Source: Fischerella sp. PCC 9431
GTDB taxonomy: Bacteria > Cyanobacteriota > Cyanobacteriia > Cyanobacteriales > Nostocaceae
Assembly (NCBI RefSeq): GCF_000447295.1
Contig: NZ_ALVX01000004.1
Span: forward strand, 62,001 to 126,000
Direction of reading: 5' to 3'
Length of the DNA stretch: 64,000 nt
Shown here: positions 1 to 64,000 of the stretch, piece after piece
Layout: every line of letters begins with the position of its first letter
How positions within the stretch are numbered: the first letter of the stretch is position 1
Made by a program: the position numbers and the translations under genes
Notes under the pieces: model-generated
Told to the model about the DNA's origin: nothing
The model's input: the letters and a program-made list of their open reading frames with translations, nothing else
Databases searched by the model: none

Positions 1-186
1 GATAAAAATCAATACAGATCCTAAAGCAATCCCCAAAGTGGCTTTCGTGGTAGTGCCAAAGATATTAAATAATATTTGTGTGAGAGCATTACCCAGAACA
101 GATAAAAAAATAGTACCGATCAAAAAAGGAATTAGGGTTTCAGGGTTAAAAAATATCTTAGCGGCTTGAACAAAGTTATTTCGCAT
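1..186 (-). CDS. Membrane protein, N-terminal part (cut by window edge)
   Basis: An open frame starts with ATG at 184-186 and runs leftward for 62 codons to the window edge without a stop. The residues begin MRNNFVQAAKIFF and include two hydrophobic stretches, about residues 17-40 and 48-62, so it is probably an integral membrane protein. It lies downstream of, and on the same strand as, the 174-residue coiled-coil gene. I do not recognise the family, and the rest of the protein is not visible. Confidence 0.6.
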   Translation of the reverse strand, partial: MRNNFVQAAKIFFNPETLIPFLIGTIFLSVLGNALTQILFNIFGTTTKATLGIALGSVLIFI

Positions 187-192
187 ATTAAA

Positions 193-236
193 GGGATTGG
201 GGATTGGGGATTGGGGATTGGGGATTGGGATTGGGA
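193..236. repeat. Heptad tandem repeat (GGGATTG)n
   Basis: About six head-to-tail copies of the 7-base unit GGGATTG lie just upstream of the membrane-protein start. Such short tandemly repeated repetitive sequences are common between genes in Nostocales. The following 237-320 is low-complexity CT/GT-rich sequence with no gene. Confidence 0.85.
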
Positions 237-324
237 AGAGACGCGGAGAATCTATCAAAATATTCTCCGTGTCCCCGTGTCCTCCTTGTCTCCCTTGTCC
301 CTGTGTCTTTGCGTCCTCAATTCC

Positions 325-849
325 CTAACCAGTGTCTGTATTATGTTCTTTCTGCCAGATGCGAAAATAAGTTTGATAATTAGCATTAGCTTGGTTAATG
401 CGCTCCTCGCACTGTTGTTTTAGGGTACTATATCTCTCTGCAATTAATTGAACTTGTTGATCACAACTGATTTCACGTTTGCGGATTTCTTGCTCCCGAT
501 ATTGTTGAATTTTATCTTGTACTACATAATCCGGTCCAACTGTGCTAATTTCTGATGGTTCAGCAGTTTGAATTTCTTGAACCTCCTGTTGAAATTGAGA
601 CTTTATTTGGTGAATATAAAACTCTTTTTCTTGTTCTAACTCTTGTTTGCGAGACACAAAATAATCTATCTCACTTTGACAGTCAAGCATACCAAGATTT
701 TTAAGAGGACTGTGGGGGTCATTTCCACAAACCCATTTGAGATGAGCATCAATCATCTGCTCTTTGTATTCTTGTTCATCAGAAATTAATTCAATTGTGA
801 ATAAATCTTCTGTGCTAAATTTGTCAGAATTATTATTGAACTTTTTCAT
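325..849 (-). CDS. Coiled-coil hypothetical protein (174 aa)
   Basis: I do not recognise this gene. The product is soluble and highly charged. Long heptad-like helices run over about residues 65-95 and 110-165, rich in Gln, Glu, Lys and Arg, with no membrane segment. Its start overlaps the end of the upstream 107-residue membrane-protein gene by 17 bases. The two are therefore probably cotranscribed and translationally coupled, and the products may form a membrane-tethered complex. Function cannot be given from sequence alone. Confidence 0.7.
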   Translation of the reverse strand: MKKFNNNSDKFSTEDLFTIELISDEQEYKEQMIDAHLKWVCGNDPHSPLKNLGMLDCQSEIDYFVSRKQELEQEKEFYIHQIKSQFQQEVQEIQTAEPSEISTVGPDYVVQDKIQQYREQEIRKREISCDQQVQLIAERYSTLKQQCEERINQANANYQTYFRIWQKEHNTDTG

Positions 850-1156
850 GATACTTCTCCACTAATTCGTCATACGCTTCTGGAAGTTCTACTTTGTCAG
901 CATGGTAATTTGCGATCGCCCACAGTAAAGCGACAGGAAATAAAGCAATTATGGAAGCAATAAAAATGCCAGCCGAAGCAACCATTGAAAAGGCAACTAC
1001 TGCTTCAATAACACTAAGAGATAGGCTAATAACCAGTGCTTCTTTATCCGGTTTACTATAGTGAACACCCTCCAAATCATTGAGCATGTCTAATTGAGTT
1101 TGATAATAGATATCATCGAGATGATCTTGAGAATAATTAAAGTCATCTTGAATCAT
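833..1156 (-). CDS. Small two-helix membrane protein (107 aa)
   Basis: An acidic N-terminal 30 residues is followed by two closely spaced hydrophobic segments, about residues 41-62 and 64-84, and a short charged tail. This predicts a membrane hairpin with both ends on the same side. The gene sits 9 bases after the 145-residue membrane-protein gene and overlaps the next gene, so the three form one leftward operon. No family was recognised. Confidence 0.7.
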   Translation of the reverse strand: MIQDDFNYSQDHLDDIYYQTQLDMLNDLEGVHYSKPDKEALVISLSLSVIEAVVAFSMVASAGIFIASIIALFPVALLWAIANYHADKVELPEAYDELVEKYHEKVQ

Positions 1157-1165
1157 AATTTCTCC

Positions 1166-1603
1166 TTAGTTTTTCTGATTTAGAATTGCTTTGCGAGTAT
1201 TTTGCGTATCTTTTTTTAGCTTGATTCCGACTAAAACTTTAGTCGCATTAGCATGAGCATAAAAACTAGCTAATCCGCCACCTAACAAACCAGCCGATAT
1301 TGCCAAAGATCCTCTTCCTGCTTGTTTAGCAAGTAGCTGAGGCACCATTGAAAATGTGAGACTTCCAGCTATAATGACAATAAATTGTGTAATCTGTCGT
1401 TGGTTGCGTGATAATCGCCGAGAGCGCACAGCATTATATTTAGCAATCTGCGATTTGGCTAAATTATGTTTAGCATATTCTTCAATAGCAGCCATGATAT
1501 ATGTACGATCATATTCAGGTATTTTTTTGAGAATTGTTTGGGGAGTTTTGAGCCAATGTTCAAGTCTAGCTCTACGTTTTGACGGAAATTTTTCAGGTAT
1601 CAT
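1166..1603 (-). CDS. Two-helix membrane protein with basic N-terminus (145 aa)
   Basis: The first 70 residues are strongly basic and helical (KRRARLEHW; SRRLSRNQRQ). Two hydrophobic segments follow at about residues 71-90 and 99-118, the second rich in Gly and Ala. This is probably the first gene of the three-gene leftward operon ending at 325. The 129-base gap upstream holds a repeat-rich palindrome. No known family was recognised, and a role in membrane anchoring of a partner is only a guess. Confidence 0.65.
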   Translation of the reverse strand: MIPEKFPSKRRARLEHWLKTPQTILKKIPEYDRTYIMAAIEEYAKHNLAKSQIAKYNAVRSRRLSRNQRQITQFIVIIAGSLTFSMVPQLLAKQAGRGSLAISAGLLGGGLASFYAHANATKVLVGIKLKKDTQNTRKAILNQKN

Positions 1604-1631
1604 CTTTTTTTACTTAATGAAATTGAGAGAT

Positions 1632-1692
1632 TTGTTGATAGTTAATAGTTAAAACAGTTAACTGATAACTGATAACTGTTAACTATCAACAA
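1632..1692. repeat. Palindrome carrying AACTGAT-type heptads
   Basis: Perfect 14-base arms at 1632-1645 and 1679-1692 (TTGTTGATAGTTAA and its complement) enclose tandem AACTGAT-type units. The element lies between two leftward genes and could fold as a hairpin in RNA. Related heptads recur at about 6538-6690, 8452-8475 and 16430-16620. Confidence 0.8.
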
Positions 1693-1731
1693 TTGATTAC
1701 TAAAATCAGATTACCAGTCGATAGGAATGCT

Positions 1732-2460
1732 CTATTTCCGCACTCTTGGAAATAGCCAATTCAGACAAGCCTGACTGTCAGAATATGTACAGATTTGTGT
1801 ATTTTTAACCGACATCAGCTGACGGCTTAATTGGTTTTGTAAATCGACAGCTGGGCCAATTATCACTACAGCGCCTCCTTTCTGGACAATACTTGCAATT
1901 TTTGATTTAATGAGAGTAAAATCTTGTCGTTGATGATTGACAAGTTCAGCAGATTGAATCACAATTACTGCTGCTACAGGTTGATTATTACCCTGGCTTT
2001 GTTGATGCTGAATCTCTGTTTCTAAACGAGTAAGTGCATCTATTAAGGAAGTTCCCTGAGTTTTACCTATTTCGGGTGGTTGGAGAGCGATCTGTTCGCA
2101 TTGGTTTTGGAGCAACAAGCGATCGCGCTCTTGAAATTCCTGATTGCTCAATATAGCTACCTTATCCGCAAACTTTCCTTGAATATTGGTATCGCCCTCC
2201 ACTAAATTCTCAATGTATTGGTGACAAAGCGTTTCTAAGGATGCTTTGTAAGGTTGATTTGACAAAGATACATCTATCATAAAAACGCTGATTACCCGAT
2301 GGGTAAGCCCGTCCATGAGCAAAGGAATTCCTATTATTAATGCTCCAGCAATACCACATAGCCAAATTAGCGGAGATTTCCACAGGGGTGGTTCCTTTTG
2401 AATCTGTTCAAAAGAGCTATTAGAATCATCTTCTGAACGATTACGGTGAGATAAACTCAT
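1732..2460 (-). CDS. Membrane-anchored VWA-like protein (242 aa)
   Basis: One transmembrane segment (about residues 30-50) follows a short polar cytoplasmic N-terminus. The remainder resembles a von Willebrand A fold. A hydrophobic strand ends in DVSLS (residues 63-67), which fits the DxSxS metal-site motif, and later strands follow (AAVIVIQSAEL, GGAVVIIGPAVDL). The expected threonine and second aspartate of the metal site are not clear, so metal binding is uncertain. It may act as a scaffold on the periplasmic side or in the cytoplasm. The gene is leftward and separated from neighbours by 129 and about 200 bases. Confidence 0.5.
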   Translation of the reverse strand: MSLSHRNRSEDDSNSSFEQIQKEPPLWKSPLIWLCGIAGALIIGIPLLMDGLTHRVISVFMIDVSLSNQPYKASLETLCHQYIENLVEGDTNIQGKFADKVAILSNQEFQERDRLLLQNQCEQIALQPPEIGKTQGTSLIDALTRLETEIQHQQSQGNNQPVAAVIVIQSAELVNHQRQDFTLIKSKIASIVQKGGAVVIIGPAVDLQNQLSRQLMSVKNTQICTYSDSQACLNWLFPRVRK

Positions 2461-2663
2461 AGTAATTGTCTCCTATATATTGAGTTTTCAAGGTACTGAA
2501 TAAACTTCTTGTATAAATTCTCAAAACCCTACCTCAACCCTGCCATTTATAAGGTAAGGAAGTTGATTAGGAAGTATTTCAAATATCTGTGTAAGAAGTT
2601 TTTAGTGAACCAACACTTTCAAATATTACATACTATTGGAAGCTGGAATTTCCTTATTTTCAA

Positions 2664-3251
2664 TTACTCCAGAGCTTCTAATTGCTTGACAACTCGTTTT
2701 AATTCTTCTACAAGACTTGAATTTTTTAATGTTTGCGCCACTTCTATGACTGAACGATAAAACCAAAGCGTTCTTTGGCGCTGTTCTCTATTCCAAGCTT
2801 TTTCTCCATAGAGACGCCATTCAACCAGATTTGAGCGTGCATTGTGTACCTTGTCAGCGAGTGCTACCCTAAGCACTTCAGGTGAACTGTGACAAATGTT
2901 CTCAATATATCTTTGTTTGCGTTCTTCCCAAGGGAGTTTAGGAACAACATCTGATTCAGTGCAACTTTCAACAATATCTGCTACCTTATCTCCAAACTTT
3001 TGACGAATAACTTTACCAGTTGCTGCTCCTCCTTGATCTTCTATTGCATCATGTAGTAGAGCTGCGATCGCTTCATCTTCACTCCCCCCATCTTCTAATA
3101 CCAATGCGGCGACACTAAGCAAATGACTAACGTAGGGAACACCGCTAATTTTCCTCACTTGTTGAGCATGAAGTTGAGTTGCATACACTAATGCTTCTTC
3201 AAAACGATTAGTTAGCTTTGGTTTGTCTGTAAAATTCAAATTTATTTCCAT
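2664..3251 (-). CDS. HD-domain phosphohydrolase, SpoT/MESH1-like
   Basis: The 195-residue protein matches the HD hydrolase part of RelA/SpoT proteins. His28 lies in an LHAQQVRK box, His43 in PYVSHLLSVA, His67-Asp68 in AALLHDAIED, and a later Asp in ADKVHNARSNL. The family hydrolyses (p)ppGpp or related nucleotides with Mn2+. No synthetase or regulatory domain is present, so it is a small stand-alone hydrolase. It ends a leftward pair, 21 bases after the WYL regulator gene, which suggests cotranscription and a possible link to nucleotide signalling in defence. Confidence 0.85.
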   Translation of the reverse strand: MEINLNFTDKPKLTNRFEEALVYATQLHAQQVRKISGVPYVSHLLSVAALVLEDGGSEDEAIAALLHDAIEDQGGAATGKVIRQKFGDKVADIVESCTESDVVPKLPWEERKQRYIENICHSSPEVLRVALADKVHNARSNLVEWRLYGEKAWNREQRQRTLWFYRSVIEVAQTLKNSSLVEELKRVVKQLEALE

Positions 3252-3272
3252 TGCTGTTTTTATTTTCTAGTT

Positions 3273-4967
3273 TTATTGATAATTTTTAAGAGTCGATTCA
3301 ATCTCTTGAACAATTTTTTCTTTTAAATCAATAGGTAAGATTACCTTAACGTTTTTACCCCAAGTTAATATACGCAGAAAAACATCAATATCTTCTTCGT
3401 AAAACTTAGCGATACAAAATACATATTTTTCATGAACCTGTTCATTTAAATACTGTTGAATTAGAAAAATCTCCTGATTATCGAAAAATTCTTCTAACTT
3501 TTCATCCATTTTCTGAAAATTTTCAATATTAATTTCTTGAAAAATTTCTTGACGCGGAGTATCTTGAATATGCTTGCTAAAATGACCCCAATCAAATCTC
3601 ACAAACATCATTTTTTGAGGTTTCCAGAAGGCATAGCCCAAAGTATCTGCATCAAGAGAGTCTTCTACTTGTTCAGGAGTAGGAAGTTTTTCTTCATCCT
3701 TTAGTTTGCATAAATTTACTGGGATTTTATCATCATTCCAATCTAATATCTCTACATCAATAATCCGATCTAACCGATAACCTTCCCATTGATATCTTTC
3801 CCCATTTAATTCTGTTGGATGAACGGCGTATAGATAAGGACTGCGTTTGATGTAGTAAAAAATAACAGGATAAATGATAGTTTTTACTGGTTGAGAATTT
3901 TTAAATTTTTTATAAACTAATTTCAGAGGTTTAACATGATCAGGATTAGACCAGTTCAATTCTAACGTATTTATAATTTGATTATATTTCGCTCTTTCAG
4001 TATTTGTTGATATGATAAATTCTGCTGCAAATAATAGTCTTTTATTGTCAGCTTTTACAAATCTGCGAATAAAATCTGCAAGCTCATCATTAGGGATATA
4101 CTCAGCATTGACTTCGCTACTGTATTCTTGACGATTGTCCTGCTGCAATGAGTCAGGAATTAGCTGCAACCAAGATTCTATTTTCAAGTAATAACCTGTT
4201 AGCTGATAGTTCTTCAGAATTTGATTTGCAAAAAAGAACAATTCCAAATTATTAGACGTGTTAACGCGAACTGCGGATAAAGACTCTAGAATTTTGATGC
4301 CATAACAGAATAACCATTTCAGGGTATTAGCAAGCAAATAACTCTTTTTGTTAGATTTATAAATTGGTTTTAACCAGTAAGTTTGAGGAGCCTGAGTTAA
4401 ACTAACTTGAAAGTCTAATCGATAAGGACGGGTACGGTTTGTAAAATTTGAGCCTTGACTATCAAAGGGATGAAGCTTCAATAATTTATTGATTTTATCG
4501 TCTGAAACTTTGTAGAAATACTTAAAATTATCTAGCCATTCTTCTTGTTTTTCTTTAAGATAAAAAATTTGAAGCCAAATATCTTCAATAGTAACTTTTT
4601 GAAGTAATTCAAGATTTTCTTTTGCCTGTTCTCGCTGTTGTTCTTTCTTTTGCTTTCTACTCCACTCTTTCTTCGTCTGGAGATTATTAGACAGCTTTGG
4701 AGACTGATCCCAAAGGCAAATCTCAAGCTGAATCAACCATTCAAAAAAACTAAACTGAGAATTTGTGTCCTTAAAAGCTAAGGGCGAGTTAATATATTTA
4801 TTCTGTCCCAAAGTAATACCATTACCATATATAGTTTTCAAATATATGTATATTCTCCATGTTTTCTTAAAAGCATCTTCTTCTGATAAGACTGCTTTGG
4901 AGGGTAAAAAACTCCGTAAGAGTTCCACAGTGGGAGCATAGTCAAAAAGTTGATTACATGGCGACAT
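3273..4967 (-). CDS. WYL-domain protein, likely TIGR03985-type CRISPR-associated regulator
   Basis: At 564 residues it is larger than ordinary WYL regulators. About residues 360-410 carry WYL features: the strand SPYLYAVHP, then GYRLDRIIDVEIL, equivalent to the ligand-binding WYL segment. The opening (YAPTVELLRSFLPSK) and overall layout fit the cyanobacterial CRISPR-associated family TIGR03985, though I assign that from memory of the family. A Lys/Gln-rich helical stretch lies near residues 105-125. It is transcribed divergently from the Csx3-ATPase gene across a 117-base gap, as expected for a regulator of that gene, and precedes the HD hydrolase gene. Confidence 0.6.
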   Translation of the reverse strand: MSPCNQLFDYAPTVELLRSFLPSKAVLSEEDAFKKTWRIYIYLKTIYGNGITLGQNKYINSPLAFKDTNSQFSFFEWLIQLEICLWDQSPKLSNNLQTKKEWSRKQKKEQQREQAKENLELLQKVTIEDIWLQIFYLKEKQEEWLDNFKYFYKVSDDKINKLLKLHPFDSQGSNFTNRTRPYRLDFQVSLTQAPQTYWLKPIYKSNKKSYLLANTLKWLFCYGIKILESLSAVRVNTSNNLELFFFANQILKNYQLTGYYLKIESWLQLIPDSLQQDNRQEYSSEVNAEYIPNDELADFIRRFVKADNKRLLFAAEFIISTNTERAKYNQIINTLELNWSNPDHVKPLKLVYKKFKNSQPVKTIIYPVIFYYIKRSPYLYAVHPTELNGERYQWEGYRLDRIIDVEILDWNDDKIPVNLCKLKDEEKLPTPEQVEDSLDADTLGYAFWKPQKMMFVRFDWGHFSKHIQDTPRQEIFQEINIENFQKMDEKLEEFFDNQEIFLIQQYLNEQVHEKYVFCIAKFYEEDIDVFLRILTWGKNVKVILPIDLKEKIVQEIESTLKNYQ

Positions 4968-5084
4968 AAACCTTATTCAAAATCAATATATGCATTATCA
5001 ATCATACTGGAAAGGCGCTATTCCACTATTTTAGTATCGTTTTATAGCAAACCTAGTTAGTCAATTAAGTTAAAGAACTAAGCA

Positions 5085-6335
5085 ATGACACTTAATCTCA
5101 TTTGCGAATACGATGTACAGTGGCAACCTTACCAAAAGATTCAAATTCCCAATCATCGCCAACTTCCGGCAGAAATGCTTAAAGGGTTAAAGTTACCAGA
5201 AGGGATAAACTTTAATTATGGAGTGGTGATTGACGGTAAAGCTCCTAACTGGCTCTACGGCTACTTAGTCTATCAATGTCGGAATGCTGCTTGGATAGGG
5301 TGCAATAACCCTCCGCTTGGAGGTGCAATAGTCGTACATACCAATACACCAACAGTAGAAGTAGGACAAATTCAAGGTTCTACTAAAAATATTTTGCTAA
5401 ATGGTCATTTGAAATTAGAAGTTGATGAAATAAATACAATTGAAGGCGATCGCTATCAACGCTTGCTAATTCATGCTGTCGATATTTCCCCTCAAGTTTT
5501 AAATTCACTCTCACTTCCCAGCAACTTAGATTGGAACAGAGAGATAGTTTTATGGGGACAAGCTCCACTATGGCTTTATGCTTACTTAGTGATGCGTTGT
5601 CAACAAGCCTCATGGATAGCTTGTTACAACATGAAAACTACTGAAGCGGTAATTGTTGCCAGTCAACATTCACAGTTTACACCTGGTGACAAATTTAAGT
5701 TAGTACCTAAATCATCACCTTGTCCTGCTATCGTGTTAGGCGGTCCCCCTAATAGTGGTAAAAGCCTTCTAGCTTACATCTTAAAAAAAACCTTAGTTAA
5801 TAGTGGTTTGAACAATAAGGTTTATTTGCACCGAGTCGCGTGGGATGGGGAAGGAGATTGGTTTGCTGAGATGATGCGTACCAATCCAGACTTAGCAAAT
5901 GAGCTATCAAAGATTGCTGGACGCTGGAACAAACCTGAAAATCCAACAGAATATTTCTCTCAACAATCTGAGGTTATTAAGGAAATTCGCAGATATACAG
6001 ATTTAGTGTTAGTGGATCTGGGTGGAATGCCCAAAGAAGATGATAAATTGTTGTTGCATAGTTGTACTCACTACATTATCATTAGCAACTCTCCACAGGC
6101 TGTAGAAAAATGGCATAAATTCTTCCAAATAGCAGAAGCTCAGAGTCAAGAGCAATTGATTCCTTTGGCAGTGATTCACAGTGTTGAAGAGCAAAAGCTA
6201 GAAGTAGTTATCAATGAACAAGCATACTTAGAAATTGTTGCAGGTCCTTGGAATTACGATCAAACTGAAACTATTCCACAGGTATTGCTCGAAGAAGTAA
6301 TGAAATTGATTAGAGACGGAAAGGGAAATTTCTGA
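5085..6335 (+). CDS. csx3: Tandem Csx3-Csx3-P-loop ATPase fusion
   Basis: Two Csx3-like units are visible: residues 45-95 (GKAPNWLYGYLV...AAWIG...GGAIVV) and 152-202 (GQAPLWLYAYLV...ASWIAC...EAVIV). They are followed by a P-loop domain with Walker A GGPPNSGKS at 219-227 and a hydrophobic Walker B-like strand LVLVDLGG. Csx3 proteins of type III CRISPR systems bind and cleave the messenger cyclic tetra-adenylate. In both units the His, Asp and Arg positions expected for cleavage appear replaced, the usual DPR box reading NPP and NMK, so catalysis may be lost. It is divergent from the WYL regulator. The type III effector genes are not in this window. Confidence 0.85.
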   Translation: MTLNLICEYDVQWQPYQKIQIPNHRQLPAEMLKGLKLPEGINFNYGVVIDGKAPNWLYGYLVYQCRNAAWIGCNNPPLGGAIVVHTNTPTVEVGQIQGSTKNILLNGHLKLEVDEINTIEGDRYQRLLIHAVDISPQVLNSLSLPSNLDWNREIVLWGQAPLWLYAYLVMRCQQASWIACYNMKTTEAVIVASQHSQFTPGDKFKLVPKSSPCPAIVLGGPPNSGKSLLAYILKKTLVNSGLNNKVYLHRVAWDGEGDWFAEMMRTNPDLANELSKIAGRWNKPENPTEYFSQQSEVIKEIRRYTDLVLVDLGGMPKEDDKLLLHSCTHYIIISNSPQAVEKWHKFFQIAEAQSQEQLIPLAVIHSVEEQKLEVVINEQAYLEIVAGPWNYDQTETIPQVLLEEVMKLIRDGKGNF

Positions 6336-6702
6336 TTTGATAACCTCAGTTCGGGTTAAGGACTCAATTTTGATCGCTTGAACGAGAAAATAAGGGTTTC
6401 AGGCTCTCAAAACCAACGACAGAATCAAGATTTCAGCTTATCCCGAACTTAGGTTAGTCAGCGATTTATCGCTCAATTTTGAGGTTTAAAGCCCTAAATA
6501 CGAACTTTCACAACTCATCAAAACAAATGACCGATTCAGTTATCAGTTATCAGTTATTCAGATAACAGGTTCGTTTTGGTGTAAGCCCCTTAATTTATTA
6601 ATGGTATAAACAAAACCTGAGCGTGATTAAATCCCCTCAATTCATTGATGGGGATTAACTGATAACTGTTTAACTGTTCACTGATAACTGTTAAATAAAC
6701 CA
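6336..6702. terminator. Convergent intergenic region with hairpin
   Basis: This 367-base gap between convergent genes holds no gene. A strong hairpin lies at 6627-6658 (ATCCCCTCAAT pairing with ATTGATGGGGAT, one bulged base) without a T-tract. It could act as a weak bidirectional terminator. AACTGAT-type heptads occur at about 6538-6562 and 6657-6692. Confidence 0.45.
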
Positions 6703-8184
6703 CTAGAAGATAATTATTTTATCTTCATCCTCATCTTCAGTACTTTCCAAATGAGGAGCTGATGAACAAAAATAACAATCAGGAGTTTCTAAATACTCTG
6801 TATTTGTCTTATGCCAACTAGAACTAGGAAAATCATAAATCCAGTCAAGACCAGAATCTAAATTCAGAAAACCACTGACCATTCCATGAATTACCCCAAC
6901 TCCTGTACTAGCACAAATGCTATTTAACCAAAATACTGCCGGGTCATTGATTCCTTCTAAATAACCTGCACCAGCAGCGAGTGTATTAATCTCAGTAGGG
7001 GCTGATTCTAGGGCTGCTCTTTGCAGATTGATAATATTACCACACATCAAACACCAGCCACCTCCAAGCGGAGGAACAGTCACGCGACAATACATTCGAG
7101 GTATATTGTCCGATTTAACGTCTATATGAGTCCCAAGACAAACCAGAGGACGCATATATTCCAAAGCTAATTCTTGGGCGATTTGTCGAGAAAGATGATT
7201 ATCAGTTGCAACGACAATTAAATCTGAAGCTGCTATTTCTTGTTTAACTGATTCATTTGCAACCGAGGTTGGTATTGCTTTTACACAAGAACCTGTAGAG
7301 TAGATTCTTTTGATCAGATGTTTCACATAGTCAACTTTATACCATTGCTGGTCTACCATTTTCTGTGTAGCCCCAGGTGTTCGATTGAGATTGACTGCTT
7401 CTAAACGGTCTGGGTCGATTAACACCCATTTTTTTACACCCAAACGTCCCAGCAATTCCGCAAAAATTGAACCGATACCCCCACAACCTATTAAGGTAAC
7501 TGTGAGTTCGCTCAATTGTTTTTGACAAGTTTCTCCAAAAACTTTTTGACGAGCAAACATTAAGTCTGCATTATCTGTTTCCATCTGGGGATCTAAAACC
7601 CCATCCCAAAACCCCTGTTCCCTGTTAAGAGTTCCCTGTTTCCTTTTAATTAGTAAATCTTGAGATTCTGGAACTTCAAACCATGATTGATAGCACTTGA
7701 TGCTTTGGAAAGACAGCCCTTTTCTGTCCCAAATCCGAAATTGATATTGTTGCAATGACTCATCAAAAACCCCAGAAATTAAGCGAGGTTTTTGATAAAA
7801 GCTAGACGAGATAAACTTAGCATATTCAGATTCATAGCGGTCATCAACACCAGAAAAATCGGGAATTCCTTGACCAGCATGAGTGTGAATATGAACTACA
7901 TCAAGTCCTTCGCTCAGATAGGTTTTAAGCAGATACCAATGAAATGGCTGTTTCAGTACTAATCCACTCACAGATTGACGTTCGTAGCAATCACCAGAGG
8001 GAACTACCCAAGCTTTGGGGTAGTATCGAATTTTGTGTTTTGATACCTGATGACGTTTACAAAACAAGAAACCAATGACTTCTTCATTTTTTCTCTGATA
8101 TTGTTGCATAGATTGGCGAAACTGACTCCACATTTGTGGGGATATATGTAGAGAAACTTTTGGTGATTTTTTCTGATTATTCAT
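6703..8184 (-). CDS. Fused JAB peptidase-E1 (ThiF-like) enzyme
   Basis: The N-terminal 160 residues form a JAB/MPN deubiquitinase-like domain: Glu34/35, a His98/His100/His102 box (VHIHTH) and Ser111...Asp114 (DFSGVDD), which bind catalytic zinc. The C-terminal part is an E1/ThiF adenylation domain: glycine loop GCGGIGS, nearby VLIDPDRLEAVNLNR, and two Cys-x2-Cys pairs (CLMC and CYFC) for structural zinc. Together they could process or remove, and activate, the small beta-grasp protein encoded upstream at 8966-9163. Fusions like this occur in bacterial ubiquitin-like (Bil/6e-type) operons. A separate catalytic E1 cysteine could not be assigned. An acidic tail ends the protein. Confidence 0.88.
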   Translation of the reverse strand: MNNQKKSPKVSLHISPQMWSQFRQSMQQYQRKNEEVIGFLFCKRHQVSKHKIRYYPKAWVVPSGDCYERQSVSGLVLKQPFHWYLLKTYLSEGLDVVHIHTHAGQGIPDFSGVDDRYESEYAKFISSSFYQKPRLISGVFDESLQQYQFRIWDRKGLSFQSIKCYQSWFEVPESQDLLIKRKQGTLNREQGFWDGVLDPQMETDNADLMFARQKVFGETCQKQLSELTVTLIGCGGIGSIFAELLGRLGVKKWVLIDPDRLEAVNLNRTPGATQKMVDQQWYKVDYVKHLIKRIYSTGSCVKAIPTSVANESVKQEIAASDLIVVATDNHLSRQIAQELALEYMRPLVCLGTHIDVKSDNIPRMYCRVTVPPLGGGWCLMCGNIINLQRAALESAPTEINTLAAGAGYLEGINDPAVFWLNSICASTGVGVIHGMVSGFLNLDSGLDWIYDFPSSSWHKTNTEYLETPDCYFCSSAPHLESTEDEDEDKIIIF

Positions 8185-8471
8185 GCTCTGTTTATCCTTG
8201 ATGAAGCGTAATTTTGGTCGTCAAACAATTTTAGATTTTGGATTTTGGATTAACCCCACTTAGGTCATCTGGGGACTTGTACCATCAAAGAAGTTTTGGT
8301 GATTATTCATTAGTTATCAATCCTTGGTCATTTAGAGCTTGCAAAGTACAAATGATGGTATTAACGAAAATATGCAAGCTTTATTCTTGCTACCAGGTTC
8401 AACCTGGTAACGAGGTTTTGGAGATAGAGCCTCCCAACTATTGCAAACTCGTAACTGTTAACTGATAACTG
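8185..8471. repeat. Repeat-rich spacer inside the ubiquitin-like locus
   Basis: No coding gene is convincing here. Tandem GATTTTG units occur at 8232-8252, and AACTGATAACTG heptads at 8452-8475. The gap separates the E2-like gene from the JAB-E1 gene, which may therefore have its own promoter, though none is evident. Confidence 0.6.
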
Positions 8472-8957
8472 TTAATCATCAGTGTTGATTGCGTAACGTG
8501 CTGTGACAAATAAAGTAGCGAGATTATGTCCTTTTTCAGCTTGATTGCTAGGTTTCCAACTATTGAGCCATTTATCTCGATTAAATCCTCCGCCAAGTCC
8601 AACACAATACCAGTACCATCCTTCATCGCTTAAAAATGGCGCTCCGTAGTAGCTCTGTCTGGTAAAATGATGGTCTCCTTCTCCTACCGTGTCCCAAGGA
8701 TAGTTGAGATAGCAGCCAATCGGAGGAAGTCGGGGGTATTCTGATGGTAATAAAAACAAAACATCAGTATTAGAAGCCTTGAATTTTTTGGACGACAAAG
8801 GCATTCCTTTGACTAAAACTGCTGTGTATTTCGTATTACCAATAGTCTTGCTACCAGCAATAATATTCTTGGCAACTTTTTCTAATAGTTTGAGTTCTTC
8901 AATAATTCTCGAACTCGGTTGATTTCCGAATTGATCTGGATTAATTGTGATTGTCAT
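8472..8957 (-). CDS. Prokaryotic E2-like protein (Prok-E2_E type)
   Basis: The 161-residue protein fits the E2 family E fold. It has a long N-terminal helix (residues 15-34), a beta-meander, and the Tyr-Pro...Pro-Pro turn PSEYPRLPPIGCYLNYP typical of E2 enzymes. A Trp/Tyr-rich block with DEGWYWYCVGLGGG and a C-terminal helix follow. Only two cysteines exist, Cys82 and Cys118. Cys118 in the aromatic block is the better catalytic candidate, but this is inference. It lies 8 bases after the modifier gene and before the JAB-E1 gene, completing a modifier-E2-E1/JAB set. It should accept the activated modifier and pass it to a target. Confidence 0.75.
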   Translation of the reverse strand: MTITINPDQFGNQPSSRIIEELKLLEKVAKNIIAGSKTIGNTKYTAVLVKGMPLSSKKFKASNTDVLFLLPSEYPRLPPIGCYLNYPWDTVGEGDHHFTRQSYYGAPFLSDEGWYWYCVGLGGGFNRDKWLNSWKPSNQAEKGHNLATLFVTARYAINTDD

Positions 8958-8965
8958 ACTTCACC

Positions 8966-9163
8966 TCAACCTTTAACAATTTTGGGAACAGTCCATACTT
9001 TTGAGCCTTCTTTGAGGGCTTCATTATTTTTCATTGGTCGAGTACCACTAAAACCTTCTTCCATGACATCATCACTACCAATTTCTGGCAGTCTGGCTTT
9101 TAAATCTTCAACTGTTGCACCTTCTGGTAAATCAACCAATTTTCCATTAACAACTGCTCTCAT
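8966..9163 (-). CDS. Beta-grasp ubiquitin-like modifier (65 aa)
   Basis: The opening VNGKLVDLPEGATVEDLKARL is that of a ThiS/MoaD/ubiquitin-like beta-grasp protein: a strand hairpin followed by a helix. The protein ends in Ile-Val-Lys-Gly, so it has a free C-terminal glycine without the usual Gly-Gly. That suits direct adenylation by the E1 enzyme of the locus. It is immediately followed by the E2-like gene. Because no thiamine or molybdopterin genes are nearby and an E2-like protein is, I favour a protein-conjugation modifier over a sulfur carrier. Confidence 0.7.
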   Translation of the reverse strand: MRAVVNGKLVDLPEGATVEDLKARLPEIGSDDVMEEGFSGTRPMKNNEALKEGSKVWTVPKIVKG

Positions 9164-9270
9164 CTAATCTCCTCGCTTTTTGATGATTTTTGAAATTTTT
9201 AGTAAGCGTTGTCTTCGCTTAATTTGTCAGCGGATTTTCAGACTATTAATTGAGTAATGAGAACCTGGTA

Positions 9271-9302
9271 GGGTGCGTTATGGACATTAGTCCTAACGCA
9301 TC
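9271..9302. repeat. Short intergenic inverted repeat (GGTGCGTTA type)
   Basis: GGTGCGTTA and TAACGCATC pair with one mismatch around a 13-base loop. This type of small intergenic palindrome is common in cyanobacteria. It lies upstream of the modifier gene. Confidence 0.5.
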
Positions 9303-9357
9303 AAATATCTGGGATGGTGCATAAGATAGTGGCATAACACATCCTACTAAACTACTC

Positions 9358-9732
9358 TCAAACTAATTTGATTAATTCTATAGATTCAACGGACTTAAAA
9401 GATTTACTCTTCTGGTATTGTGGTTGATTATTGATTCCAAACCAGAACCATAAGCCAACTAATCCCACAGCGCCACAAACCTTTAGCAATAACAATTGTT
9501 TGGTTTGATTTGATATAGTTTCCTCCACATAAGTCAATTTTTTATCTAACTTTTGGATATACCTTTTAACACTATCCATTTCCTCTAAATATTTTGTGCT
9601 ATTTTGTTTAGCGATCGCACTGACTTGTAACTCTAAATTTTGATAGCGCCCTTGCAATTCTTCTGTTTTTCGTTTAATCGTATCTAATTGATTTTGTTCT
9701 TGGGCGATTAGTTTTCCATTAACTGTTGTCAT
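9358..9732 (-). CDS. Coiled-coil protein with one C-terminal membrane helix (124 aa)
   Basis: Residues about 11-80 form a long amphipathic coiled coil (Glu, Gln, Lys and Leu heptads). A single hydrophobic segment follows at about residues 80-100 (LLLLKVCGAVGLVGLWFWFGI) and then a short polar tail, so it is probably tail-anchored. The gene is in the same direction as the downstream modifier, E2 and E1/JAB genes with a 194-base gap, and could supply a membrane platform or a target for conjugation. No named family was recognised. Confidence 0.65.
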   Translation of the reverse strand: MTTVNGKLIAQEQNQLDTIKRKTEELQGRYQNLELQVSAIAKQNSTKYLEEMDSVKRYIQKLDKKLTYVEETISNQTKQLLLLKVCGAVGLVGLWFWFGINNQPQYQKSKSFKSVESIELIKLV

Positions 9733-9854
9733 GATTCCTCCTTTGTTTGGTCAGCCGAGAATATTGTTAAATCAGTGTAGACTCGCAAACTGCTTACCGT
9801 AGCGTAGGCTATACTAAACAGTTATCAATCCAATTTGATAACTGAAAATTGTAC

Positions 9855-9874
9855 AGACGCGATTAATCGCGTCT
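9855..9874. terminator. Perfect 20-base palindrome after NYN gene
   Basis: AGACGCGATT at 9855-9864 pairs perfectly with 9865-9874. It lies directly after the stop of the leftward NYN gene and is a likely hairpin terminator or repeat, though no T-tract follows. Confidence 0.55.
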
Positions 9875-9875
9875 C

Positions 9876-10448
9876 TTAATCAAAGACATTCGCGTTGCCA
9901 ATTCTGTGGTAATTTTGATTTTCATTTTGGGCATTAAATTTATCAAATACTTCGATTAAATCCACAACACTATTGGCGGAATTTTTTAATTCACTACCTA
10001 GAGATTGTTCCACTGAAGCGACTTCAACCCGCATTCCACGCTTTCTGAGTTTTTCCGCTAGATAAGCAAAATCAGAATCTCCAGTCACTAAAACAACAAT
10101 ATCTGGTTTAACTTCTAGAGCTAATTCAACAGCATCCATCGCCATTACAACATCGACATTAGTTTCATACTCATCTCCTTTTGCTTTACCCTCTTTGGAG
10201 ACAACTAGAAAGCCATTACTTCTTGCCCAATAAACAAATTTCTCTTTAGTTTTACGTTGTTCTTCAAATCTCTCTCTAGCCGGAGGTAAACCAACATAAA
10301 TCACCATTTCAATCAGTTCTCTACCTTCCTTGGGATCGGCTAGATAGTCCCGAATTTTGTGCCAGTCTATCTTTCTGTTAAAGCTTTGGGCTGAGAAGAA
10401 AGTGTTATCTGCATCTGCGAATATTAATACGCGACGATTTGTTTTCAT
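9876..10448 (-). CDS. NYN-domain (LabA/DUF88-like) PIN-fold nuclease
   Basis: The conserved acidic pattern of NYN nucleases is present: FADADNTFFS near the N-terminus, DVVMAMDAVE in the middle and VTGDSDFAYLAEKLRKRGMRV. NYN proteins are metal-dependent RNases or RNA-binding proteins. I chose ATG at 10448, because the in-frame GTG at 10457 overlaps the purine-rich GAGG expected to be the ribosome-binding site. The gene lies upstream of the coiled-coil membrane-protein gene on the same strand. A second NYN protein starts divergently at 10705. Confidence 0.85.
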   Translation of the reverse strand: MKTNRRVLIFADADNTFFSAQSFNRKIDWHKIRDYLADPKEGRELIEMVIYVGLPPARERFEEQRKTKEKFVYWARSNGFLVVSKEGKAKGDEYETNVDVVMAMDAVELALEVKPDIVVLVTGDSDFAYLAEKLRKRGMRVEVASVEQSLGSELKNSANSVVDLIEVFDKFNAQNENQNYHRIGNANVFD

Positions 10449-10600
10449 ACGCCTCACTGATGTTTTTTGGATTTGTGCTTGCGCTTGTATGTTTGTTATT
10501 AAAACCTATGGGTGGAAAGGGGGAGTTCCTTCACATACAGAACCCCGAAAACTCCTGCAAAATCGGTGATTTTGTTTGTCATGAGTGGAACAGTAAAGTA

Positions 10601-10619
10601 GGGTGCGACTAACGCACCC
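10601..10619. repeat. GGGTGCG inverted repeat in divergent intergenic region
   Basis: GGGTGCG and CGCACCC flank a 5-base loop. It sits between the two divergent NYN genes (10449-10704). No other signal was identified there. Confidence 0.6.
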
Positions 10620-10704
10620 GACAAATTGAACTTGGAACAATCCCTTTCCGTTCGTCTTTTATATTGAGTTTGTCGCAATCAAAAACAAGCAAATAAATAT
10701 TCTT

Positions 10705-11673
10705 ATGAAATTTGATAGAGCAATTCTAATTACGATGAGTTTCTCGGTTGGATGTATTGTGACTGGTACTATCACAGAGAAACCTTTGCTGAAAGGAGTG
10801 GGTGAAGTGGCTGCGATCGCAGCTATTTCTTCTGGAGTACTTGTCAAACAAAATACCTCAGACACTAACAAGCAAAAACAATTGACTGAGTTTAAAAAAG
10901 AAAATTCTTGTCTGCAAACTCAACTTCAACAGACACAGAATGAACTCAATAAGCTGGGGAAAAAATTCCAAACCCAGAATACTCGCCAACGCCTTAACCT
11001 TTCTGAACTACAAAAATTGCAGCATCAGCATAAAATTGTCTTAAAAACAATCGCTCATCTCGAATGCAAGTTAGCCAGTAATGAGAAAACTGCTTCCATA
11101 AAACCCGATAGTTCTACTCAAAACTCAAAAGAAACCTCTATTAAACCCCTCACCCAATCTCAAGAATCAGTCACTCGTGTATATATAGATGGTAACAACT
11201 TAAATTTTGCCCTTCAGGAATTGCTAGTTGAGCTTGACTATGATGCGTTACGGATAGAACTCACTTCATTTGCTACTTGTACAACTTTTAAATATTATAC
11301 AGGTGTTTTAGAACCTGTTACTGAAGGACACAAGCGGTTCATTGCTTATTTAAAACGTCTGCGTTATGAAGTGGTAGAACTACCTGTTTTACACCGTTGT
11401 GATAGCAATGCTTTCAAAACTGTTGGTGATGATGTCAAAATTGCTGTAGACATGATTGGGGAAGTCAAAAGTGGAGATCAAGTTATTCTTGTCAGTGGAG
11501 ATGGGGATTTTATTCCAGCTATTGAAGAAGTTCAACGTCGGGGTGTGAAAGTTACTGTAGTTGCGAAAAAGGGGATGTTGAGTGAGCAACTTTCCCAAAT
11601 CGCTGATGATGTTGTCTTGTTAGATGATATTCAATATAAAATCGCTAAATATAGAAAGTTAAATGTGGCTTAA
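10705..11673 (+). CDS. Membrane-anchored coiled-coil NYN nuclease
   Basis: A hydrophobic hairpin (about residues 5-50, with SFSVG and AAIAAISSGVL) precedes a coiled coil (about 55-125), a Ser/Thr-rich linker and a NYN domain (about 157-315). The NYN acidic residues are visible: IDGNNLNF with Asp162, DDVKIAVDMI, and VSGDGDFIPAIEEVQRRGVKV. It should be an RNA-directed nuclease tethered to the membrane. The N-terminal hairpin plus coiled coil closely resembles that of the 1320-residue protein at 31511-35473. It ends before a strong hairpin at 11733-11764. Confidence 0.8.
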   Translation: MKFDRAILITMSFSVGCIVTGTITEKPLLKGVGEVAAIAAISSGVLVKQNTSDTNKQKQLTEFKKENSCLQTQLQQTQNELNKLGKKFQTQNTRQRLNLSELQKLQHQHKIVLKTIAHLECKLASNEKTASIKPDSSTQNSKETSIKPLTQSQESVTRVYIDGNNLNFALQELLVELDYDALRIELTSFATCTTFKYYTGVLEPVTEGHKRFIAYLKRLRYEVVELPVLHRCDSNAFKTVGDDVKIAVDMIGEVKSGDQVILVSGDGDFIPAIEEVQRRGVKVTVVAKKGMLSEQLSQIADDVVLLDDIQYKIAKYRKLNVA

Positions 11674-11732
11674 ATAAGCCTTGTTTATATCTGTTGGCTT
11701 CATCTGCGGACGCGATAAGCTGATCGCGACTC

Positions 11733-11764
11733 TAGTCTCACCTCTAGCAGTAGGGGTGAGACTA
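11733..11764. terminator. Hairpin terminator after membrane NYN gene
   Basis: TAGTCTCACCTCTA and TAGGGGTGAGACTA pair over 14 positions (one G-T pair) around GCAG. It lies 60 bases after the NYN stop. There is no strong T-tract, so termination strength is uncertain. Confidence 0.6.
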
Positions 11765-11810
11765 AAGTTGACCTATTATAACAATATTGAATATATTTAA
11801 AAAGTACATT

Positions 11811-12213
11811 GTGCCTGAAACCAACGTTGTTTTCTACCAGGAAGAGGATGGGGAAGTTCCTGTCCTTGAATGGCTGACGCGACTTTTAAAAGAAGACCGC
11901 AAAGGTGGGCGCAAACTGTGTTGCCCCAATCAAGCAACTTGCAACATCAGGATACGAACTGCGTCGCCCTGCGGCGGATTATTTGCAGGATGGCATTTAT
12001 GAGCTTCGAGCCAAGCATATTCGTGTGCAATACCGCATTTTGTACTTTTTTCATGGACAAAACGTGGCGATTCTCGCACACGCCATTACGAAAGAACAAG
12101 CAGCAGTACCGTCTATTGATATCGAACGGGCAATAGAGAGAAAGTGTTTATTTGAAGAAAACCCAGAAGCTCATACCTACGTAGAGAAAGAAGAGGATGG
12201 CTGCGACGAGTAA
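11811..12213 (+). pseudogene. Gp49/HigB-like toxin gene with frameshift
   Basis: The N-terminal part (VVFYQEEDGEVPVLEWL) and the C-terminal part (GYELRRPAADYLQDGIYELR...YRILYFFHGQNVAILAHAITKE) together match a phage-derived Gp49-like, RelE-superfamily mRNA-cleaving toxin. They lie in different frames. One surplus base in the stretch around 11901-11907 breaks the gene. Removing it restores about 133 codons from the GTG at 11811. The end overlaps the antitoxin start, as in intact pairs. Either the toxin is dead or the base is a sequence error. Confidence 0.8.
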
Positions 12214-12508
12214 TGCGATTAAAATCATTGATAAGATGACTCGTGCTGACCCTGAGCTTGAGGCAATGGTAGCGGAAGCCTCCATCAATGCTCTTGTGGC
12301 ACAGATGATTTACGAAGCTAGAACAAAAGCTGGGTTAACCCAAAAACAGCTTGCTGAACTTGTTGGCACAAAACAGCCTGTAATTGCAAGACTTGAAGAT
12401 GCTGACTATGAGGGACATTCCCTTTCAATGCTGCAAAAAATCGCTTGCGCTCTCAATCAACGAGTAGTGATCCATCTGACTCCGATGGAACACGAACAAA
12501 GCGCATAA
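12197..12508 (+). CDS. XRE-family antitoxin (HigA-like)
   Basis: The 103-residue protein has a Cro/C1-type helix-turn-helix at about residues 43-97 (AGLTQKQLAELVGTKQPVIARLEDADYEGHSLSMLQKIA is the characteristic region, cited in part). It overlaps the broken toxin gene by 17 bases and should bind both the toxin and the pair's promoter. With the toxin frameshifted it may be an orphan antitoxin. Confidence 0.85.
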   Translation: MAATSNAIKIIDKMTRADPELEAMVAEASINALVAQMIYEARTKAGLTQKQLAELVGTKQPVIARLEDADYEGHSLSMLQKIACALNQRVVIHLTPMEHEQSA

Positions 12509-12627
12509 CGGAATCTGATTTAACTGATAGCTTGCAGTGTTCAAGGGCAAGAGCCTCTAGCTATTATTCTCGTTCCAGGTTTTTGGTAACCAGGGTATAC
12601 AATCACAGGGAGCGATTAGAGGTAAAA

Positions 12628-12948
12628 ATGACTACTAAAGAATTACTAATTCAAGAAATAGAGACTTTACCACCGGAATTGCTAATAGAAGCACTCGATT
12701 TGATTCGTTCTATTAAGGTTAGTCATGCAAAAAAGGAGTTGGAACCAGTCCAGCAAGAATCTATCCCGTTAACTGATTCTACAAAATCGAACAGCGAGCA
12801 AGAGCAACTTACATACCGTCCGGGTTCCGGACGTTCTATCCTCCGACACGCAGGAACTTGGGAAGGTGATGATTTTGAGGAATGTCTTCAATTAGTATAT
12901 GCTACCCGTGGTCAAGCTAAATTTGATGACGAAAACCCATTTGAATAA
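12628..12948 (+). CDS. VapB-type antitoxin (106 aa)
   Basis: I start it at ATG 12628, preceded by TTAGAGG. The N-terminal helix (TTKELLIQEIETLPPELL) resembles the dimerising part of DUF2281/VapB-type antitoxins. The C-terminal block with AGTWEGDDFEECL fits the toxin-binding end seen next to PIN toxins. Its stop codon overlaps the start of the following PIN gene (TAATG), so the two are translationally coupled. Confidence 0.7.
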   Translation: MTTKELLIQEIETLPPELLIEALDLIRSIKVSHAKKELEPVQQESIPLTDSTKSNSEQEQLTYRPGSGRSILRHAGTWEGDDFEECLQLVYATRGQAKFDDENPFE

Positions 12949-13220
12949 TGTATTTATTGGATACAAATCATTGTAGTGCCATTATCTTAGGCAATGTAAA
13001 TGTTATTCATCGTGTTAGTGAAGTTGGAGAAAATAATATTGCAACTTGTGTAATTGTGCAGGGTGAACTGACATTCATGATGGAAAAATCCCAGGGCAGA
13101 GAAAATGACCTTTGGATAGCCGCTATTGCGCTACAAAATAATTTGACTGTTGTTTCAAGTGATAGTGACTTTTTACGAATTCAACAAGTGAGAAAATTTG
13201 CTCTTGAATCTTGGGTTTGA
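12948..13220 (+). pseudogene. VapC PIN-domain toxin with internal deletion
   Basis: The 90-residue product begins MYLLDTN and contains NDLWIAAIAL and SSDSDF, all signatures of a VapC PIN ribonuclease. Typical family members have about 130 residues. Here the frame jumps from EKSQ (residue 49) straight to GRENDLW, so about 40 residues of the middle helices are missing without a frameshift. The four acidic positions remain (Asp5, Glu40, Asp54, Asp72/74), but the fold is probably damaged. It is coupled to the antitoxin gene just upstream. Confidence 0.75.
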
Positions 13221-13262
13221 ATTACTGTAAATCTATTTGAAAGTTTTAGCAAATAAATTTTC

Positions 13263-13290
13263 AAAAGGGAGAAATAATTCTCTCCCTTTT
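13263..13290. terminator. Bidirectional terminator between VapC and CRISPR array
   Basis: AAAAGGGAGA pairs with TCTCCCTTTT around an 8-base loop, with A-rich and T-rich flanks on both strands. It can stop rightward VapBC transcription and leftward CRISPR transcription at the array's far end. Confidence 0.75.
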
Positions 13291-13292
13291 TA

Positions 13293-15880
13293 TAATCCGA
13301 ATTAACCCAATCGGTGGGGAGCAGGACCCCAAGGGCGGTCTTTTTTTTCCAGAGTTTCCAACTAATCCGAATTAACCCAATCGGTGGGGTGGAACCCGGA
13401 AAAAAAAGTGATCTGTCGTTTCCAACTAATCCGAATTAACCCAATCGGTGGGGATCAGCGGAAACGTTGGCGATGGTGCGACCATTGTTAACACGTTTCC
13501 AACTAATCCGAATTAACCCAATCGGTGGGGGATCAGCGCGCGATTGCAGCAATGATTCGTTTAGGTATAAAGTTTCCAACTAATCCGAATTAACCCAATC
13601 GGTGGGGCAAAAGCACAAACTGCTACCCTGTGGCAGTCTATGGTTTCCAACTAATCCGAATTAACCCAATCGGTGGGGGGGTTCGCGAAATAGAAGAAGA
13701 AGAGTTGGACGAAAAAATTGGTTTCCAACTAATCCGAATTAACCCAATCGGTGGGGCTGGCAAAAAAAATTGCCGCTGAGGAAGGCATAACGTGTTTCCA
13801 ACTAATCCGAATTAACCCAATCGGTGGGGACAGTCAGCCAGTAAAGACCCCTATACCAAAATAGGGTTTCCAACTAATCCGAATTAACCCAATCGGTGGG
13901 GGGATGCTCAAGATCTGCTCCAAGCAGGAATGCTGAAAGAAGTTTCCAACTAATCCGAATTAACCCAATCGGTGGGGACAACCTTACCCCTGAAGCCGAA
14001 GCGTAACCGCTGTTTCCAACTAATCCGAATTAACCCAATCGGTGGGGAGCCCTCGGAATCCGCGGGAAACTGGAACTCGTTCCCCAAGTTTCCAACTAAT
14101 CCGAATTAACCCAATCGGTGGGGGCAAGCGCAAGCTTGTCGAAATAAACAGCCAGATGATGCAAGTTTCCAACTAATCCGAATTAACCCAATCGGTGGGG
14201 CCTCCACTTTGACGTGGAGTCCGGAGCTGTAAATGGTTTCCAACTAATCCGAATTAACCCAATCGGTGGGGCCTTGCCGCGTGTGCCGTCTTTCCGCACG
14301 TCCTTCCCGGCGTTTCCAACTAATCCGAATTAACCCAATCGGTGGGGCCGCGCTGCTCCTGCTGCTCAGCCCTCCCAATGGGCGCAAGTTTCCAACTAAT
14401 CCGAATTAACCCAATCGGTGGGGTGCGCGCCAGCCGTACCTCTCCCTTTATAGCCCACAAGTTTCCAACTAATCCGAATTAACCCAATCGGTGGGGTAAG
14501 GCGCAAGTGCCTGTCGGCGGAACAATAACGTTTCCAACTAATCCGAATTAACCCAATCGGTGGGGCCTGTTTTCCCAGATTACCAACAAGCAGCTGCTTG
14601 TTTCCAACTAATCCGAATTAACCCAATCGGTGGGGCTTTAAACTTTTTGTGAGCTTTTCTATTCTTTTTGAGTTTCCAACTAATCCGAATTAACCCAATC
14701 GGTGGGGTTGGCGACACTTTTGCGTGTGTTCAGGCTATTTGGAAAAATGTTTCCAACTAATCCGAATTAACCCAATCGGTGGGGTGGGGATGTTCTATTG
14801 ATAGAAGACACAGAGTTACGGTTTCCAACTAATCCGAATTAACCCAATCGGTGGGGAAGAGTGAATACCAGAGTTGGAGGAATGACTTTATCTGGTTTCC
14901 AACTAATCCGAATTAACCCAATCGGTGGGGTTTTGATTTTGACGATGACAATGACGATGAAACAGACGTTTCCAACTAATCCGAATTAACCCAATCGGTG
15001 GGGAAAAACTCACTTTTGTGAGTCAGATAAAATTCTTAATGGTTTCCAACTAATCCGAATTAACCCAATCGGTGGGGCTTGAATTTTGCTGACAGCGTAT
15101 GCAATCAGAATCGTTTCCAACTAATCCGAATTAACCCAATCGGTGGGGACTTCTGACGCTTTCTGCGTTCGGATGCTCTGCGATGTTTCCAACTAATCCG
15201 AATTAACCCAATCGGTGGGGAATATAATCCAGACCCGATGCACTGGCTGGAATTAGGAGAAGTTTCCAACTAATCCGAATTAACCCAATCGGTGGGGTTA
15301 ATTTACCCGTTAGGGGATGGCGTCCCCGCCTGTTTCCAACTAATCCGAATTAACCCAATCGGTGGGGCCAATGCCGATATTGATGCCGGAAACAGTGTTA
15401 CGTTTCCAACTAATCCGAATTAACCCAATCGGTGGGGTGACGGACGAACTGGCTCTGCAGCTTGCGACTAACCGAATGTTTCCAACTAATCCGAATTAAC
15501 CCAATCGGTGGGGTGCTTCCTCTTTACCAGCTCCGGCTGGTAGGATGGTTTCCAACTAATCCGAATTAACCCAATCGGTGGGGTATGCATTTCTGAGTTT
15601 TCATCAGAGAGCGACTGGATAGTTTCCAACTAATCCGAATTAACCCAATCGGTGGGGTTGCGACTAACCGAATGATAAAGTTTGATTTTATCAGGTTTCC
15701 AACTAATCCGAATTAACCCAATCGGTGGGGTGGCAACGCCTTCTGGAAGTTTCTGATGAAAAGGCAAACGTTTCCAACTAATCCGAATTAACCCAATCGG
15801 TGGGGCTTCATCCAGTGGACAGAACAGAGCCACTGGAAGTTAGGGTTTCCAACTAATCCGAATTAACCCAATCGGTGGGG
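13293..15880 (-). CRISPR. CRISPR array, 36 repeats and 35 spacers
   Basis: Thirty-five near-identical 36-base repeats (plus strand begins GTTTCCAACTAATCCG and ends CAATCGGTGGGG), plus a 27-base truncated copy at 13293-13319. Spacers are 28-42 bases. On the minus strand the repeat ends in GTTGGAAAC, the usual 3-prime end giving a crRNA tag. The truncated repeat is at the left, while a promoter-bearing leader and cas genes are at the right, so transcription runs leftward. The repeat contains a short stem (CCGA...TCGG). Adjacent cas2, cas1 and RT genes indicate an RT-associated, probably type III, system. Effector genes are absent from the window. Confidence 0.98.
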
Positions 15881-16098
15881 AGTTCGTCTAGGAGACCTTA
15901 CCCAGTAAGGGTTTCAGCTGCCAAATCGACACACTCCTGGAAAACATTATATATGTTGCCCAAAATTGAGTAAAACACATGCCTCAAATCCTTGCCCTGC
16001 AAGCAATCGACACACTGCAACGAAAAAATAGGCATTTCAGCGATTCGGTGGAGTGTGTAGACAAGCATCTGAAAAATTACCTCTTTAATTGCTCAAAC
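15881..16098 (-). promoter_or_regulatory. CRISPR leader with promoter and repeated 12-mer
   Basis: On the minus strand a -35-like TTTACT (15969-15974) and a perfect -10 TATAAT (15946-15951) are 17 bases apart, placing transcription start about 60 bases before the first repeat. The 12-mer AATCGACACACT occurs at 15924-15935 and 16005-16016, with a partial inverted copy at 16052-16058. It may be a site for adaptation proteins or a regulator. Confidence 0.7.
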
Positions 16099-16374
16099 CT
16101 AGATAACATAATACTTTGGTGGTGCTGCTGGTTCTTGACCACCAATAGTTAACACTCTGGAAACAGATTCTTCCGAAATCCAATAAAATCGCACATTGTC
16201 TTGGGATGGTATGACAAGTTTTTTTGATTTCTCAAAAAGTTGCCGCATTTCCTCCAAACTTAAAAAACATTCAAACACAGAAAACTGTACTCTTCGCCCA
16301 TAACCCTCTAGAAAATTAGATAACTTAGTACGCCTTTTATCATCAGGAATATCATACACAACAAGCACTAACAT
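16099..16374 (-). CDS. cas2: CRISPR-associated endonuclease Cas2
   Basis: The 91-residue protein starts MLVLVVYDIPDDKRR, the standard Cas2 strand with Asp8, followed by a ferredoxin-like fold of normal length. Cas2 dimers bridge two Cas1 dimers during spacer integration. The gene lies between the array leader and, unusually, a 447-base repeat-rich gap before cas1, both leftward. It may thus have its own promoter. Confidence 0.95.
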   Translation of the reverse strand: MLVLVVYDIPDDKRRTKLSNFLEGYGRRVQFSVFECFLSLEEMRQLFEKSKKLVIPSQDNVRFYWISEESVSRVLTIGGQEPAAPPKYYVI

Positions 16375-16821
16375 ATGAAAGGAGTAAGAATTAATACTTC
16401 ACGAAAATATAAGCTTTTTTACTAATACAGTTATTAGTTATCAGTTATCAGTTATCAGTTAAATCCCTGGCAAAACACCGCACCAATTGGTAGTAGGCGT
16501 TGGTGGTGGGTAATAGGCCCGCAGGACAGACCTTAATAACTGATAACAGTTTCTCAATTACTGCATAAACAGTTTGTTGATCCGCAGCACAGACCTTAAT
16601 AACTGATAACTGATAACTGTTCACTGTTTTAATTATGCGTTACCTAAAATTATTATAGAGACGTAGCATTGCTACGTCTCTACACATCTATCTGTGAATT
16701 GTAAATTCATACTTTGTTTAACAACGCCGTCCTCTTAAGAGGATTTTTTCTATAAACCAAGGATTCACAATCCTTGGTTTATGGATTGATAATTCCACCA
16801 AACCTAAAAATACAAAAATCT
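16375..16821. repeat. Palindrome- and repeat-rich gap between cas2 and cas1
   Basis: No gene is seen. The stretch holds AGTTATC/AACTGAT heptads at about 16431-16461. A 29-base direct repeat with one mismatch occurs at 16519-16547 and 16582-16610. Three palindromes follow: 16656-16682 (13-base arms TAGAGACGTAGCA), 16730-16743 (TCCTCTTAAGAGGA) and 16752-16782 (14-base arms ATAAACCAAGGATT, loop CAC). The last could end cas1 transcription, but no T-tract follows on the minus strand. Confidence 0.8.
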
Positions 16822-17826
16822 TTAACCTGCCCTTAAAAAAGATTCATAGGGAACTCCTCCTAATAAACAACGTTTATATCTTCTCACCTGTAACTGAATC
16901 GCATGTCTGTAGGTCACTTGAGATATTAAATCTGGATGAGAAACTTCTTCATTCATCCGATTTTCAAATTGTTTCAAAAAAACTTTCCGCGCAGATTGAC
17001 TTAAATACACCCCTCCTGTACTCGCAACTACATCAAAATCTTTCGGTTTAAATTCGCCATTATTAATCACCTTTAAAACCAAACTATCAACAATAGGAGA
17101 TCGAAATTCCTCCATCAAATCGAAAGCTAAATATGGCTTTTGCCTCTCACCATAATGAAAATTACCTATATATGGAGAAAGTCCTTCCGCAATAATAAAA
17201 CTCAACACATTATTAAACAAAAGTGTATAACCAAAACTCAATAAAGAATTTACCTCATCAATAGGAGGTTGACGAAATCTCTGGGAGAAACTAAAAGCAG
17301 AATTAGTAATCAACTTCCCAAAAGCTGGAAAATATCTAGCAGCAGCAATCCCTTCATAACCACGCAATGCATTCAACTCATCTACATATTCCAAAGCATC
17401 AATATCTTGATTAATACCATAAATAGCCTTTTCCACATCTTCTAATTTGCGTTTTCGATTAAATCGCATTAACAACTGCTTGGAATTCATTAACTTACCC
17501 AAAACAACAGCTTTGGATACACTAAATTGAAAATAATCATTATTCCGTCTTTCAATTTGGATTACCTGATTATCCAAATTAGTAGATTCTTCACTCCACA
17601 AATGACCATGATATCTACCGTTTTGGCTGAGAAATAATACTGGGATTTGTTCTTGTAAGCAGACTTGAAGTACAGGAGTCGATAGTTGAATATTACCGAA
17701 TACGAGAATTTGCTGTACTTCCCGAATCAGGATTTCAAGTTTGGGCTTTTCTGAGACATGAATAATAAAACGTTGATAGTCTTTATAGATATTTGTCCCT
17801 TGTTCAATTAAATATATAGCTGCCAT
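16822..17826 (-). CDS. cas1: CRISPR integrase Cas1 (probably the C-terminal half of an RT-Cas1 fusion)
   Basis: The frame gives a full Cas1 of 334 residues from ATG 17826. The N-terminal beta domain begins MAAIYLIEQGT, and the catalytic metal ligands are Glu158 (GYEGIAAARYF), His224 (NFHYGERQK) and Glu239/240 (DLMEEFR). It integrates new spacers with Cas2. The same frame stays open upstream of the ATG to 18006, through a charged linker, into the nine-A run at the end of the RT domain. The native product may therefore be an RT-Cas1 fusion made by frameshifting, or an internal start may yield separate Cas1. Confidence 0.95.
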   Translation of the reverse strand: MAAIYLIEQGTNIYKDYQRFIIHVSEKPKLEILIREVQQILVFGNIQLSTPVLQVCLQEQIPVLFLSQNGRYHGHLWSEESTNLDNQVIQIERRNNDYFQFSVSKAVVLGKLMNSKQLLMRFNRKRKLEDVEKAIYGINQDIDALEYVDELNALRGYEGIAAARYFPAFGKLITNSAFSFSQRFRQPPIDEVNSLLSFGYTLLFNNVLSFIIAEGLSPYIGNFHYGERQKPYLAFDLMEEFRSPIVDSLVLKVINNGEFKPKDFDVVASTGGVYLSQSARKVFLKQFENRMNEEVSHPDLISQVTYRHAIQLQVRRYKRCLLGGVPYESFLRAG

Positions 17827-17951
17827 TTCTTGATTCCAAAGATTTTTTTGCTCATGTGTTGTCTCATCTTCATCTAACGCAGATGATGATTCTATTTTTG
17901 TTGTTTTCAGATAGGGTTGATGTAGAGACGCAATATCTTGTATCTGGTCAT

Positions 17952-18914
17952 CTAACGTCGCAACGTCCTCTTTTTTGTCCTCTGATCCAAGCTTGAGACT
18001 TTTTTTTTACCTTGATTTTTTTCTAGCTTTTCTATTCCAGATTTCAGCTTTTCATCTTTAACATTTACAGGAAATATGGCATTCTCTAAAAAGCCATGAC
18101 CTAAAAACCGAAACCCCCGCTCAAAATTAGTAATTTGGGTTTTCTCAGTATGCATCATCAATCCCATAGAATCAAGAAGATTAGAGACTTCTGAGTAAGC
18201 TGATAAAATTCGCTCTTGAGTCTGGGATAAAATTAAAAAATCATCAGCGTAGCGCACCAACTTTAAATCTGATGAAGATATCACCCGGTCAAATTCATCC
18301 AGATAAATGTTAGCCAGCATCGGCGAAATAACGGCTCCTTGTGGGATACCTTTTCTTGGTAATACTACTCCTGATTCTGTTAATACCCCAACAGAAATCC
18401 AAGATTTAATCAAACATAAAATTCCTGGATGCTCGACGTGTAATCTAACTTCTTTTAATAACCTTTGATGATCGATATTATCAAAAAATTTAACTACATC
18501 AGCATCCAAAACCCAACAGTAACCACTGTCTCGCCAATCGGCAACTTTTTCAACAGCATTTAAATAGGAAAGATTGGGACGATAAGCAAAACTAGCCGGA
18601 GAAAATTTCTGCTCAATTACAGGGTAAAGAACATTCAATAACGCTTGCTGAACAATTCTGTCCCGGACTGTGGGTATTTTTAATTCTCGCTGACTGCCAT
18701 TTTTTTTAGGAATTATTACTTGCTTGCAAGGACGAGGTTGATAAATGCCGTTTTCAACAGCATCTCGCAACTGATAAATATTCAGCGTTTGATTACTGGC
18801 AAAACTATTAATAGTTTCCCCATCTACACCCGCACAACCTCGATTTTCTGCTACCTTTTCCCAAGCACGTTGAAAGTTACTTAAATCGAGAAATTCTTGA
18901 ACAATTCTGGTCAT
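17952..18914 (-). CDS. CRISPR-associated reverse transcriptase (RT part of RT-Cas1)
   Basis: This group II-intron-like RT shows Asp138 in VLDADVVKFFDNI, GIPQGAVISP at 189-198 and the catalytic YADD at 222-225, so it looks active. No maturase or HNH domain is present, and cas1 follows at once. That marks it as a CRISPR RT, which lets the adaptation complex acquire spacers from RNA. The frame ends 17 codons after a nine-A run at 18000-18008, while the Cas1 frame is open across the same spot. A -1 shift there fuses RT to Cas1. Confidence 0.92.
   Translation of the reverse strand: MTRIVQEFLDLSNFQRAWEKVAENRGCAGVDGETINSFASNQTLNIYQLRDAVENGIYQPRPCKQVIIPKKNGSQRELKIPTVRDRIVQQALLNVLYPVIEQKFSPASFAYRPNLSYLNAVEKVADWRDSGYCWVLDADVVKFFDNIDHQRLLKEVRLHVEHPGILCLIKSWISVGVLTESGVVLPRKGIPQGAVISPMLANIYLDEFDRVISSSDLKLVRYADDFLILSQTQERILSAYSEVSNLLDSMGLMMHTEKTQITNFERGFRFLGHGFLENAIFPVNVKDEKLKSGIEKLEKNQGKKKVSSLDQRTKKRTLRR
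18000..18008 (-). promoter_or_regulatory. A9 slippery run joining RT and Cas1 frames
   Basis: On the minus strand the RT frame reads GGT AAA AAA AAA GTC. It contains the classic heptamer A_AAA_AAA in the correct phase for -1 ribosomal slippage, and nine A also favour RNA-polymerase slippage. After the shift the frame continues as AGT CTC AAG and stays open for about 58 codons to the Cas1 ATG. A homopolymer sequencing error is the alternative. Confidence 0.7.
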
Positions 18915-18953
18915 AGGAACTAGGAATAAAATTTATTTTTGAATATAGTTCCT
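18915..18953 (-). promoter_or_regulatory. Inverted repeat abutting the RT start codon
   Basis: AGGAACTA (18915-18922) and TAGTTCCT (18946-18953) are perfect 8-base arms, and the inner arm touches the ATG at 18914. No clear ribosome-binding site precedes the start. The element could be an operator or an RNA hairpin limiting RT-Cas1 translation. Confidence 0.5.
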
Positions 18954-19038
18954 AAACGGAAAGGGGAGTTTCCAACACCAGAAAATCACTTGATTCTCAG
19001 TATATACTCAAAAAATAAAGCTATCTGTGCAATTCTAA

Positions 19039-19560
19039 TTACTTACTACCTTGCTCTCGTATTTCTTGCTGTCGCATGGGCATAGCATCAATCTCAGCAA
19101 AAATTGTTGTTGCCTGGACTGGTACAGTATCACGACGCTTAACACCACCGTCTTTACCTATTAAAAAGACACGAAAATCGTCTTTACCTACATTAAAGCG
19201 ATCGCGCAACTTGGTAGTAGAAGACTCATCTATTTGCTGTTCGTTGGCATAACTATTACCTTGAGTTAAAACTTGAACTAGAACTAAATCCCGGTCTGCA
19301 AAACCAGTTTTATACTCTTGCAATAACTGCATCTGCTGCTGGTAGTCACGATTTTCAATAGATGGCGCAAACACTAGTAGGACGCGGTTTTTCCATTGTT
19401 GAGAACTCAAGCTAAAAGAGGACATATTGATGGCATGATTAGTTGAACTTTGAACAGTACCAGCTTCGCTCACTGGCGATAAAAGTATACACACTAGTAA
19501 GGGAAGGGCGATTAATACTGGCTTATTCACGGTAAAACTTATTTTTTTGACGCTACCCAT
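19039..19560 (-). CDS. DUF4174 thioredoxin-like exported protein
   Basis: A signal peptide or anchor (PVLIALPLLVCILLSP) is followed by the DUF4174 signature: QQWKNRVLLVFAPSIENRDY near the start of the mature part, then RDLVLVQVL and FRVFLIGKDGGVKRRDTVPV. The family has a thioredoxin-like fold but no CxxC pair here, so redox activity is doubtful. The start is uncertain. ATG 19560 places the signal peptide near the N-terminus, while ATG 19602 would add 14 residues. The neighbours are unrelated. Confidence 0.75.
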   Translation of the reverse strand: MGSVKKISFTVNKPVLIALPLLVCILLSPVSEAGTVQSSTNHAINMSSFSLSSQQWKNRVLLVFAPSIENRDYQQQMQLLQEYKTGFADRDLVLVQVLTQGNSYANEQQIDESSTTKLRDRFNVGKDDFRVFLIGKDGGVKRRDTVPVQATTIFAEIDAMPMRQQEIREQGSK

Positions 19561-19602
19561 GCTAATGGTTATTATCTGCTTTCTATCCTTCCACGCTACC
19601 AT

Positions 19603-19965
19603 CAGTTTCTCCGGTGATTCCTCTGTCTTTGGTTATTTGCAAGTGCGATCGCACTATGATAGCCCAATTATAAAGATGCCCCCGTTCATGGACCTATGCA
19701 TTATAAACATCTTTCTTAACAGAAAATTTGACAAAAGTAAGCAGTTATGTAGAGGAAGATAGAGAAAAAATCATCAGTGAGTGAAGAAAATGGCTATTAA
19801 GAGACTGGCAAACAAGCCAATCCTCAACAAGATCATGTAATCAACAAGGGTCCACGCCAGAGAACTTTAACGCCGGGCGAGCCATCGCTTTTTCGACCTA
19901 AAAACCCACGCCTGATGGCGTGGCGCGTTGGCCAACCTGGGAGTTATGCGCCGCCGAAAGTTAAC
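19603..19965. other. Intergenic region without recognised gene
   Basis: About 360 bases hold one GTGCGATCGCAC palindrome (HIP1 core) near 19644 and otherwise nothing convincing. The right part may be decayed transposon sequence leading into the TnpB remnant. Confidence 0.5.
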
Positions 19966-20130
19966 TTCTTTGGCACGTTGTCCTACAAGCTAGAACGCAG
20001 TGGTGGGAAGTTGGTAGAAATAAACAGATGGTTCCCTAGCTATAAGCTTTGCTCTAATTGTCATTACCAAATCAATGAGTTACCTCTAGATATGCCTAAC
20101 AAGCACAAATTTTATTTGCTCGTAAAATAA
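19966..20130 (+). pseudogene. TnpB (IS200/IS605-type) remnant
   Basis: The translated stretch SYKLERSGGKLVEINRWFPS followed by KLCSNCHYQINELPLD is the region around the first zinc-ribbon CxxC of TnpB transposon nucleases. It breaks off before the second CxxC and the last RuvC aspartate. No N-terminal two thirds, TnpA gene or ends were found. It is a dead fragment marking past transposition. Confidence 0.8.
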
Positions 20131-20339
20131 GCGGCTTGCAGATATTGCTATTAAGAATTCTTTGAAGATAGGTATTAAATATTCCCAACCTAAAAACAGC
20201 AATAACACTTATAATGACTCGGTCACAGTTTCATTTAAGTGCATAAATTAAATGAAAAATAGTTGAAAAACTTTGATAATAAATTAATTGCTGTACTTGT
20301 AATTTATTGTATTGACTTATTAGAAAATAAACTGTCAAC

Positions 20340-20497
20340 TTTTTTCAAAAATTGACTATGGGGTATAAGTAGGGGCTATGTATATCCCAAGAATTGATGA
20401 GAACTTGATTGGTCAAATTAACACCCACATAGGGTATACGTAGGTGTCACTTAGGATATACTGAACTTATTGAGACTTTATACCCCACTTGACCCCT
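20340..20497 (+). promoter_or_regulatory. Putative parC centromere/operator upstream of parM
   Basis: Two imperfect direct repeats of GGGGTATAAGTAGGGG type lie at 20360-20375 and 20431-20446. An inverted copy of the core (ATACCCC) at 20480-20486 lies just before parM. Iterated sites upstream of a ParM-ParR pair are the expected centromere, bound by ParR, which often also represses the operon. The flanking 20131-20339 is AT-rich with no gene. Confidence 0.5.
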
Positions 20498-21439
20498 ATG
20501 GACAATATTCACACCAATCAAAAAAATTTTTGTGCTGGTTTTGATAATGGTTACGGCAGCATTAAACTTCTAGTCGATGGTTTTGAAGTCGTTCGCGTCC
20601 CCAGTTATATTTCAAGAGAAGAGATGGAAGATGTGCCTGGAAGGGTGGTTTTCAACGGAACTGCTTACACAGTTGGAGAATCTGCTTTCCGTACAGGCTA
20701 CCATTTTGACCGCAATACAGACAACAATTCTAACAAAGTTAACAATGCACTGATTACATTACTGGGTGCATTGGCACATCTGCCACACCGTAAGGCTTGG
20801 CATTTAAAGCTAGTCGTCAGTTTACATGATGTTGCTCTAGCCTCGGACTTGAAAGAAGTGCTAAACGGACAGACCAAGCCGATACTTGCTGGGAAACAAT
20901 CAGATGTAACGGTAGAAGTGCTTCGGGTAGTGCCAGAGGGAATGGGTGCATTGTTTGGGCGTCAACTACCGCAAAAGTTAACCGTTGTAGACTTTGGCAA
21001 CGGTACGACTTTGTACTCTCGCTACAACCAAGGAAAGCGAGAAGTTCACACCCCATACCCCGCAGGTGTAGAAGTTCTGATTGATGATATCTCCAAAAAG
21101 ATGAAAAGCATTAATGGTGGCAAGATTGGAGATGTTGCAAAAATTCGGTTCTGCCTGGAAATGGGACATACCAAGTATAGCCGTGATATTGATATCAAAG
21201 ATGTCTACAGCGCTTGTCTGAAAGATTGGTACGAAAAATACTTGAAGAAACCAGTGAATCTGGCACTTGATGCCAAACATACTGGCGATGAAATTTGGGC
21301 GATTGGTGGAGGCTGTTTGCTACCAGGATTTAAGAAGCTATTAGAGAAGAACGGTTTCAAAATTCTGGATAATCCGGTAGAAGCTAATGCCTCTGGACTT
21401 CTAGAGATGGCTAAAGCCATTGTGAAAAAGCATCAATAG
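20498..21439 (+). CDS. parM: ParM-type actin-like ATPase
   Basis: The phosphate-1 motif FDNGYGSIKLL near the N-terminus, the phosphate-2 motif VVDFGNGTTLYS and the adenosine motif EIWAIGGGCLLPGF identify an actin-like ATPase of the ParM/StbA family, of normal length (about 313 residues). Such filaments push plasmid copies apart. I start at ATG 20498, since the in-frame TTG upstream overlaps the repeated TATACCCC element. A small basic ParR-like gene follows 21 bases later, so this is a plasmid-type partition cassette. Confidence 0.88.
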   Translation: MDNIHTNQKNFCAGFDNGYGSIKLLVDGFEVVRVPSYISREEMEDVPGRVVFNGTAYTVGESAFRTGYHFDRNTDNNSNKVNNALITLLGALAHLPHRKAWHLKLVVSLHDVALASDLKEVLNGQTKPILAGKQSDVTVEVLRVVPEGMGALFGRQLPQKLTVVDFGNGTTLYSRYNQGKREVHTPYPAGVEVLIDDISKKMKSINGGKIGDVAKIRFCLEMGHTKYSRDIDIKDVYSACLKDWYEKYLKKPVNLALDAKHTGDEIWAIGGGCLLPGFKKLLEKNGFKILDNPVEANASGLLEMAKAIVKKHQ

Positions 21440-21460
21440 CATATTTGGTAGGTGAATTCA

Positions 21461-21766
21461 ATGGCAGGGAAACAAGACAAGACCCCCCAAAAAGTTCGGA
21501 TCAAAGATAGCTACCGTGAACGTATAGAAGCAGAATCAGAACAATTAGGTAAAAGTTATCTAGAGACGCTTTACTTTATTATTGATTGCTATTTTGCTTT
21601 CAAAAAGGGTGCATTTCCGATACAACAAGCAGTAGCACATCCACCAGTTTTAACTCCGATTACTACAAATCAAAACATTATAGAACAGTCAGACCCCACT
21701 CCATCTACACTCCAAAAACAAACAGATTCGGACGGCGAAACCTTTACCCTTGATTTTGATTTGTGA
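21461..21766 (+). CDS. parR: ParR-like ribbon-helix-helix protein
   Basis: The protein has 101 residues from ATG 21461, which is preceded by AGGTGA. The first 60 residues (KVRIKDSYRERIEAESEQLGKS and onward) look like a ribbon-helix-helix DNA-binding fold. The tail is polar and acidic, ending FTLDFDL, probably the ParM-contacting part. It directly follows parM, as ParR genes do. The upstream iterated sequences are its likely targets. Confidence 0.65.
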   Translation: MAGKQDKTPQKVRIKDSYRERIEAESEQLGKSYLETLYFIIDCYFAFKKGAFPIQQAVAHPPVLTPITTNQNIIEQSDPTPSTLQKQTDSDGETFTLDFDL

Positions 21767-21846
21767 CCGAAGAAAAACTAGAAGTCGCAAGTGTTAAATC
21801 TTACATCTGGAAGTTTCCCAGGAATAAATCCACTCGAAGTTGGAAG

Positions 21847-21954
21847 TATACTAAAAACGGCTTGGGGCTTGACTTTTTAAAATAGCTAAAAGCTTTATTA
21901 AAGAAGGATTATAAGTACTTTTATAAAGTTTAGCTATTAACCGTTTTTAGTATA
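21847..21954. repeat. 108-base fold-back element with nested inverted repeats
   Basis: Perfect 14-base ends TATACTAAAAACGG / complement (21847-21860, 21941-21954) enclose a second 10-base pair AATAGCTAAA / complement (21881-21890, 21929-21938) and further imperfect pairing. It lies between parR and a tyrosine recombinase gene. It could be a MITE-like element or a recombination site. There is no clear target duplication. Confidence 0.85.
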
Positions 21955-22010
21955 GTAAGTCGAAGGTCGGAAGTTTGTATTTCCGACTTCCAATTTCCGA
22001 ATTCTTTTGG

Positions 22011-23057
22011 TCAATCTTCATCCTTTTCACCAACAGCACGATAAAAAGCAGCGATCGCCGCCTGTTGTTCACTACGCAGAGTATACCGTCGAAATGCCCT
22101 CTCACTAGTATGGCCAGTCAACCGTTTTGCATGGCTAGGGTCAACCCCCAACAGCAACAACTCAGTTGCATAAGTATGGCGGAACTGGTGGGGATGCAAA
22201 TCAGGAATATTAGCTAACTCTCCTATCTTCTCAATCGCAAAGTATATCCCGTGATAGCTTAATCTTTCCCCCTTACGTGAATTATGGTGAGAAATAATCA
22301 AAGGACTGCTGCTCGTTATCACCTCACCCTGTTGTTCCCGCCACAACAGATAATCCCGTAGCACCTCACAGCTAGACTTTCGTAAGGGTACCAATCGTGG
22401 TTCATCAGTTTTCGTATCTGCTAAAAACAGCAACTGGCCATCAAAAGCACCCACATTTAAATCTACAATTTCTCCCGCCCTCAATCCATGACTGAGAATG
22501 TGAAGTAGCGCAGTATCTCGTTGTTTAGTCTCTCCCAAAAATTCCAGCACCTCCCACACCTGCTGCATTTGTTCAGGTGTTAAACTTTGTGCAGGTGGCA
22601 GAGGCACCTTTTCAAACTTCACCCCAACAGTTGGATTAGTAGCAATAATATCGGGATAAGTTAGAGTCAACCACTTGAAAAAACTCTTAATCGCAGTCAG
22701 CGCACTATTAACGCTGTTTGTTGACAAAGAATTTCCTTTCTCTGTTTGCACCCGCTCCATTAAATATTCCTTGTAATGCCCAAAGTGGCGAGGACGCAAC
22801 TCATGGTAATGCAGTTCAGTCCAACCCAAAAACCGCTTGAGTTCTCGCTCATACAACTTGCGACTATTAGGGCTAAGGTTACTGCTACGTAAGAATTCCT
22901 GCACCTTCACGTAGCGAATATCAATCGGTGCAGTTATCTTTTTGGGTCTGCCACTGACTTTTCTTGTAGTGTTAACAGATGTTGGATTGCCATTTTCGAG
23001 AGGAATGAGTTTAATTGGTGGTAAGCCATTTGTTTCTAAATTATCAGGCGATCGCAT
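22011..23057 (-). CDS. Tyrosine recombinase (XerC/XerD-like)
   Basis: The 348-residue protein has a SAM-like N-terminal core-binding domain (FLRSSNLSPNSRKLYERELKRFLG) and a catalytic domain with Arg in HGLRAGEIVDL, His-x-x-Arg in HPHQFRHTYATELL, the TGH box and a C-terminal Tyr in FRRYTLRSE. All catalytic residues appear present. I start at ATG 23057, five bases after GGGAG. It probably integrates or resolves the neighbouring plasmid-like segment. The fold-back element at 21847-21954 lies just beyond its 3-prime end. Confidence 0.9.
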   Translation of the reverse strand: MRSPDNLETNGLPPIKLIPLENGNPTSVNTTRKVSGRPKKITAPIDIRYVKVQEFLRSSNLSPNSRKLYERELKRFLGWTELHYHELRPRHFGHYKEYLMERVQTEKGNSLSTNSVNSALTAIKSFFKWLTLTYPDIIATNPTVGVKFEKVPLPPAQSLTPEQMQQVWEVLEFLGETKQRDTALLHILSHGLRAGEIVDLNVGAFDGQLLFLADTKTDEPRLVPLRKSSCEVLRDYLLWREQQGEVITSSSPLIISHHNSRKGERLSYHGIYFAIEKIGELANIPDLHPHQFRHTYATELLLLGVDPSHAKRLTGHTSERAFRRYTLRSEQQAAIAAFYRAVGEKDED

Positions 23058-23350
23058 TTTTTCTCCCAAGTTAAGATTACAAGTAAAGGCAGGGGGAAGG
23101 GAGAGGGGAGAATTTTTCTCCTTTAGTTGTGACCTTTACCTTTAACTTCTGATTTTATTCCCAATTACCAATGTAACTGTAAAAGAACCCTACAGACTTT
23201 TACTACGAATTTGGCCCATAGACTAAAATTAAACTAAACCTCTTGTCTAAGTGCTAGAGAAAAGGCTAAATAAAGGTTATGACTGTTACTACCTATAAAT
23301 TGTGGACAATTAAACCCGACCGCGCTCATTGTTCCCAAAACGAAAACCTC

Positions 23351-23768
23351 ATGCCTGCCAAAGACCTCTATCACGATGCTGTCAAGAATGCTCTGATTAA
23401 AGACGGATGGCTCATCATCGCTGACCCTTACATAATTAAATATGAAGATGCTGAACTGTATGCTGATTTAGCCGCAGAGAAACCAATCCCTGCAGAACGC
23501 CGGGGGCAAAAAATTGTTGTAGAAATAAAAAGCTTCGTTGGTAAATCTCAGATGTACGACTTTCAAGGGCGCCCTTGGACAGTACATCGTCTATCGTAAT
23601 CTCATTCAAGTCAGCGAACCTGAATACAATTTGTATCTAGCAATTGACGACATTGTTTATTTCAACTTTTTTCAACGCCCATCAGTTCAACTCATTGCCA
23701 GCCAAAACAATCTGCAATTAATTATCGTAGATATCCAACAGGAGCAAATTGTGCAATGGATACATTAA
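23351..23768 (+). pseudogene. xisH: xisH, split by a frameshift
   Basis: The first half starts MPAKDLYHDAVKNALIKDGW and reaches the nuclease-like motif GQKIVVEIKSF. The second half (ALGQYIVYRNLIQ...LYLAIDDIVY...LIIVDIQQEQIVQWI) continues in another frame. One surplus base near 23565-23573 separates them. XisH is a PD-(D/E)XK-like factor required with XisI for excision of the fdxN element in Anabaena, though most copies are not next to that element. The start at 23351 matches the family. The end overlaps xisI by 13 bases, as in intact pairs. Confidence 0.85.
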
Positions 23769-24109
23769 AGCGCTATCGCAATATTGTCCAAGAAACCATT
23801 CAAAAATACTATGAAATGGCTAATTCTCAACCCGCTGACACCACAGAAACTACTATTAGCGATCGCCTGATTTTAGACGAACAACACGACCAATATCTGT
23901 GGCTGCGTTGTGGTTGGGATGGTAAAAAACGAGTGCAGCACATTATCTTATACCTCCAGATTCAAAACGGTAAAATCTGGGTGGAAGAAGACAACACTGA
24001 CTTGGGTATTGTTGATGACTTATTAGCAGCAGGTATACCCAAAACCGATATTATTTTAGGTTTCCATCACCCTAGTAAACGAGCATTCACTGAATTTGCG
24101 ATCGCTTAG
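23756..24109 (+). CDS. xisI: XisI, fdxN element excision controlling factor
   Basis: The 117-residue protein carries the family signature: LKRYRNIVQETIQKYYE at the N-terminus, LDEQHDQYLWLRCGWDGKKRVQ, KIWVEEDNTDLGIVDDLLAAG and the end ILGFHHPSKRAFTEFAIA. It appears intact and of full length. Its partner XisH is frameshifted upstream. XisH/XisI pairs are common in cyanobacteria and may work as a toxin-antitoxin-like or excision-control unit, which remains inference. Confidence 0.92.
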   Translation: MDTLKRYRNIVQETIQKYYEMANSQPADTTETTISDRLILDEQHDQYLWLRCGWDGKKRVQHIILYLQIQNGKIWVEEDNTDLGIVDDLLAAGIPKTDIILGFHHPSKRAFTEFAIA

Positions 24110-24119
24110 GGGCAGGGAG

Positions 24120-24138
24120 GAGGAAAATTTCTTTCCTC
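24120..24138. terminator. Hairpin between convergent xisI and helicase genes
   Basis: GAGGAAA and TTTCCTC pair around a 5-base loop. The hairpin lies 11 bases after the xisI stop and before the end of the leftward helicase gene. Confidence 0.5.
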
Positions 24139-24216
24139 TAGGGATGCTCCCTCCATAATTTATGCCAAAAATAAACTGTCAAGTGCCACGCTCAACTTAC
24201 CAAATAGTCTATACGC

Positions 24217-27200
24217 TTACCCACACCAACTGATAACAACATATGTAGGTTCTGTAACACAATATACGCCCCCTGTTTTTTGCTCTACAAAGTCCATTCC
24301 TTTATCAAAAATAATTTTGTATCTTTGTCCGTCTTGTCGTTGCACTTCTAGTTCTCGTGCATGAGGAAAATGGGAGCGTTGATGCATTGGTTGAACATTA
24401 ACCTTTATCGAAACTCCTATTTTTTCCAGTTCATCGAGCGCTGCTTCCAAGTCAGCTTTTCTCTCTCGTGCTGACTCTACTTGCGAATTTTGTAAAACTC
24501 TAATCGTCACTGAGGAATTGGGATCAAAACTATAGCCTTGCAAAAGGTTAACTAATATTGTTGCCCCCTGACCATTTAGGTAGCGGTCTTGATATACAAT
24601 TTTACTTATTGTGCTACCTGAAAAAACACGATTCAATTCTAATTTTTGTTGTAATTGTGACAATGTTAAAGTACCCCAGTTTTTCTCTGGAAAGATAACT
24701 AAATTATCAGGGTCTTCCAAGTCGCTGGCTTTGACAAGTTTAGCTTGAGAGCGCAAGTTTTGTAGAGATTTAAAAACAGTATCTACTCCCTCTAAACTTC
24801 TAGTTTGAAACCACTCCCATTCTCCGTTATCTTTGGATTGATTTAGTTGTAAGGCGATTCGATTTTGTTGTTGAGAATTAAAACATAAAATTGGTAATAC
24901 ATTATTAGAAGTTTGATAAATTCGTAGCAAATCTTGGTCTATCCATTGTTGCAAACGTTTTCGCAATACTTGCAAATTTATCCTTTCTGATTCGGTGACA
25001 GCCCGGTTTGCTTCTGGTAATTGATTTAAAATTAATTCTAATGCTACATCACTACGTTGCCTTACGGAGTAAACTGCGTCTGTTAGTAGCTTTAACCAAA
25101 GTAGTGGCGAACCGTTATTTAAATTAAACGTATCCACTAGGCTTGGCAAGTAAATAATACTTACTCCCACAGCCATTCGACAAATTGCTGGTAGGCGTTC
25201 TGCTATTTGAGATACTTTAACTTTGCTAGCATCAGGAGCAAAATTTTGTAGTTCTGGGTCTGGTTTAACAACTAAATCTTTCAGGAAATTTGCTACCTCA
25301 TGACGGTTTAATTCTGCATGAAATGGCTGATTGGAGTAAGTTCTGAGACAATCGTAACAACTGGTGTCACAACTACAAAATGTAGCAAGTTCCCAAGCTT
25401 TTTTTAAGACATCAGCAAAGCGCTCAGCAATACGTTTGCTATAACCTGCACCTCCAGGAACATTGTCATAAATAATTATCTCTGCAAGTCTGTTTTGTAA
25501 GGGTCTAAATAAACCGTCTAATTCAGTGCGAGGTACATCAATTACTTGAGCCGCAGCAGCCAATAGTGCATATGTTAATGAACGCCAAAATCCCATACCA
25601 TCAGTACCTTGCCTGGAATTTTTAGACATAGAAGAAACTGTTATATCATCACCATAGTTAATGACTCCACCAAACAATAGTATCGGCTTTGTTCCAGATT
25701 CAAATTGAATTTTTAGTAAATCACTACGAAATTCATGACCTAAATGAATAGGTGGTAATCCACTTCCTAAACAATCTCTACCTGTAATTGGATGTTTATG
25801 AGCAGGTAATGAAAATTTCGAGTTTGCAGTCTGTTTTGTGCCGCGTTTTTTTGTGCTGTTTGCGGCACGTTGTTTTTGTACTAACTCGCTCAAGTCCCTA
25901 CCGCAACTTTGACAAATAGCAAACCCTTCTTTAGTAAAGCCTCTACCTTTCCCCAAAATTCCTTGATTTGCTAAGAAAAATGTACCGCCTTGGCTCACAG
26001 TTAATTTGTAGAAATCAGATTTATAAGCTTCTGGATTTTCTCCATCCTTGGCTAAAAATACTTGTGATGTTGGTTGGCGTAGTGGTTTAGTATGAGGTGT
26101 GACTCTTGGTTCAGTTGTCCAATCTGTGGTAAATGCTTTCGGTACTTTATAAGGCTTCATTTTAGCAGCAGAAGGAGGGTTAGGTATCCAACCACATACA
26201 GAACATTCTTCTACAGGTTCTTCTTGATTTGAAGCCTTAAAATTATTACAATTTTTGCAAACCCAGTAATATTTTTGTTCTAAATCATTGGGTCTAAGAA
26301 TAGCAACACTTTGATATACTCTGTCATCGACTACAATATCTTGACCGGGAGCATATTCGCCCAACGCAAGACGACGGTCACGCTCAAGTCTGTGTCTTCC
26401 TTGTGATGATTTATATTCATTACTTTCCCCAGTCAGTAAGCGAACTACATCTATTGGGAACCCATAAATAGGTAATACGCTTGCTTGTACTAATTCATCA
26501 TGCAATCGGCGTTTGGAAATTTTTTCTAATTCTGCTTCAATGCCGTCACGACGCTTTTCTAATCCCTTACGTTTTGTGCGGTCTTTTTCTGTATTAATAT
26601 CTTCTCGAATAGCTATCAGTAAAGGAACTAAATTATTCCAATCTGCTAACTGTTCTCTCTGGAAAATGGAGATAGCTTCAATAAATTGATTAAGTATCTC
26701 AATTACACTACCTGAAATTTTAAGTCGATTTATCCATGATTGAGCAATAGAATTAGCAGCATCGCTATGTAACCACTCCTGTAGTTCACAAACTGTTGCA
26801 TTTGCTGGTGGCGTGAAATTAAGAGCAGCACAAAAATCTTCTAATGGTAAACTAAAAAATTCGGCAATTGTTACTTGCTCCGCTCCTTTTTCTTTATTTT
26901 TTAAAAACTCAGCTAATAACTCAGCGCGAATGTGACGCTGCTGAATTTGCAAATTACCTGCGTCAAGTTTGGGAATTTGATTATTACCCGCAATTAATTG
27001 TTCAGGTTGCTCAAAATAAAAGCGGTCGTGGGGGCGACGTTGACCGTACATTAAAGTAATAGCAACTCCATCCGTCCGTCTTCCAGCGCGTCCTGCGCGT
27101 TGTTGGTAGTTGCTGACGTAAGGTGGAAAGTTTCGCAAAACTACAGCTTGTAGTTCGCCAATATCCACCCCCATTTCCAAAGTTGTCGAGCAACTGAGCA

Positions 27201-30200
27201 TATTAATTTGACCGCGACGAAAACGGTTTTCACGTTTTTCGAGTTCGCCAACTCCTAATTGCGCGGTATGCTCTTGCGATCGCAGTGGTAAGGGTAGATT
27301 ATTTTTGATACGATACTGTTGATAATTCTCGTTTGTTGCCTGTGCAATTTTCTCGCAAGTATACGCTTGGAGTGTACCAGGACATTTGAATGTTGGACAT
27401 CCAAACAAATTAAGAGTAGCTTGAGATTTATCTAATTGTGATAAACCTGGGACGTGGATAATTTGTTGGCAACAATTACATTTATACCAGTCTTGCTGTG
27501 TTTCTGTTAAATTGAGCAGATTCCAGTTGAGTTGATATCCTTTTTGAGATTGAACAAGTATGCCGGATGATTTTAATATTTCATACAGCCAAGTAAAATC
27601 TTCCTGTGTAGGTAATTGTTCACTAAATATAATTGAATAGTACCAGCCTAAGCGGTTTTGCCCTTTACTTTTTTCCCCTGTTTTCTTAAATTTTGGCAAG
27701 ATAGTAAGAGAGTCTTTGTATTTTTTAGATTCTCCAGGCGGTTTTTCCAAAAATAAATAATTTTGTGAACGTCCTTGAGAGTCTAACATCGAGTCTCTAG
27801 CACCCGGAACCCCTCCAATTTCCGGAAAATATTGAGATGCTCTTTCAATACTAACGATGCCATTACGACGAATAATGTCAATAAAAACAGTGAGAAATAT
27901 TTGAGCTTCTAGAGAAGAAATGCTAAATCTTTCTGCTACAGAGTTAATTAAACGTTCATCTTCTATTTGAATATGACAAGCCAATAATGCTAATGCTTCT
28001 AATGATGTACGTCGCGAAAAACGAATTGCAAATTCCCAAAGCAATAACTCTTTAGCACGAGCCAGTGCCATTGGTTCGCAGTCAAATCTATTTTTGAGTT
28101 TTTCTTCGTTTGGATCGTCAGGTCTGTAGCTGAGATAATTATACTCAGATTTTCTATCTGGATGAGGGATAGAAGTTTCCAAGAATATTTCTTTTAAGCG
28201 ATTAATAACTTGATTTACAGATGTGATTCCTTGATGATTTTTGACATCTTGAAATGCTTGCCAAACAAATTGTCTATATAGGATTTCTGTGTGGTTTCGT
28301 TGATAGTCGGAGCCAAAAAATGCAGCATCCTGTCGCCCATCAGAGAAAGTTAAAAGTTTGCGTTTGGAGGCATCTTCTCGTACTTTTTCTGCCTCTGGCA
28401 ACAATTCAAAAAGGCTATCAATCATCGCCACTAAAGGAGCGTCAGTATAAGCTATAAATAACCTTATAGCTTCAGAGCGTAATGGTTTTGCTCCACAAGC
28501 AGCACATTGTTGTAAATAAGAGCCTTCTAGATTATCATCTTTTTGATTACTATTATTATTTTTTTGACGATACCATGCTAGACGAAATTCGCTTTTCTTC
28601 TTGACCTGAACTTGTGGAGTAAAAGGTTCAGAGGAAGGAGTACCAATCCAGCCATGACGCTGGCTAATTAGAAAAGTAGCTGGTAATTTATCTGTATTTT
28701 CTTGTTCCTCTTCGCCATCTTCCTCTTCTTCTGTAACGTTCTCTATCGTGTTAGGAGTGACGGTATAAATATTAGGGTTATCTCTTAAAAATTGCAGCCT
28801 TTTGGGAGGAGGTTGTATTTTATTTGATTTACTATCCCACTGCAATAAAGAATAAGCTTCACCGCATTGATAACAACTAGCTAACTCTAATACAGGAGAG
28901 CCACAATCATCACAAGTCATCTTTTCGTTGAGGTAAAGACGACCGTATTTAAGTGTTTTTTCTGGATAATTTGGGTCAGAGAATGCACTAGAGCATTCAT
29001 GATTTATACAAGCATAAATTCCTTCTAAACTCCGAAACAGAAGATGGAGTCTAACTGGCAGTAAAGGTAAATCTTCAGGATTTTCTCGCGCTAAAGTACC
29101 TAATTGCAGCAAACGAGCAAAAGCGATTTTGGCATCAGTATCATTAATAGTTCCATCTGGATTGATGGGTAAATTTACTCCCCAAATTTCTGCTGATTGT
29201 GTAATTTGTTCCCAAGGTTGAGGCTTGCGGCTAAGAATATTAATTAAGCGATGTACTATTGGATGTTGCTTCAGTGCAAACCAGAGAAATTTGTGAACAT
29301 CTCCATTAGCTTGGGAAGTTGCTATTTGTAATTGTTCTTCTGGTACAATCCCACGAAGCTGGTCTAGCCATTTATTTAAATCATCATCAAAGTTAGGTAA
29401 TTCTAAAATACTTAAATATCCTAAAATATCTTCACCAGTAAAATTTTCTGGTAATGTATAAGGTTCGCCTAATCTATCTACAGCATCGCGGCGACTACCT
29501 CTAATTACCTCTGCAAAAGATTCACCGAAAAATTTTTCTGCAAATTCCAATACTTGGTTATCAACTGAAGCATCCCCTAAGCTAGCACTAGTTGCAATGC
29601 AGCGGATATGTCCTGGCTTCTTAATACCTACTGCAACTTTCAAGCGCTCAAGAAGCATAGAAACTTCGCTACCAGTAGAGCCATTATAAGTATGAGCTTC
29701 ATCCACAATTAACATTTTGAAAGTTGATGCTGAAGCAGCGAAAATTTTATTTCGCTCGACAGGACGAATTAACATATGCTCCAGCATGGAGTAGTTTGTA
29801 ATTAAGATGTGTGGCGGCTCATTCCATATTTCCTCGCGGGAAAGGCGTTGAATTTGTTGTGTTTTATGCAGTGCTTCTTCAACTAATCTTTCACGAATAC
29901 TGTCTAAATTTCCTAGTTCCTCTTCGGTGAATAACTCTTTAAGTTCCTTTTCGGCAAATAACTCTTTAAGTTCCTTAGATTCATAAGCAGAAAATTCTGC
30001 TGCTAAAGCTTCGATAGCTTTTTCTTTTTTCGTTTCAGTTCGACTGGTATAAAATCCAAATTTAATTCTAATTTCATCTTGACGACAAAGTAACTTACGC
30101 AAACGTTTAACTTGGTCATTAACTAAAGCATTCATGGGATATAAAATTAAAGCTCGTACCCCATGAATTAATAAATTCTCTTCTTCCTTGAGTAGCGTAT

Positions 30201-30600
30201 CTAACATTGGTAACAGGAAACATTCTGTTTTTCCTGAACCTGTACCTGTAGCGACAACGATATTTTGTTGTTTTTGTATAACTGCTTTAACTGCTTTTTC
30301 TTGATGTTCGTAAAGCGGACGATTGCTAGGTGTAAATAAGCTAGCCATTTGAGGATGCAAAACACCCTGATTTACCAACTGTGAAACATTTTTTCCCGGT
30401 TGATAGGGTTGGGAGCCTTCTAAATATGGCTCCTGCCAAATATTTCCTCGCTGTTCTAGTTGATATTTTAAAGCGTAGCGTAGATGAGGATCGCGTAGCG
30501 GATAGGCTGTCAGCAAGTAACGAATAAAATCTTGACGAGGTTGCTCAACTGCTGCAATCGGGTCGAGATAGTTAATGTTTTTCATCATACTAAAAGACAT
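24217..30600 (-). CDS. Giant DEAD/DEAH helicase with DUF1998 domain (2127 aa)
   Basis: The N-terminal helicase lobe has Walker A ATGTGSGKTE (residues 117-126), LIVDEAHTYNG (DEAH) and TSASLGD. The second lobe has STTLEMGVDIGELQAV and the arginine-finger box QQRAGRAGRR. Cys-rich knuckles (CKNCN...CSVCGW; CQSCG) precede the DUF1998 module with NVPGGAGYSKRI and CSCDTSCYDCLRTYSNQ. The size and layout resemble DruE of Druantia and the helicases of DISARM and MrfA. It is the last gene of a three-gene operon, overlapping the 309-residue gene by 16 bases. A 27-base in-frame tandem duplication (KELKELF repeat) lies near 29930-29983. Likely role: nucleic-acid translocase in phage defence. Confidence 0.9.
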   Translation of the reverse strand: MSFSMMKNINYLDPIAAVEQPRQDFIRYLLTAYPLRDPHLRYALKYQLEQRGNIWQEPYLEGSQPYQPGKNVSQLVNQGVLHPQMASLFTPSNRPLYEHQEKAVKAVIQKQQNIVVATGTGSGKTECFLLPMLDTLLKEEENLLIHGVRALILYPMNALVNDQVKRLRKLLCRQDEIRIKFGFYTSRTETKKEKAIEALAAEFSAYESKELKELFAEKELKELFTEEELGNLDSIRERLVEEALHKTQQIQRLSREEIWNEPPHILITNYSMLEHMLIRPVERNKIFAASASTFKMLIVDEAHTYNGSTGSEVSMLLERLKVAVGIKKPGHIRCIATSASLGDASVDNQVLEFAEKFFGESFAEVIRGSRRDAVDRLGEPYTLPENFTGEDILGYLSILELPNFDDDLNKWLDQLRGIVPEEQLQIATSQANGDVHKFLWFALKQHPIVHRLINILSRKPQPWEQITQSAEIWGVNLPINPDGTINDTDAKIAFARLLQLGTLARENPEDLPLLPVRLHLLFRSLEGIYACINHECSSAFSDPNYPEKTLKYGRLYLNEKMTCDDCGSPVLELASCYQCGEAYSLLQWDSKSNKIQPPPKRLQFLRDNPNIYTVTPNTIENVTEEEEDGEEEQENTDKLPATFLISQRHGWIGTPSSEPFTPQVQVKKKSEFRLAWYRQKNNNSNQKDDNLEGSYLQQCAACGAKPLRSEAIRLFIAYTDAPLVAMIDSLFELLPEAEKVREDASKRKLLTFSDGRQDAAFFGSDYQRNHTEILYRQFVWQAFQDVKNHQGITSVNQVINRLKEIFLETSIPHPDRKSEYNYLSYRPDDPNEEKLKNRFDCEPMALARAKELLLWEFAIRFSRRTSLEALALLACHIQIEDERLINSVAERFSISSLEAQIFLTVFIDIIRRNGIVSIERASQYFPEIGGVPGARDSMLDSQGRSQNYLFLEKPPGESKKYKDSLTILPKFKKTGEKSKGQNRLGWYYSIIFSEQLPTQEDFTWLYEILKSSGILVQSQKGYQLNWNLLNLTETQQDWYKCNCCQQIIHVPGLSQLDKSQATLNLFGCPTFKCPGTLQAYTCEKIAQATNENYQQYRIKNNLPLPLRSQEHTAQLGVGELEKRENRFRRGQINMLSCSTTLEMGVDIGELQAVVLRNFPPYVSNYQQRAGRAGRRTDGVAITLMYGQRRPHDRFYFEQPEQLIAGNNQIPKLDAGNLQIQQRHIRAELLAEFLKNKEKGAEQVTIAEFFSLPLEDFCAALNFTPPANATVCELQEWLHSDAANSIAQSWINRLKISGSVIEILNQFIEAISIFQREQLADWNNLVPLLIAIREDINTEKDRTKRKGLEKRRDGIEAELEKISKRRLHDELVQASVLPIYGFPIDVVRLLTGESNEYKSSQGRHRLERDRRLALGEYAPGQDIVVDDRVYQSVAILRPNDLEQKYYWVCKNCNNFKASNQEEPVEECSVCGWIPNPPSAAKMKPYKVPKAFTTDWTTEPRVTPHTKPLRQPTSQVFLAKDGENPEAYKSDFYKLTVSQGGTFFLANQGILGKGRGFTKEGFAICQSCGRDLSELVQKQRAANSTKKRGTKQTANSKFSLPAHKHPITGRDCLGSGLPPIHLGHEFRSDLLKIQFESGTKPILLFGGVINYGDDITVSSMSKNSRQGTDGMGFWRSLTYALLAAAAQVIDVPRTELDGLFRPLQNRLAEIIIYDNVPGGAGYSKRIAERFADVLKKAWELATFCSCDTSCYDCLRTYSNQPFHAELNRHEVANFLKDLVVKPDPELQNFAPDASKVKVSQIAERLPAICRMAVGVSIIYLPSLVDTFNLNNGSPLLWLKLLTDAVYSVRQRSDVALELILNQLPEANRAVTESERINLQVLRKRLQQWIDQDLLRIYQTSNNVLPILCFNSQQQNRIALQLNQSKDNGEWEWFQTRSLEGVDTVFKSLQNLRSQAKLVKASDLEDPDNLVIFPEKNWGTLTLSQLQQKLELNRVFSGSTISKIVYQDRYLNGQGATILVNLLQGYSFDPNSSVTIRVLQNSQVESARERKADLEAALDELEKIGVSIKVNVQPMHQRSHFPHARELEVQRQDGQRYKIIFDKGMDFVEQKTGGVYCVTEPTYVVISWCG

Positions 30601-31514
30601 CCTAAGTTTTGAAAAATAGTTTCTACAATGGGGTGATTAATTGATTGAGTTAACCGATTTCTATAACTCTCGTTATCGGGTTTGGATAATCGCCAAAGTA
30701 ATTGAGCATAAGCACTTGGTAAAACTGTACCTTGGAGATTTAATTTACCCTGCGGTTTATCCCACTGAATTTTTAAAGGAAATCCTGTTTGGCTATCTTG
30801 GTAAAACATTGCCAGTATTGCTGTATCTGGTTCTAACTCATAAAAAGTTCGCTCCTGAAACCAGAGATATTCACCAGTAGAAAGCTGTAGTAATGTTTTA
30901 TCTTGTAATTGCTGGTAATTTACAGTCAGCCAACGATTTTTCTGTGGAGTATCACGACGAGGTACATATTGAGAAATAATGTCTTTACCTTTCTTATCAT
31001 TAATCAAAAATGGGTTTTCTTGCCACGGAGAACGTAAAACTCCCTTAGAAGGTTGGCAAGGTCTAGGTAAATACTCAACACTATCAGCAACAATCAAGAA
31101 GCGAATTCCTACTTGATTAAGGCGGTTTCTTATTTGATTAAAGCCATGTACTTTTGGACGGATTGATAGCTCATCGTTATTTTGCTCAGTTTTTAACACT
31201 TGATGTGCTAAAGAAAGATATGCACGATCGCCCCTAAATCGTAACCCTGTCAAGTTATCTCGATTTAAAGCCAATACCGTTGGTGGTGCTATACAATAGC
31301 TATTTCGTACTCCTGCATAAATTTCACCTTCTGCTTGTAATTCTCTCAATGCTTCTTGAATTTCAGTTTGTAATTGCTCTTGTGGCTGATTAGGCTCTAA
31401 AGTTGAACGCAGTAGAGAGATAATTTGATGTTTAGTTAACGTCGTTGCTACAGCAGGATTGCTGGAATTTCTATGGTTACTTAGCAGCAATGTAATTTGT
31501 TCAAACCACATCAT
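30585..31514 (-). CDS. Winged-helix-like partner protein (309 aa)
   Basis: The N-terminal 75 residues (KHQIISLLRSTL...EALRELQAEGEIYAGVRNSYCIAPP) look like a winged helix-turn-helix ending in a beta wing. The rest is mixed alpha/beta and unrecognised, with an aromatic, charged stretch YLWFQERTFYELEPDTAILAM at its centre (cited in part). It overlaps the gene before it by 4 bases (ATGA type) and the helicase gene after it by 16, so the three products are almost certainly made in fixed ratio. A DNA-reading adaptor for the helicase is a reasonable but untested guess. Confidence 0.65.
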   Translation of the reverse strand: MMWFEQITLLLSNHRNSSNPAVATTLTKHQIISLLRSTLEPNQPQEQLQTEIQEALRELQAEGEIYAGVRNSYCIAPPTVLALNRDNLTGLRFRGDRAYLSLAHQVLKTEQNNDELSIRPKVHGFNQIRNRLNQVGIRFLIVADSVEYLPRPCQPSKGVLRSPWQENPFLINDKKGKDIISQYVPRRDTPQKNRWLTVNYQQLQDKTLLQLSTGEYLWFQERTFYELEPDTAILAMFYQDSQTGFPLKIQWDKPQGKLNLQGTVLPSAYAQLLWRLSKPDNESYRNRLTQSINHPIVETIFQNLGCLLV

Positions 31515-34500
31515 CTTACTCCCAGCATTCTAGTAACCTGTTCTGGATTCAATGGTTTGCGTTCAATACTTTGAAAATTTTCAATTTTTTGCAGATGGGT
31601 GGATGCAGTCTTGAAATTACTGATGTTTAGTAAAACTAAATCTTCGTAAACTGAATCTTGTGGAATCTCTATTTTCAAAATTAAATCTTGCAATTGATTT
31701 TGTTTGATTGATAATTCCAGATATTTCAAAAAAACTTCACGTTTCTTGGAACGAACAGTTACTAAATACCAATTACCATGCTCAACCGTCTTGACAGTTG
31801 GAGTTGGAAATTTGTCGGAATCAGCAGTTGGCATAATTGGCATAATAAGATTATTTTGTTTTGGCACAGATTCTGGACTTAAAAAGTCCAACAGACCTTT
31901 GAGTTTGTCGAGTAAAGAATGTGCATTTAACCATTCAGGAAAATAATATTGATGACTTTCTAAACTAGAAATGCCAGCTTGCAGTTGTTTGATATCAAAA
32001 TCCAAATTTAGTTGTCTAACCGCAGCTATTAATGCCTCTTTTGACTCACTATTACCCAAAATTGTATAGCAGTAATTTTCTCTAGCTTCATCTTCTTCTG
32101 TAGCTTGGGGTAAGTCATATCTACTACTGCCACACCACCAACCAAGGTTTTCTGGTAACTGCTGTCCCCAAATTAGTTGAATATGGTAGATTCCGGTTGG
32201 TAAATTGAGAGGAACCTCAATCTTATTTGAACCTTTTTGAAGTAAGGGTACTTGAATTTCTACTGACTTACTGTCAGGTAAAAGTAAGTTCCAACAGAAT
32301 AAAAAGTAAAACTTGTCAGGTAATAACCCAAATATATTAATTGCGTCTTTTGTCCAAGTCCAACTGATATTTTGTACTATAGTTTGCATCTCGATAAGTC
32401 GCTGTGGTTCGTAGCCCAAACGCTGATAATCTAGGGCATACCAATTAGACTCAGGTAGTAAATCATATAATGAAGCTAAACGAATTTCTAAAACTCCTGA
32501 TGCATTAGCTTGTAATTGGTAAGGTATCTTTTCATTATCATTGTATAAAAATAAGATAATTTCCTCTAAAGCCCAAAGTCCTTCAATTGTAATAATTTCT
32601 GACCAAAACTTTTCGGGAGTATTTAGTGTTATGGGCAAGTCAGCTTCTAAATATCCAGAAGCACTGCGAATTTTTAGTTGGTTAATTCCAGTAACTTGTG
32701 CAACTTGATATTTTGATTTCACTTCAAAGCGGTACGACCATCGTTTTTGGTCAAACCAGAAACGAGCCTCATAATAGCCTGGTTCGGTAATCCATTGTGC
32801 GAGCAAAATCGCCAACCAACGATTATTAGGAGATAACTTTTCTATTGTGCGAGCAATAATATTTCGCTCGTTTAGATTTTCAATTAAAACGTTTAAATCT
32901 AAATAACTTTTAATAGGTGGATACCAAAAAGTAGGAGGTTCTAAATAAATAATCTTTCTACCTTTTAACCGGAATCCAGTTAAGATTGGTTCATCATCCG
33001 TTAGTAATTTCCAATTAATAATCTGTGATTGGCTATTTGCTATGGTTAACAAAATTGAAGATTCTGGTTTTGTTAACCTAATTAGACGACCTCGCCATCC
33101 TCTAATGCTAGACGGAATATAGCTATCTAAAACCTCAATCCCGTCAGCAAATTCTGGCTGAATATCATTAGGAGTGAAGAAAATTATTTCTTCTAAACCA
33201 ATAATTACGGGATTTTGATTTTGTAAAGGTAAATGCTCTCCCGTAACAGCATTAAATAACAAACATGGCAAATTACTGTTAATACCGTGATATTGCCATT
33301 CTATCAACTCCTTATTGTTGTGGTCTAGCAGTTGACAATTCCATTTGTCCAATGCTTGATTAACTTCAATTACTAGTTCTGGAATTATTAAATCTCCATT
33401 TGTAGGAATTGTATTCTCCCAATCGGCTTGTGGAATCTGGCAATATGTTCCTCGTAAATTTCGCCATTCTGGCTTCCACAAAGCTTGCTCAGGTAATAGT
33501 AATTGCGTGTTTAAAGTATCAGCAATATCTAAGCTCATTGACAGAGGTTTAATACGCCTGGTAATAAGATTTTGACTGCGGCTTGAACCTGGTTTTGGCG
33601 TTAAAACCTGAATTAAAGCATTCCAGTTTCGCAAGAAAAAATTTTGCGGTAAATAATAATTACCTAATAATTCCTCTCGTTCATTATCATCCTCTAACAC
33701 TTGAGGAGAAGCATTTTGCCTTTCTAATTCTTGTGCAATTAGAGCAATACCTTGAAGTAGTTGTCCAGAAATTGGTTCAGTTTCTTTGTCCTCAGCATAG
33801 CTGGCTTTAAGAAAATTAACCAGCGTCCCCCATTGCGGATGTTTTTCTTGGCATAAATCCAATAATACTTGTGATAAATCCTCAGCAGGAGTATGAGCTA
33901 TTTGCCACCAACCATATTCATCAGCTATTTCTTGAACTAATTGAGCAAAATGACCCAGATTTTGTTCTGGAACGCCACTTTGCAACCATAATGTTGAAAT
34001 GTACTTATATCCACCATTTGCCCTAATTAAACCTAATAAATCGATTCCTTCATCTACAATTCGACGCAGAGCTATTTCCACTCTCTGATTGTGATTAATA
34101 TCTAAGCGTTCGCAGAAACCTTGCCAAAATCTTTCATTGGAATAATAGTAAGCATATTCAGAAAGAGCGCAAGTCAAAATTTTGAGCCAGTTTTGCTCTA
34201 ATTCATAAAATTCACCTTGCAGTGAATTGTATGTAATTCTGTCAAACTGCTGCAAGTTTTGACCAACAATATCAAGTATTTGCTCACTAGCTTGGCGTTT
34301 AATACGAATACTACCAAGAAATCTATGTCCAACTGGACGATTGCGGTGTGCCCAGTGTGGTAATATTTGCTCTTCCCAAATGTTTTTAGTATATTGAGAA
34401 TTTCTGAAGTTAGAGCCTAATCTTACTCTTGGCTTTTGGTAATTTTTATTTGATGCCTGGTATGAAGAAGTAGCTTCATTTACCTTGGGAGGTAATTTTG

Positions 34501-35473
34501 TTGATAATTCACTTTTAGTATCCCTAATAGAAGCTTGCTTATTTTCTTCAGCTTGTTTGCGTGCATCTTGAAGCTGAGATATTTCTACCTCAAGACGCTC
34601 TTTTTCCGCAGCCATTACGCCCAGTTCTTGACTTAACTGGTCTTTTCGCTGCTGTTGATTTAAAAGTTGCTGTTGTAATTGGTGAAGCTCCGTTTGTAAA
34701 TTACTTAAATCATGTTGTGATTGTTGATGATTATTTGTAACTGCTATAATTGCCGAATTCAGTGCAGCTAAATCTTGCTTTAAAGGATGAAGTTGGTTTT
34801 GTATTTTAGCTATTTCATTTTCGATTTGCTCCTTATTCTGCTCTAAACTTGTGATGTTATAACTAAGCTCGGAACGGTAATTTTCTTGAAATGCTATTTG
34901 TTTTTGTAATTCATCCAGAGCGACTCGATGAGACTTAATAAGGCTTTGTATATTTTGTTTCTCATCCGAAATTTTTGCTACTGCTGAATTAAGTTCTGTT
35001 TCTTGGTTTCTTAAATCCTGAAGTTGCCCTTGTACAAAATTAGATTCAGTTTCTAACTGCTGTTTTTGACTTTCAAGAGTAGTAAATATTTGCTCAAATT
35101 CTTGTTTCTGGTTTTGTTGTGCTGCAACTTTAGTCTGCAATTGATACTGCTCTGTTTGCAAAGAACTGAAAGCCGCTTCTATCTGTTTCTTATTTTCAGT
35201 AGCAGTAGAAATCGCTTTTTGTAAATTACCTTCTTCCAGCTTGAGAATCTCAGTTTGTTTCTCAAGTTCTGTAATATTTTGTTGCAAAGATGACAATTGA
35301 TGACTCAATTGCCGCTTGCGCCATTGTTCTGTAGCTAAAACTCCTGTGGCTGTGGCAGGTAAGGCAATCAGTCCGGTTATAGCTGCGCGTTTAATATCCC
35401 TATCTAGCGTCAGACTTATACCAAAGCCAACACTGAAGCTAAGTAAACCTAAAACTAACCATTTCTTAGCCAT
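31511..35473 (-). CDS. Membrane-anchored coiled-coil protein with NusG-like C-terminus (1320 aa)
   Basis: An N-terminal membrane hairpin (about residues 5-48, with SFSVG and ATATGVL) is followed by a long coiled coil (about 52-330, Gln/Glu/Leu heptads) and a large unrecognised middle part (about 350-1220). The last 85 residues read like a NusG N-terminal (NGN) domain: NWYLVTVRSKKREVFLKYLE, then a proline-bearing strand KIEIPQ, LVLLNISNF and a final KPLNPEQVTRML helix. The hairpin and coiled coil resemble the membrane NYN protein at 10705. First gene of the helicase operon. It probably tethers the complex to the membrane. Confidence 0.6.
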   Translation of the reverse strand: MAKKWLVLGLLSFSVGFGISLTLDRDIKRAAITGLIALPATATGVLATEQWRKRQLSHQLSSLQQNITELEKQTEILKLEEGNLQKAISTATENKKQIEAAFSSLQTEQYQLQTKVAAQQNQKQEFEQIFTTLESQKQQLETESNFVQGQLQDLRNQETELNSAVAKISDEKQNIQSLIKSHRVALDELQKQIAFQENYRSELSYNITSLEQNKEQIENEIAKIQNQLHPLKQDLAALNSAIIAVTNNHQQSQHDLSNLQTELHQLQQQLLNQQQRKDQLSQELGVMAAEKERLEVEISQLQDARKQAEENKQASIRDTKSELSTKLPPKVNEATSSYQASNKNYQKPRVRLGSNFRNSQYTKNIWEEQILPHWAHRNRPVGHRFLGSIRIKRQASEQILDIVGQNLQQFDRITYNSLQGEFYELEQNWLKILTCALSEYAYYYSNERFWQGFCERLDINHNQRVEIALRRIVDEGIDLLGLIRANGGYKYISTLWLQSGVPEQNLGHFAQLVQEIADEYGWWQIAHTPAEDLSQVLLDLCQEKHPQWGTLVNFLKASYAEDKETEPISGQLLQGIALIAQELERQNASPQVLEDDNEREELLGNYYLPQNFFLRNWNALIQVLTPKPGSSRSQNLITRRIKPLSMSLDIADTLNTQLLLPEQALWKPEWRNLRGTYCQIPQADWENTIPTNGDLIIPELVIEVNQALDKWNCQLLDHNNKELIEWQYHGINSNLPCLLFNAVTGEHLPLQNQNPVIIGLEEIIFFTPNDIQPEFADGIEVLDSYIPSSIRGWRGRLIRLTKPESSILLTIANSQSQIINWKLLTDDEPILTGFRLKGRKIIYLEPPTFWYPPIKSYLDLNVLIENLNERNIIARTIEKLSPNNRWLAILLAQWITEPGYYEARFWFDQKRWSYRFEVKSKYQVAQVTGINQLKIRSASGYLEADLPITLNTPEKFWSEIITIEGLWALEEIILFLYNDNEKIPYQLQANASGVLEIRLASLYDLLPESNWYALDYQRLGYEPQRLIEMQTIVQNISWTWTKDAINIFGLLPDKFYFLFCWNLLLPDSKSVEIQVPLLQKGSNKIEVPLNLPTGIYHIQLIWGQQLPENLGWWCGSSRYDLPQATEEDEARENYCYTILGNSESKEALIAAVRQLNLDFDIKQLQAGISSLESHQYYFPEWLNAHSLLDKLKGLLDFLSPESVPKQNNLIMPIMPTADSDKFPTPTVKTVEHGNWYLVTVRSKKREVFLKYLELSIKQNQLQDLILKIEIPQDSVYEDLVLLNISNFKTASTHLQKIENFQSIERKPLNPEQVTRMLGVR

Positions 35474-35582
35474 GTAACCTGAGACACCTATCTAAAACCA
35501 CGGTTTTACGTCAGAAAGCAAATAACCTGTCTTAATTATTACTTAAAATTTTTAAAGGGTATATGATTCCACGCTCATACTT

Positions 35583-35894
35583 TCAGTCTAGAGAGCGCGG
35601 CTGCGTGTAACCAATATCCAATTTCTCCATTGCCTTACGCTTAGTCTCCTCACCCCGTTGGTCATACTTACCCGTAGTTGCAGGAGAAGCCTGTTCGGCT
35701 AATTTCTGCACCGTAACAATATCAACCCCCGCATCCAACAAGTCAGAACAAAACGTCCTTCTAAAATCATGGGGGCTAAACCTTTCAACCCTAGCAGTAT
35801 GTTGATAACGCAGCGATGCCCAGTTGAGAGTCATGCAATCACATTTGTCGTTAGTCAACAAAGCCGCGATCGCATTTAACGCTTGTTCCATCGT
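35583..35894 (-). pseudogene. C-terminal remnant of a tyrosine recombinase
   Basis: The stretch ERFSPHDFRRTFCSDLLDAG, VDIVTVQKLA and the end YDQRGEETKRKAMEKLDI is the catalytic C-terminus of an integrase. The His-x-x-Arg box is intact (HDFR), but the usual LAGHAS box reads LAEQAS, losing a catalytic His. The N-terminal two thirds are absent and replaced by unrelated sequence. It is a dead fragment lying just outside the helicase operon and may mark the end of an older insertion. Confidence 0.8.
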
Positions 35895-36042
35895 TGGGCG
35901 CGATTTTGACAACTTATGGCTGAAGTCACACCCAATTCTACCACCCCTTATATAAAATATGTCACAAATATCTTTTATACGATAAAATATACGATTAATA
36001 TTAAGTCGCAACTCGCAGGTAAAATATGGATAGTTTGGTGAT

Positions 36043-36385
36043 GAGGATGCATTATTATTTGAGATTGAACTAATTGCTGCTGATGGGTTAGAGCTACCAG
36101 TTGATGCCATGCTTGATACAGGTTTCTCTTACTGGCTAGCGATTGATAACCAGGATGTTGATCCACTTGCTTGGATTCGCTTGGAGCGACAAACACTTTT
36201 GACAGCACGGGGAGATTTTGATTTTGATATATATGCAGGTAAGGTGAAAATGGATGGGCAAGAGTTTGATATTCCCGTTCATGTGGGACAATGACTGCCA
36301 GAAGTTTTACGCTTTTCGTCAGTGGTTAAAAACTCGGCGGTTGGTGGTGGATATGCTTTCAGGAGTGTTGATGCTTGGAGGATGA
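36043..36385 (+). pseudogene. Retropepsin-like aspartyl protease, decayed
   Basis: MLDTGFSYWLAIDNQD (from 36109) is the Asp-Thr-Gly active-site strand of clan AA proteases, preceded in frame by ELIAADGLELPVDA without a usable start codon. After LPEVL the frame breaks, and the family ending QWLKTRRLVVDMLSGVLMLG follows in other frames up to 36385. A stop codon and at least one frameshift make it non-functional. Confidence 0.75.
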
Positions 36386-36536
36386 ATTATTCAGTAAAAG
36401 CAACTTTTTAAGGAATGCGATCGCACGAATTTCCCGCATATGTCTCTGGCACGCATTCATCTTCGGTGATCGCCGATCATCATGCGGCTGGTGTTACAGA
36501 GCATACTTGCGACCAACTTATAGTTTCATTAGCAGT

Positions 36537-36749
36537 ATGTTTAACAACATAGCTATTACTGTTCAAATAGATAAAGCTTTAATTCAAGAAGCTCTAGTCA
36601 TTAGTAATCAACAAACCGAACGTGATGTTGTTGAACAAGCTTTGCGCGAATATGTGCAACGTCGCAAGCATCTGAAAGTGCTGGAGTTGTTTGGGACGAT
36701 TGATTACAACGAAGATTACAACTACAAACAGCAACGACAGAAGCAATAA
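36537..36749 (+). CDS. VapB-family antitoxin without visible toxin
   Basis: The 70-residue protein from ATG 36537 reads NIAITVQIDKALIQEAL...TERDVVEQALREYVQRR...LELFGTIDY. This is the ribbon-helix-helix and toxin-binding tail of the short VapB antitoxins common in cyanobacteria. A VapC gene should follow directly but does not, so it is an orphan. A pair of unrelated genes begins 22 bases later. Confidence 0.8.
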   Translation: MFNNIAITVQIDKALIQEALVISNQQTERDVVEQALREYVQRRKHLKVLELFGTIDYNEDYNYKQQRQKQ

Positions 36750-36771
36750 ACTTGAGCAACATAGTTTATTC

Positions 36772-37236
36772 ATGCCAAAACCTTTAAATCCCAAGTGCCA
36801 ATTGTGTGCTAATCTACCCACTGTGCAGGCGAAGGTGCTGCATGGACAAGAAGGTGATGGGTGTTGGAACCCAAAAGTCTGTCACAACCGCAGGTCGTTC
36901 TACCGTCGCCGCACGGAAGCTAATTTGGATATTGAAACTATTGTGGTGGAACCACCTGTAACGTACTTTGCAGTGCTTTATCTGTATAAAGAACCAGGAG
37001 ACAAACCATTGCACGCACTTGGTGCTGAACTGTGGCATGGACAACAACCAGTTTGTCGCTTGGAACCAATTCATTGCTTTGGCTTAACGGCAAGTAAAAT
37101 TAAAGCTTATACCGAACAGGTGTTACAAGCTTTCTCCAAAAAATACAACGTTAATCTGTACCAATATAAGGAGATGTTTGAGATTAGTCACAGTCAGTGT
37201 CCAGTAAGCCCTTGCCCATTGCATCCTGAATCATAA
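36772..37236 (+). CDS. Zinc-ribbon-like hypothetical protein (154 aa)
   Basis: From ATG 36772 the N-terminus carries CQLC and, 22 residues later, GCWNPKVCHNRRSFYRRR, which suggests a four-cysteine zinc site next to a very basic patch suited to nucleic-acid binding. The middle (VTYFAVLYLYKEPGDKPLHALGAEL) is an alpha/beta part with no named family. It is separated by only 2 bases from the next gene, so the two are cotranscribed. The product is not recognised. Confidence 0.65.
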   Translation: MPKPLNPKCQLCANLPTVQAKVLHGQEGDGCWNPKVCHNRRSFYRRRTEANLDIETIVVEPPVTYFAVLYLYKEPGDKPLHALGAELWHGQQPVCRLEPIHCFGLTASKIKAYTEQVLQAFSKKYNVNLYQYKEMFEISHSQCPVSPCPLHPES

Positions 37237-37238
37237 CG

Positions 37239-37925
37239 ATGACTGCATATCGACAATTAACTATCTGGGATGTGCTTGAAGAATTATCTGATGCACCACC
37301 AACAATACGGTTGGATGAAGTCTGGGAGTGTTTGGATACCCAGTTATGTGATTTACCCCTTGAACAACAATTGGAAACTGCTGGTGTAGCGTTTCACCAA
37401 ATAGCCCAAATATTAAAAGTGCGTGCAGCATCGCTTCTCTCTGATGTTCAAGATAGCAATAGTCCTGATGGCCCGATGGTCAGCACCGATATCTTTGCAG
37501 GCTTGGTGCGAACGACGATGCACCTCGACTTGGAAGATTTGAAGGAACCAGCAGGAGTGCAAACTTTTCGATCGCATGGTTCGCATAATTATCCCATCAA
37601 TAACAACGCAGATAATTCAATCGCAGCTGTGGTTGAGAAAGCCAATGTTTTGGAAATGCTCCAAGAGGTGGAAAGTTTGGAGGACATTCGCAACCTGGCG
37701 GGAAATGAAGATGTCGAACGCTGGCGGTGTGCGATCGCAAACTATCTTGTACAGGTTGAGAACAAAATTTCGCTGCTTGATTTGCAACGCACACTTGGAA
37801 TGCCAATAGTAGAAGTTTGGTTGGGATTGTTGCTAGGTGGGTTTACATTAGAGCAAACAGGAGATTTTTACGAAATTCGAGATATTTGGGTTCTTGGTAA
37901 CAATTCGAGAATTGACCGAAAATAA
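37239..37925 (+). CDS. Hypothetical protein, partner of zinc-ribbon protein (228 aa)
   Basis: I do not recognise it. The N-terminal 75 residues are helical and acidic (LTIWDVLEELSDAPP...EVWECLDTQLCDLPLEQQLE). A Ser/Gly/Asn-rich linker holds the middle. The C-terminal 70 residues (ISLLDLQRTLGMPIVEVWLGLLLGG) look like a winged-helix or similar small helical domain. It starts 2 bases after the zinc-ribbon gene. Confidence 0.55.
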   Translation: MTAYRQLTIWDVLEELSDAPPTIRLDEVWECLDTQLCDLPLEQQLETAGVAFHQIAQILKVRAASLLSDVQDSNSPDGPMVSTDIFAGLVRTTMHLDLEDLKEPAGVQTFRSHGSHNYPINNNADNSIAAVVEKANVLEMLQEVESLEDIRNLAGNEDVERWRCAIANYLVQVENKISLLDLQRTLGMPIVEVWLGLLLGGFTLEQTGDFYEIRDIWVLGNNSRIDRK

Positions 37926-38277
37926 AGCACTATTTCATCAAAAATTCCTGGCTGATTCAAAAAATACCCTACGCTTACGAATTAAAGAGATACAAAAACC
38001 ATACCTTTAACTGTAAATTTTGCATAGTTGTAAATCATAGTGATAATTATTATCATAATGAGAATTGCTGCAAAAAATGGTATGAAGTAGATTTTACTTC
38101 CTACCAATGGTATGAAAGAATTTTTTATAACCTTTTCACGAAATTTGTGACCTTATATTAGAAAAAGTTTTTGCCGGAAAAGCAGATTTTTGCCGAGCAA
38201 AGAAATCTAATTTTTTAATTTTGGATAAAGTCAAGCTTAGTCTCTCACTACTCTTTGCAACACGAGACTTTTGCTTG
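37926..38277. other. AT-rich convergent intergenic region
   Basis: About 350 bases between convergent genes hold no gene. The 11-mer AATGGTATGAA occurs twice, at 38076-38086 and 38106-38116. A hairpin GAAGTA...TACTTC lies between the copies (38084-38100). No clear terminator was found. Confidence 0.6.
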
Positions 38278-40407
38278 CTACTTACTTTCGACCACTTCAA
38301 TCAGGGTTGATATCCCTGCTAATTTAGTTAGATCTACTGCTTGTACATCTTTTGGCATGATGACAAGACCAGCGCGAGACATTTCATCGAGGTCTTGGAA
38401 TAAATTTTCTATCACCTCTACTGATTCATCTTCAGAAAGTCCCATAGCAGAACCTCTAGCAAGATTGCGACTTCTGGCAACATTCTTTAACCCCCTTAAA
38501 GCATTACGCAGAGGTTTAACACTCGCCAGTACTAGCAACTCCAAAGTGCCAGATGGGCCACGCAGGCGGAATTCAAATTGATCTTCTGATTTCGGGACTG
38601 TAATAGTGTTTCCAGGAGCAACTAAAGCCGCATCTTCTGGCGCATCCCAATCGAGAGGAAACAAGACAACCAAGTCCCCACTTGAGTCAATTACTAGAAT
38701 ACTAATGTAAAGATTGCGGTTTTCTTCATTGTTCTGAACCTGAATCTGAATAATTGTATCCTCTGGAAACTGTACAGCTGGCTCAACCCGCTTCCATTGG
38801 AATTCTTGGTTTCCGCGACTAGAGGTAGTATCCACCGGTCGGATTGTGATAGTGACTTTTGGCGAGGATGATCCCTGCGTAACCAGCAGATGCAAGAGAC
38901 GCCCTACCAGTAAAGATTTAAGGCGCGATCGCAGTCTGTGCTGTATTGCTTGTTCTACTGTTTCTCCAGCAAGACCAAAAGAATCTGGTATAAGTTCTCG
39001 TCCGGCAGTAAATAAAGCGATCGCACCTACAGGTGGTAGATTGAGAGTACCTTGCTCTTGGAACTCGCGGAAGTCGTCTTCTGTGACACGCCCCAAAATA
39101 TAATCGACTACGTTCTGTTGTGTCACTGGCACTACTTTTATCCGCTTCACCCCTTGCAGCGCTATTTCTGCTTTGTCTTTTTCTGCATCTAGAGAAGAAT
39201 CTATCCCCACCTTCAAAGTCAAGTCACTAGGAATTCCGCGCACCCTTTCCCGCAACAAAACTCCTGGCTGCACAAGATGAAGTGGGGTGTCTTTGTCAAC
39301 TTTGCCGTACCCGACTAATCCCACACGAGATTGTTGTTCAATCAGTCTTTCCTCGCCTTGGCTATCAATAAAACTAAAAATTGATCCAGCTTGAAAACTT
39401 TCCAAAGTTTGGGAAGCTACCCCACCTAACCAAAATTCTATCTGCTCGCCCTGCACACTCCGGATAACCCCCTCAGCAGCAGGAGTTACCTGCTGACTAA
39501 AGTAAACGAGTTGTTGCTCATTGTTACTTGCAGGTTTGACTTCTAACTGTGGATTTTGATTGCGTTGAGCAATATCAGGAGTACGCAGCGATAAACCATT
39601 AAAGACTTTACGAACAGTGTTATTCTCAGTTTGTTGCCAGAGATAGCGAGTCAGCAAATAACTGAAAGCACCCGCACTAAAATCCCCAAAAGCAGCATCT
39701 GCGGCAAGTTGATCATCTTTAGCAGCAGCCAGCGCTACTCCCTTGGCAATACCCTGTTCTCGTCGTCGCTGAAACTCTTCTGTTGACAGATTAAGTTCTT
39801 TGAGCCACCGTTGCTGATACTTAAATTCTTCCGGACTGGCTTTCAAGGTCTGACCGCGATCCAAACTAGCTGAGCGAATAACCAAATTACCCCTCGTACC
39901 TCCTCCAGAATGACAGCAATCGAGAACAACTGTGACGTATTCAGTAGGAATGGCAGACATTAATAAAAATAGTGTCCGTCCCGTGATGTCTGGCACAACG
40001 TTGTCTTGCTTAATAGCACTGTCATACAGTACAAATGTGCTATTAAGTTTTCGCTCACCGATGGGAGTGGGATCAATGACCCGCGCACCGTGACCAGAAA
40101 AGTGAAAAACTACCACATCCCCTGGTTTAGCTTGTTTGATCAGATGTTCCTCGAAGGTAGCGAGTATGTTCTCACGGGTGGCTTCTTTATCTTTTACTTC
40201 CCGAATGTTCTCAGGATGGAAGCCAAAGCGGTGGATGAGAAGCTCTCGTTGCATTTCCACATCGGTAAGACAACCATTCAATGAACGGGTACCAGCAAAA
40301 GTATAGTCATTAATACCGACTAATAAAGCCAGTTTGCGAGGGGTACTTTGACCCAGTATTTGACCGTAAAGATTTGCCTGTTGAAGTTTTATCATAGGAA
40401 TTACCAC
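38278..40407 (-). CDS. Caspase-like protease (orthocaspase) with DUF4384-like C-terminus
   Basis: The caspase-fold p20 domain covers about residues 22-280, with catalytic His106 (FHFSGHGARV) and Cys165 (VVLDCCHSGGGTRG), both intact. Orthocaspases usually cut after Arg or Lys. The region beyond 450 includes a beta-rich DUF4384-type domain (NRNLYISILVIDSSGDLVVLFP). It is the last gene of a leftward run, 7 bases after the TPR-CHAT protease gene. A TPR-CHAT next to a caspase, downstream of membrane-active GTPases, suggests a proteolytic cascade leading to cell shutdown or death. The trigger and substrates are unknown. Confidence 0.9.
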   Translation of the reverse strand: MVIPMIKLQQANLYGQILGQSTPRKLALLVGINDYTFAGTRSLNGCLTDVEMQRELLIHRFGFHPENIREVKDKEATRENILATFEEHLIKQAKPGDVVVFHFSGHGARVIDPTPIGERKLNSTFVLYDSAIKQDNVVPDITGRTLFLLMSAIPTEYVTVVLDCCHSGGGTRGNLVIRSASLDRGQTLKASPEEFKYQQRWLKELNLSTEEFQRRREQGIAKGVALAAAKDDQLAADAAFGDFSAGAFSYLLTRYLWQQTENNTVRKVFNGLSLRTPDIAQRNQNPQLEVKPASNNEQQLVYFSQQVTPAAEGVIRSVQGEQIEFWLGGVASQTLESFQAGSIFSFIDSQGEERLIEQQSRVGLVGYGKVDKDTPLHLVQPGVLLRERVRGIPSDLTLKVGIDSSLDAEKDKAEIALQGVKRIKVVPVTQQNVVDYILGRVTEDDFREFQEQGTLNLPPVGAIALFTAGRELIPDSFGLAGETVEQAIQHRLRSRLKSLLVGRLLHLLVTQGSSSPKVTITIRPVDTTSSRGNQEFQWKRVEPAVQFPEDTIIQIQVQNNEENRNLYISILVIDSSGDLVVLFPLDWDAPEDAALVAPGNTITVPKSEDQFEFRLRGPSGTLELLVLASVKPLRNALRGLKNVARSRNLARGSAMGLSEDESVEVIENLFQDLDEMSRAGLVIMPKDVQAVDLTKLAGISTLIEVVESK

Positions 40408-40414
40408 CTTTTAT

Positions 40415-43318
40415 TTAGTTAAGAACAGTACCTTGGGTTTCTCCAATCAAAGTAAATGCTGCCCAATCTTTGGGATGGGGATGGTGTTCCATCGTTTTGA
40501 GCATCGCTTGGCGAAGGGCTTGGGCTTTATTGGGGTTGACCATGAGTTGGCAATAAAATTCTTTCATTAAATCGGCGGTGCAACCATCGTCAACTGCCCA
40601 CAGGGAAACAATGATACTGGGAGTTCCAGCGCTAATGAAAGACCGAGATAAGCCGAGAATGCCATCGCTGGTAATGTCTCCTCTACCTGTATCACAAGCG
40701 CTGAGGACAACTAGAGAAGCATTGAGTTCTAAGTCAAAAATTTCACCACTCGTCAGCAATCCGTCCTCTTTGCCCTCCTGGGGTGCTAAAGCTAGGGCTC
40801 CTGGTACATCTTGTCGGACTTGACCTTGGAGTTGTCCGTAATCGAGCAGTCCGTGTGTTGCCAGATGAATGATGTCTGCGTTGAGCAATTCGGATTTAAT
40901 GGTTGCCTCTGTAGCTTCTGCACCGATGAATGCTTTGGTATTGAACAGTTTGGCAATTTCGAGTGCTTCTTTTTCAGCGCCTGGTAGAGGAGGTAATTTT
41001 TCGGCTGGTTCTCCGACTTTGAAAGAAATGCTCGGCATGGTAGGGTTGCCGACAATCAGTATGGAGGAGGATTTCTGGACTTGAGAGTTCCGACTCGACC
41101 TTTGTTCTAGTTTTTGACGGGTTAAATCCAGCAGTTGAATTGAGGGCGCAGTTAGAACAGTGTGTTTTTCAATCAGATATTTGCCCTGCTCATCTTGCAA
41201 TGCTGCAAAGGGAACTAAGAATAGTTCTTTATGTGGAATAAAGATAACTTCGGCGTTCGGGTCAGAGGGTAATAGGTCGGCAATGGGCTTAATGAGCAAG
41301 TTATACAATTGTTGGAGGCGTTGTTTTTCCTCCACATCTGGTGTGTAGACGATTTCTACACTGGCGCGACCTTTGACATCAATAATGGCGTTACGGCTAA
41401 TAGTGATTAAGTCTTGTAATGATATGTTGAGGGATTTGAGGTTTACTTGCTTAAAGACAATTTCACCAATAGACTTGATAACCCAAATGTAGAGTTCCGA
41501 TCCATTAACTGAGTATTCAACAAGTGTGGCATTATGCTGTTGAGCAATTTCTCGAATTTTATTGATGCTAGGAGAAGGAATGGTTGTTTCAACTAATTGC
41601 CTGTTTAACTTCTTGCTCAACAAATCTACAAACGCCCTTGCTCGACTGCGTTCAGCAATTTCCAAGGCTGGTAAGGGTTTCTCTTGGTCAATCAAGACAT
41701 CTAACAGTAAATTGTAAGTTCTGGCTTGTTGTTCAAAGATTGATACTTTAAAGTTATCATGATCGCCCAGGCTTCCTCGTACAGACTCCCAAAGCTCAAT
41801 TCCCAGGCGTAGTTTACTTTCTGCTTCTTCAATTTGATTTAAGTATAAATAAGTAAGTCCTATGTCTGTGAGAGTACTTGCTTTTCCAGAAAGTTCTTGG
41901 ATCTCCTCCATAATTTGCAAACTCTGCTCGAAGGACTTTAGTGCTTTGGTATATTCGCCGATTAAAAGATAAATACTTCCCCGAAAGCCAATAGAATTTC
42001 CTCTACCAATCTGATCCTGTAGTCTCTCCTTAAGCGTCAAACTCCTTTCGTTGTACTGCCACGCCCCATTTAAATTTCCTTGGTAATAGTAAATCTCAGC
42101 TAAAGCTTGTAAGGCATTGGCTTGTCCCTGTTCTTCGCCTATATTCTCGGCAATTTTTAAGCTTTCTTGGTAACATGTTTCCGCACGAGTTAAGTCTCCA
42201 TTGACTATGTAATAGCCTCCCAAACCTTGCCGACTGCGTACCTGCAACCAGTGAGCAGTTTGATTATCTATCAAATCGGCGATCGCCAAACTCTGATCGT
42301 AGTAATTTTTCGCTTTCTCTTTCTCCCTCTGACCCAAGGCATCGTAACTTCTTCCTAGATCAAATAGAGCGTGAGCCTCTAAAAGGCGATTGTTTAAATT
42401 TTTGGCAATGGTCAAAAGTTTATTGTTGCACTCTATCGCCTTGGCATAATTGCTCGTGTAATTGTAGGAATCTTGCAAATGGTACAGAGCATCCATCTCT
42501 TTTTCGAGGTCGCCTGTTTCTTGGAAGATGACTTTAGCTCGCTCGTAGCACTTTATTGCCTTGGGAAAGTCTCTCTTATCATTGTCATACCAATAACAAG
42601 CTTTCCCTATGCAGCTTAGAGCAACAGCTTCTCCATGACGGTAGCCTATCTCCTCAGCAATGCTCAAACTTTCCTCGCAGATTTCTATAGCTTTGGCGAG
42701 CTCCCACTGGGGATAATTATAAGAGTTCCCCAGAGCGTTCAGAATGTTTACCCGTAGTTCCTTGCCAGCATCAGTATCTATCTCATTAGCGATCGCCAAA
42801 CCCCGCTCGTAATTATTTCTTGCACTGTCTAAATCTCTCAAGCCTTGATAATCAATTCCTAGATGGAATAGAGCTTCAGCTTCCAAAAAGCGCTCCTTAC
42901 AGTTTTGCGCGATGAGCAAAAGTTGCTTGCTTAACTCTATTGCCTTAGTATAATCATTTGTGTAACGGTAAAAGAAACGTATATAGTATAGAAGCATCGC
43001 TTCCATCTGCTGATAGCTTCTTTCCTGACAGATGGTTAAAAGCTGCTCGTAGTATTCTATTGCCTTAGAAAACTCCTGACTTCCAGAGTCAGCATTTCTA
43101 AAAGCAACTAACAAATTAACGACAGTATTAATTAGGCGTTCGGAAGCACCTATGTTGTTTCTGATTGCCAGATTTGCTGCACAATCTAGCATTGTTTGTA
43201 CCAACCCAGCATCTATCAGGTTTTGATTGGCTTTCAAAATAGCTGATTCTTCACCGCGAGGATGGTTTAGCAGCACTTCAATCAGATTTAGATAAGCTTG
43301 ACGACGATTTTCATTCAT
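40415..43318 (-). CDS. TPR-CHAT protease
   Basis: About twelve tetratricopeptide repeats (roughly residues 60-540) lead into a C-terminal CHAT domain, a separase-like caspase-fold protease. It carries catalytic His in DIIHLATHGLLDYG and Cys in LVVLSACDTGRGD, followed by the family ending GTPSIIVSLWAVDD and HPKDWAAFTLIGE. I prefer ATG 43318 because the second TPR-CHAT of this window opens in the same way (MN...R..AY). It is cotranscribed with the caspase gene 7 bases downstream and lies 195 bases after the third dynamin-like gene. The TPRs probably hold a sensor or substrate. CHAT proteases elsewhere activate gasdermins or cut CRISPR partners. Confidence 0.9.
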   Translation of the reverse strand: MNENRRQAYLNLIEVLLNHPRGEESAILKANQNLIDAGLVQTMLDCAANLAIRNNIGASERLINTVVNLLVAFRNADSGSQEFSKAIEYYEQLLTICQERSYQQMEAMLLYYIRFFYRYTNDYTKAIELSKQLLLIAQNCKERFLEAEALFHLGIDYQGLRDLDSARNNYERGLAIANEIDTDAGKELRVNILNALGNSYNYPQWELAKAIEICEESLSIAEEIGYRHGEAVALSCIGKACYWYDNDKRDFPKAIKCYERAKVIFQETGDLEKEMDALYHLQDSYNYTSNYAKAIECNNKLLTIAKNLNNRLLEAHALFDLGRSYDALGQREKEKAKNYYDQSLAIADLIDNQTAHWLQVRSRQGLGGYYIVNGDLTRAETCYQESLKIAENIGEEQGQANALQALAEIYYYQGNLNGAWQYNERSLTLKERLQDQIGRGNSIGFRGSIYLLIGEYTKALKSFEQSLQIMEEIQELSGKASTLTDIGLTYLYLNQIEEAESKLRLGIELWESVRGSLGDHDNFKVSIFEQQARTYNLLLDVLIDQEKPLPALEIAERSRARAFVDLLSKKLNRQLVETTIPSPSINKIREIAQQHNATLVEYSVNGSELYIWVIKSIGEIVFKQVNLKSLNISLQDLITISRNAIIDVKGRASVEIVYTPDVEEKQRLQQLYNLLIKPIADLLPSDPNAEVIFIPHKELFLVPFAALQDEQGKYLIEKHTVLTAPSIQLLDLTRQKLEQRSSRNSQVQKSSSILIVGNPTMPSISFKVGEPAEKLPPLPGAEKEALEIAKLFNTKAFIGAEATEATIKSELLNADIIHLATHGLLDYGQLQGQVRQDVPGALALAPQEGKEDGLLTSGEIFDLELNASLVVLSACDTGRGDITSDGILGLSRSFISAGTPSIIVSLWAVDDGCTADLMKEFYCQLMVNPNKAQALRQAMLKTMEHHPHPKDWAAFTLIGETQGTVLN

Positions 43319-43534
43319 GGCTATACCCATAGCAGTCATCGACAGTAAGCACTACACAAGTTGGAAAAATCATTCAAAACTGGGAGAGTGTTAGGGTAGC
43401 GATCGCAAAGTGCCAAGCCCAGTAACTTAAAACCTTTACCTAAGCTAGTTTTCAATTCTTTGTCACCGCACCCGTAGTATTAAGTCCCCCAACTAAGGAA
43501 AGTTGCGATTTTACCGAAGAAAGAGAAGAATAAT

Positions 43535-45529
43535 TTACATAGTCGCTACTTGTGTAATTAGTTCATCTAACTCGCTGTCAATTGCATCTAAATTTTTGCG
43601 AATAGATGCCAACTCACGCAATTTCTGTTCGACATTATCCTGCCCTTTTTGCTTTTCTGACAAAATAGAATCTACCTGGTCTCGAATATTTTGAATTTCC
43701 TGACCAAGTTCTTGGTCAACAGCATCGTTAATCTTGCCTATTTGCTGGATGACAGTATTGCTAAGTTCGTCGGCTCTTTGGTAACTATCTGTACGAATTT
43801 GGTTGATAAATTTCTCAGTGACTGCTGCCTTAATTTTGTCATTAGTTGACTGAATTTTCCAAGCACCTTGAACGATACCGCCAATAACCATAGCCGGAAT
43901 CAGAATAAACGGATTGAAACCAGCAAAGGCATAAGTTATACCAAGTAAAGCGAATTGTGCAATTAAACCTTTCGCCATTTCTTGAAAACCAAAAGCTGCT
44001 CCCAATGCACCAGCAGCAGCATTTCCCAACAAATAACCTCCAGCAGCAGCAAGAACTCGCTCAAGTAAAGACACTTTTGCGTCTTGATATGTGATTGCAT
44101 CTTGGGAAGCAGAAGTACCAGCAATTAAATCAACACGTAAATCTTCTACGTTTCTAACAAATGCTTCTGCTCTTTGTTCTAATTCAAGCATGAGGTTTTG
44201 TAATCGCTCAGTTAAAAATGGTTGTAGTTCTGAAGATTGCCATGTAGCAAATTCTGTCTCTATCCTGTTGGCAAGATAGTTTTTAACTTCTTCGACTACT
44301 TTTTCTATCTGTGAAGTCACCCATTCTAACTTCAAAAACTGAACTGGCTCTTTAATTTCATATTCTGTCATCCACTCTGTGATTTTTGTTTCAGCTAGTT
44401 CTTGATAGAACTGCTGTGTTTTTTGGTGTACAGATGGCTTGGTATCAGCAATAAAGTTAGATACACGGGTAATTATTTGCTGACGTTCCAATTCTAGTAA
44501 TCTCAATGGTTCTTGAGCAGCTTCATATCGTTCTTCTATAGTTTTTAAATCAGTTCGTAGTAGTGTTTCTCGCTCAGGAATTATTCGCCTTGCCTCACGA
44601 ATTGCACCTTTGATTTCTTTAGCAGGTTGGAGAATTTTGAGTCGTCCTTTTTGTGTGGTGAGAAATGTTGCTAACTCCGCTTCCAACTCAGGTACACCGG
44701 ATTGATTCAATCGCTGCTCATCTGCTTCTAGCCGACCTTCCAGCGCACCAAGAGCATCAATAAAAAATATACTTTCTTTACCACGTTTTGTACGTTCAGC
44801 TAGTTTAGAAAAAGCATGTTCTTTAATACTTTCTCTTTCTTTAGCTCTAATTTGGTTGATTCGATTGCAAATGAAGAAAATATCTTCATGTCCCATGCTA
44901 ATCAAATTATTATCTATGAAACTAAGCTCACTTTGAGAACAAAGAACTTCACAAGAGAGAACAAACAGAACAGCATCGACAGTGGATAAGTAATCCATTG
45001 TGACTTTCTGGCGAATTTCATGCTCATTTAGTCCAGGAGAGTCAATAATTTCTACACCATCTTTACAAATTTCTAAAGGCCAGAATAACTCTAACTTTTC
45101 GTAAGAGTTTTCTTTAATTTCACCTACGTTATCTTTAATTACCACATACTCTTCGATTTGATCAATCGGAATGTCCTTGGCTGGCTTGACTCCATTATCT
45201 GTAGAGTTGGTGTAATGCAGTAAAGCACGTTTAGGATCTCCCCATTTAACCTCATTAATGATGGCAGTACAGGGCTTTGCATAAGCAGGCAAAACTTCAT
45301 CGCCTAGCATGGCATTAATAAAAGTACTTTTACCGCGCTTGAATTCTCCTAAAACTAGTACTTTAAAGCTGTCTGCCTGAACACGAGTTTCCAATTTATG
45401 CAAAGTGTCTTCCCAACCTTTCATATCTAGGGAATCTAATACTTCCAATTGGCGCTGAATGAGAGCAACTAAAGCTTTCCGCCGTTGTTGAAACAAGTCG
45501 AACTGTTCGTGGGTGGTAGTCTGAATCAT
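43535..45529 (-). CDS. Dynamin-like GTPase, copy 3
   Basis: The G1 motif GEFKRGKST, the G2 threonine in AKPCTAIINEV and the G3 motif IIDSPGLNE define a dynamin-like GTPase of about 664 residues. The G4 position reads NRIN rather than NKxD, which is weak. A long helical stalk follows, then a hydrophobic paddle with AAAGGYLLGNAAAGALGAAFG and FNPFILIPAMVIGGIV near residues 500-560. I start at ATG 45529, five bases after GGAGG. Such proteins bend or fuse membranes, and some protect against phage lysis. It lies in tandem with two other dynamin-like genes. Confidence 0.88.
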   Translation of the reverse strand: MIQTTTHEQFDLFQQRRKALVALIQRQLEVLDSLDMKGWEDTLHKLETRVQADSFKVLVLGEFKRGKSTFINAMLGDEVLPAYAKPCTAIINEVKWGDPKRALLHYTNSTDNGVKPAKDIPIDQIEEYVVIKDNVGEIKENSYEKLELFWPLEICKDGVEIIDSPGLNEHEIRQKVTMDYLSTVDAVLFVLSCEVLCSQSELSFIDNNLISMGHEDIFFICNRINQIRAKERESIKEHAFSKLAERTKRGKESIFFIDALGALEGRLEADEQRLNQSGVPELEAELATFLTTQKGRLKILQPAKEIKGAIREARRIIPERETLLRTDLKTIEERYEAAQEPLRLLELERQQIITRVSNFIADTKPSVHQKTQQFYQELAETKITEWMTEYEIKEPVQFLKLEWVTSQIEKVVEEVKNYLANRIETEFATWQSSELQPFLTERLQNLMLELEQRAEAFVRNVEDLRVDLIAGTSASQDAITYQDAKVSLLERVLAAAGGYLLGNAAAGALGAAFGFQEMAKGLIAQFALLGITYAFAGFNPFILIPAMVIGGIVQGAWKIQSTNDKIKAAVTEKFINQIRTDSYQRADELSNTVIQQIGKINDAVDQELGQEIQNIRDQVDSILSEKQKGQDNVEQKLRELASIRKNLDAIDSELDELITQVATM

Positions 45530-45582
45530 ATTAACCTCCAAAAAATTTCAGAATTTAAAACAGATGAAGACGAAGACAAGGA

Positions 45583-47340
45583 TTAATGGTTGGGCGTTTC
45601 TACTGCTGCGAGGATTTGTTGTTTCAAAGCCTCAGCTTTCTCAATCATTTGTTGCCAAGGTTGTTCATCGGAATCTGGGTGACTTGCTTCAATCGCAGCC
45701 GTTTTGGCTGACTGCCAGGTAACTTGTTGGCGTTGAGTATCTTCTGCTATTTGCTGGTATATCTGGCGTAGTCGCTCAAAGATCCGCTCGCAGTATTCGT
45801 TAAATGCCTTGTCTACAGAAAGTTCCAATTTCTTCTGTACTTGTTGTCGCTGTTCCTCTAATTTGTCAGTGAGGAATTGTTCGCTGAGAATGGCTGCACC
45901 CAGACTGACAGCGATCGCCACCACCGCTGCTCCTCCTGTAAGATAACTACCAATTACCGCAACACCACTGCCAAGTCTTGTTAACCAGCGGTAACGCTGA
46001 ATAGGAGACATTTCCAACTGTGGTAAATTAGGTCTGATCTCTAGAGTTTCCTGTTTTTGACTTACTGGTTGAGTCATTTGAGTAGAAAATGTGCGAGATA
46101 CTTCTGCTGTTAGCCAGTCAAAATCATCAGCAATTTCCTTGAGCAAGAATTCTTCGGATTTCTGTCCCAAAGAAAATAACTCCCGCCGCAACCGCCAAGG
46201 TAAGTCACGCTCCCACCAAGTTTTGGGATTATCTGTCTGACTCAATTCTTGGTTGAGTACTTCTATGAGTGTGCTTTTGCTACTGAAAAGATTCTCCTTT
46301 AATTTTTGTCCGTGCTGAATACGTCGCCGATCCAACTCTAGGCGAATTTGTTCCCATTGAAGTTCAGCAGTTCGCATTGCTGCTTTTGCCTTTTTTAGGG
46401 CCTGTTCGTGTTCAGCAGCGCTCATTTTGGCAGATGCGATCGCCACAGAACTTATATCAATCAATTGAGTCAATATATCAATGAGTTGTTTTGCTACCTG
46501 CTGAGAGCGCCATGCTTTGTGATTGCCACCTGTCACCATTGCAGTAATTTGCGATCGCACTGCTTCTATTGCTTCGGTCTCGTTCGTATTTTTATTTACT
46601 GGATAAGATGGTAAAACTGGTATATCTACCGAAATTTGGGCTATCCGTTCTCTAGTGACAGCTATTACTTCTTCTCGTTGTTCATGTTGAATGGTATCCA
46701 ACTTAGATATAATGACTACAATTTGGGGAATGTGCTTACCAATCACTTCTTGTTCGAGAAAGGCAGCTTCCGTCATACTGAAGGGCAGCGTGGCACTAAC
46801 TAACAGTACTGTGGCATCACACTGACTAAGTAAATCAAAGACAATAGCCGCGCGAGTAGTATTGAGTTCTCCAATTCCTGGCGTATCAATTAATTCAGCA
46901 TCCAGTGCTTCTAGCCAAGGGTGAACTACGGTGAGCTGGACTTTAGCTAATACATCCCGCTCTTTACCCTCTGAGTCACTTACGATCAAGTCATCCCAAG
47001 AAGCAGCATCTATTGCCCGACTCACTTCTGGGCTACTGTCAAAACTCACTACCATGCTATCTTCTGTGCCAGGAGTAATAGTAGTTAGAGTTGCTGTGGT
47101 TGGCAATGCTCCCGTTGGTAGCAGTTCTCTCTCCAACAATCGATTGAGCAAAGTACTTTTACCACGACTAAATTCACCAACAACAGCCAGCCGAAAACCA
47201 GGAAAACGCAAGCGTTCTGTGATGGTTTGCAATTGGGCAACTATCTGTGCAACAGAACAGGATTCTGCCAGTAGCGAACTTTGGGAAAGCCAAGAGTCAA
47301 GATACTGACTAAGATCCATAGGATGTTGATCAATCGTCAT
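45583..47340 (-). CDS. Dynamin-like GTPase, copy 2
   Basis: The 585-residue protein has G1 GEFSRGKST, G2 LPTTATLTT, G3 LIDTPGIGE and G4 SKLD (VVIISKLDTI), all in order, so GTP binding is likely. Helical stalk segments flank a hydrophobic stretch (RLGSGVAVIGSYLTGGAAVV, residues about 455-490). AGGAG precedes the ATG at 47340. The gap to the next gene is 53 bases, consistent with one operon. Its divergence from the neighbouring copies suggests heteromeric pairing, as in cyanobacterial and Campylobacter DLP pairs. Confidence 0.88.
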   Translation of the reverse strand: MTIDQHPMDLSQYLDSWLSQSSLLAESCSVAQIVAQLQTITERLRFPGFRLAVVGEFSRGKSTLLNRLLERELLPTGALPTTATLTTITPGTEDSMVVSFDSSPEVSRAIDAASWDDLIVSDSEGKERDVLAKVQLTVVHPWLEALDAELIDTPGIGELNTTRAAIVFDLLSQCDATVLLVSATLPFSMTEAAFLEQEVIGKHIPQIVVIISKLDTIQHEQREEVIAVTRERIAQISVDIPVLPSYPVNKNTNETEAIEAVRSQITAMVTGGNHKAWRSQQVAKQLIDILTQLIDISSVAIASAKMSAAEHEQALKKAKAAMRTAELQWEQIRLELDRRRIQHGQKLKENLFSSKSTLIEVLNQELSQTDNPKTWWERDLPWRLRRELFSLGQKSEEFLLKEIADDFDWLTAEVSRTFSTQMTQPVSQKQETLEIRPNLPQLEMSPIQRYRWLTRLGSGVAVIGSYLTGGAAVVAIAVSLGAAILSEQFLTDKLEEQRQQVQKKLELSVDKAFNEYCERIFERLRQIYQQIAEDTQRQQVTWQSAKTAAIEASHPDSDEQPWQQMIEKAEALKQQILAAVETPNH

Positions 47341-47442
47341 ATAAAATTCTCCTATTAAACAATCACTTTCTGAGTGGGGAAATCAACAACTGCTAATCAA
47401 TTGTCAAGAACACTTTGCGCTTTGAGAAAATCCTCGATATCT

Positions 47443-49401
47443 TTACTTACCTTCAATTGCTGCTAACCTTTGTTGCTTTGCAGATAAAGATTTTCGTCGT
47501 CTGTCTATTTCTTGAAGATCCGCTTGCATGGTTGTCTGCAAGTTAGTCAAACGCTGCAATTGTGTTTTCTGCTCTTGCAAGATACGATCAACGGTTGCCT
47601 TGTACTGCGCCATGTATTTGTCAATACGCTGTTTCAGCGCAGCACTAACACTATCTGCATAGGTTTGCACTGCACTTTGAGCTTGTCCTTTCACATTGTT
47701 AAAGTGAGAATCTAGTGAAGGGCGCAATTTGTCCCACAATTGCTGCTTGCGTTTCTCTAAGGAAGCACCCATAATCCCACCGGATACAATTAGACCGACT
47801 ACACCACCTATGACTGTACCTACAACTGGTAAGATAGCAGTGCCGATTGCGATTCCAGTAGCTATTCCTCCAACTGCAACAAAACCATCTTTAGTGTCCA
47901 TCTGTTCTTGAAGTGATTGCATAGAAGTAAAAACATCAGATGTGTTGATTTGCACACTATTATGCATAGTGTTCTGAATTTCAAACCCTCCTCCGAGCGT
48001 CTGTAACCGACTATACACTTCAACAAATTTGCTATCAAAATCACGACTGGCTGCTATTGCTACTTGTGATATACTCTTGATTTTTTTTTGTAGTTCCTGT
48101 TGTAGTTCATTCTGAGCTGTTTTCAGGATTGATTCCGCCTCATTTTTGACAACATTCTCTAGCGCTTGTAAACTTTCAGCATTGAAGATAGCGTTGTGTA
48201 TTTTTGATATAGTTTTATCTCGATATTTTTCAACACACTGACTACTCTTTGTTATCGTTACTGAGATAGTGTCTTCAAGCATTCGCTGACACAACAACTG
48301 CTGTTCAGCAGTAAATAAAGCAAGATCCGGGATAATTTCTCGTTTAATCACTTCTTGACGGTGCTGATAATTTTCCCACTGCGATCGCAAATTTTCCTCT
48401 AGCTGCTCAAATAATCGTGTTAAAAGACGCAAAACATTTTCTGATATAGCGAGTAAGCGCTCTCGACACAAGCGGTTAATGACTAATTTTTCTAGCTGTT
48501 CAAATCTCTGTTTCCACACGAGTAAGTCTGGTGGTACTGGTTCTTCACCTGTAATATCATCCATCACCACTTGCGCGGAACAGCTGTATAAAATTGGTGG
48601 TTTAATGCCAAGTTGTTCTACAAGGCGCGATCGTAAGTTATTCAACACATCACTTTGTTCCCTCTGCCTAATTTGATCCATACGTGTGACTACAAATACA
48701 CAGCGATGAATAAAAGGGCGCAAAGTACTCCCCAAAAAACTGGCTAAACTCTGTGATAAAGGCATCGTTGCTGGAATAATAATAATTGCTGCATCAGCCT
48801 CGTTCGCTATGACTTTTCTGGTGACTTCTCCATGTAGGGTACTGGTGGCATTAGTTCCAGGTGTGTCAATAATCACAATACTATTGGCAAGAAAAGGAGC
48901 AGGGTGGGTAATAGTGAGTTGCTCCACATCTTTAGCAACTTCATCTTTAGTGGTCAGGACGTGAATAAACTCTCGATTATCAATACCATTAACTCCAGGT
49001 AACCACGGGATAGTGATTTTTTGGCTATTTAAATGGGTTTTTATAGTTCCTGAGCGAGTTCCGCCTAGCTGTACTTCGACTTCTAGGCAACTGCCGTAAC
49101 ACAGTTTAGTAGCAGCAGCTGTGGTTGGTAAAACTGAGGTTTTGAGCAAATCATCTCGCAGTAGTGCATTGATAAAAGTACTCTTTCCACTAGAAAATTC
49201 CCCAATAACTGCTAAGTAGAGATTAGGATTACCACGTCGCTTTTGAATTTGGTTAATTCGAGAATCAATTTCGCTTTTTAACGTAGTAGAAATCTCTTCT
49301 CCCTGGATTATATTTGCAGCAAACTGCAAGTGGTCTTCAACATCCGTCAAAGCATCGAGTTCATCTATAGTTTCTTGAGTTTTAATATTTGTCACAATCA
49401 T
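47443..49401 (-). CDS. Dynamin-like GTPase, copy 1
   Basis: The G1 motif GEFSSGKST, G2 LPTTAAATKL, G3 IIDTPGTNA and G4 TRMD (FVVTRMDQI) identify a 652-residue dynamin-like protein. A Gly/Val-rich hydrophobic paddle (VAVGGIATGIAIGTAILPVV, near residue 515) is framed by long coiled-coil stalks, and the C-terminus is Gln/Arg-rich and helical. It is the second gene of the leftward GTPase-protease run. Together with copies 2 and 3 it may build a membrane coat or fuse vesicles upon a trigger. Confidence 0.88.
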   Translation of the reverse strand: MIVTNIKTQETIDELDALTDVEDHLQFAANIIQGEEISTTLKSEIDSRINQIQKRRGNPNLYLAVIGEFSSGKSTFINALLRDDLLKTSVLPTTAAATKLCYGSCLEVEVQLGGTRSGTIKTHLNSQKITIPWLPGVNGIDNREFIHVLTTKDEVAKDVEQLTITHPAPFLANSIVIIDTPGTNATSTLHGEVTRKVIANEADAAIIIIPATMPLSQSLASFLGSTLRPFIHRCVFVVTRMDQIRQREQSDVLNNLRSRLVEQLGIKPPILYSCSAQVVMDDITGEEPVPPDLLVWKQRFEQLEKLVINRLCRERLLAISENVLRLLTRLFEQLEENLRSQWENYQHRQEVIKREIIPDLALFTAEQQLLCQRMLEDTISVTITKSSQCVEKYRDKTISKIHNAIFNAESLQALENVVKNEAESILKTAQNELQQELQKKIKSISQVAIAASRDFDSKFVEVYSRLQTLGGGFEIQNTMHNSVQINTSDVFTSMQSLQEQMDTKDGFVAVGGIATGIAIGTAILPVVGTVIGGVVGLIVSGGIMGASLEKRKQQLWDKLRPSLDSHFNNVKGQAQSAVQTYADSVSAALKQRIDKYMAQYKATVDRILQEQKTQLQRLTNLQTTMQADLQEIDRRRKSLSAKQQRLAAIEGK

Positions 49402-49506
49402 ATGCCTTTTTCAATAAACCAAGATAAACACAAACTTTAGAATGAAGGATGCACCACTAGTAATCCATGATCTAAAGGAATCCAGTGATCTCAACATAGT
49501 TTAAAA

Positions 49507-50691
49507 TTAGCTTTCGTCCTCTAGAGGCTCGTAATCTTCAATTCTTTTGCTTCTTTGAAGCCTCTCCAACTCTTGCTTGAATCTCTCTCTGATGAAATTC
49601 TCCATCCATTCTTTAGTGTATGTAACTTCTTCGCCTTCAATAATGGATTTAGTAATCTGACCGAAGAGTGCGTTAAAGCTAAAGCCAAGTGCAGCTGTAA
49701 GTATGGCAGCAATTGTTCCATCAATAATACTACCGATGATTGTTCCTATAACCGGGTAAAATTTAAGAAAATCGGCAAGAACAAGTCCTACATTAGCAAC
49801 AAAACTAGTCGTTATTATTCCTCCTAAAGCGCTAATAACTGTTTGGGTAGGCTTAAAACCGTAGATAACGGTTATACGAGCAATTAATGTAGACTGTGTG
49901 GTTATTAGTAGTGGAGTATCCGAGAAAGGTATGGGGCTAAAACCGATAACAAAGGCAGTTGTTGAAAACGTTTTTATAGCTTTTGTTGCTTCTCTGTCTT
50001 TCTCCCTTAAACTTACAATTTGGGCTGCTATAAATGCACGTTTTGACAAATCAGGAAGTATGTCTAAAGTTTTGCTAACAACTTTGTCAAGACCATAAGG
50101 GTCAAAAATACGAACTCCGCGTTTCGTTATTGGATTTGCGGCAACATCTATTGTGTCTACTCGATTAGGTATTGTTTTTTGAGCGATAACATCCTTGAGG
50201 CTATCAATTTGTTCGTTTGTTGCAATATCACCCTTTGAAAGGATAACGAGTACAGGTATATTCTTTAGTACATCTTTTAAGATTTTAGTGTCAAAATCTG
50301 TAAAACGCGCACTTGATGCATCTATTAAATACCATACTATGTATATATGATCTTGTGGGTTTTTTGTTCTACGTTGGTTAAGAAAATCTTCTGTATCCTT
50401 AAAAAATTTTTCTTCTCCCTCAGATCCTCCTTCCCATCCAGCTGAGTCATAAATGTTCACCAGTACATCTGGGCTAGAGTAAAAATAGTATGAATCGGTA
50501 ACAGGTTGACCGCTACCAACTTTTGCAGTACTACTGCCAAACATTGCATTAATCAATGAACTTTTACCGACTCCTGTTCGCCCAATAATCAGAATATTTG
50601 GCTTTTTAAGATCATCGAACTCCTCCTTTACTTTTTCTTGAAAGAGGTTCTGAAAATTCTTAATCCAATCAGCAGAAAAATCCTGAGTCAT
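49507..50691 (-). CDS. IRG-like GTPase with hydrophobic C-terminus
   Basis: A G domain fills residues 25-195: G1 GRTGVGKSS, G2 threonine in PVTDSYYFY, G3 YDSAGWEGG and G4 SKGD. The C-terminal half has several Gly/Ile-rich hydrophobic helices, such as LADFLKFYPVIGTIIGSIID, like the DUF697/IRG membrane-binding regions. It is the first gene of the leftward run, divergent from the NB-ARC-WD40 gene. Interferon-inducible-type GTPases act on membranes of intruders in animals, and a similar role here is only an analogy. Confidence 0.8.
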   Translation of the reverse strand: MTQDFSADWIKNFQNLFQEKVKEEFDDLKKPNILIIGRTGVGKSSLINAMFGSSTAKVGSGQPVTDSYYFYSSPDVLVNIYDSAGWEGGSEGEEKFFKDTEDFLNQRRTKNPQDHIYIVWYLIDASSARFTDFDTKILKDVLKNIPVLVILSKGDIATNEQIDSLKDVIAQKTIPNRVDTIDVAANPITKRGVRIFDPYGLDKVVSKTLDILPDLSKRAFIAAQIVSLREKDREATKAIKTFSTTAFVIGFSPIPFSDTPLLITTQSTLIARITVIYGFKPTQTVISALGGIITTSFVANVGLVLADFLKFYPVIGTIIGSIIDGTIAAILTAALGFSFNALFGQITKSIIEGEEVTYTKEWMENFIRERFKQELERLQRSKRIEDYEPLEDES

Positions 50692-50832
50692 AACGTAGTA
50701 CTATCTCCAGTATCAAGAGTTACATAACCAGTCATTATTATTGGTTTCTTTGTTTAAGTTTTTTCATGAAGCAGAAGTTTCGCTAGCTTCCCATACTCAA
50801 TTTAGAGCGATCGCCATTAATTATCGATAGAC

Positions 50833-50874
50833 TAAAGTTCCGGTAAAGTTCCAGTAAAGTTCCGGTAAATTTAC
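50833..50874 (+). promoter_or_regulatory. Iterated 11-base motif upstream of the NB-ARC-WD40 gene
   Basis: Three tandem TAAAGTTCC(G/A)G units (50833-50865) and a partial fourth sit 40-80 bases before the ATG at 50915, followed by AGTTTGCAT. They could bind the gene's own N-terminal helix-turn-helix or an activator. A two-unit copy recurs at 58383-58404. Confidence 0.65.
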
Positions 50875-50914
50875 TTCTATGCTAGAGTTTGCATAGAAAC
50901 TCACATAGTAGCTT

Positions 50915-53900
50915 ATGAACTTTGAGGAAGCGCTGGAAGTTGCTAATGAAGCAGTCTTTGTGGAAGTGGGAAGACGGCTTAGTAAAGTAGAAGTTGCTAT
51001 CCTCAAAGGCTCTTGGGATAATTTGACCTACGAACAAATTGCTTTGGCAGCTAATTATTCCGTGGCATATGTAAAGCGACATGCTGGTCCTGAGCTTTGG
51101 AAACTGCTTGCCGAAGCATTGGGCGAGAAGGTCAGTAAAAACAACTTTCGCTTTGCTCTAGAGCGCCGATGGCGCAGAGATTGGAGGGCAGAGAGAGTAG
51201 GGGAAACTCTGGAGAATTCAATCCAAAATCCAAGATCCAAAATTCAAAATCGAGCAGACTGGGGAGAAGCGATTGATGTCTCTGTGTTCTATGGACGCAC
51301 AGCAGAACTCAACACACTCAACCAATGGCTGACCAAAGAGCGTTGCCGATTAGTAGCACTGCTGGGAATGGGGGGAATTGGCAAAACCTCTCTAGCTGCT
51401 AAACTAGCTCAACAAGTTGAGGGGCAGTTTGATTACTTTATTTGGCGATCGCTCTACAATACTCCACCACTTCTTGAGCTTTTGGCTAACTTAATTCAAT
51501 TTTTGTCCGCAGATCAGGTTTTAGAAGCTGATTTACCAAACAGCGTAGACGGCAGAATCTCGAAACTAATTGATTATTTGCGCCAATATCGCTGTCTTCT
51601 TGTTCTCGATAATGCTGAGACCATTCTACAAAGTGGCGCTATTACTGGAAGCTATCGAGAAGGTTATGAGGAATATGCTCAACTTATCAAACGAATTGGA
51701 GAAGTTACCCACATTAGTTGCCTTGTGCTGACTTCACGGGAAAAACCGAAAGAGGTAGCCTTACTTGAAGGAGAAGCACTACTTGTTCGCTCATTACAAC
51801 TGAGTGGTTTACATGTGGTTGATGGACAAAAAATCTTTGAAATCAAGGGATTGTCTAGCTCTGAGTCAGAATTAAGACCCGTAGTTGAGCGCTATGCAGG
51901 TAACGCCTTAGCCTTGAAGATAGTTGCAACAACAATTTTAGATGTTTTTAATGGTAATATTTCTAACTTTCTAAAAGAAAATACATCTGTTTTTGGTAAT
52001 ATTCGCGAAATTTTAGACCAACAATTTTCGCGTTTGTCAAATTTAGAAAAAAATATAATGTACTGGTTAGCAGTTAATCGTGAGCCAGTTTTATTATCAG
52101 AATTGCAGGATGATATTGTATCACTGATACTACCACAAGAATTATTGGAAGCTTTGGAGTCTTTGGTAAGACGATCCCTTATTGAAAAAAACTCTATGCT
52201 CTTTACTTTACAACCTGTAGTCATGGAGTACATAACTAATAAATTTATACAAAATATTTGGCAAGAAATTACAACTCATAAAATTTATTTATTCAAAAGC
52301 CATGCTTTAATGAAAGCAACAGTAAAAGACTATATTAGAGATATACAAATCCGTCTGATTCTCAAACCAGTTATAGATGGACTACTAAAGATTTTTAGAA
52401 ATCAACGAATCTTGGAAAATCAACTAACTAAAATTTTAGTAACGCTACGAGAAACATTCCCAGAAGAACAAAGTTATACGGCTGGAAATGTCCTGAATCT
52501 GCTTTGTTATCTGAAGACCGATCTTAGTAACTATGATTTTTCGCATCTCACAGTTCGACAAGCAGATCTACGAAATGTGAATTTGCACAATGTGAATTTT
52601 AACCACGCTCATCTAGCTCAGTCTTTATTTGCAGAAACTTTTGGTGGGGTTTTGTCATTAGCATTTAGTCCCAATGGAAAATTTTTAGCTATTGGAGATA
52701 TGAATAGTGAGATTCGCTTGTACCAAGTTGGTGATTGGAGACAGCTAAACATCTTTAGAGGTCATACTGATTGGGTTTCAGCAGTCGCCTTTAATTATGA
52801 CACTAGTATTTTTGCCAGTGGCAGTGAAGACCAAACAATCAAGCTTTGGAATATCACAACTGGTCAATGTCTCAATACCTTACAGAGACATGAACAGGGA
52901 ATTTGGTCACTTGTCTTTAGTTCAGATGGGAAAGTATTGGTCAGTAGCAGTGATGACAAGACTGTAAAGATATGGGATGTGAGTACTGGTCAGTGCTGCA
53001 AAACTTTGCCAGGACATCAAAATATGGTGAGGACTGTCGTTTTGAGTCCTGACAACAAAGTATTAATTAGCGGTAGCGTGGATAAAACACTGAAGCTGTG
53101 GGATGTTAGTACTGGTAAATGTTTAAGAACTTTGCAAGAACATGATGAAGGGATTTGGTCAGTTGCTATCAGTCCAAATGGAAAGATACTTGCTAGTGGT
53201 AGTGGCGATGGAGCAGTCAAGTTATGGGATATTAGAACTGGTGAATGTCTGATGACCTTGCAGGGACACTCTGATTGGGTGATGTCACTTGCATTCAGTC
53301 GAGACGGGCAAACCCTGGCAAGTGGTAGTTGGGATCAGAAAGTGAAGCTGTGGAATGTCAGTAGTGGTGAGTGCCGGAAAACTTTGCTAGGACACAATAG
53401 TATGATCCGAGCAGTTATGTTTAGTCCTGATGGTCAAATCTTGGCAACTGGCAGTAATGACCAAACTTTAAAACTGTGGGAAGTTGCTACTGGTCAATGT
53501 TTAAAAACTATGCAGGGATATGGTAATCGTATCTGGTCAATTGCTCTTAGTTTTGACGGTCAAATGCTGGCTAGTAGTGGTGATAAAACGGTGAAATTGT
53601 GGGACATCAACACTGGCGAATGCTTCGCAACACTTATCGGACATAGCAATGAGGTCAAGTCAGTGGCATGGAGTCCTGATGGTGGTATTGTCGCCAGTGG
53701 CAGTGAAGACAAAACGATCAAGATATGGGATATTAAAACTTGTAAATGTCGACAAACTTTGCAAGGACACTCGAATTGGATTTGGGCAATTGCTTTTAGT
53801 CCCGATGGTCGTACTTTGGCTAGTGGTAGTCATGACCACACAGTGAAATTATGGGATGTCGAGACTGGTCAATGCTGGAAAACTTTACATGAAGAAAACC

Positions 53901-54526
53901 ACGGAGTTTTGTCAGTCACCTTCAGCCCTGATGGTCTAACTTTAGCTAGTGGTGGTCATGACCATACAGTAAAGATATGGGAAATCAACACTGGTAAATG
54001 CCTGAAAAGTTTGCCAGGACATACAGGGTGGGTGTGGTCAATTGCCTTTAGCCCCGATGGACAAATCCTGAGTAGTGGAAGTGGAGATCACGTAGTCAAG
54101 ATATGGGAAGTCAAGACTGGTAAATGCTTGAAAACATTGCCAGGACATACAGGGTGGGTGCGATCGCTCGCCTTTAGTCCAGATGGCAAAATTCTCAGTA
54201 GTGGTAGTATGGATCAAACAGTGAAGTTATGGGATGTAAAAACTGGTGAATGCCTCAAAACTTTACAGCAACCTACTCAAGCAGTTTTATCAGTTACATT
54301 TAGTCCTGAAGGGCATACTCTAATCAGTAGCGGAGAAGATGAGACGCTGAAGATTTGGAATATCTTGACAGGTGAATGTATAAGAAGTTTGAGAAGTAAA
54401 AGACTCTACGAGGGTATGAAGATTACCGGTGTTACTGGGTTAACTCAGGCGACGCTTAGTACTCTTAAAAGTCTGGGGGCGATTGAAACTGAACTGCACA
54501 TCAACAAAAATGGGCGAGTTTCTTAA
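50915..54526 (+). CDS. HTH-NB-ARC-WD40 STAND protein (1203 aa)
   Basis: The domain order is clear. Residues 1-90 form a vWA-MoxR-associated (VMAP-type) helix-turn-helix (RLSKVEVAILKGSW...TYEQIALAANYSVAYVKR). Residues about 120-450 form an NB-ARC ATPase with the P-loop GMGGIGKTS and LVLDNAE. A few pentapeptide-like repeats follow (LRNVNLHNVNFNHAHL), then fourteen WD40 repeats (about 580-1165), enough for two seven-bladed propellers, and a short tail. Such APAF1-like proteins oligomerise on ligand binding. It is divergent from the GTPase-protease operon across 223 bases and convergent with the second TPR-CHAT gene, so it is a plausible sensor for either. Confidence 0.92.
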   Translation: MNFEEALEVANEAVFVEVGRRLSKVEVAILKGSWDNLTYEQIALAANYSVAYVKRHAGPELWKLLAEALGEKVSKNNFRFALERRWRRDWRAERVGETLENSIQNPRSKIQNRADWGEAIDVSVFYGRTAELNTLNQWLTKERCRLVALLGMGGIGKTSLAAKLAQQVEGQFDYFIWRSLYNTPPLLELLANLIQFLSADQVLEADLPNSVDGRISKLIDYLRQYRCLLVLDNAETILQSGAITGSYREGYEEYAQLIKRIGEVTHISCLVLTSREKPKEVALLEGEALLVRSLQLSGLHVVDGQKIFEIKGLSSSESELRPVVERYAGNALALKIVATTILDVFNGNISNFLKENTSVFGNIREILDQQFSRLSNLEKNIMYWLAVNREPVLLSELQDDIVSLILPQELLEALESLVRRSLIEKNSMLFTLQPVVMEYITNKFIQNIWQEITTHKIYLFKSHALMKATVKDYIRDIQIRLILKPVIDGLLKIFRNQRILENQLTKILVTLRETFPEEQSYTAGNVLNLLCYLKTDLSNYDFSHLTVRQADLRNVNLHNVNFNHAHLAQSLFAETFGGVLSLAFSPNGKFLAIGDMNSEIRLYQVGDWRQLNIFRGHTDWVSAVAFNYDTSIFASGSEDQTIKLWNITTGQCLNTLQRHEQGIWSLVFSSDGKVLVSSSDDKTVKIWDVSTGQCCKTLPGHQNMVRTVVLSPDNKVLISGSVDKTLKLWDVSTGKCLRTLQEHDEGIWSVAISPNGKILASGSGDGAVKLWDIRTGECLMTLQGHSDWVMSLAFSRDGQTLASGSWDQKVKLWNVSSGECRKTLLGHNSMIRAVMFSPDGQILATGSNDQTLKLWEVATGQCLKTMQGYGNRIWSIALSFDGQMLASSGDKTVKLWDINTGECFATLIGHSNEVKSVAWSPDGGIVASGSEDKTIKIWDIKTCKCRQTLQGHSNWIWAIAFSPDGRTLASGSHDHTVKLWDVETGQCWKTLHEENHGVLSVTFSPDGLTLASGGHDHTVKIWEINTGKCLKSLPGHTGWVWSIAFSPDGQILSSGSGDHVVKIWEVKTGKCLKTLPGHTGWVRSLAFSPDGKILSSGSMDQTVKLWDVKTGECLKTLQQPTQAVLSVTFSPEGHTLISSGEDETLKIWNILTGECIRSLRSKRLYEGMKITGVTGLTQATLSTLKSLGAIETELHINKNGRVS

Positions 54527-54540
54527 TCAAAGGTGCTGCG

Positions 54541-54573
54541 AGCTCCCCGACTTCTTGAAGAAGTCGGGGAGCT
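54541..54573. terminator. Perfect 16-base-arm hairpin between convergent genes
   Basis: AGCTCCCCGACTTCTT and its complement flank a single G. It lies 14 bases after the NB-ARC-WD40 stop and before the end of the leftward TPR-CHAT gene, so it can stop transcription both ways. Confidence 0.8.
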
Positions 54574-54610
54574 GACCACCCTCACTTATCAAAATTAATG
54601 CGACAGATTA

Positions 54611-57600
54611 CTACTTGCCAATAGCAGTAAATGCAGCCCAATAATAAGGAGATGCAAATGGTTTGTTGCTATCAAAATTTTCTGATTGCCAAACTATTCT
54701 TATAGTCGCACGAGTTGTAGTAATATCTGGTGGCAATGAATTTTTCCATTTTTTTAAATCGTCCCAAGTAACATCCCGTAGCCATTTTTGCGCTTGGTTC
54801 AGCGCCACTGCTACTGAGACATCTTGACCGCTACTAAAAGCCTCTCGGAGATTCTGCAAGAATTTCATCATCAAATATGCTGTAGATTCATCGTCTACCT
54901 TCCAAAGACTACTGACTACACAAGAACTCCCAGCATAGAGAAAGCCACTAGGTAAACCAATATATTCATCGCTCATATTATTAAAGTCTATCAAGCCTGT
55001 TTCACAAGCAGAAAGAATCACAAGACGGCATTGGTTAAGGTCAAAAACTCCATCAAAAAGATTACCTAATGTAAGGCATTTGCTTAAATCTACGTTTTTT
55101 CCATTTGAGCTTTTGAGATATTTTTCTGAGTCAGCATCTACAGGAACAGAAGAAACATATGCGTCTGCTAGCAGCAAGCAAGAATTTGTAGGCGAGATGA
55201 GGTTGAAATAACCGTGACAGGCAAAGTGAAGATAATTTACTTCCTTGAGATTCGGTGCAGCTTTATATAGTTGATCTTTGGTGGCTTGGCTTTTGGACAA
55301 TACTTGACGTGAGGAGAACAAAGGCAAAATCTGTTCTACTTCCAACTCCGTGTTAGGAAGGTCTTTTGTTGGGTTGTGAATCGCAAAGATAGATTCAAAA
55401 TTTGAACGTTTTCGTTGTTGAATCTGTTGTAAAAGTTGGCAACTGGGAGCATAACTTACACCATTTGAGAATTGTTCAAATAATAATTCTCCATCAGTTA
55501 AGGGGAGTGTATGCAGAGGAAATAGGTTTAGAAATACATGAGGAATGAGGATAAGGCGCGAGTAAGTTTTTGGTATTAAATTATTGAGGATGTTTTCTAT
55601 TTGTAAGATTTTGGCAAAATTAGTAAAGCGAGAGTTGAGACTATTCTTCCACGCGTCTATGTTTTTAAAATATTCCGTAACATACTCTTGAAAGTCGCCC
55701 AGCAAAACCTTCAGTTTATCATTTTGAGTGCATATATTTAGCCTTTGGATATTGTCATGAGTAATAATAAAAGTCTCCCAGCCAAAACTGGTAATATACC
55801 ACTCGATAATCGCAGTCTGTTTATCCAAATTTGCTTGAAAATGCGCTAAATTAAAGCTATAACCTACTGGTAGATATTGGTCTTGCAATTGATTGCGCTG
55901 TTGTCGCAATTTTTGGAGATGTTGCCCTAAAGCTTTGGGATTTTCGGCTATGCCATTTTGAATTTTATCTTGTCCTGCGGCTATTTCCTCTCGCAGTTGT
56001 TCTAATTGATTGGCGACATCTGCGGGGAAAATATTTTTAGAATCACGGTTGAGGATAAGTTCAACTAAGTTGCGAGTTTTGCTACGTTCAACGTATTCTA
56101 TTGCTTGCACAATGTTGTTCAGTTCCAGACAAGTTTTCACCATGCAGTGGTAGAGACGATTCCATTGTTCTGCTTGTTTGCGTTTTGTTTCTGAGCCAGA
56201 AATAATTTCTTCTCGTAATAATTCTACTGTTTCAATAGCAGACTTAAGGTTTTGGTACGCTGAGTTAAATTGTTGTGCATCTAGGTAAACAAGACCCAAG
56301 TTGAATAATGTTTGAGCATGGTTTTCGGGGAAGGTGTCGCGGGTATAAACTTTCAATATGGGAGTGTAAGCAGCTATGGCTTGTGCAAAATTCTGTGCTT
56401 TGTCACCCCTTATTCTGTTACGGTAAGCATTTCCCAAGTTATTTTGCGTCATTGCCCATTGTTGGGGGGAAGCATCGCGGGTTCTAATTTCACTAGCAGC
56501 AGTGAATGCAGCGATCGCATTTTCTATATTCTGCGCTTTGTCACCGTCTATTCTGTGAAAGTAAGCGATTCCCAGATTATTTTGCGTCGTTGCCCACTCT
56601 TGGGGAAAAGCATCACGAGTATAAACTTGTAATGCAGCCGTCGAAGCTGCGATCGCTAACTCCAAATTCTCAGCTTTGTCCCCATATGTTCTATTTAAGT
56701 AAGCTTTCCCCAGATTCATTTGCGTCTTTGCCCAATCTTGGGGAAAAGCATCATGGGTTTGATAAACTTTTAACGCATCGGTAAAAGCTGCGATCGCAAA
56801 CTCCAAATTCTCAATTTTGTCACCGCGTATTCTGTCAGAGTAAGCAATCCCTAGATTCACTTGTGTCTTTGCCCTCTGGTAGCGATACTCATTGCTATCG
56901 AATACTTTCCAAGAGTCGGTAAAAGCTGCGATCGCCAACTCTATATTCTGAGCTTTATCGCCGCGTATTCTGTATAAGTAAGCAGTTCCTAGATTATTTT
57001 GTACCTCCGCCCAATTTTGGGGGTAAGCATCGTCGCGGGTAAATACTTCTAAGGCGGCGCGGGAAGCTGCGATCGCCAACTCTATATTCTGAGCTTTGTC
57101 CCCGCGTATTCTGTAGAAGTAAGCAGATCCCAAATTCATTTGTGTCTTTGCCCACTCTTGGGGATAAGCGTTGTGGGTGAATACTTCCAAGGCGCTGGTG
57201 AAAGCTGCGATCGCCAATTCTAAATCTTGTGCTTTGTCCTTGCATATTCTGTTACAGTAAGCAATGCCTAAACCAATTTGTGTCGTTGCCCAATTTCTGG
57301 GATGGGCGTTGCGAGTGAATACAGTTAAGACTGCTTCATAACCAGCAATGGCAATTTCTATATTGCTAGCTTTGTCACCTAAGTGGAATTGCTGAATTAG
57401 GTCGCTAAACTGACCAATCACCGTTGCACGGTATTGTGCCTCATCTGTCTCGACTGTTGTCCGTACATTTATTGCCCATCTTGCCCATCGCCGCAGAAGT
57501 TCTGCAAAATCCTGATTGAGATATTCTAGATTGTTTTGCAGCAACGGATAAACAACCTGTGGGTTTCCCTCGCTTTCATCCGTTGCTTGCAATAAGTTCA

Positions 57601-57646
57601 TCAAAAATTGCATATAAGCTTCGTAGCGCTGTTTGTTGATGTTCAT
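54611..57646 (-). CDS. Second TPR-CHAT protease
   Basis: Seven or more near-identical 46-47-residue TPR units (each with GDKAQN(I/L)E and LAIAAFT) cover about residues 90-430, followed by a helical region and a CHAT domain. Catalytic His is in NYLHFACHGYFNL and Cys in LVILSACETGLID, then GSSCVVSSLWKVDDE and the C-terminal YYWAAFTAIGK. I start at ATG 57646, since the opening MNINKQRYEAYMQFL matches the other TPR-CHAT. Upstream in-frame ATG 57715 is less likely. HIP1 octamers sit at the same point in six repeat units. It is convergent with the NB-ARC-WD40 gene. Confidence 0.9.
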   Translation of the reverse strand: MNINKQRYEAYMQFLMNLLQATDESEGNPQVVYPLLQNNLEYLNQDFAELLRRWARWAINVRTTVETDEAQYRATVIGQFSDLIQQFHLGDKASNIEIAIAGYEAVLTVFTRNAHPRNWATTQIGLGIAYCNRICKDKAQDLELAIAAFTSALEVFTHNAYPQEWAKTQMNLGSAYFYRIRGDKAQNIELAIAASRAALEVFTRDDAYPQNWAEVQNNLGTAYLYRIRGDKAQNIELAIAAFTDSWKVFDSNEYRYQRAKTQVNLGIAYSDRIRGDKIENLEFAIAAFTDALKVYQTHDAFPQDWAKTQMNLGKAYLNRTYGDKAENLELAIAASTAALQVYTRDAFPQEWATTQNNLGIAYFHRIDGDKAQNIENAIAAFTAASEIRTRDASPQQWAMTQNNLGNAYRNRIRGDKAQNFAQAIAAYTPILKVYTRDTFPENHAQTLFNLGLVYLDAQQFNSAYQNLKSAIETVELLREEIISGSETKRKQAEQWNRLYHCMVKTCLELNNIVQAIEYVERSKTRNLVELILNRDSKNIFPADVANQLEQLREEIAAGQDKIQNGIAENPKALGQHLQKLRQQRNQLQDQYLPVGYSFNLAHFQANLDKQTAIIEWYITSFGWETFIITHDNIQRLNICTQNDKLKVLLGDFQEYVTEYFKNIDAWKNSLNSRFTNFAKILQIENILNNLIPKTYSRLILIPHVFLNLFPLHTLPLTDGELLFEQFSNGVSYAPSCQLLQQIQQRKRSNFESIFAIHNPTKDLPNTELEVEQILPLFSSRQVLSKSQATKDQLYKAAPNLKEVNYLHFACHGYFNLISPTNSCLLLADAYVSSVPVDADSEKYLKSSNGKNVDLSKCLTLGNLFDGVFDLNQCRLVILSACETGLIDFNNMSDEYIGLPSGFLYAGSSCVVSSLWKVDDESTAYLMMKFLQNLREAFSSGQDVSVAVALNQAQKWLRDVTWDDLKKWKNSLPPDITTTRATIRIVWQSENFDSNKPFASPYYWAAFTAIGK

Positions 57647-57812
57647 AGGTAATGGAGAATTTTTAAAATCTTCGTCCGATCGCTTGTAAAGTATGGTGAA
57701 AGTAGGGCAACGCAAAAATAAGCATTCCAGGATTTCAGAGCGGCCACTTTTATTTATTATTCAAATTCATGCAATTTATGATTATAGTGTTCTGAATTCT
57801 GTATTTCGACTC

Positions 57813-58181
57813 CTATTTATTTCTCAAAAACTTATCTAAATTGACATTCCATGCGTCTGCTAAATAACTAAAGTATAGTCCTTCCCTATCAGTTATTTTT
57901 CCATCAGCAGCAACAACTTCCAATGCAAACTCTAAAAGGTTTATTCTATCATTTGCTGAACTCAGAGTTTTGAAAGCCATCACCGCCGTATGAAACTCTT
58001 CTATTTTTCCCTTTTCATCCATCATATCAATTACCTGCATCGTTTGTTCTAAGGAAAAATCTATAGAACCATAGTTGTCAACCAAAAAACTTTTGATAAT
58101 ATTTATTTCTTGGGAATCGGCATATCCATCAGCCAAACTAATCAGCCATAAAATCTCGAAAGCAGCTTTGAATTTGTTCAT
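57813..58181 (-). CDS. TerB-like tellurite-resistance-type protein (122 aa)
   Basis: Helical protein with the TerB metal-binding pattern: LISLADGYADSQEINIIKSFL in the first half and LEVVAADGKITDREGLYFSYL in the second (acidic DG..D..E boxes). I start at ATG 58181, because AGGAG lies 8 bases before it and inside the longer alternative frame. TerB-like domains occur with calcium/stress and phage-defence modules. It is the first gene of a leftward pair with the second TPR-CHAT gene, 166 bases upstream of that gene's start. Confidence 0.8.
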   Translation of the reverse strand: MNKFKAAFEILWLISLADGYADSQEINIIKSFLVDNYGSIDFSLEQTMQVIDMMDEKGKIEEFHTAVMAFKTLSSANDRINLLEFALEVVAADGKITDREGLYFSYLADAWNVNLDKFLRNK

Positions 58182-58562
58182 TTTTATGCTCCTTGGTGTC
58201 ATGAAATACGATTATTTTCTATCTCCCAATCAGCGCTATTTGGCAAAAACAGCTATAAAGTGAAACAGCAAAATTCAACTTACAAAAGGTCTGCAAACTG
58301 CTGATTTAAGGTATGTATATTTTGCTCGATAAGAAAGTTCTAATTTTCAATTTAGAACCATTGACAAAGGTTGTCGATACAGAAAAGTTACGGTAAAGTT
58401 CCCTAGACTGCAAAGTTTGCACACTGACATTTGGCACAAAAAACAATTTAATTGAAGTACTTATTTGATGGAGGATGAGAAAACTTAACAGCAAGCGATC
58501 GCAATAACTAGCTTTTTGGTAAAAAATCAGAGATGGTAAAGTTAGCTTGAGTTCTTCTTTTT
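58182..58562. promoter_or_regulatory. Intergenic region with orphan copy of the 11-base motif
   Basis: No gene is seen. Units AAAAGTTACGG and TAAAGTTCC at 58383-58402, then AGTTTGCA at 58414-58421, reproduce the control region of the NB-ARC-WD40 gene. The only start codon in the corresponding place (58471) is followed by just six codons. It may be the promoter of a deleted gene. Confidence 0.5.
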
Positions 58563-59363
58563 CTAGTTAATCTTTGCTACCCATCCGCCATCTACACGCA
58601 AGTTAGCACCGTTAATATAGCCAGCAAGAGGACTAGAAACAAATGTCACCAGATGCGCTACGTCTTCAACAGTTCCGAGTCTATCAGTAGGATTGCTCAT
58701 CATCCCTTGTAACATATGCTGCTGAATCTGCTCTAAATCTGTACCCCATCCTTGCGCTGAACCAATTTGAAGCATGATTCCGTTCAAACCAGGCGTGACA
58801 ATCGCACCAGGACTTACCGCATTCACTGTAATTCCAGTTCCGGCTAATTCTTTTGCTAAACTCACTGTCAAGTTGAGGTTAGCGGCTTTGGTGGCGGAAT
58901 AGTCAGGCGCGGACATTGGTTGTATAGCTACACTGCTAGACATATTGATGATACGTCCCCAACCCAGTTCTCGCATTTGCGGCACTAATAGCAAAGTTAT
59001 ACGTACCATCGACACAACATTGATGTTGTAAAGCTCGATCCATTGGCTGGGTGTTGAGTTCATCCAGTCACGTAAGAAGTAAGCACCAGCATTATTCACT
59101 AAAATATCCACAGCCCCAAGAGTTGATAAAGCCTTATCTACTACTTGCTCTGCCCCTGTATCAGTAGCCAAATCACCAATGGCAATAAACGCTTCTCCAC
59201 CATTGGCAACAATCTCCTGAACGACACGGCTGGCTTGTGTTTCATTACGACCATGTACAACTACCGTCACTCCTTCTTGTGCCAGCGCTTTAGCGATACC
59301 TTCACCAATACCAGAACTACTACCAGTGATAAGGGCACATTTTCCTTTAAGTTGCAAATCCAT
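58563..59363 (-). CDS. Short-chain dehydrogenase/reductase
   Basis: Classical SDR of 266 residues: the cofactor loop TGSSSGIGEG near residue 14, NNAG (ILVNNAGAYFL), the catalytic Ser in INMSSSVA, and Tyr-x3-Lys in PDYSATKAANLN, then the C-terminal NGANLRVDGGW. The HGRN after the second strand favours NADPH. It is the last gene of a leftward set after a KASIII-like and a ThDP-dependent enzyme gene, so it probably reduces the ketone product made by those enzymes. A 164-base gap with a hairpin separates it from the KASIII-like gene. Confidence 0.92.
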   Translation of the reverse strand: MDLQLKGKCALITGSSSGIGEGIAKALAQEGVTVVVHGRNETQASRVVQEIVANGGEAFIAIGDLATDTGAEQVVDKALSTLGAVDILVNNAGAYFLRDWMNSTPSQWIELYNINVVSMVRITLLLVPQMRELGWGRIINMSSSVAIQPMSAPDYSATKAANLNLTVSLAKELAGTGITVNAVSPGAIVTPGLNGIMLQIGSAQGWGTDLEQIQQHMLQGMMSNPTDRLGTVEDVAHLVTFVSSPLAGYINGANLRVDGGWVAKIN

Positions 59364-59485
59364 ATCTTTACTGAGTTAAAGCTTCGGCTTAGTTCAGCTT
59401 TAACCCTGAGCAAAGCCGAAAGGTCAAGAATTTCTCTTTTGTGATGATCGAGATTAGCCAAAGATTGATTGATCTTTGGTATCCT

Positions 59486-59511
59486 CCACTGATTGCAAAG
59501 CAATACAGTGG
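59486..59511. terminator. Intra-operon hairpin
   Basis: CCACTGATTGC pairs with GCAATACAGTGG with one bulged base. It lies between the KASIII-like stop and the SDR start and may attenuate SDR expression. There is no T-tract. Confidence 0.4.
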
Positions 59512-59527
59512 TGGGAAGATGTCAAAC

Positions 59528-60634
59528 TCACTCAATGCTAGATATCTCAAAGAAATCAGCAGAACCTAAAGCTACATCACCCCAGCGCATCACAGTTGCA
59601 GTGGCATTTGCTGATGCGCCAAAAGAATAGACGAGAACCAAATCATTTTCATGAATCTTACCTGATAGTGCCGCATGATACAGATTAGCTAGGGGAAGTA
59701 CAGGCCCAATATTTCCATACTCAGGGTAGAGATTGATTGTGCGTTCTGGGTTAATACCTAGTATCCGAGCACCAAATTTGGTAAACCAGGCAGTTGGTGT
59801 ATTGAAAATAAAGAAGTCGATTTGGTCGATTGTCACGTTAGCATTAGCAGCAGCACCCTCACAGCATCTCAGGACAAAATCAGCAGCAGTATTACTAATT
59901 ACTCGATTTGCTCCCTTGCCTGTCTTCATAAATAATCGCAGCTTGCCTTGAGAATCTTCTGCAATTTCAGTGTGAAATGCGCCACAAGTCTCTGCTGAAT
60001 GAACAATTTTACTACCGAGAATTCCTTGGTTAGCTTTTAGTTCACTAACTACAAAAGCTGCGGCACCATCACCAGTTATCCATGAGAGAGTATCTCTTTC
60101 ATCCAGAAGACGAGAATATGCACAGGAGGTAACTACTAGAATATTGCGGTACTCTTTGGCTCGCACTAATGTACTAGCAGTTTGCAGTGCAACTATACCA
60201 CTTGAACACATGGAATTAAGATTCCAAGCGGGACAATGTAAACCCAGTTGATTGACGAGGAAAGCAGCATTACCAGCTACAACTTCCTCAGTACCGAAAG
60301 AGGTAACGATCGCCAAATCAATATCTTCTGTAGAGAAATTTCCAGCCTCTAAAGCGTCTCGTGCTGCACGATACTCTAAGGTTAGCGATGACTCACCTGG
60401 GGCAAGTATCCGTCGCTCAACAGCACCCCGAAAGGGGTCTTGCAGATAAGGCAGCATTTCCTGATCAAATTCGTTGCTGGGAGTGGAGTCAGCCAGTGAA
60501 AACAGCCTTGCCAAACTTTTTTGTTCCGACTGAGAAACTATCTGTGGGTATTTCTGACGGTAATAATCATTCGTCAATATGGTGCTGGGAAAGCTCAATG
60601 CTAGGGAGCGAATGCCTACTGAATAATCTTTCAT
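59528..60634 (-). CDS. KASIII-like acyl-condensing or acyltransferase enzyme
   Basis: The 368-residue protein has the thiolase fold of 3-oxoacyl-ACP synthase III. The catalytic Cys143 sits in NLNSMCSSGIVAL and the late Asn in YPEYGNIGPVLPLANL. The usual HQAN motif reads FNTPTAWF, so the catalytic His appears replaced. Decarboxylating condensation usually needs that His, so the enzyme may instead transfer acyl groups, as some KASIII homologues in secondary metabolism do. It starts 14 bases after the ThDP-enzyme gene, clearly in the same operon. The product is unknown. Confidence 0.85.
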   Translation of the reverse strand: MKDYSVGIRSLALSFPSTILTNDYYRQKYPQIVSQSEQKSLARLFSLADSTPSNEFDQEMLPYLQDPFRGAVERRILAPGESSLTLEYRAARDALEAGNFSTEDIDLAIVTSFGTEEVVAGNAAFLVNQLGLHCPAWNLNSMCSSGIVALQTASTLVRAKEYRNILVVTSCAYSRLLDERDTLSWITGDGAAAFVVSELKANQGILGSKIVHSAETCGAFHTEIAEDSQGKLRLFMKTGKGANRVISNTAADFVLRCCEGAAANANVTIDQIDFFIFNTPTAWFTKFGARILGINPERTINLYPEYGNIGPVLPLANLYHAALSGKIHENDLVLVYSFGASANATATVMRWGDVALGSADFFEISSIE

Positions 60635-60648
60635 AAAACAAATACTTC

Positions 60649-62499
60649 CTATGAATTGGTAATGCCTTGGGAAATCAAACTGTTAATCCGACCTTCTATA
60701 GGCACAGCTTCAGTTGGATCGATTACCACATCAACTATGAAGGGAACAGGAGAAGCGATCGCTTTCTCTAAGGCAGTTCGGATATCAGATTCTTTCTCCA
60801 CACGGATACCGCCAGCTCCCATACCGCAGGCAATCTTCACGAAATCGACTTGCGGTATCTCTACATCCATACCATCAAACCCTTGTAACGCCGACCCCTG
60901 ACCGCACATGTTGTAACATCCATCGTTGAGAATAATCCAGACAGCAGGAATCTGGTATCTCACAGCAGTGCTGACCTCACTGTTCATCAGCATCGCACCA
61001 TCCCCAACAATAGCAACCGCCTTACCATTGCGTGCTAGGGTTGCACCAACAACACCCGTCACAAAATGACCCACAGAAGCAAAGCCAGTGCTGGTGCGGT
61101 AACGACTTGGCTGAGTAAATTGCAACAACTGATTTCCCCATGCCATTGAGTTACCTGCTTCGGTCATCACTATGGCATCACTTCGATCAACAATTACTTG
61201 TTGAATTGCATCCATGAGTACCTGGGGTCGCACCAAGCCTGTCATCCGGGGATTGATTTTTTGCCGCTCCGGTCGAGGCAATGCCATTTGACTTTGACAG
61301 CTGGAAAAATGCTTTAACAGTGCCTGCACAAACGCTTTCACATCGGACTGGATAGCTAATGTATTAACGCATGGATATGCAGTTCCCGGCACTTCCGGGT
61401 CGATATCAACATGCAAAAAACCTTCCAAAGGGATCATCGTTGGATTCCAGAAAGAGGTGAATTCACCAAGGCGCGTTCCTAGTACCAGCATCCACTGAGG
61501 ACGATGCTTTTGCATATAAGTTAAAACTGACTCATGTCCAGCAAGGCCCGTAACCCCCACAAACTGAGGATGGTTTTCTGGAAAAATCCCTTTACCGCGT
61601 GGCGAACACATGACCGCAGCTCCAGTCTTCTCAGCAAACTGACGAATTTCTGCTGCTGCATTTATTGCACCAAAACCAACCCAGATGGCAAACGATCCTG
61701 ATGACAACAACTGCACACATTTAGAAATGGTTTCCTCACTGGCAGTGGCTGGAGCAAAAGATAGATCCGCCTGTGATAATGATGTTTTAATGGAACTTGT
61801 TTGGATGTTGGTAGGGATACTTATATGTGCGACAAAGCCCCCTGGTTGGGCTAAACCTTTCGCTAACCTGCGATAGACCTCTGGAAGTTCATCATTGGAT
61901 TCGAGGGTAGTTGCATAATGGAACAGAGATTTTGAAGTGAGAGTTTCAGCCATTGTATAAGTGCTGGTTTCTTGGCAAGCCCACCGTCCCCTTTGGGATG
62001 CTGAGGTAGAGGCTGACAAAAAGATTACCTTTGCACCCTCCCAACGGGCAGCAAATAAACCTGTCAAACTATTCGTGATCCCTGGTCCTGTTGTCGCAAA
62101 TACTACGACAGGGCGATCGCTAGCAAAATATGCTTCAGTAGCCGCAAAAGCTGATCCTGCTTCATGACGAAAGTGAAGCACCCGAATAGAACTATGTTGC
62201 AGAGCGTGCCACAAAGGGACAATTGCTCCCCCTGATACACCAAATGCATATTGCACTCCTATCTCTTCCAGCATCTTGACTATTGCACAGGCCACTGAGA
62301 CAGGTACAAAGTCCGATTGTGGATTTGGTTGGATATTTGTAATAGATAAGGGTGTTAAAGGTGACTTAGTTGCAGCAAAAATGCCAGAGTTGGATTCATA
62401 ATTTAGGGAACTGTTCTGCTCTGGTGCGAACTTTGCTTGGGTATGAAGTTTTTCTTTTTTAGCCTTAGTTGCTTTGATAGGAAAAGATCTAGCGCTCAT
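60649..62499 (-). CDS. ThDP-dependent acetolactate-synthase-like enzyme
   Basis: The 616-residue protein has the three domains of the family. The activating Glu lies in LHFRHEAGSAFAATEAYF, the middle nucleotide-binding-like domain follows, and the ThDP-binding motif starts GDGAMLMNSEVST and ends ILNDGCYN. An extra 60 residues, basic then polar, precede the first domain. Close linkage with a KASIII-like enzyme and an SDR points to carboligation of an alpha-keto acid with an acyl unit in a specialised pathway, not branched-chain amino-acid synthesis. Scytonemin ScyA belongs to the same superfamily, but the other scytonemin genes are not seen here. First gene of the operon. Confidence 0.85.
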   Translation of the reverse strand: MSARSFPIKATKAKKEKLHTQAKFAPEQNSSLNYESNSGIFAATKSPLTPLSITNIQPNPQSDFVPVSVACAIVKMLEEIGVQYAFGVSGGAIVPLWHALQHSSIRVLHFRHEAGSAFAATEAYFASDRPVVVFATTGPGITNSLTGLFAARWEGAKVIFLSASTSASQRGRWACQETSTYTMAETLTSKSLFHYATTLESNDELPEVYRRLAKGLAQPGGFVAHISIPTNIQTSSIKTSLSQADLSFAPATASEETISKCVQLLSSGSFAIWVGFGAINAAAEIRQFAEKTGAAVMCSPRGKGIFPENHPQFVGVTGLAGHESVLTYMQKHRPQWMLVLGTRLGEFTSFWNPTMIPLEGFLHVDIDPEVPGTAYPCVNTLAIQSDVKAFVQALLKHFSSCQSQMALPRPERQKINPRMTGLVRPQVLMDAIQQVIVDRSDAIVMTEAGNSMAWGNQLLQFTQPSRYRTSTGFASVGHFVTGVVGATLARNGKAVAIVGDGAMLMNSEVSTAVRYQIPAVWIILNDGCYNMCGQGSALQGFDGMDVEIPQVDFVKIACGMGAGGIRVEKESDIRTALEKAIASPVPFIVDVVIDPTEAVPIEGRINSLISQGITNS

Positions 62500-62763
62500 A
62501 AAATTAAAAAAGTAGATAAATGAGATATATACAGATTGACAAGTAAACTTTCTTGCTTGATGGATGTAAAAAATCTACCAAGAAGCTATTTTCTCCTTTG
62601 AGAAGTTGAGTTTTGTTGAACATAATATTTTGCTTGTTTGCTTAGCTTATAAATTCATCAAACTTTATTGCTTACTAAGTTCCCACCTGAGAGATACTGA
62701 CTTATTTCTGGTTTCGACTGACTTTTGCGGTTTATAATCAGTATGGTTTTTGCCGGATAAGCC
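62500..62763 (+). promoter_or_regulatory. Divergent promoter region
   Basis: The 264-base gap separates the biosynthetic operon from the second NB-ARC gene. TATAAT at 62733-62738 lies 25 bases before the ATG at 62764 and is a likely -10 box. No good -35 was found. Confidence 0.4.
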
Positions 62764-64000
62764 ATGCCCAGGTCGCTCAAAGTTCGTCAAGAATACATTG
62801 GGAAAGTGAAACTGGCAATCAGACGTAACGGCTTTGCCAGCCAAAAAGCTTTGGCTGAAGATGTAGGACTAGCTTTAGCCACAGTCAGCAACTTTCTGAC
62901 TGGCAAGCCTGTTGACCATGCGACGTTTGAAGAACTCTGTCAGAGATTGGCACTGGACTGGAGAGAAATCGCCGACTTGAATTTTGAGGTTCCCTCCAAT
63001 TTTATAAGTAAAGATGCACACAGAAGAAGTACTAACAAACGCCAGGACTGGGGAGAAGCAATTGATGTCTCAGTTTTCTACGGGCGCACGGAAGAACTCA
63101 CTACATTAAGGCAATGGATTATTAACGACCATTGCCGACTAATTACTTTAATTGGTATGGGTGGGATTGGTAAAACTGCTTTGTCTGTGAAACTAGCACA
63201 GCTTCTGGAAGACCGATTTGAGTACTTGATTTGGCGCAGTCTCCGTAATGCTCCACCGATTCAAGAGCTTTTGAGCGATCTAATTAGCTTTTTTTCCCAA
63301 CAGCAGGAAACTGTTGTGTCAGAAATTTTAGACGGTAAAATCTCTCGACTAATTGAATATCTACGTTCTTCACATTGTTTGTTAGTGCTAGACAATGCTG
63401 AGTCAATTTTATCTAGTGATAAACGTGCAGGAGCTTATCGGCAAGGATATGAAGGATATGGGCAACTTTTTAGACGCTTAGGAGAAACTAACCATCAGAG
63501 TTGTCTGGTGTTAACCAGTCGAGAGAAACCTAGAGGAATTAACATCAAAGAAGGAAAAAACTCTCCTATTCGTTCGCTGAGGTTATCTGGCTTAAAACAT
63601 AGAGAAAGTCAGGCAATTTTAGCAGAAAAATACGTTTCTGTATCAGAAGACCAATGTCGAGCGTTGGTGGAGTATTATGCAGGCAATCCTTTAGCATTGA
63701 AGATTGCCGCAACTACTATTCGAGACTTATTTGACGGCAATGCTGCTCAGTTATTAAAACAAGGCACAATTGTATTTGGAGATATTTCGGATTTACTGGA
63801 TCAGCAGTTTAATCGGTTGTCAACTTTAGAACAACAAGTAATGTACTGGTTGACGATTAATCGAGAGTGGGTATCGTTCACAGAGTTACAAGCTGACATT
63901 ATTCCTGCCATCTCACTACGAGAGATGTTAGAAACCTTAGAATCTCTACAATTGCGTTCACTAATTGAGAAGAATGCAGGAAATTTTACCCAACAACCAG
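62764..64000 (+). CDS. HTH-NB-ARC STAND protein, N-terminal part (cut by window edge)
   Basis: An XRE-like helix-turn-helix (residues about 8-70: KLAIRRNGFASQKALAEDVG and the following LATVSNFLTGKPVDHATFEEL, cited in part) leads into an NB-ARC ATPase with DWGEAIDVSVFYGRTEEL, P-loop GMGGIGKTA and LVLDNAESI. The NB-ARC part is closely similar to that at 50915, while the N-terminal DNA-binding domain is of a different type. The frame is open to the edge. WD40 or other C-terminal repeats are expected but not visible. Confidence 0.9.
   Translation, partial: MPRSLKVRQEYIGKVKLAIRRNGFASQKALAEDVGLALATVSNFLTGKPVDHATFEELCQRLALDWREIADLNFEVPSNFISKDAHRRSTNKRQDWGEAIDVSVFYGRTEELTTLRQWIINDHCRLITLIGMGGIGKTALSVKLAQLLEDRFEYLIWRSLRNAPPIQELLSDLISFFSQQQETVVSEILDGKISRLIEYLRSSHCLLVLDNAESILSSDKRAGAYRQGYEGYGQLFRRLGETNHQSCLVLTSREKPRGINIKEGKNSPIRSLRLSGLKHRESQAILAEKYVSVSEDQCRALVEYYAGNPLALKIAATTIRDLFDGNAAQLLKQGTIVFGDISDLLDQQFNRLSTLEQQVMYWLTINREWVSFTELQADIIPAISLREMLETLESLQLRSLIEKNAGNFTQQP

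Follow-up and report, generated by a model that had tools for sequence, protein, structure and literature searches.

Within the window (the whole 64,000-nucleotide stretch of Fischerella sp. PCC 9431 DNA analyzed here), six genes follow one another on the minus strand; these open reading frames are real and lie where a sequence-only reading of the same DNA had placed them (Table 1). In transcription order, they encode a DUF697-type GTPase, three dynamins (D1, D2, and D3), a TPR-CHAT protease (CHAT1), and a caspase, with intergenic gaps of 105 (GTPase-D1), 102, 41, 195 (D3-CHAT1, the longest of the run), and 7 bp (CHAT1-caspase), close to the ~7-220 bases estimated earlier. GC content along the run varies from 0.37 to 0.45. 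Consensus scans found 26 promoter-like sites (28.4 in shuffles) and 11 terminator-like sites (10.4 in shuffles), neither an excess, so that the scan is silent on a single transcript; an Rfam scan of the window at gathering thresholds gave no match.

Table 1. Features of the dynamin locus and its surroundings (window coordinates).
Feature	Coordinates	Strand	Description
Caspase	38278-40407	-	Orthocaspase, 709 aa, Peptidase_C14 + DUF4384
CHAT1	40415-43339	-	TPR-CHAT protease, 974 aa, CHAT + TPRs
D3-CHAT1 junction (slot)	43340-43534	-	Conserved in G073 down to 43410, differs beyond
Dynamin cassette	43516-49396	-	94-95% DNA identity with Calothrix sp. MO_192.B10 (L061/G070)
D3 dynamin	43535-45541	-	668 aa, BDLP1-type, G4 noncanonical
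D2 dynamin-like GTPase	45583-47340	-	585 aa, Dynamin_N
D1 dynamin-like GTPase	47443-49401	-	652 aa, Dynamin_N
DUF697-type GTPase (earlier "IRG-like")	49507-50691	-	MMR_HSR1 + DUF697, two hydrophobic stretches
NBWD	50915-54526	+	P-loop NTPase, GMGGIGKT (read in sequence), + WD40 propellers; divergent from the run
CHAT2 (second TPR-CHAT)	54611-57715	-	CHAT 175.4 bits; convergent with NBWD

As is characteristic of the dynamin superfamily, D1, D2, and D3 each combine a Dynamin_N G domain (91.7, 88.7, and 92.0 bits, respectively; all above curated Pfam cut-offs) with a P-loop and a DxPG motif, and each has one hydrophobic stretch (residues 506-549, 458-492, and 530-564), a candidate membrane paddle or hairpin by Kyte-Doolittle hydrophobicity. 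The G motifs reported earlier for all four GTPases of the run were recovered as far as G1 and G3; D3, however, lacks the canonical G4 [NT]KxD and has NRIN instead, and NRxN is shared by 13 of the 16 D3 proteins aligned (counted by eye). The best solved relatives of D1 are the Campylobacter jejuni DLP pair (5OWV, 3e-21) and then BDLP1 (2J68, 6.5e-20), while D3 matches the 2J68 profile nearly full-length (E 8e-67, profile positions 35-654 of 663) and PF21808 at 57.4 bits (cut-off 28.3); on these profiles, D3 is of the BDLP1 type, with homology that includes the helical domain. PADLOC models of Eleos (LeoA/LeoBC), an anti-phage system, matched all three dynamins, with LeoA reaching 93.6 bits on D1 and LeoBC giving 38.6-53.9 bits across the three. 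Since each dynamin matches both models, the matches look generic. LeoA membership was rejected, D1 scoring 35.5 bits in the LeoA/HP0731 subfamily against a curated 325. That the locus is an Eleos-type defense system with passenger genes, as the PADLOC matches taken at face value would suggest, is therefore a very improbable account.

The first gene of the run had been described as IRG-like, a label that was given up: its product matches MMR_HSR1 (43 bits) and DUF697 (38.4 bits), and IIGP (PF05049) is not among the eight Pfam families matched at E up to 1e-3. In a PDB profile search, EngB, Der, and septins outranked IRG structures, which matched over 63-72 positions only, and an IRG identity was rejected. 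A different DUF697 GTPase (L048) showed a subthreshold IIGP match (E 0.046). The best relatives of the window's GTPase (eight genes in seven fetched genomes) adjoin a dynamin triad in none of the seven; one is divergent from a 52% identical NBWD (L084), and another lies within a run of CHAT2-type genes (L085).

The sequence-only assignment of three dynamins and two caspase-fold proteases with visible active sites was borne out by Pfam, in which Dynamin_N, CHAT, and Peptidase_C14 all exceed curated cut-offs. CHAT1 (CHAT 242.6 bits, cut-off 24, plus TPRs) carries the catalytic motifs of a CHAT protease, THG at 828 and ACDTG at 881. The caspase (Peptidase_C14 81.3 bits, cut-off 21.4, plus DUF4384) has the motif DCCHSG, and His106 and Cys165, the orthocaspase (C14) dyad, are invariant across five aligned caspases. 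The five nearest relatives of CHAT1 are each followed by a caspase gene, and none is accompanied by a dynamin match; judged by this gene order, the TPR-CHAT/caspase pair is a separate two-gene module. Beyond the run, NBWD has WD40 repeats by Pfam and a P-loop NTPase domain that we take to be of the STAND/NB-ARC type, making it a likely candidate for a STAND sensor. Over 727 aa, CHAT2 shares 56% identity with the CHAT protein encoded after D3 in Calothrix. Around the locus lie a DruE-like helicase, a reverse transcriptase, Cas1, and a CRISPR array, and by this gene content the surroundings are a defense island, on a 182-kb contig that is probably a plasmid.

Retrieval by D2 gave a sample of 15 loci in named organisms of the Cyanobacteria, Chloroflexi, and Actinobacteria, in which D3 comes after D2 in 14 and D1 before it, on the same strand, in nine; a DUF697 GTPase lies near the dynamins in one (L066), divergent and ~0.8 kb away. 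An orthologue of D2 above 480 bits is present in nine of the 118 genomes of the family, the window's own among them, the next match being 96 bits, and D2 occurs in 6 of 386 genomes of the phylum draw. Orthologues of any of the three dynamins were detected, at the thresholds used, in 13 of the 118 genomes and all three together in five of these 13; in G037 and G047, D1 and D3 occur as a pair and D2 is missing. Comparison with Calothrix delimits the cassette: blastn aligns window positions 49396-45579 and 45568-43516, the other matches among those listed fall within the CHAT2 gene, the flanks of the block are unrelated between the two genomes, and the Calothrix block has sharp borders and none of the DUF697 GTPase, CHAT1, and caspase genes. 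By these alignments and neighborhoods, D1-D2-D3 is a mobile cassette, and the recurring part of the locus is the dynamin set, not a six-gene unit. No D2 match was found in a plasmid collection (protein search), and none was confirmed in viral contigs, although either set may lack sequences close to the genome of the window. Elsewhere, multi-dynamin arrays stand next to genes for an M48 peptidase together with a DUF697 GTPase, or next to TIR and FGE-type genes.

A conserved six-gene unit was rejected on the basis of the cassette borders and the gene neighborhoods in relatives. The six families had been expected to co-occur in this order, but the dynamins, the CHAT-caspase pair, and the DUF697 GTPase do not move as one unit, and their homologues are largely scattered among relatives, a pattern that the sequence-only reading had itself named as contrary to its proposal. 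A further account would make the dynamins fusion or repair proteins like BDLP1 and mitofusin, turned over by proteolysis and maintaining membranes with no role in phage defense; it draws on the near full-length match of D3 to Nostoc BDLP1, on L065, where the upstream neighbor encodes an SLT transglycosylase and is not of the immune type, and on a survey in which cyanobacterial dynamins are common and partly in tandem (PMC5827413). The patchy distribution of D2, the cassette borders, and the defense-island setting are nevertheless unlike housekeeping, and such a maintenance role is quite unlikely.

In G073 (L106), positions 9253-11494 align to window positions 43410-45649 (82%), extending into the end of D2; past the aligned stretch, L106 has a caspase gene (start 9230) where the window has CHAT1. 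A 70% identical NBWD adjoins D3 divergently in G073, and, given this identity and the extent of the alignment, the two loci share ancestry, NBWD and dynamins included. The D3 of G073 has lost the P-loop lysine (GESKGGNS), so that its locus may be decaying. Four close relatives with open frames were compared at the slot (G070, G073, G037, and G047), and in three of them the next same-strand gene after D3 encodes a CHAT protein or caspase, of differing kinds: a TPR-CHAT in Calothrix (L061/G070), a caspase only 25% identical to that of the window in G073, and, past a small opposite-strand ORF, a CHAT-TIR-AAA_35 protein in G037 (L098). The probability of at least two such immediate neighbors among four is 5e-4 at the genome-wide density of CHAT and caspase genes and 0.04 if these genes are locally ten times denser, in a calculation that excludes the window, counts immediate neighbors only (G070 and G073), assumes 0.85 genes per kb, draws on four genomes only, and handles clustering crudely.

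Several observations count against a coupling of dynamins and proteases. Among the 15 D2 loci, a CHAT gene lies beside the dynamins in one (L061) and a caspase gene in none; the D1-D3 pair of G047 has neither beside it, despite 78 CHAT and 17 caspase matches genome-wide, nor do the dynamins of the decayed G032 locus. The triad is inconstant, and CHAT-caspase pairs also occur without dynamins. The genes may instead be independent modules (a DUF697 GTPase with or without NBWD/CHAT2, a mobile dynamin cassette, and a TPR-CHAT/caspase pair) that came to stand side by side in one orientation within a defense island, with no joint function. Such a juxtaposition would fit the sharp cassette borders, the dynamin-free CHAT-caspase tandems nearest to CHAT1, the occurrence of DUF697 GTPase relatives away from triads and near NBWD (L084) or CHAT2-type genes (L085), the GC differences within the run, and the long D3-CHAT1 gap; it sits less easily with the varied CHAT and caspase genes after D3 in three of four relatives and with the NBWD that stands beside the dynamins in both the window and G073. 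It is a serious possibility that falls somewhat short of an even chance, almost as likely as the coupled reading set out next.

The genes and motifs, the limits of the cassette, the presence of the dynamins in three phyla, and the change of CHAT or caspase gene downstream of D3 from one close relative to another are observed. From them a modular NLR-like conflict locus, in which a dynamin cassette is coupled to exchangeable proteases, is proposed tentatively, as a reading not quite as likely to be right as wrong. The core would be the D1-D2-D3 cassette, whose products probably hetero-oligomerize on the membrane, and alongside it would stand exchangeable signaling and effector genes: NBWD, the DUF697 GTPase, and, downstream of D3, a slot for proteases that the TPR-CHAT/caspase pair fills here. 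The repeat proteins (WD40 or TPR) would sense invasion, CHAT would be activated and then the caspase, and at least one dynamin or partner would be cleaved. The dynamin assembly might then clamp the membrane and delay lysis, as reported for DynA, or alternatively disrupt the membrane and kill the cell; any anti-phage effect of the locus is one that we infer. Of the membrane-attack or membrane-sealing immune pathway suggested earlier, the six-gene system did not stand, whereas dynamins, caspase-fold proteases, and STAND-WD40 proteins do recur together in the nearest relatives, within a defense island, and a protease-linked immune function of the dynamins is plausible from these neighborhoods.

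The coupled reading also draws on the wider dynamin loci, on the other multi-dynamin arrays, and on the activities reported for the C. jejuni DLP pair and DynA. A C39-like peptidase (X) lies just before D2 in six of the 15 D2 loci, and Gln107, Cys113, His217, and Asp238 are invariant in seven aligned copies; a locus of Oscillatoria PCC 10802 is among those that carry X. Its Pfam C39_2 scores stay below 24, the cut-off (22.4 bits in L062, 17.9 in L070, no match in L072), and its single match to solved structures (E 0.3) was taken as chance; the peptidase fold therefore rests on the sub-cut-off C39_2 scores and the invariant residues. X is found outside dynamin loci as well: of the 8 genomes with X among 386, three are without D2, and no dynamins were found in the stretches fetched around X in those three. 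A bolder proposal, and an unlikely one, is a new kind of immunity, in which a hetero-oligomeric three-dynamin machine would be switched by a dedicated protease. In many operons of the wider set this would be the C39-like peptidase, and in the lineage of the window an exchangeable CHAT, caspase, CHAT plus caspase, or CHAT-TIR encoded after D3 and controlled by a STAND-WD40 sensor. If true, it would provide a bacterial counterpart of protease-gated executioners (the caspase-gasdermin axis), with dynamins replacing the pore-former.

Bacterial dynamins (including tandem pairs and those with HSR1-GTPase neighbors), CHAT and caspase proteases, and WD40 STAND proteins are each already known. Their coupling, if true, would tie membrane remodeling to caspase-like signaling in bacteria within a small, testable gene set; if the genes are merely juxtaposed, the dynamin operon with a C39-like peptidase is still a multi-dynamin system worth characterizing. 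Full-text literature searches found no multi-dynamin operon that spans three phyla with peptidase or varied caspase-fold genes.

The architecture of D3 is common to BDLP1 of Nostoc punctiforme (2J68/2J69/2W6D), and the locus differs from BDLP1 and the cyanobacterial clades in its three distinct dynamins, the NRxN G4 of D3, and its peptidase and caspase-fold neighbors. Tandem dynamin pairs (tandem A/B) and an HSR1 clade with an HSR1-family GTPase gene downstream have already been described (PMC5827413), so the combination of a dynamin and an HSR1-type GTPase has precedent; here the HSR1/DUF697 GTPase lies upstream, and the available text of that survey lists contexts of the KGK, HSR1, chaperone, and tandem kinds, with neither a triad nor a protease named. 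C. jejuni DLP1/DLP2 are likewise unlike dynamins encoded together, and they tether membranes; they form a pair, not a triad, and the accessible part of their description mentions no protease (PMC6104087). DynA of Bacillus subtilis, reported to delay phage lysis with population-level protection, is a single dynamin, unlike the three of the window; the part of the source available on DynA mentions neither protease nor gene cluster (PMC8844932). CHAT1 has the TPR-CHAT architecture of Csx29 of the type III-E Craspase, membership of which was rejected (NF041237 28.2 bits against 300). The main text describing NTP-dependent conflict systems of multicellular bacteria (PMC7159879) contains neither the term "dynamin" nor the whole word "CHAT"; MoxR-vWA and GAP1 were absent among the matches listed for nine scanned proteins, and the EACC1-associated caspase subfamily was rejected for the window's caspase (NF047832 45.8 bits against 140). 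What those systems, as far as that source presents them, have in common with the locus is the theme of an NTPase switch joined to exchangeable caspase or TIR effectors.

The window lies on a contig of 182,124 bases, likely a plasmid, in a genome of eight contigs and 7.17 Mb, judged cyanobacterial by its relatives. All six leftward genes described by the sequence-only reading were found as open reading frames, separated by 105, 102, 41, 195 and 7 bp when read in the direction of transcription. Pfam assigns the first to the MMR_HSR1 GTPases with a DUF697 domain, the next three (D1, D2 and D3) to the dynamins, the fifth (CHAT1) to TPR-CHAT proteins and the last to caspases with DUF4384. The label "IRG-like" for the first gene did not hold: Pfam IIGP was absent at E up to 1e-3 and, in a PDB search with a profile of nine relatives, IRG structures were outranked by EngB, Der and septins, their own matches spanning 63-72 positions around the P-loop. 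"DUF697 GTPase" is the safer name.

Features of the run and its surroundings (window positions)
Feature	Position	Remark
ThiF/E1-like gene	6703-8184	
CRISPR array	from 13293	36 copies of conserved repeat; near Cas1 and reverse transcriptase
Cas1	16822-17826	
Reverse transcriptase	17952-18914	separate gene
DruE-like helicase	24217-30600	2127 aa
Helicase with two neighbours	24217-35473	
Caspase	38278-40407	minus strand
CHAT1	40415-43339	minus strand
D3	43535-45541	minus strand
D2	45583-47340	minus strand
D1	47443-49401	minus strand

The DruE-like helicase adjoins two uncharacterised genes (309 and 1320 aa), with which it perhaps forms a Druantia-like system. Elsewhere, in two genomes, relatives of the window's ThiF/E1-like and Cas1 genes accompany a dynamin gene, flanking it at L100 and standing beside it at L099. 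A second ORF resembling NBWD, the window's P-loop NTPase-WD40 gene, runs from 62764 to the window edge and is 49% identical over 372 aa to an NBWD-like protein of locus L045.

The recurring part of the run is the dynamin set. Among 118 genomes of the family, D2 has an orthologue above 480 bits in nine, its own included (next match, 96 bits), D3 is present in 11 (E up to 1e-70), seven of which also carry D2, and D1 in eight (E up to 1e-60); any of the three occurs in 13 genomes and all three in five (G000, G016, G070, G086 and G116). When genome contigs were scanned for D2, 15 loci emerged (11 from Cyanobacteria, two from Chloroflexi, one each from Streptomyces and Pseudonocardia), and layout counts refer to this D2-defined sample. 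In every locus except L067 (14 of the 15), D3 is the gene directly after D2; the L063 copy of D3 is split and the L064 copy runs off the contig. A same-strand D1 stands upstream in 9/15, a count in which L071 and L074 begin at D2, with upstream genes outside the view. No D1 was seen in L063 or L065, L067 has other dynamins downstream and D1 not upstream, and in L068 a fragment of D1 is accompanied by a distinct D1 on the opposite strand.

An additional gene, X (263-318 aa), directly precedes D2 in six of the 15 loci (L062, L064, L067, L070, L072 and L075). Across 386 genomes drawn from the phylum, D2 occurs in six and X in eight; in five of the six D2 genomes the two genes share a contig and a strand (both are incomplete in G224), and the sixth is the window's own. 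Gln107, Cys113, His217 and Asp238 are invariant in seven aligned X proteins, and Pfam C39_2 matches X below its cut-off in L062 (22.4 bits) and L070 (17.9 bits), with no match in L072; these residues and sub-threshold matches suggest that X is probably a papain-like peptidase. D2 measures 733-855 aa with X and 590-702 aa in the complete X-less loci of the 15, except in L061 (585 aa, the same as in the window), and by eye its N-terminus in some X-less loci resembles the first residues of X. X-type C39-like proteins also occur at L092, L093 and L094, where no dynamin was found in the stretches fetched around them.

The CHAT-caspase pair is a self-standing module. The five nearest relatives of CHAT1 in the 118 genomes (56-65% identical, blastp), fetched as 13-17 kb stretches, are all followed immediately on the same strand by a caspase-domain gene (28-32% identical to the caspase of the window), and these stretches gave no dynamin match. 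Such tandems also occur in L089, L090 and L091, loci chosen from CHAT and caspase match lists; in L081 the CHAT and caspase genes diverge. As for the DUF697 GTPase, none of its best relatives (eight genes in seven fetched genomes, 28-37% identical) lies beside a dynamin triad: in L084 the relative is divergent from a 52% identical NBWD, as in the window, in L085 it sits within a run of genes resembling CHAT2, the window's second TPR-CHAT gene, and in L087 a single dynamin lies 2.3 kb away on the opposite strand. A more distant relative (25%, L066) is divergent from a triad. PMC5827413 already describes a cyanobacterial dynamin clade with an HSR1-family GTPase gene downstream.

The nearest dynamin set is that of Calothrix sp. 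MO_192.B10 (L061; G070 gives the same alignment), whose DNA is 94-95% identical to the window between 49396 and 43516, a stretch that starts 5 bp within D1 and ends 19 bp beyond the D3 stop; the remaining listed matches all fall in the CHAT2 gene. In L061, a resolvase-family recombinase gene lies 844 bp upstream of D1, and a TPR-CHAT protein, truncated by the contig end, lies 59 bp past D3. This protein is 56% identical to CHAT2 over 727 aa, and its best local match to CHAT1 covers 99 N-terminal aa at 40% identity.

The closest D3 proteins by genome are those of G070 (94%), G073 (75%), G037 (72%) and G047 (69%), with a decayed copy in G032 (65%). The next same-strand gene after D3 encodes a TPR-CHAT protein in G070 and, 147 bp on, a caspase in G073, followed there by a 1673-aa gene that shows a second caspase match as well as similarity to WD40. 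The G073 locus (L106) also has a divergent NBWD, 70% identical to the window's; its DNA aligns to the window from 43410 through D3 to 45649, within the last bases of D2, and then from 50759 on, and no match to the DUF697 GTPase, D1 or CHAT1 was seen in the fetched stretch. The G073 D3 frame (L106 9378-11372) is open, its P-loop reading GESKGGNS, with the lysine missing. G037 (L098, L108) has a D1-D3 pair without D2, followed by a 173-aa opposite-strand ORF, a CHAT-TIR-AAA_35 gene, an AAA_35-TPR gene and a CHAT gene. The D1-D3 pair of G047, also without D2, has no adjoining protease; the next gene, about 1 kb away, encodes a TonB-receptor-like barrel. No protease lies beside the decayed D3 of G032. 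When only G070 and G073 are scored, out of four genomes with an open D3 frame, and with genome CHAT and caspase counts and an assumed 0.85 genes per kb, the chance of at least two such neighbours is 5e-4 if CHAT and caspase genes are as dense as in the genome as a whole and 0.04 if they are tenfold denser; this is suggestive, not conclusive. A general dynamin-protease rule is disfavoured, because in the wider sample a CHAT gene lies beside the dynamins in 1/15 D2 loci and a caspase in 0/15. In L073 (Chloroflexi), a TIR-WD40 gene stands just before D1.

Other multi-dynamin arrays were chosen from the match list and are not a sample. In each of L046, L047, L048 and L053, three or four dynamin-like genes accompany a gene of 322 aa, an M48 peptidase in L046, the one copy scanned; the L048 array also includes a DUF697 GTPase. 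WD40-type genes lie close to the arrays in L046-L048. In two genomes, a TIR gene on one side and an FGE-sulfatase-like gene on the other enclose five dynamin-like genes (L049, 4723-16391; L050, 3772-15661), one of which in L049 is without the standard P-loop pattern; the array looks like another dynamin immune operon.

D1, D2 and D3 each contain one hydrophobic stretch. In an alignment of the window's D3 with 15 relatives, read by eye, G4 is NRxN instead of [NT]KxD in 13/16 proteins and ends in Asn in 15/16, suggesting that D3 recognises nucleotides differently or acts as a regulatory subunit. No title or abstract opening among the matches listed, from mostly non-subscription literature, describes proteases together with an operon of three dynamins; the main text of PMC7159879, on NTP-dependent conflict systems, has no occurrence of "dynamin" or of the whole word "CHAT", and PMC8283722 none of "dynamin" or "operon". 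For the window's run, proteolytic control, sensing and any outcome for phage are putative. Since D3 is a BDLP1-type dynamin and the best solved relative of D1 is the C. jejuni tethering pair DLP1/DLP2 (PMC6104087), a heteromeric membrane-bridging complex would be the natural model for the dynamins.
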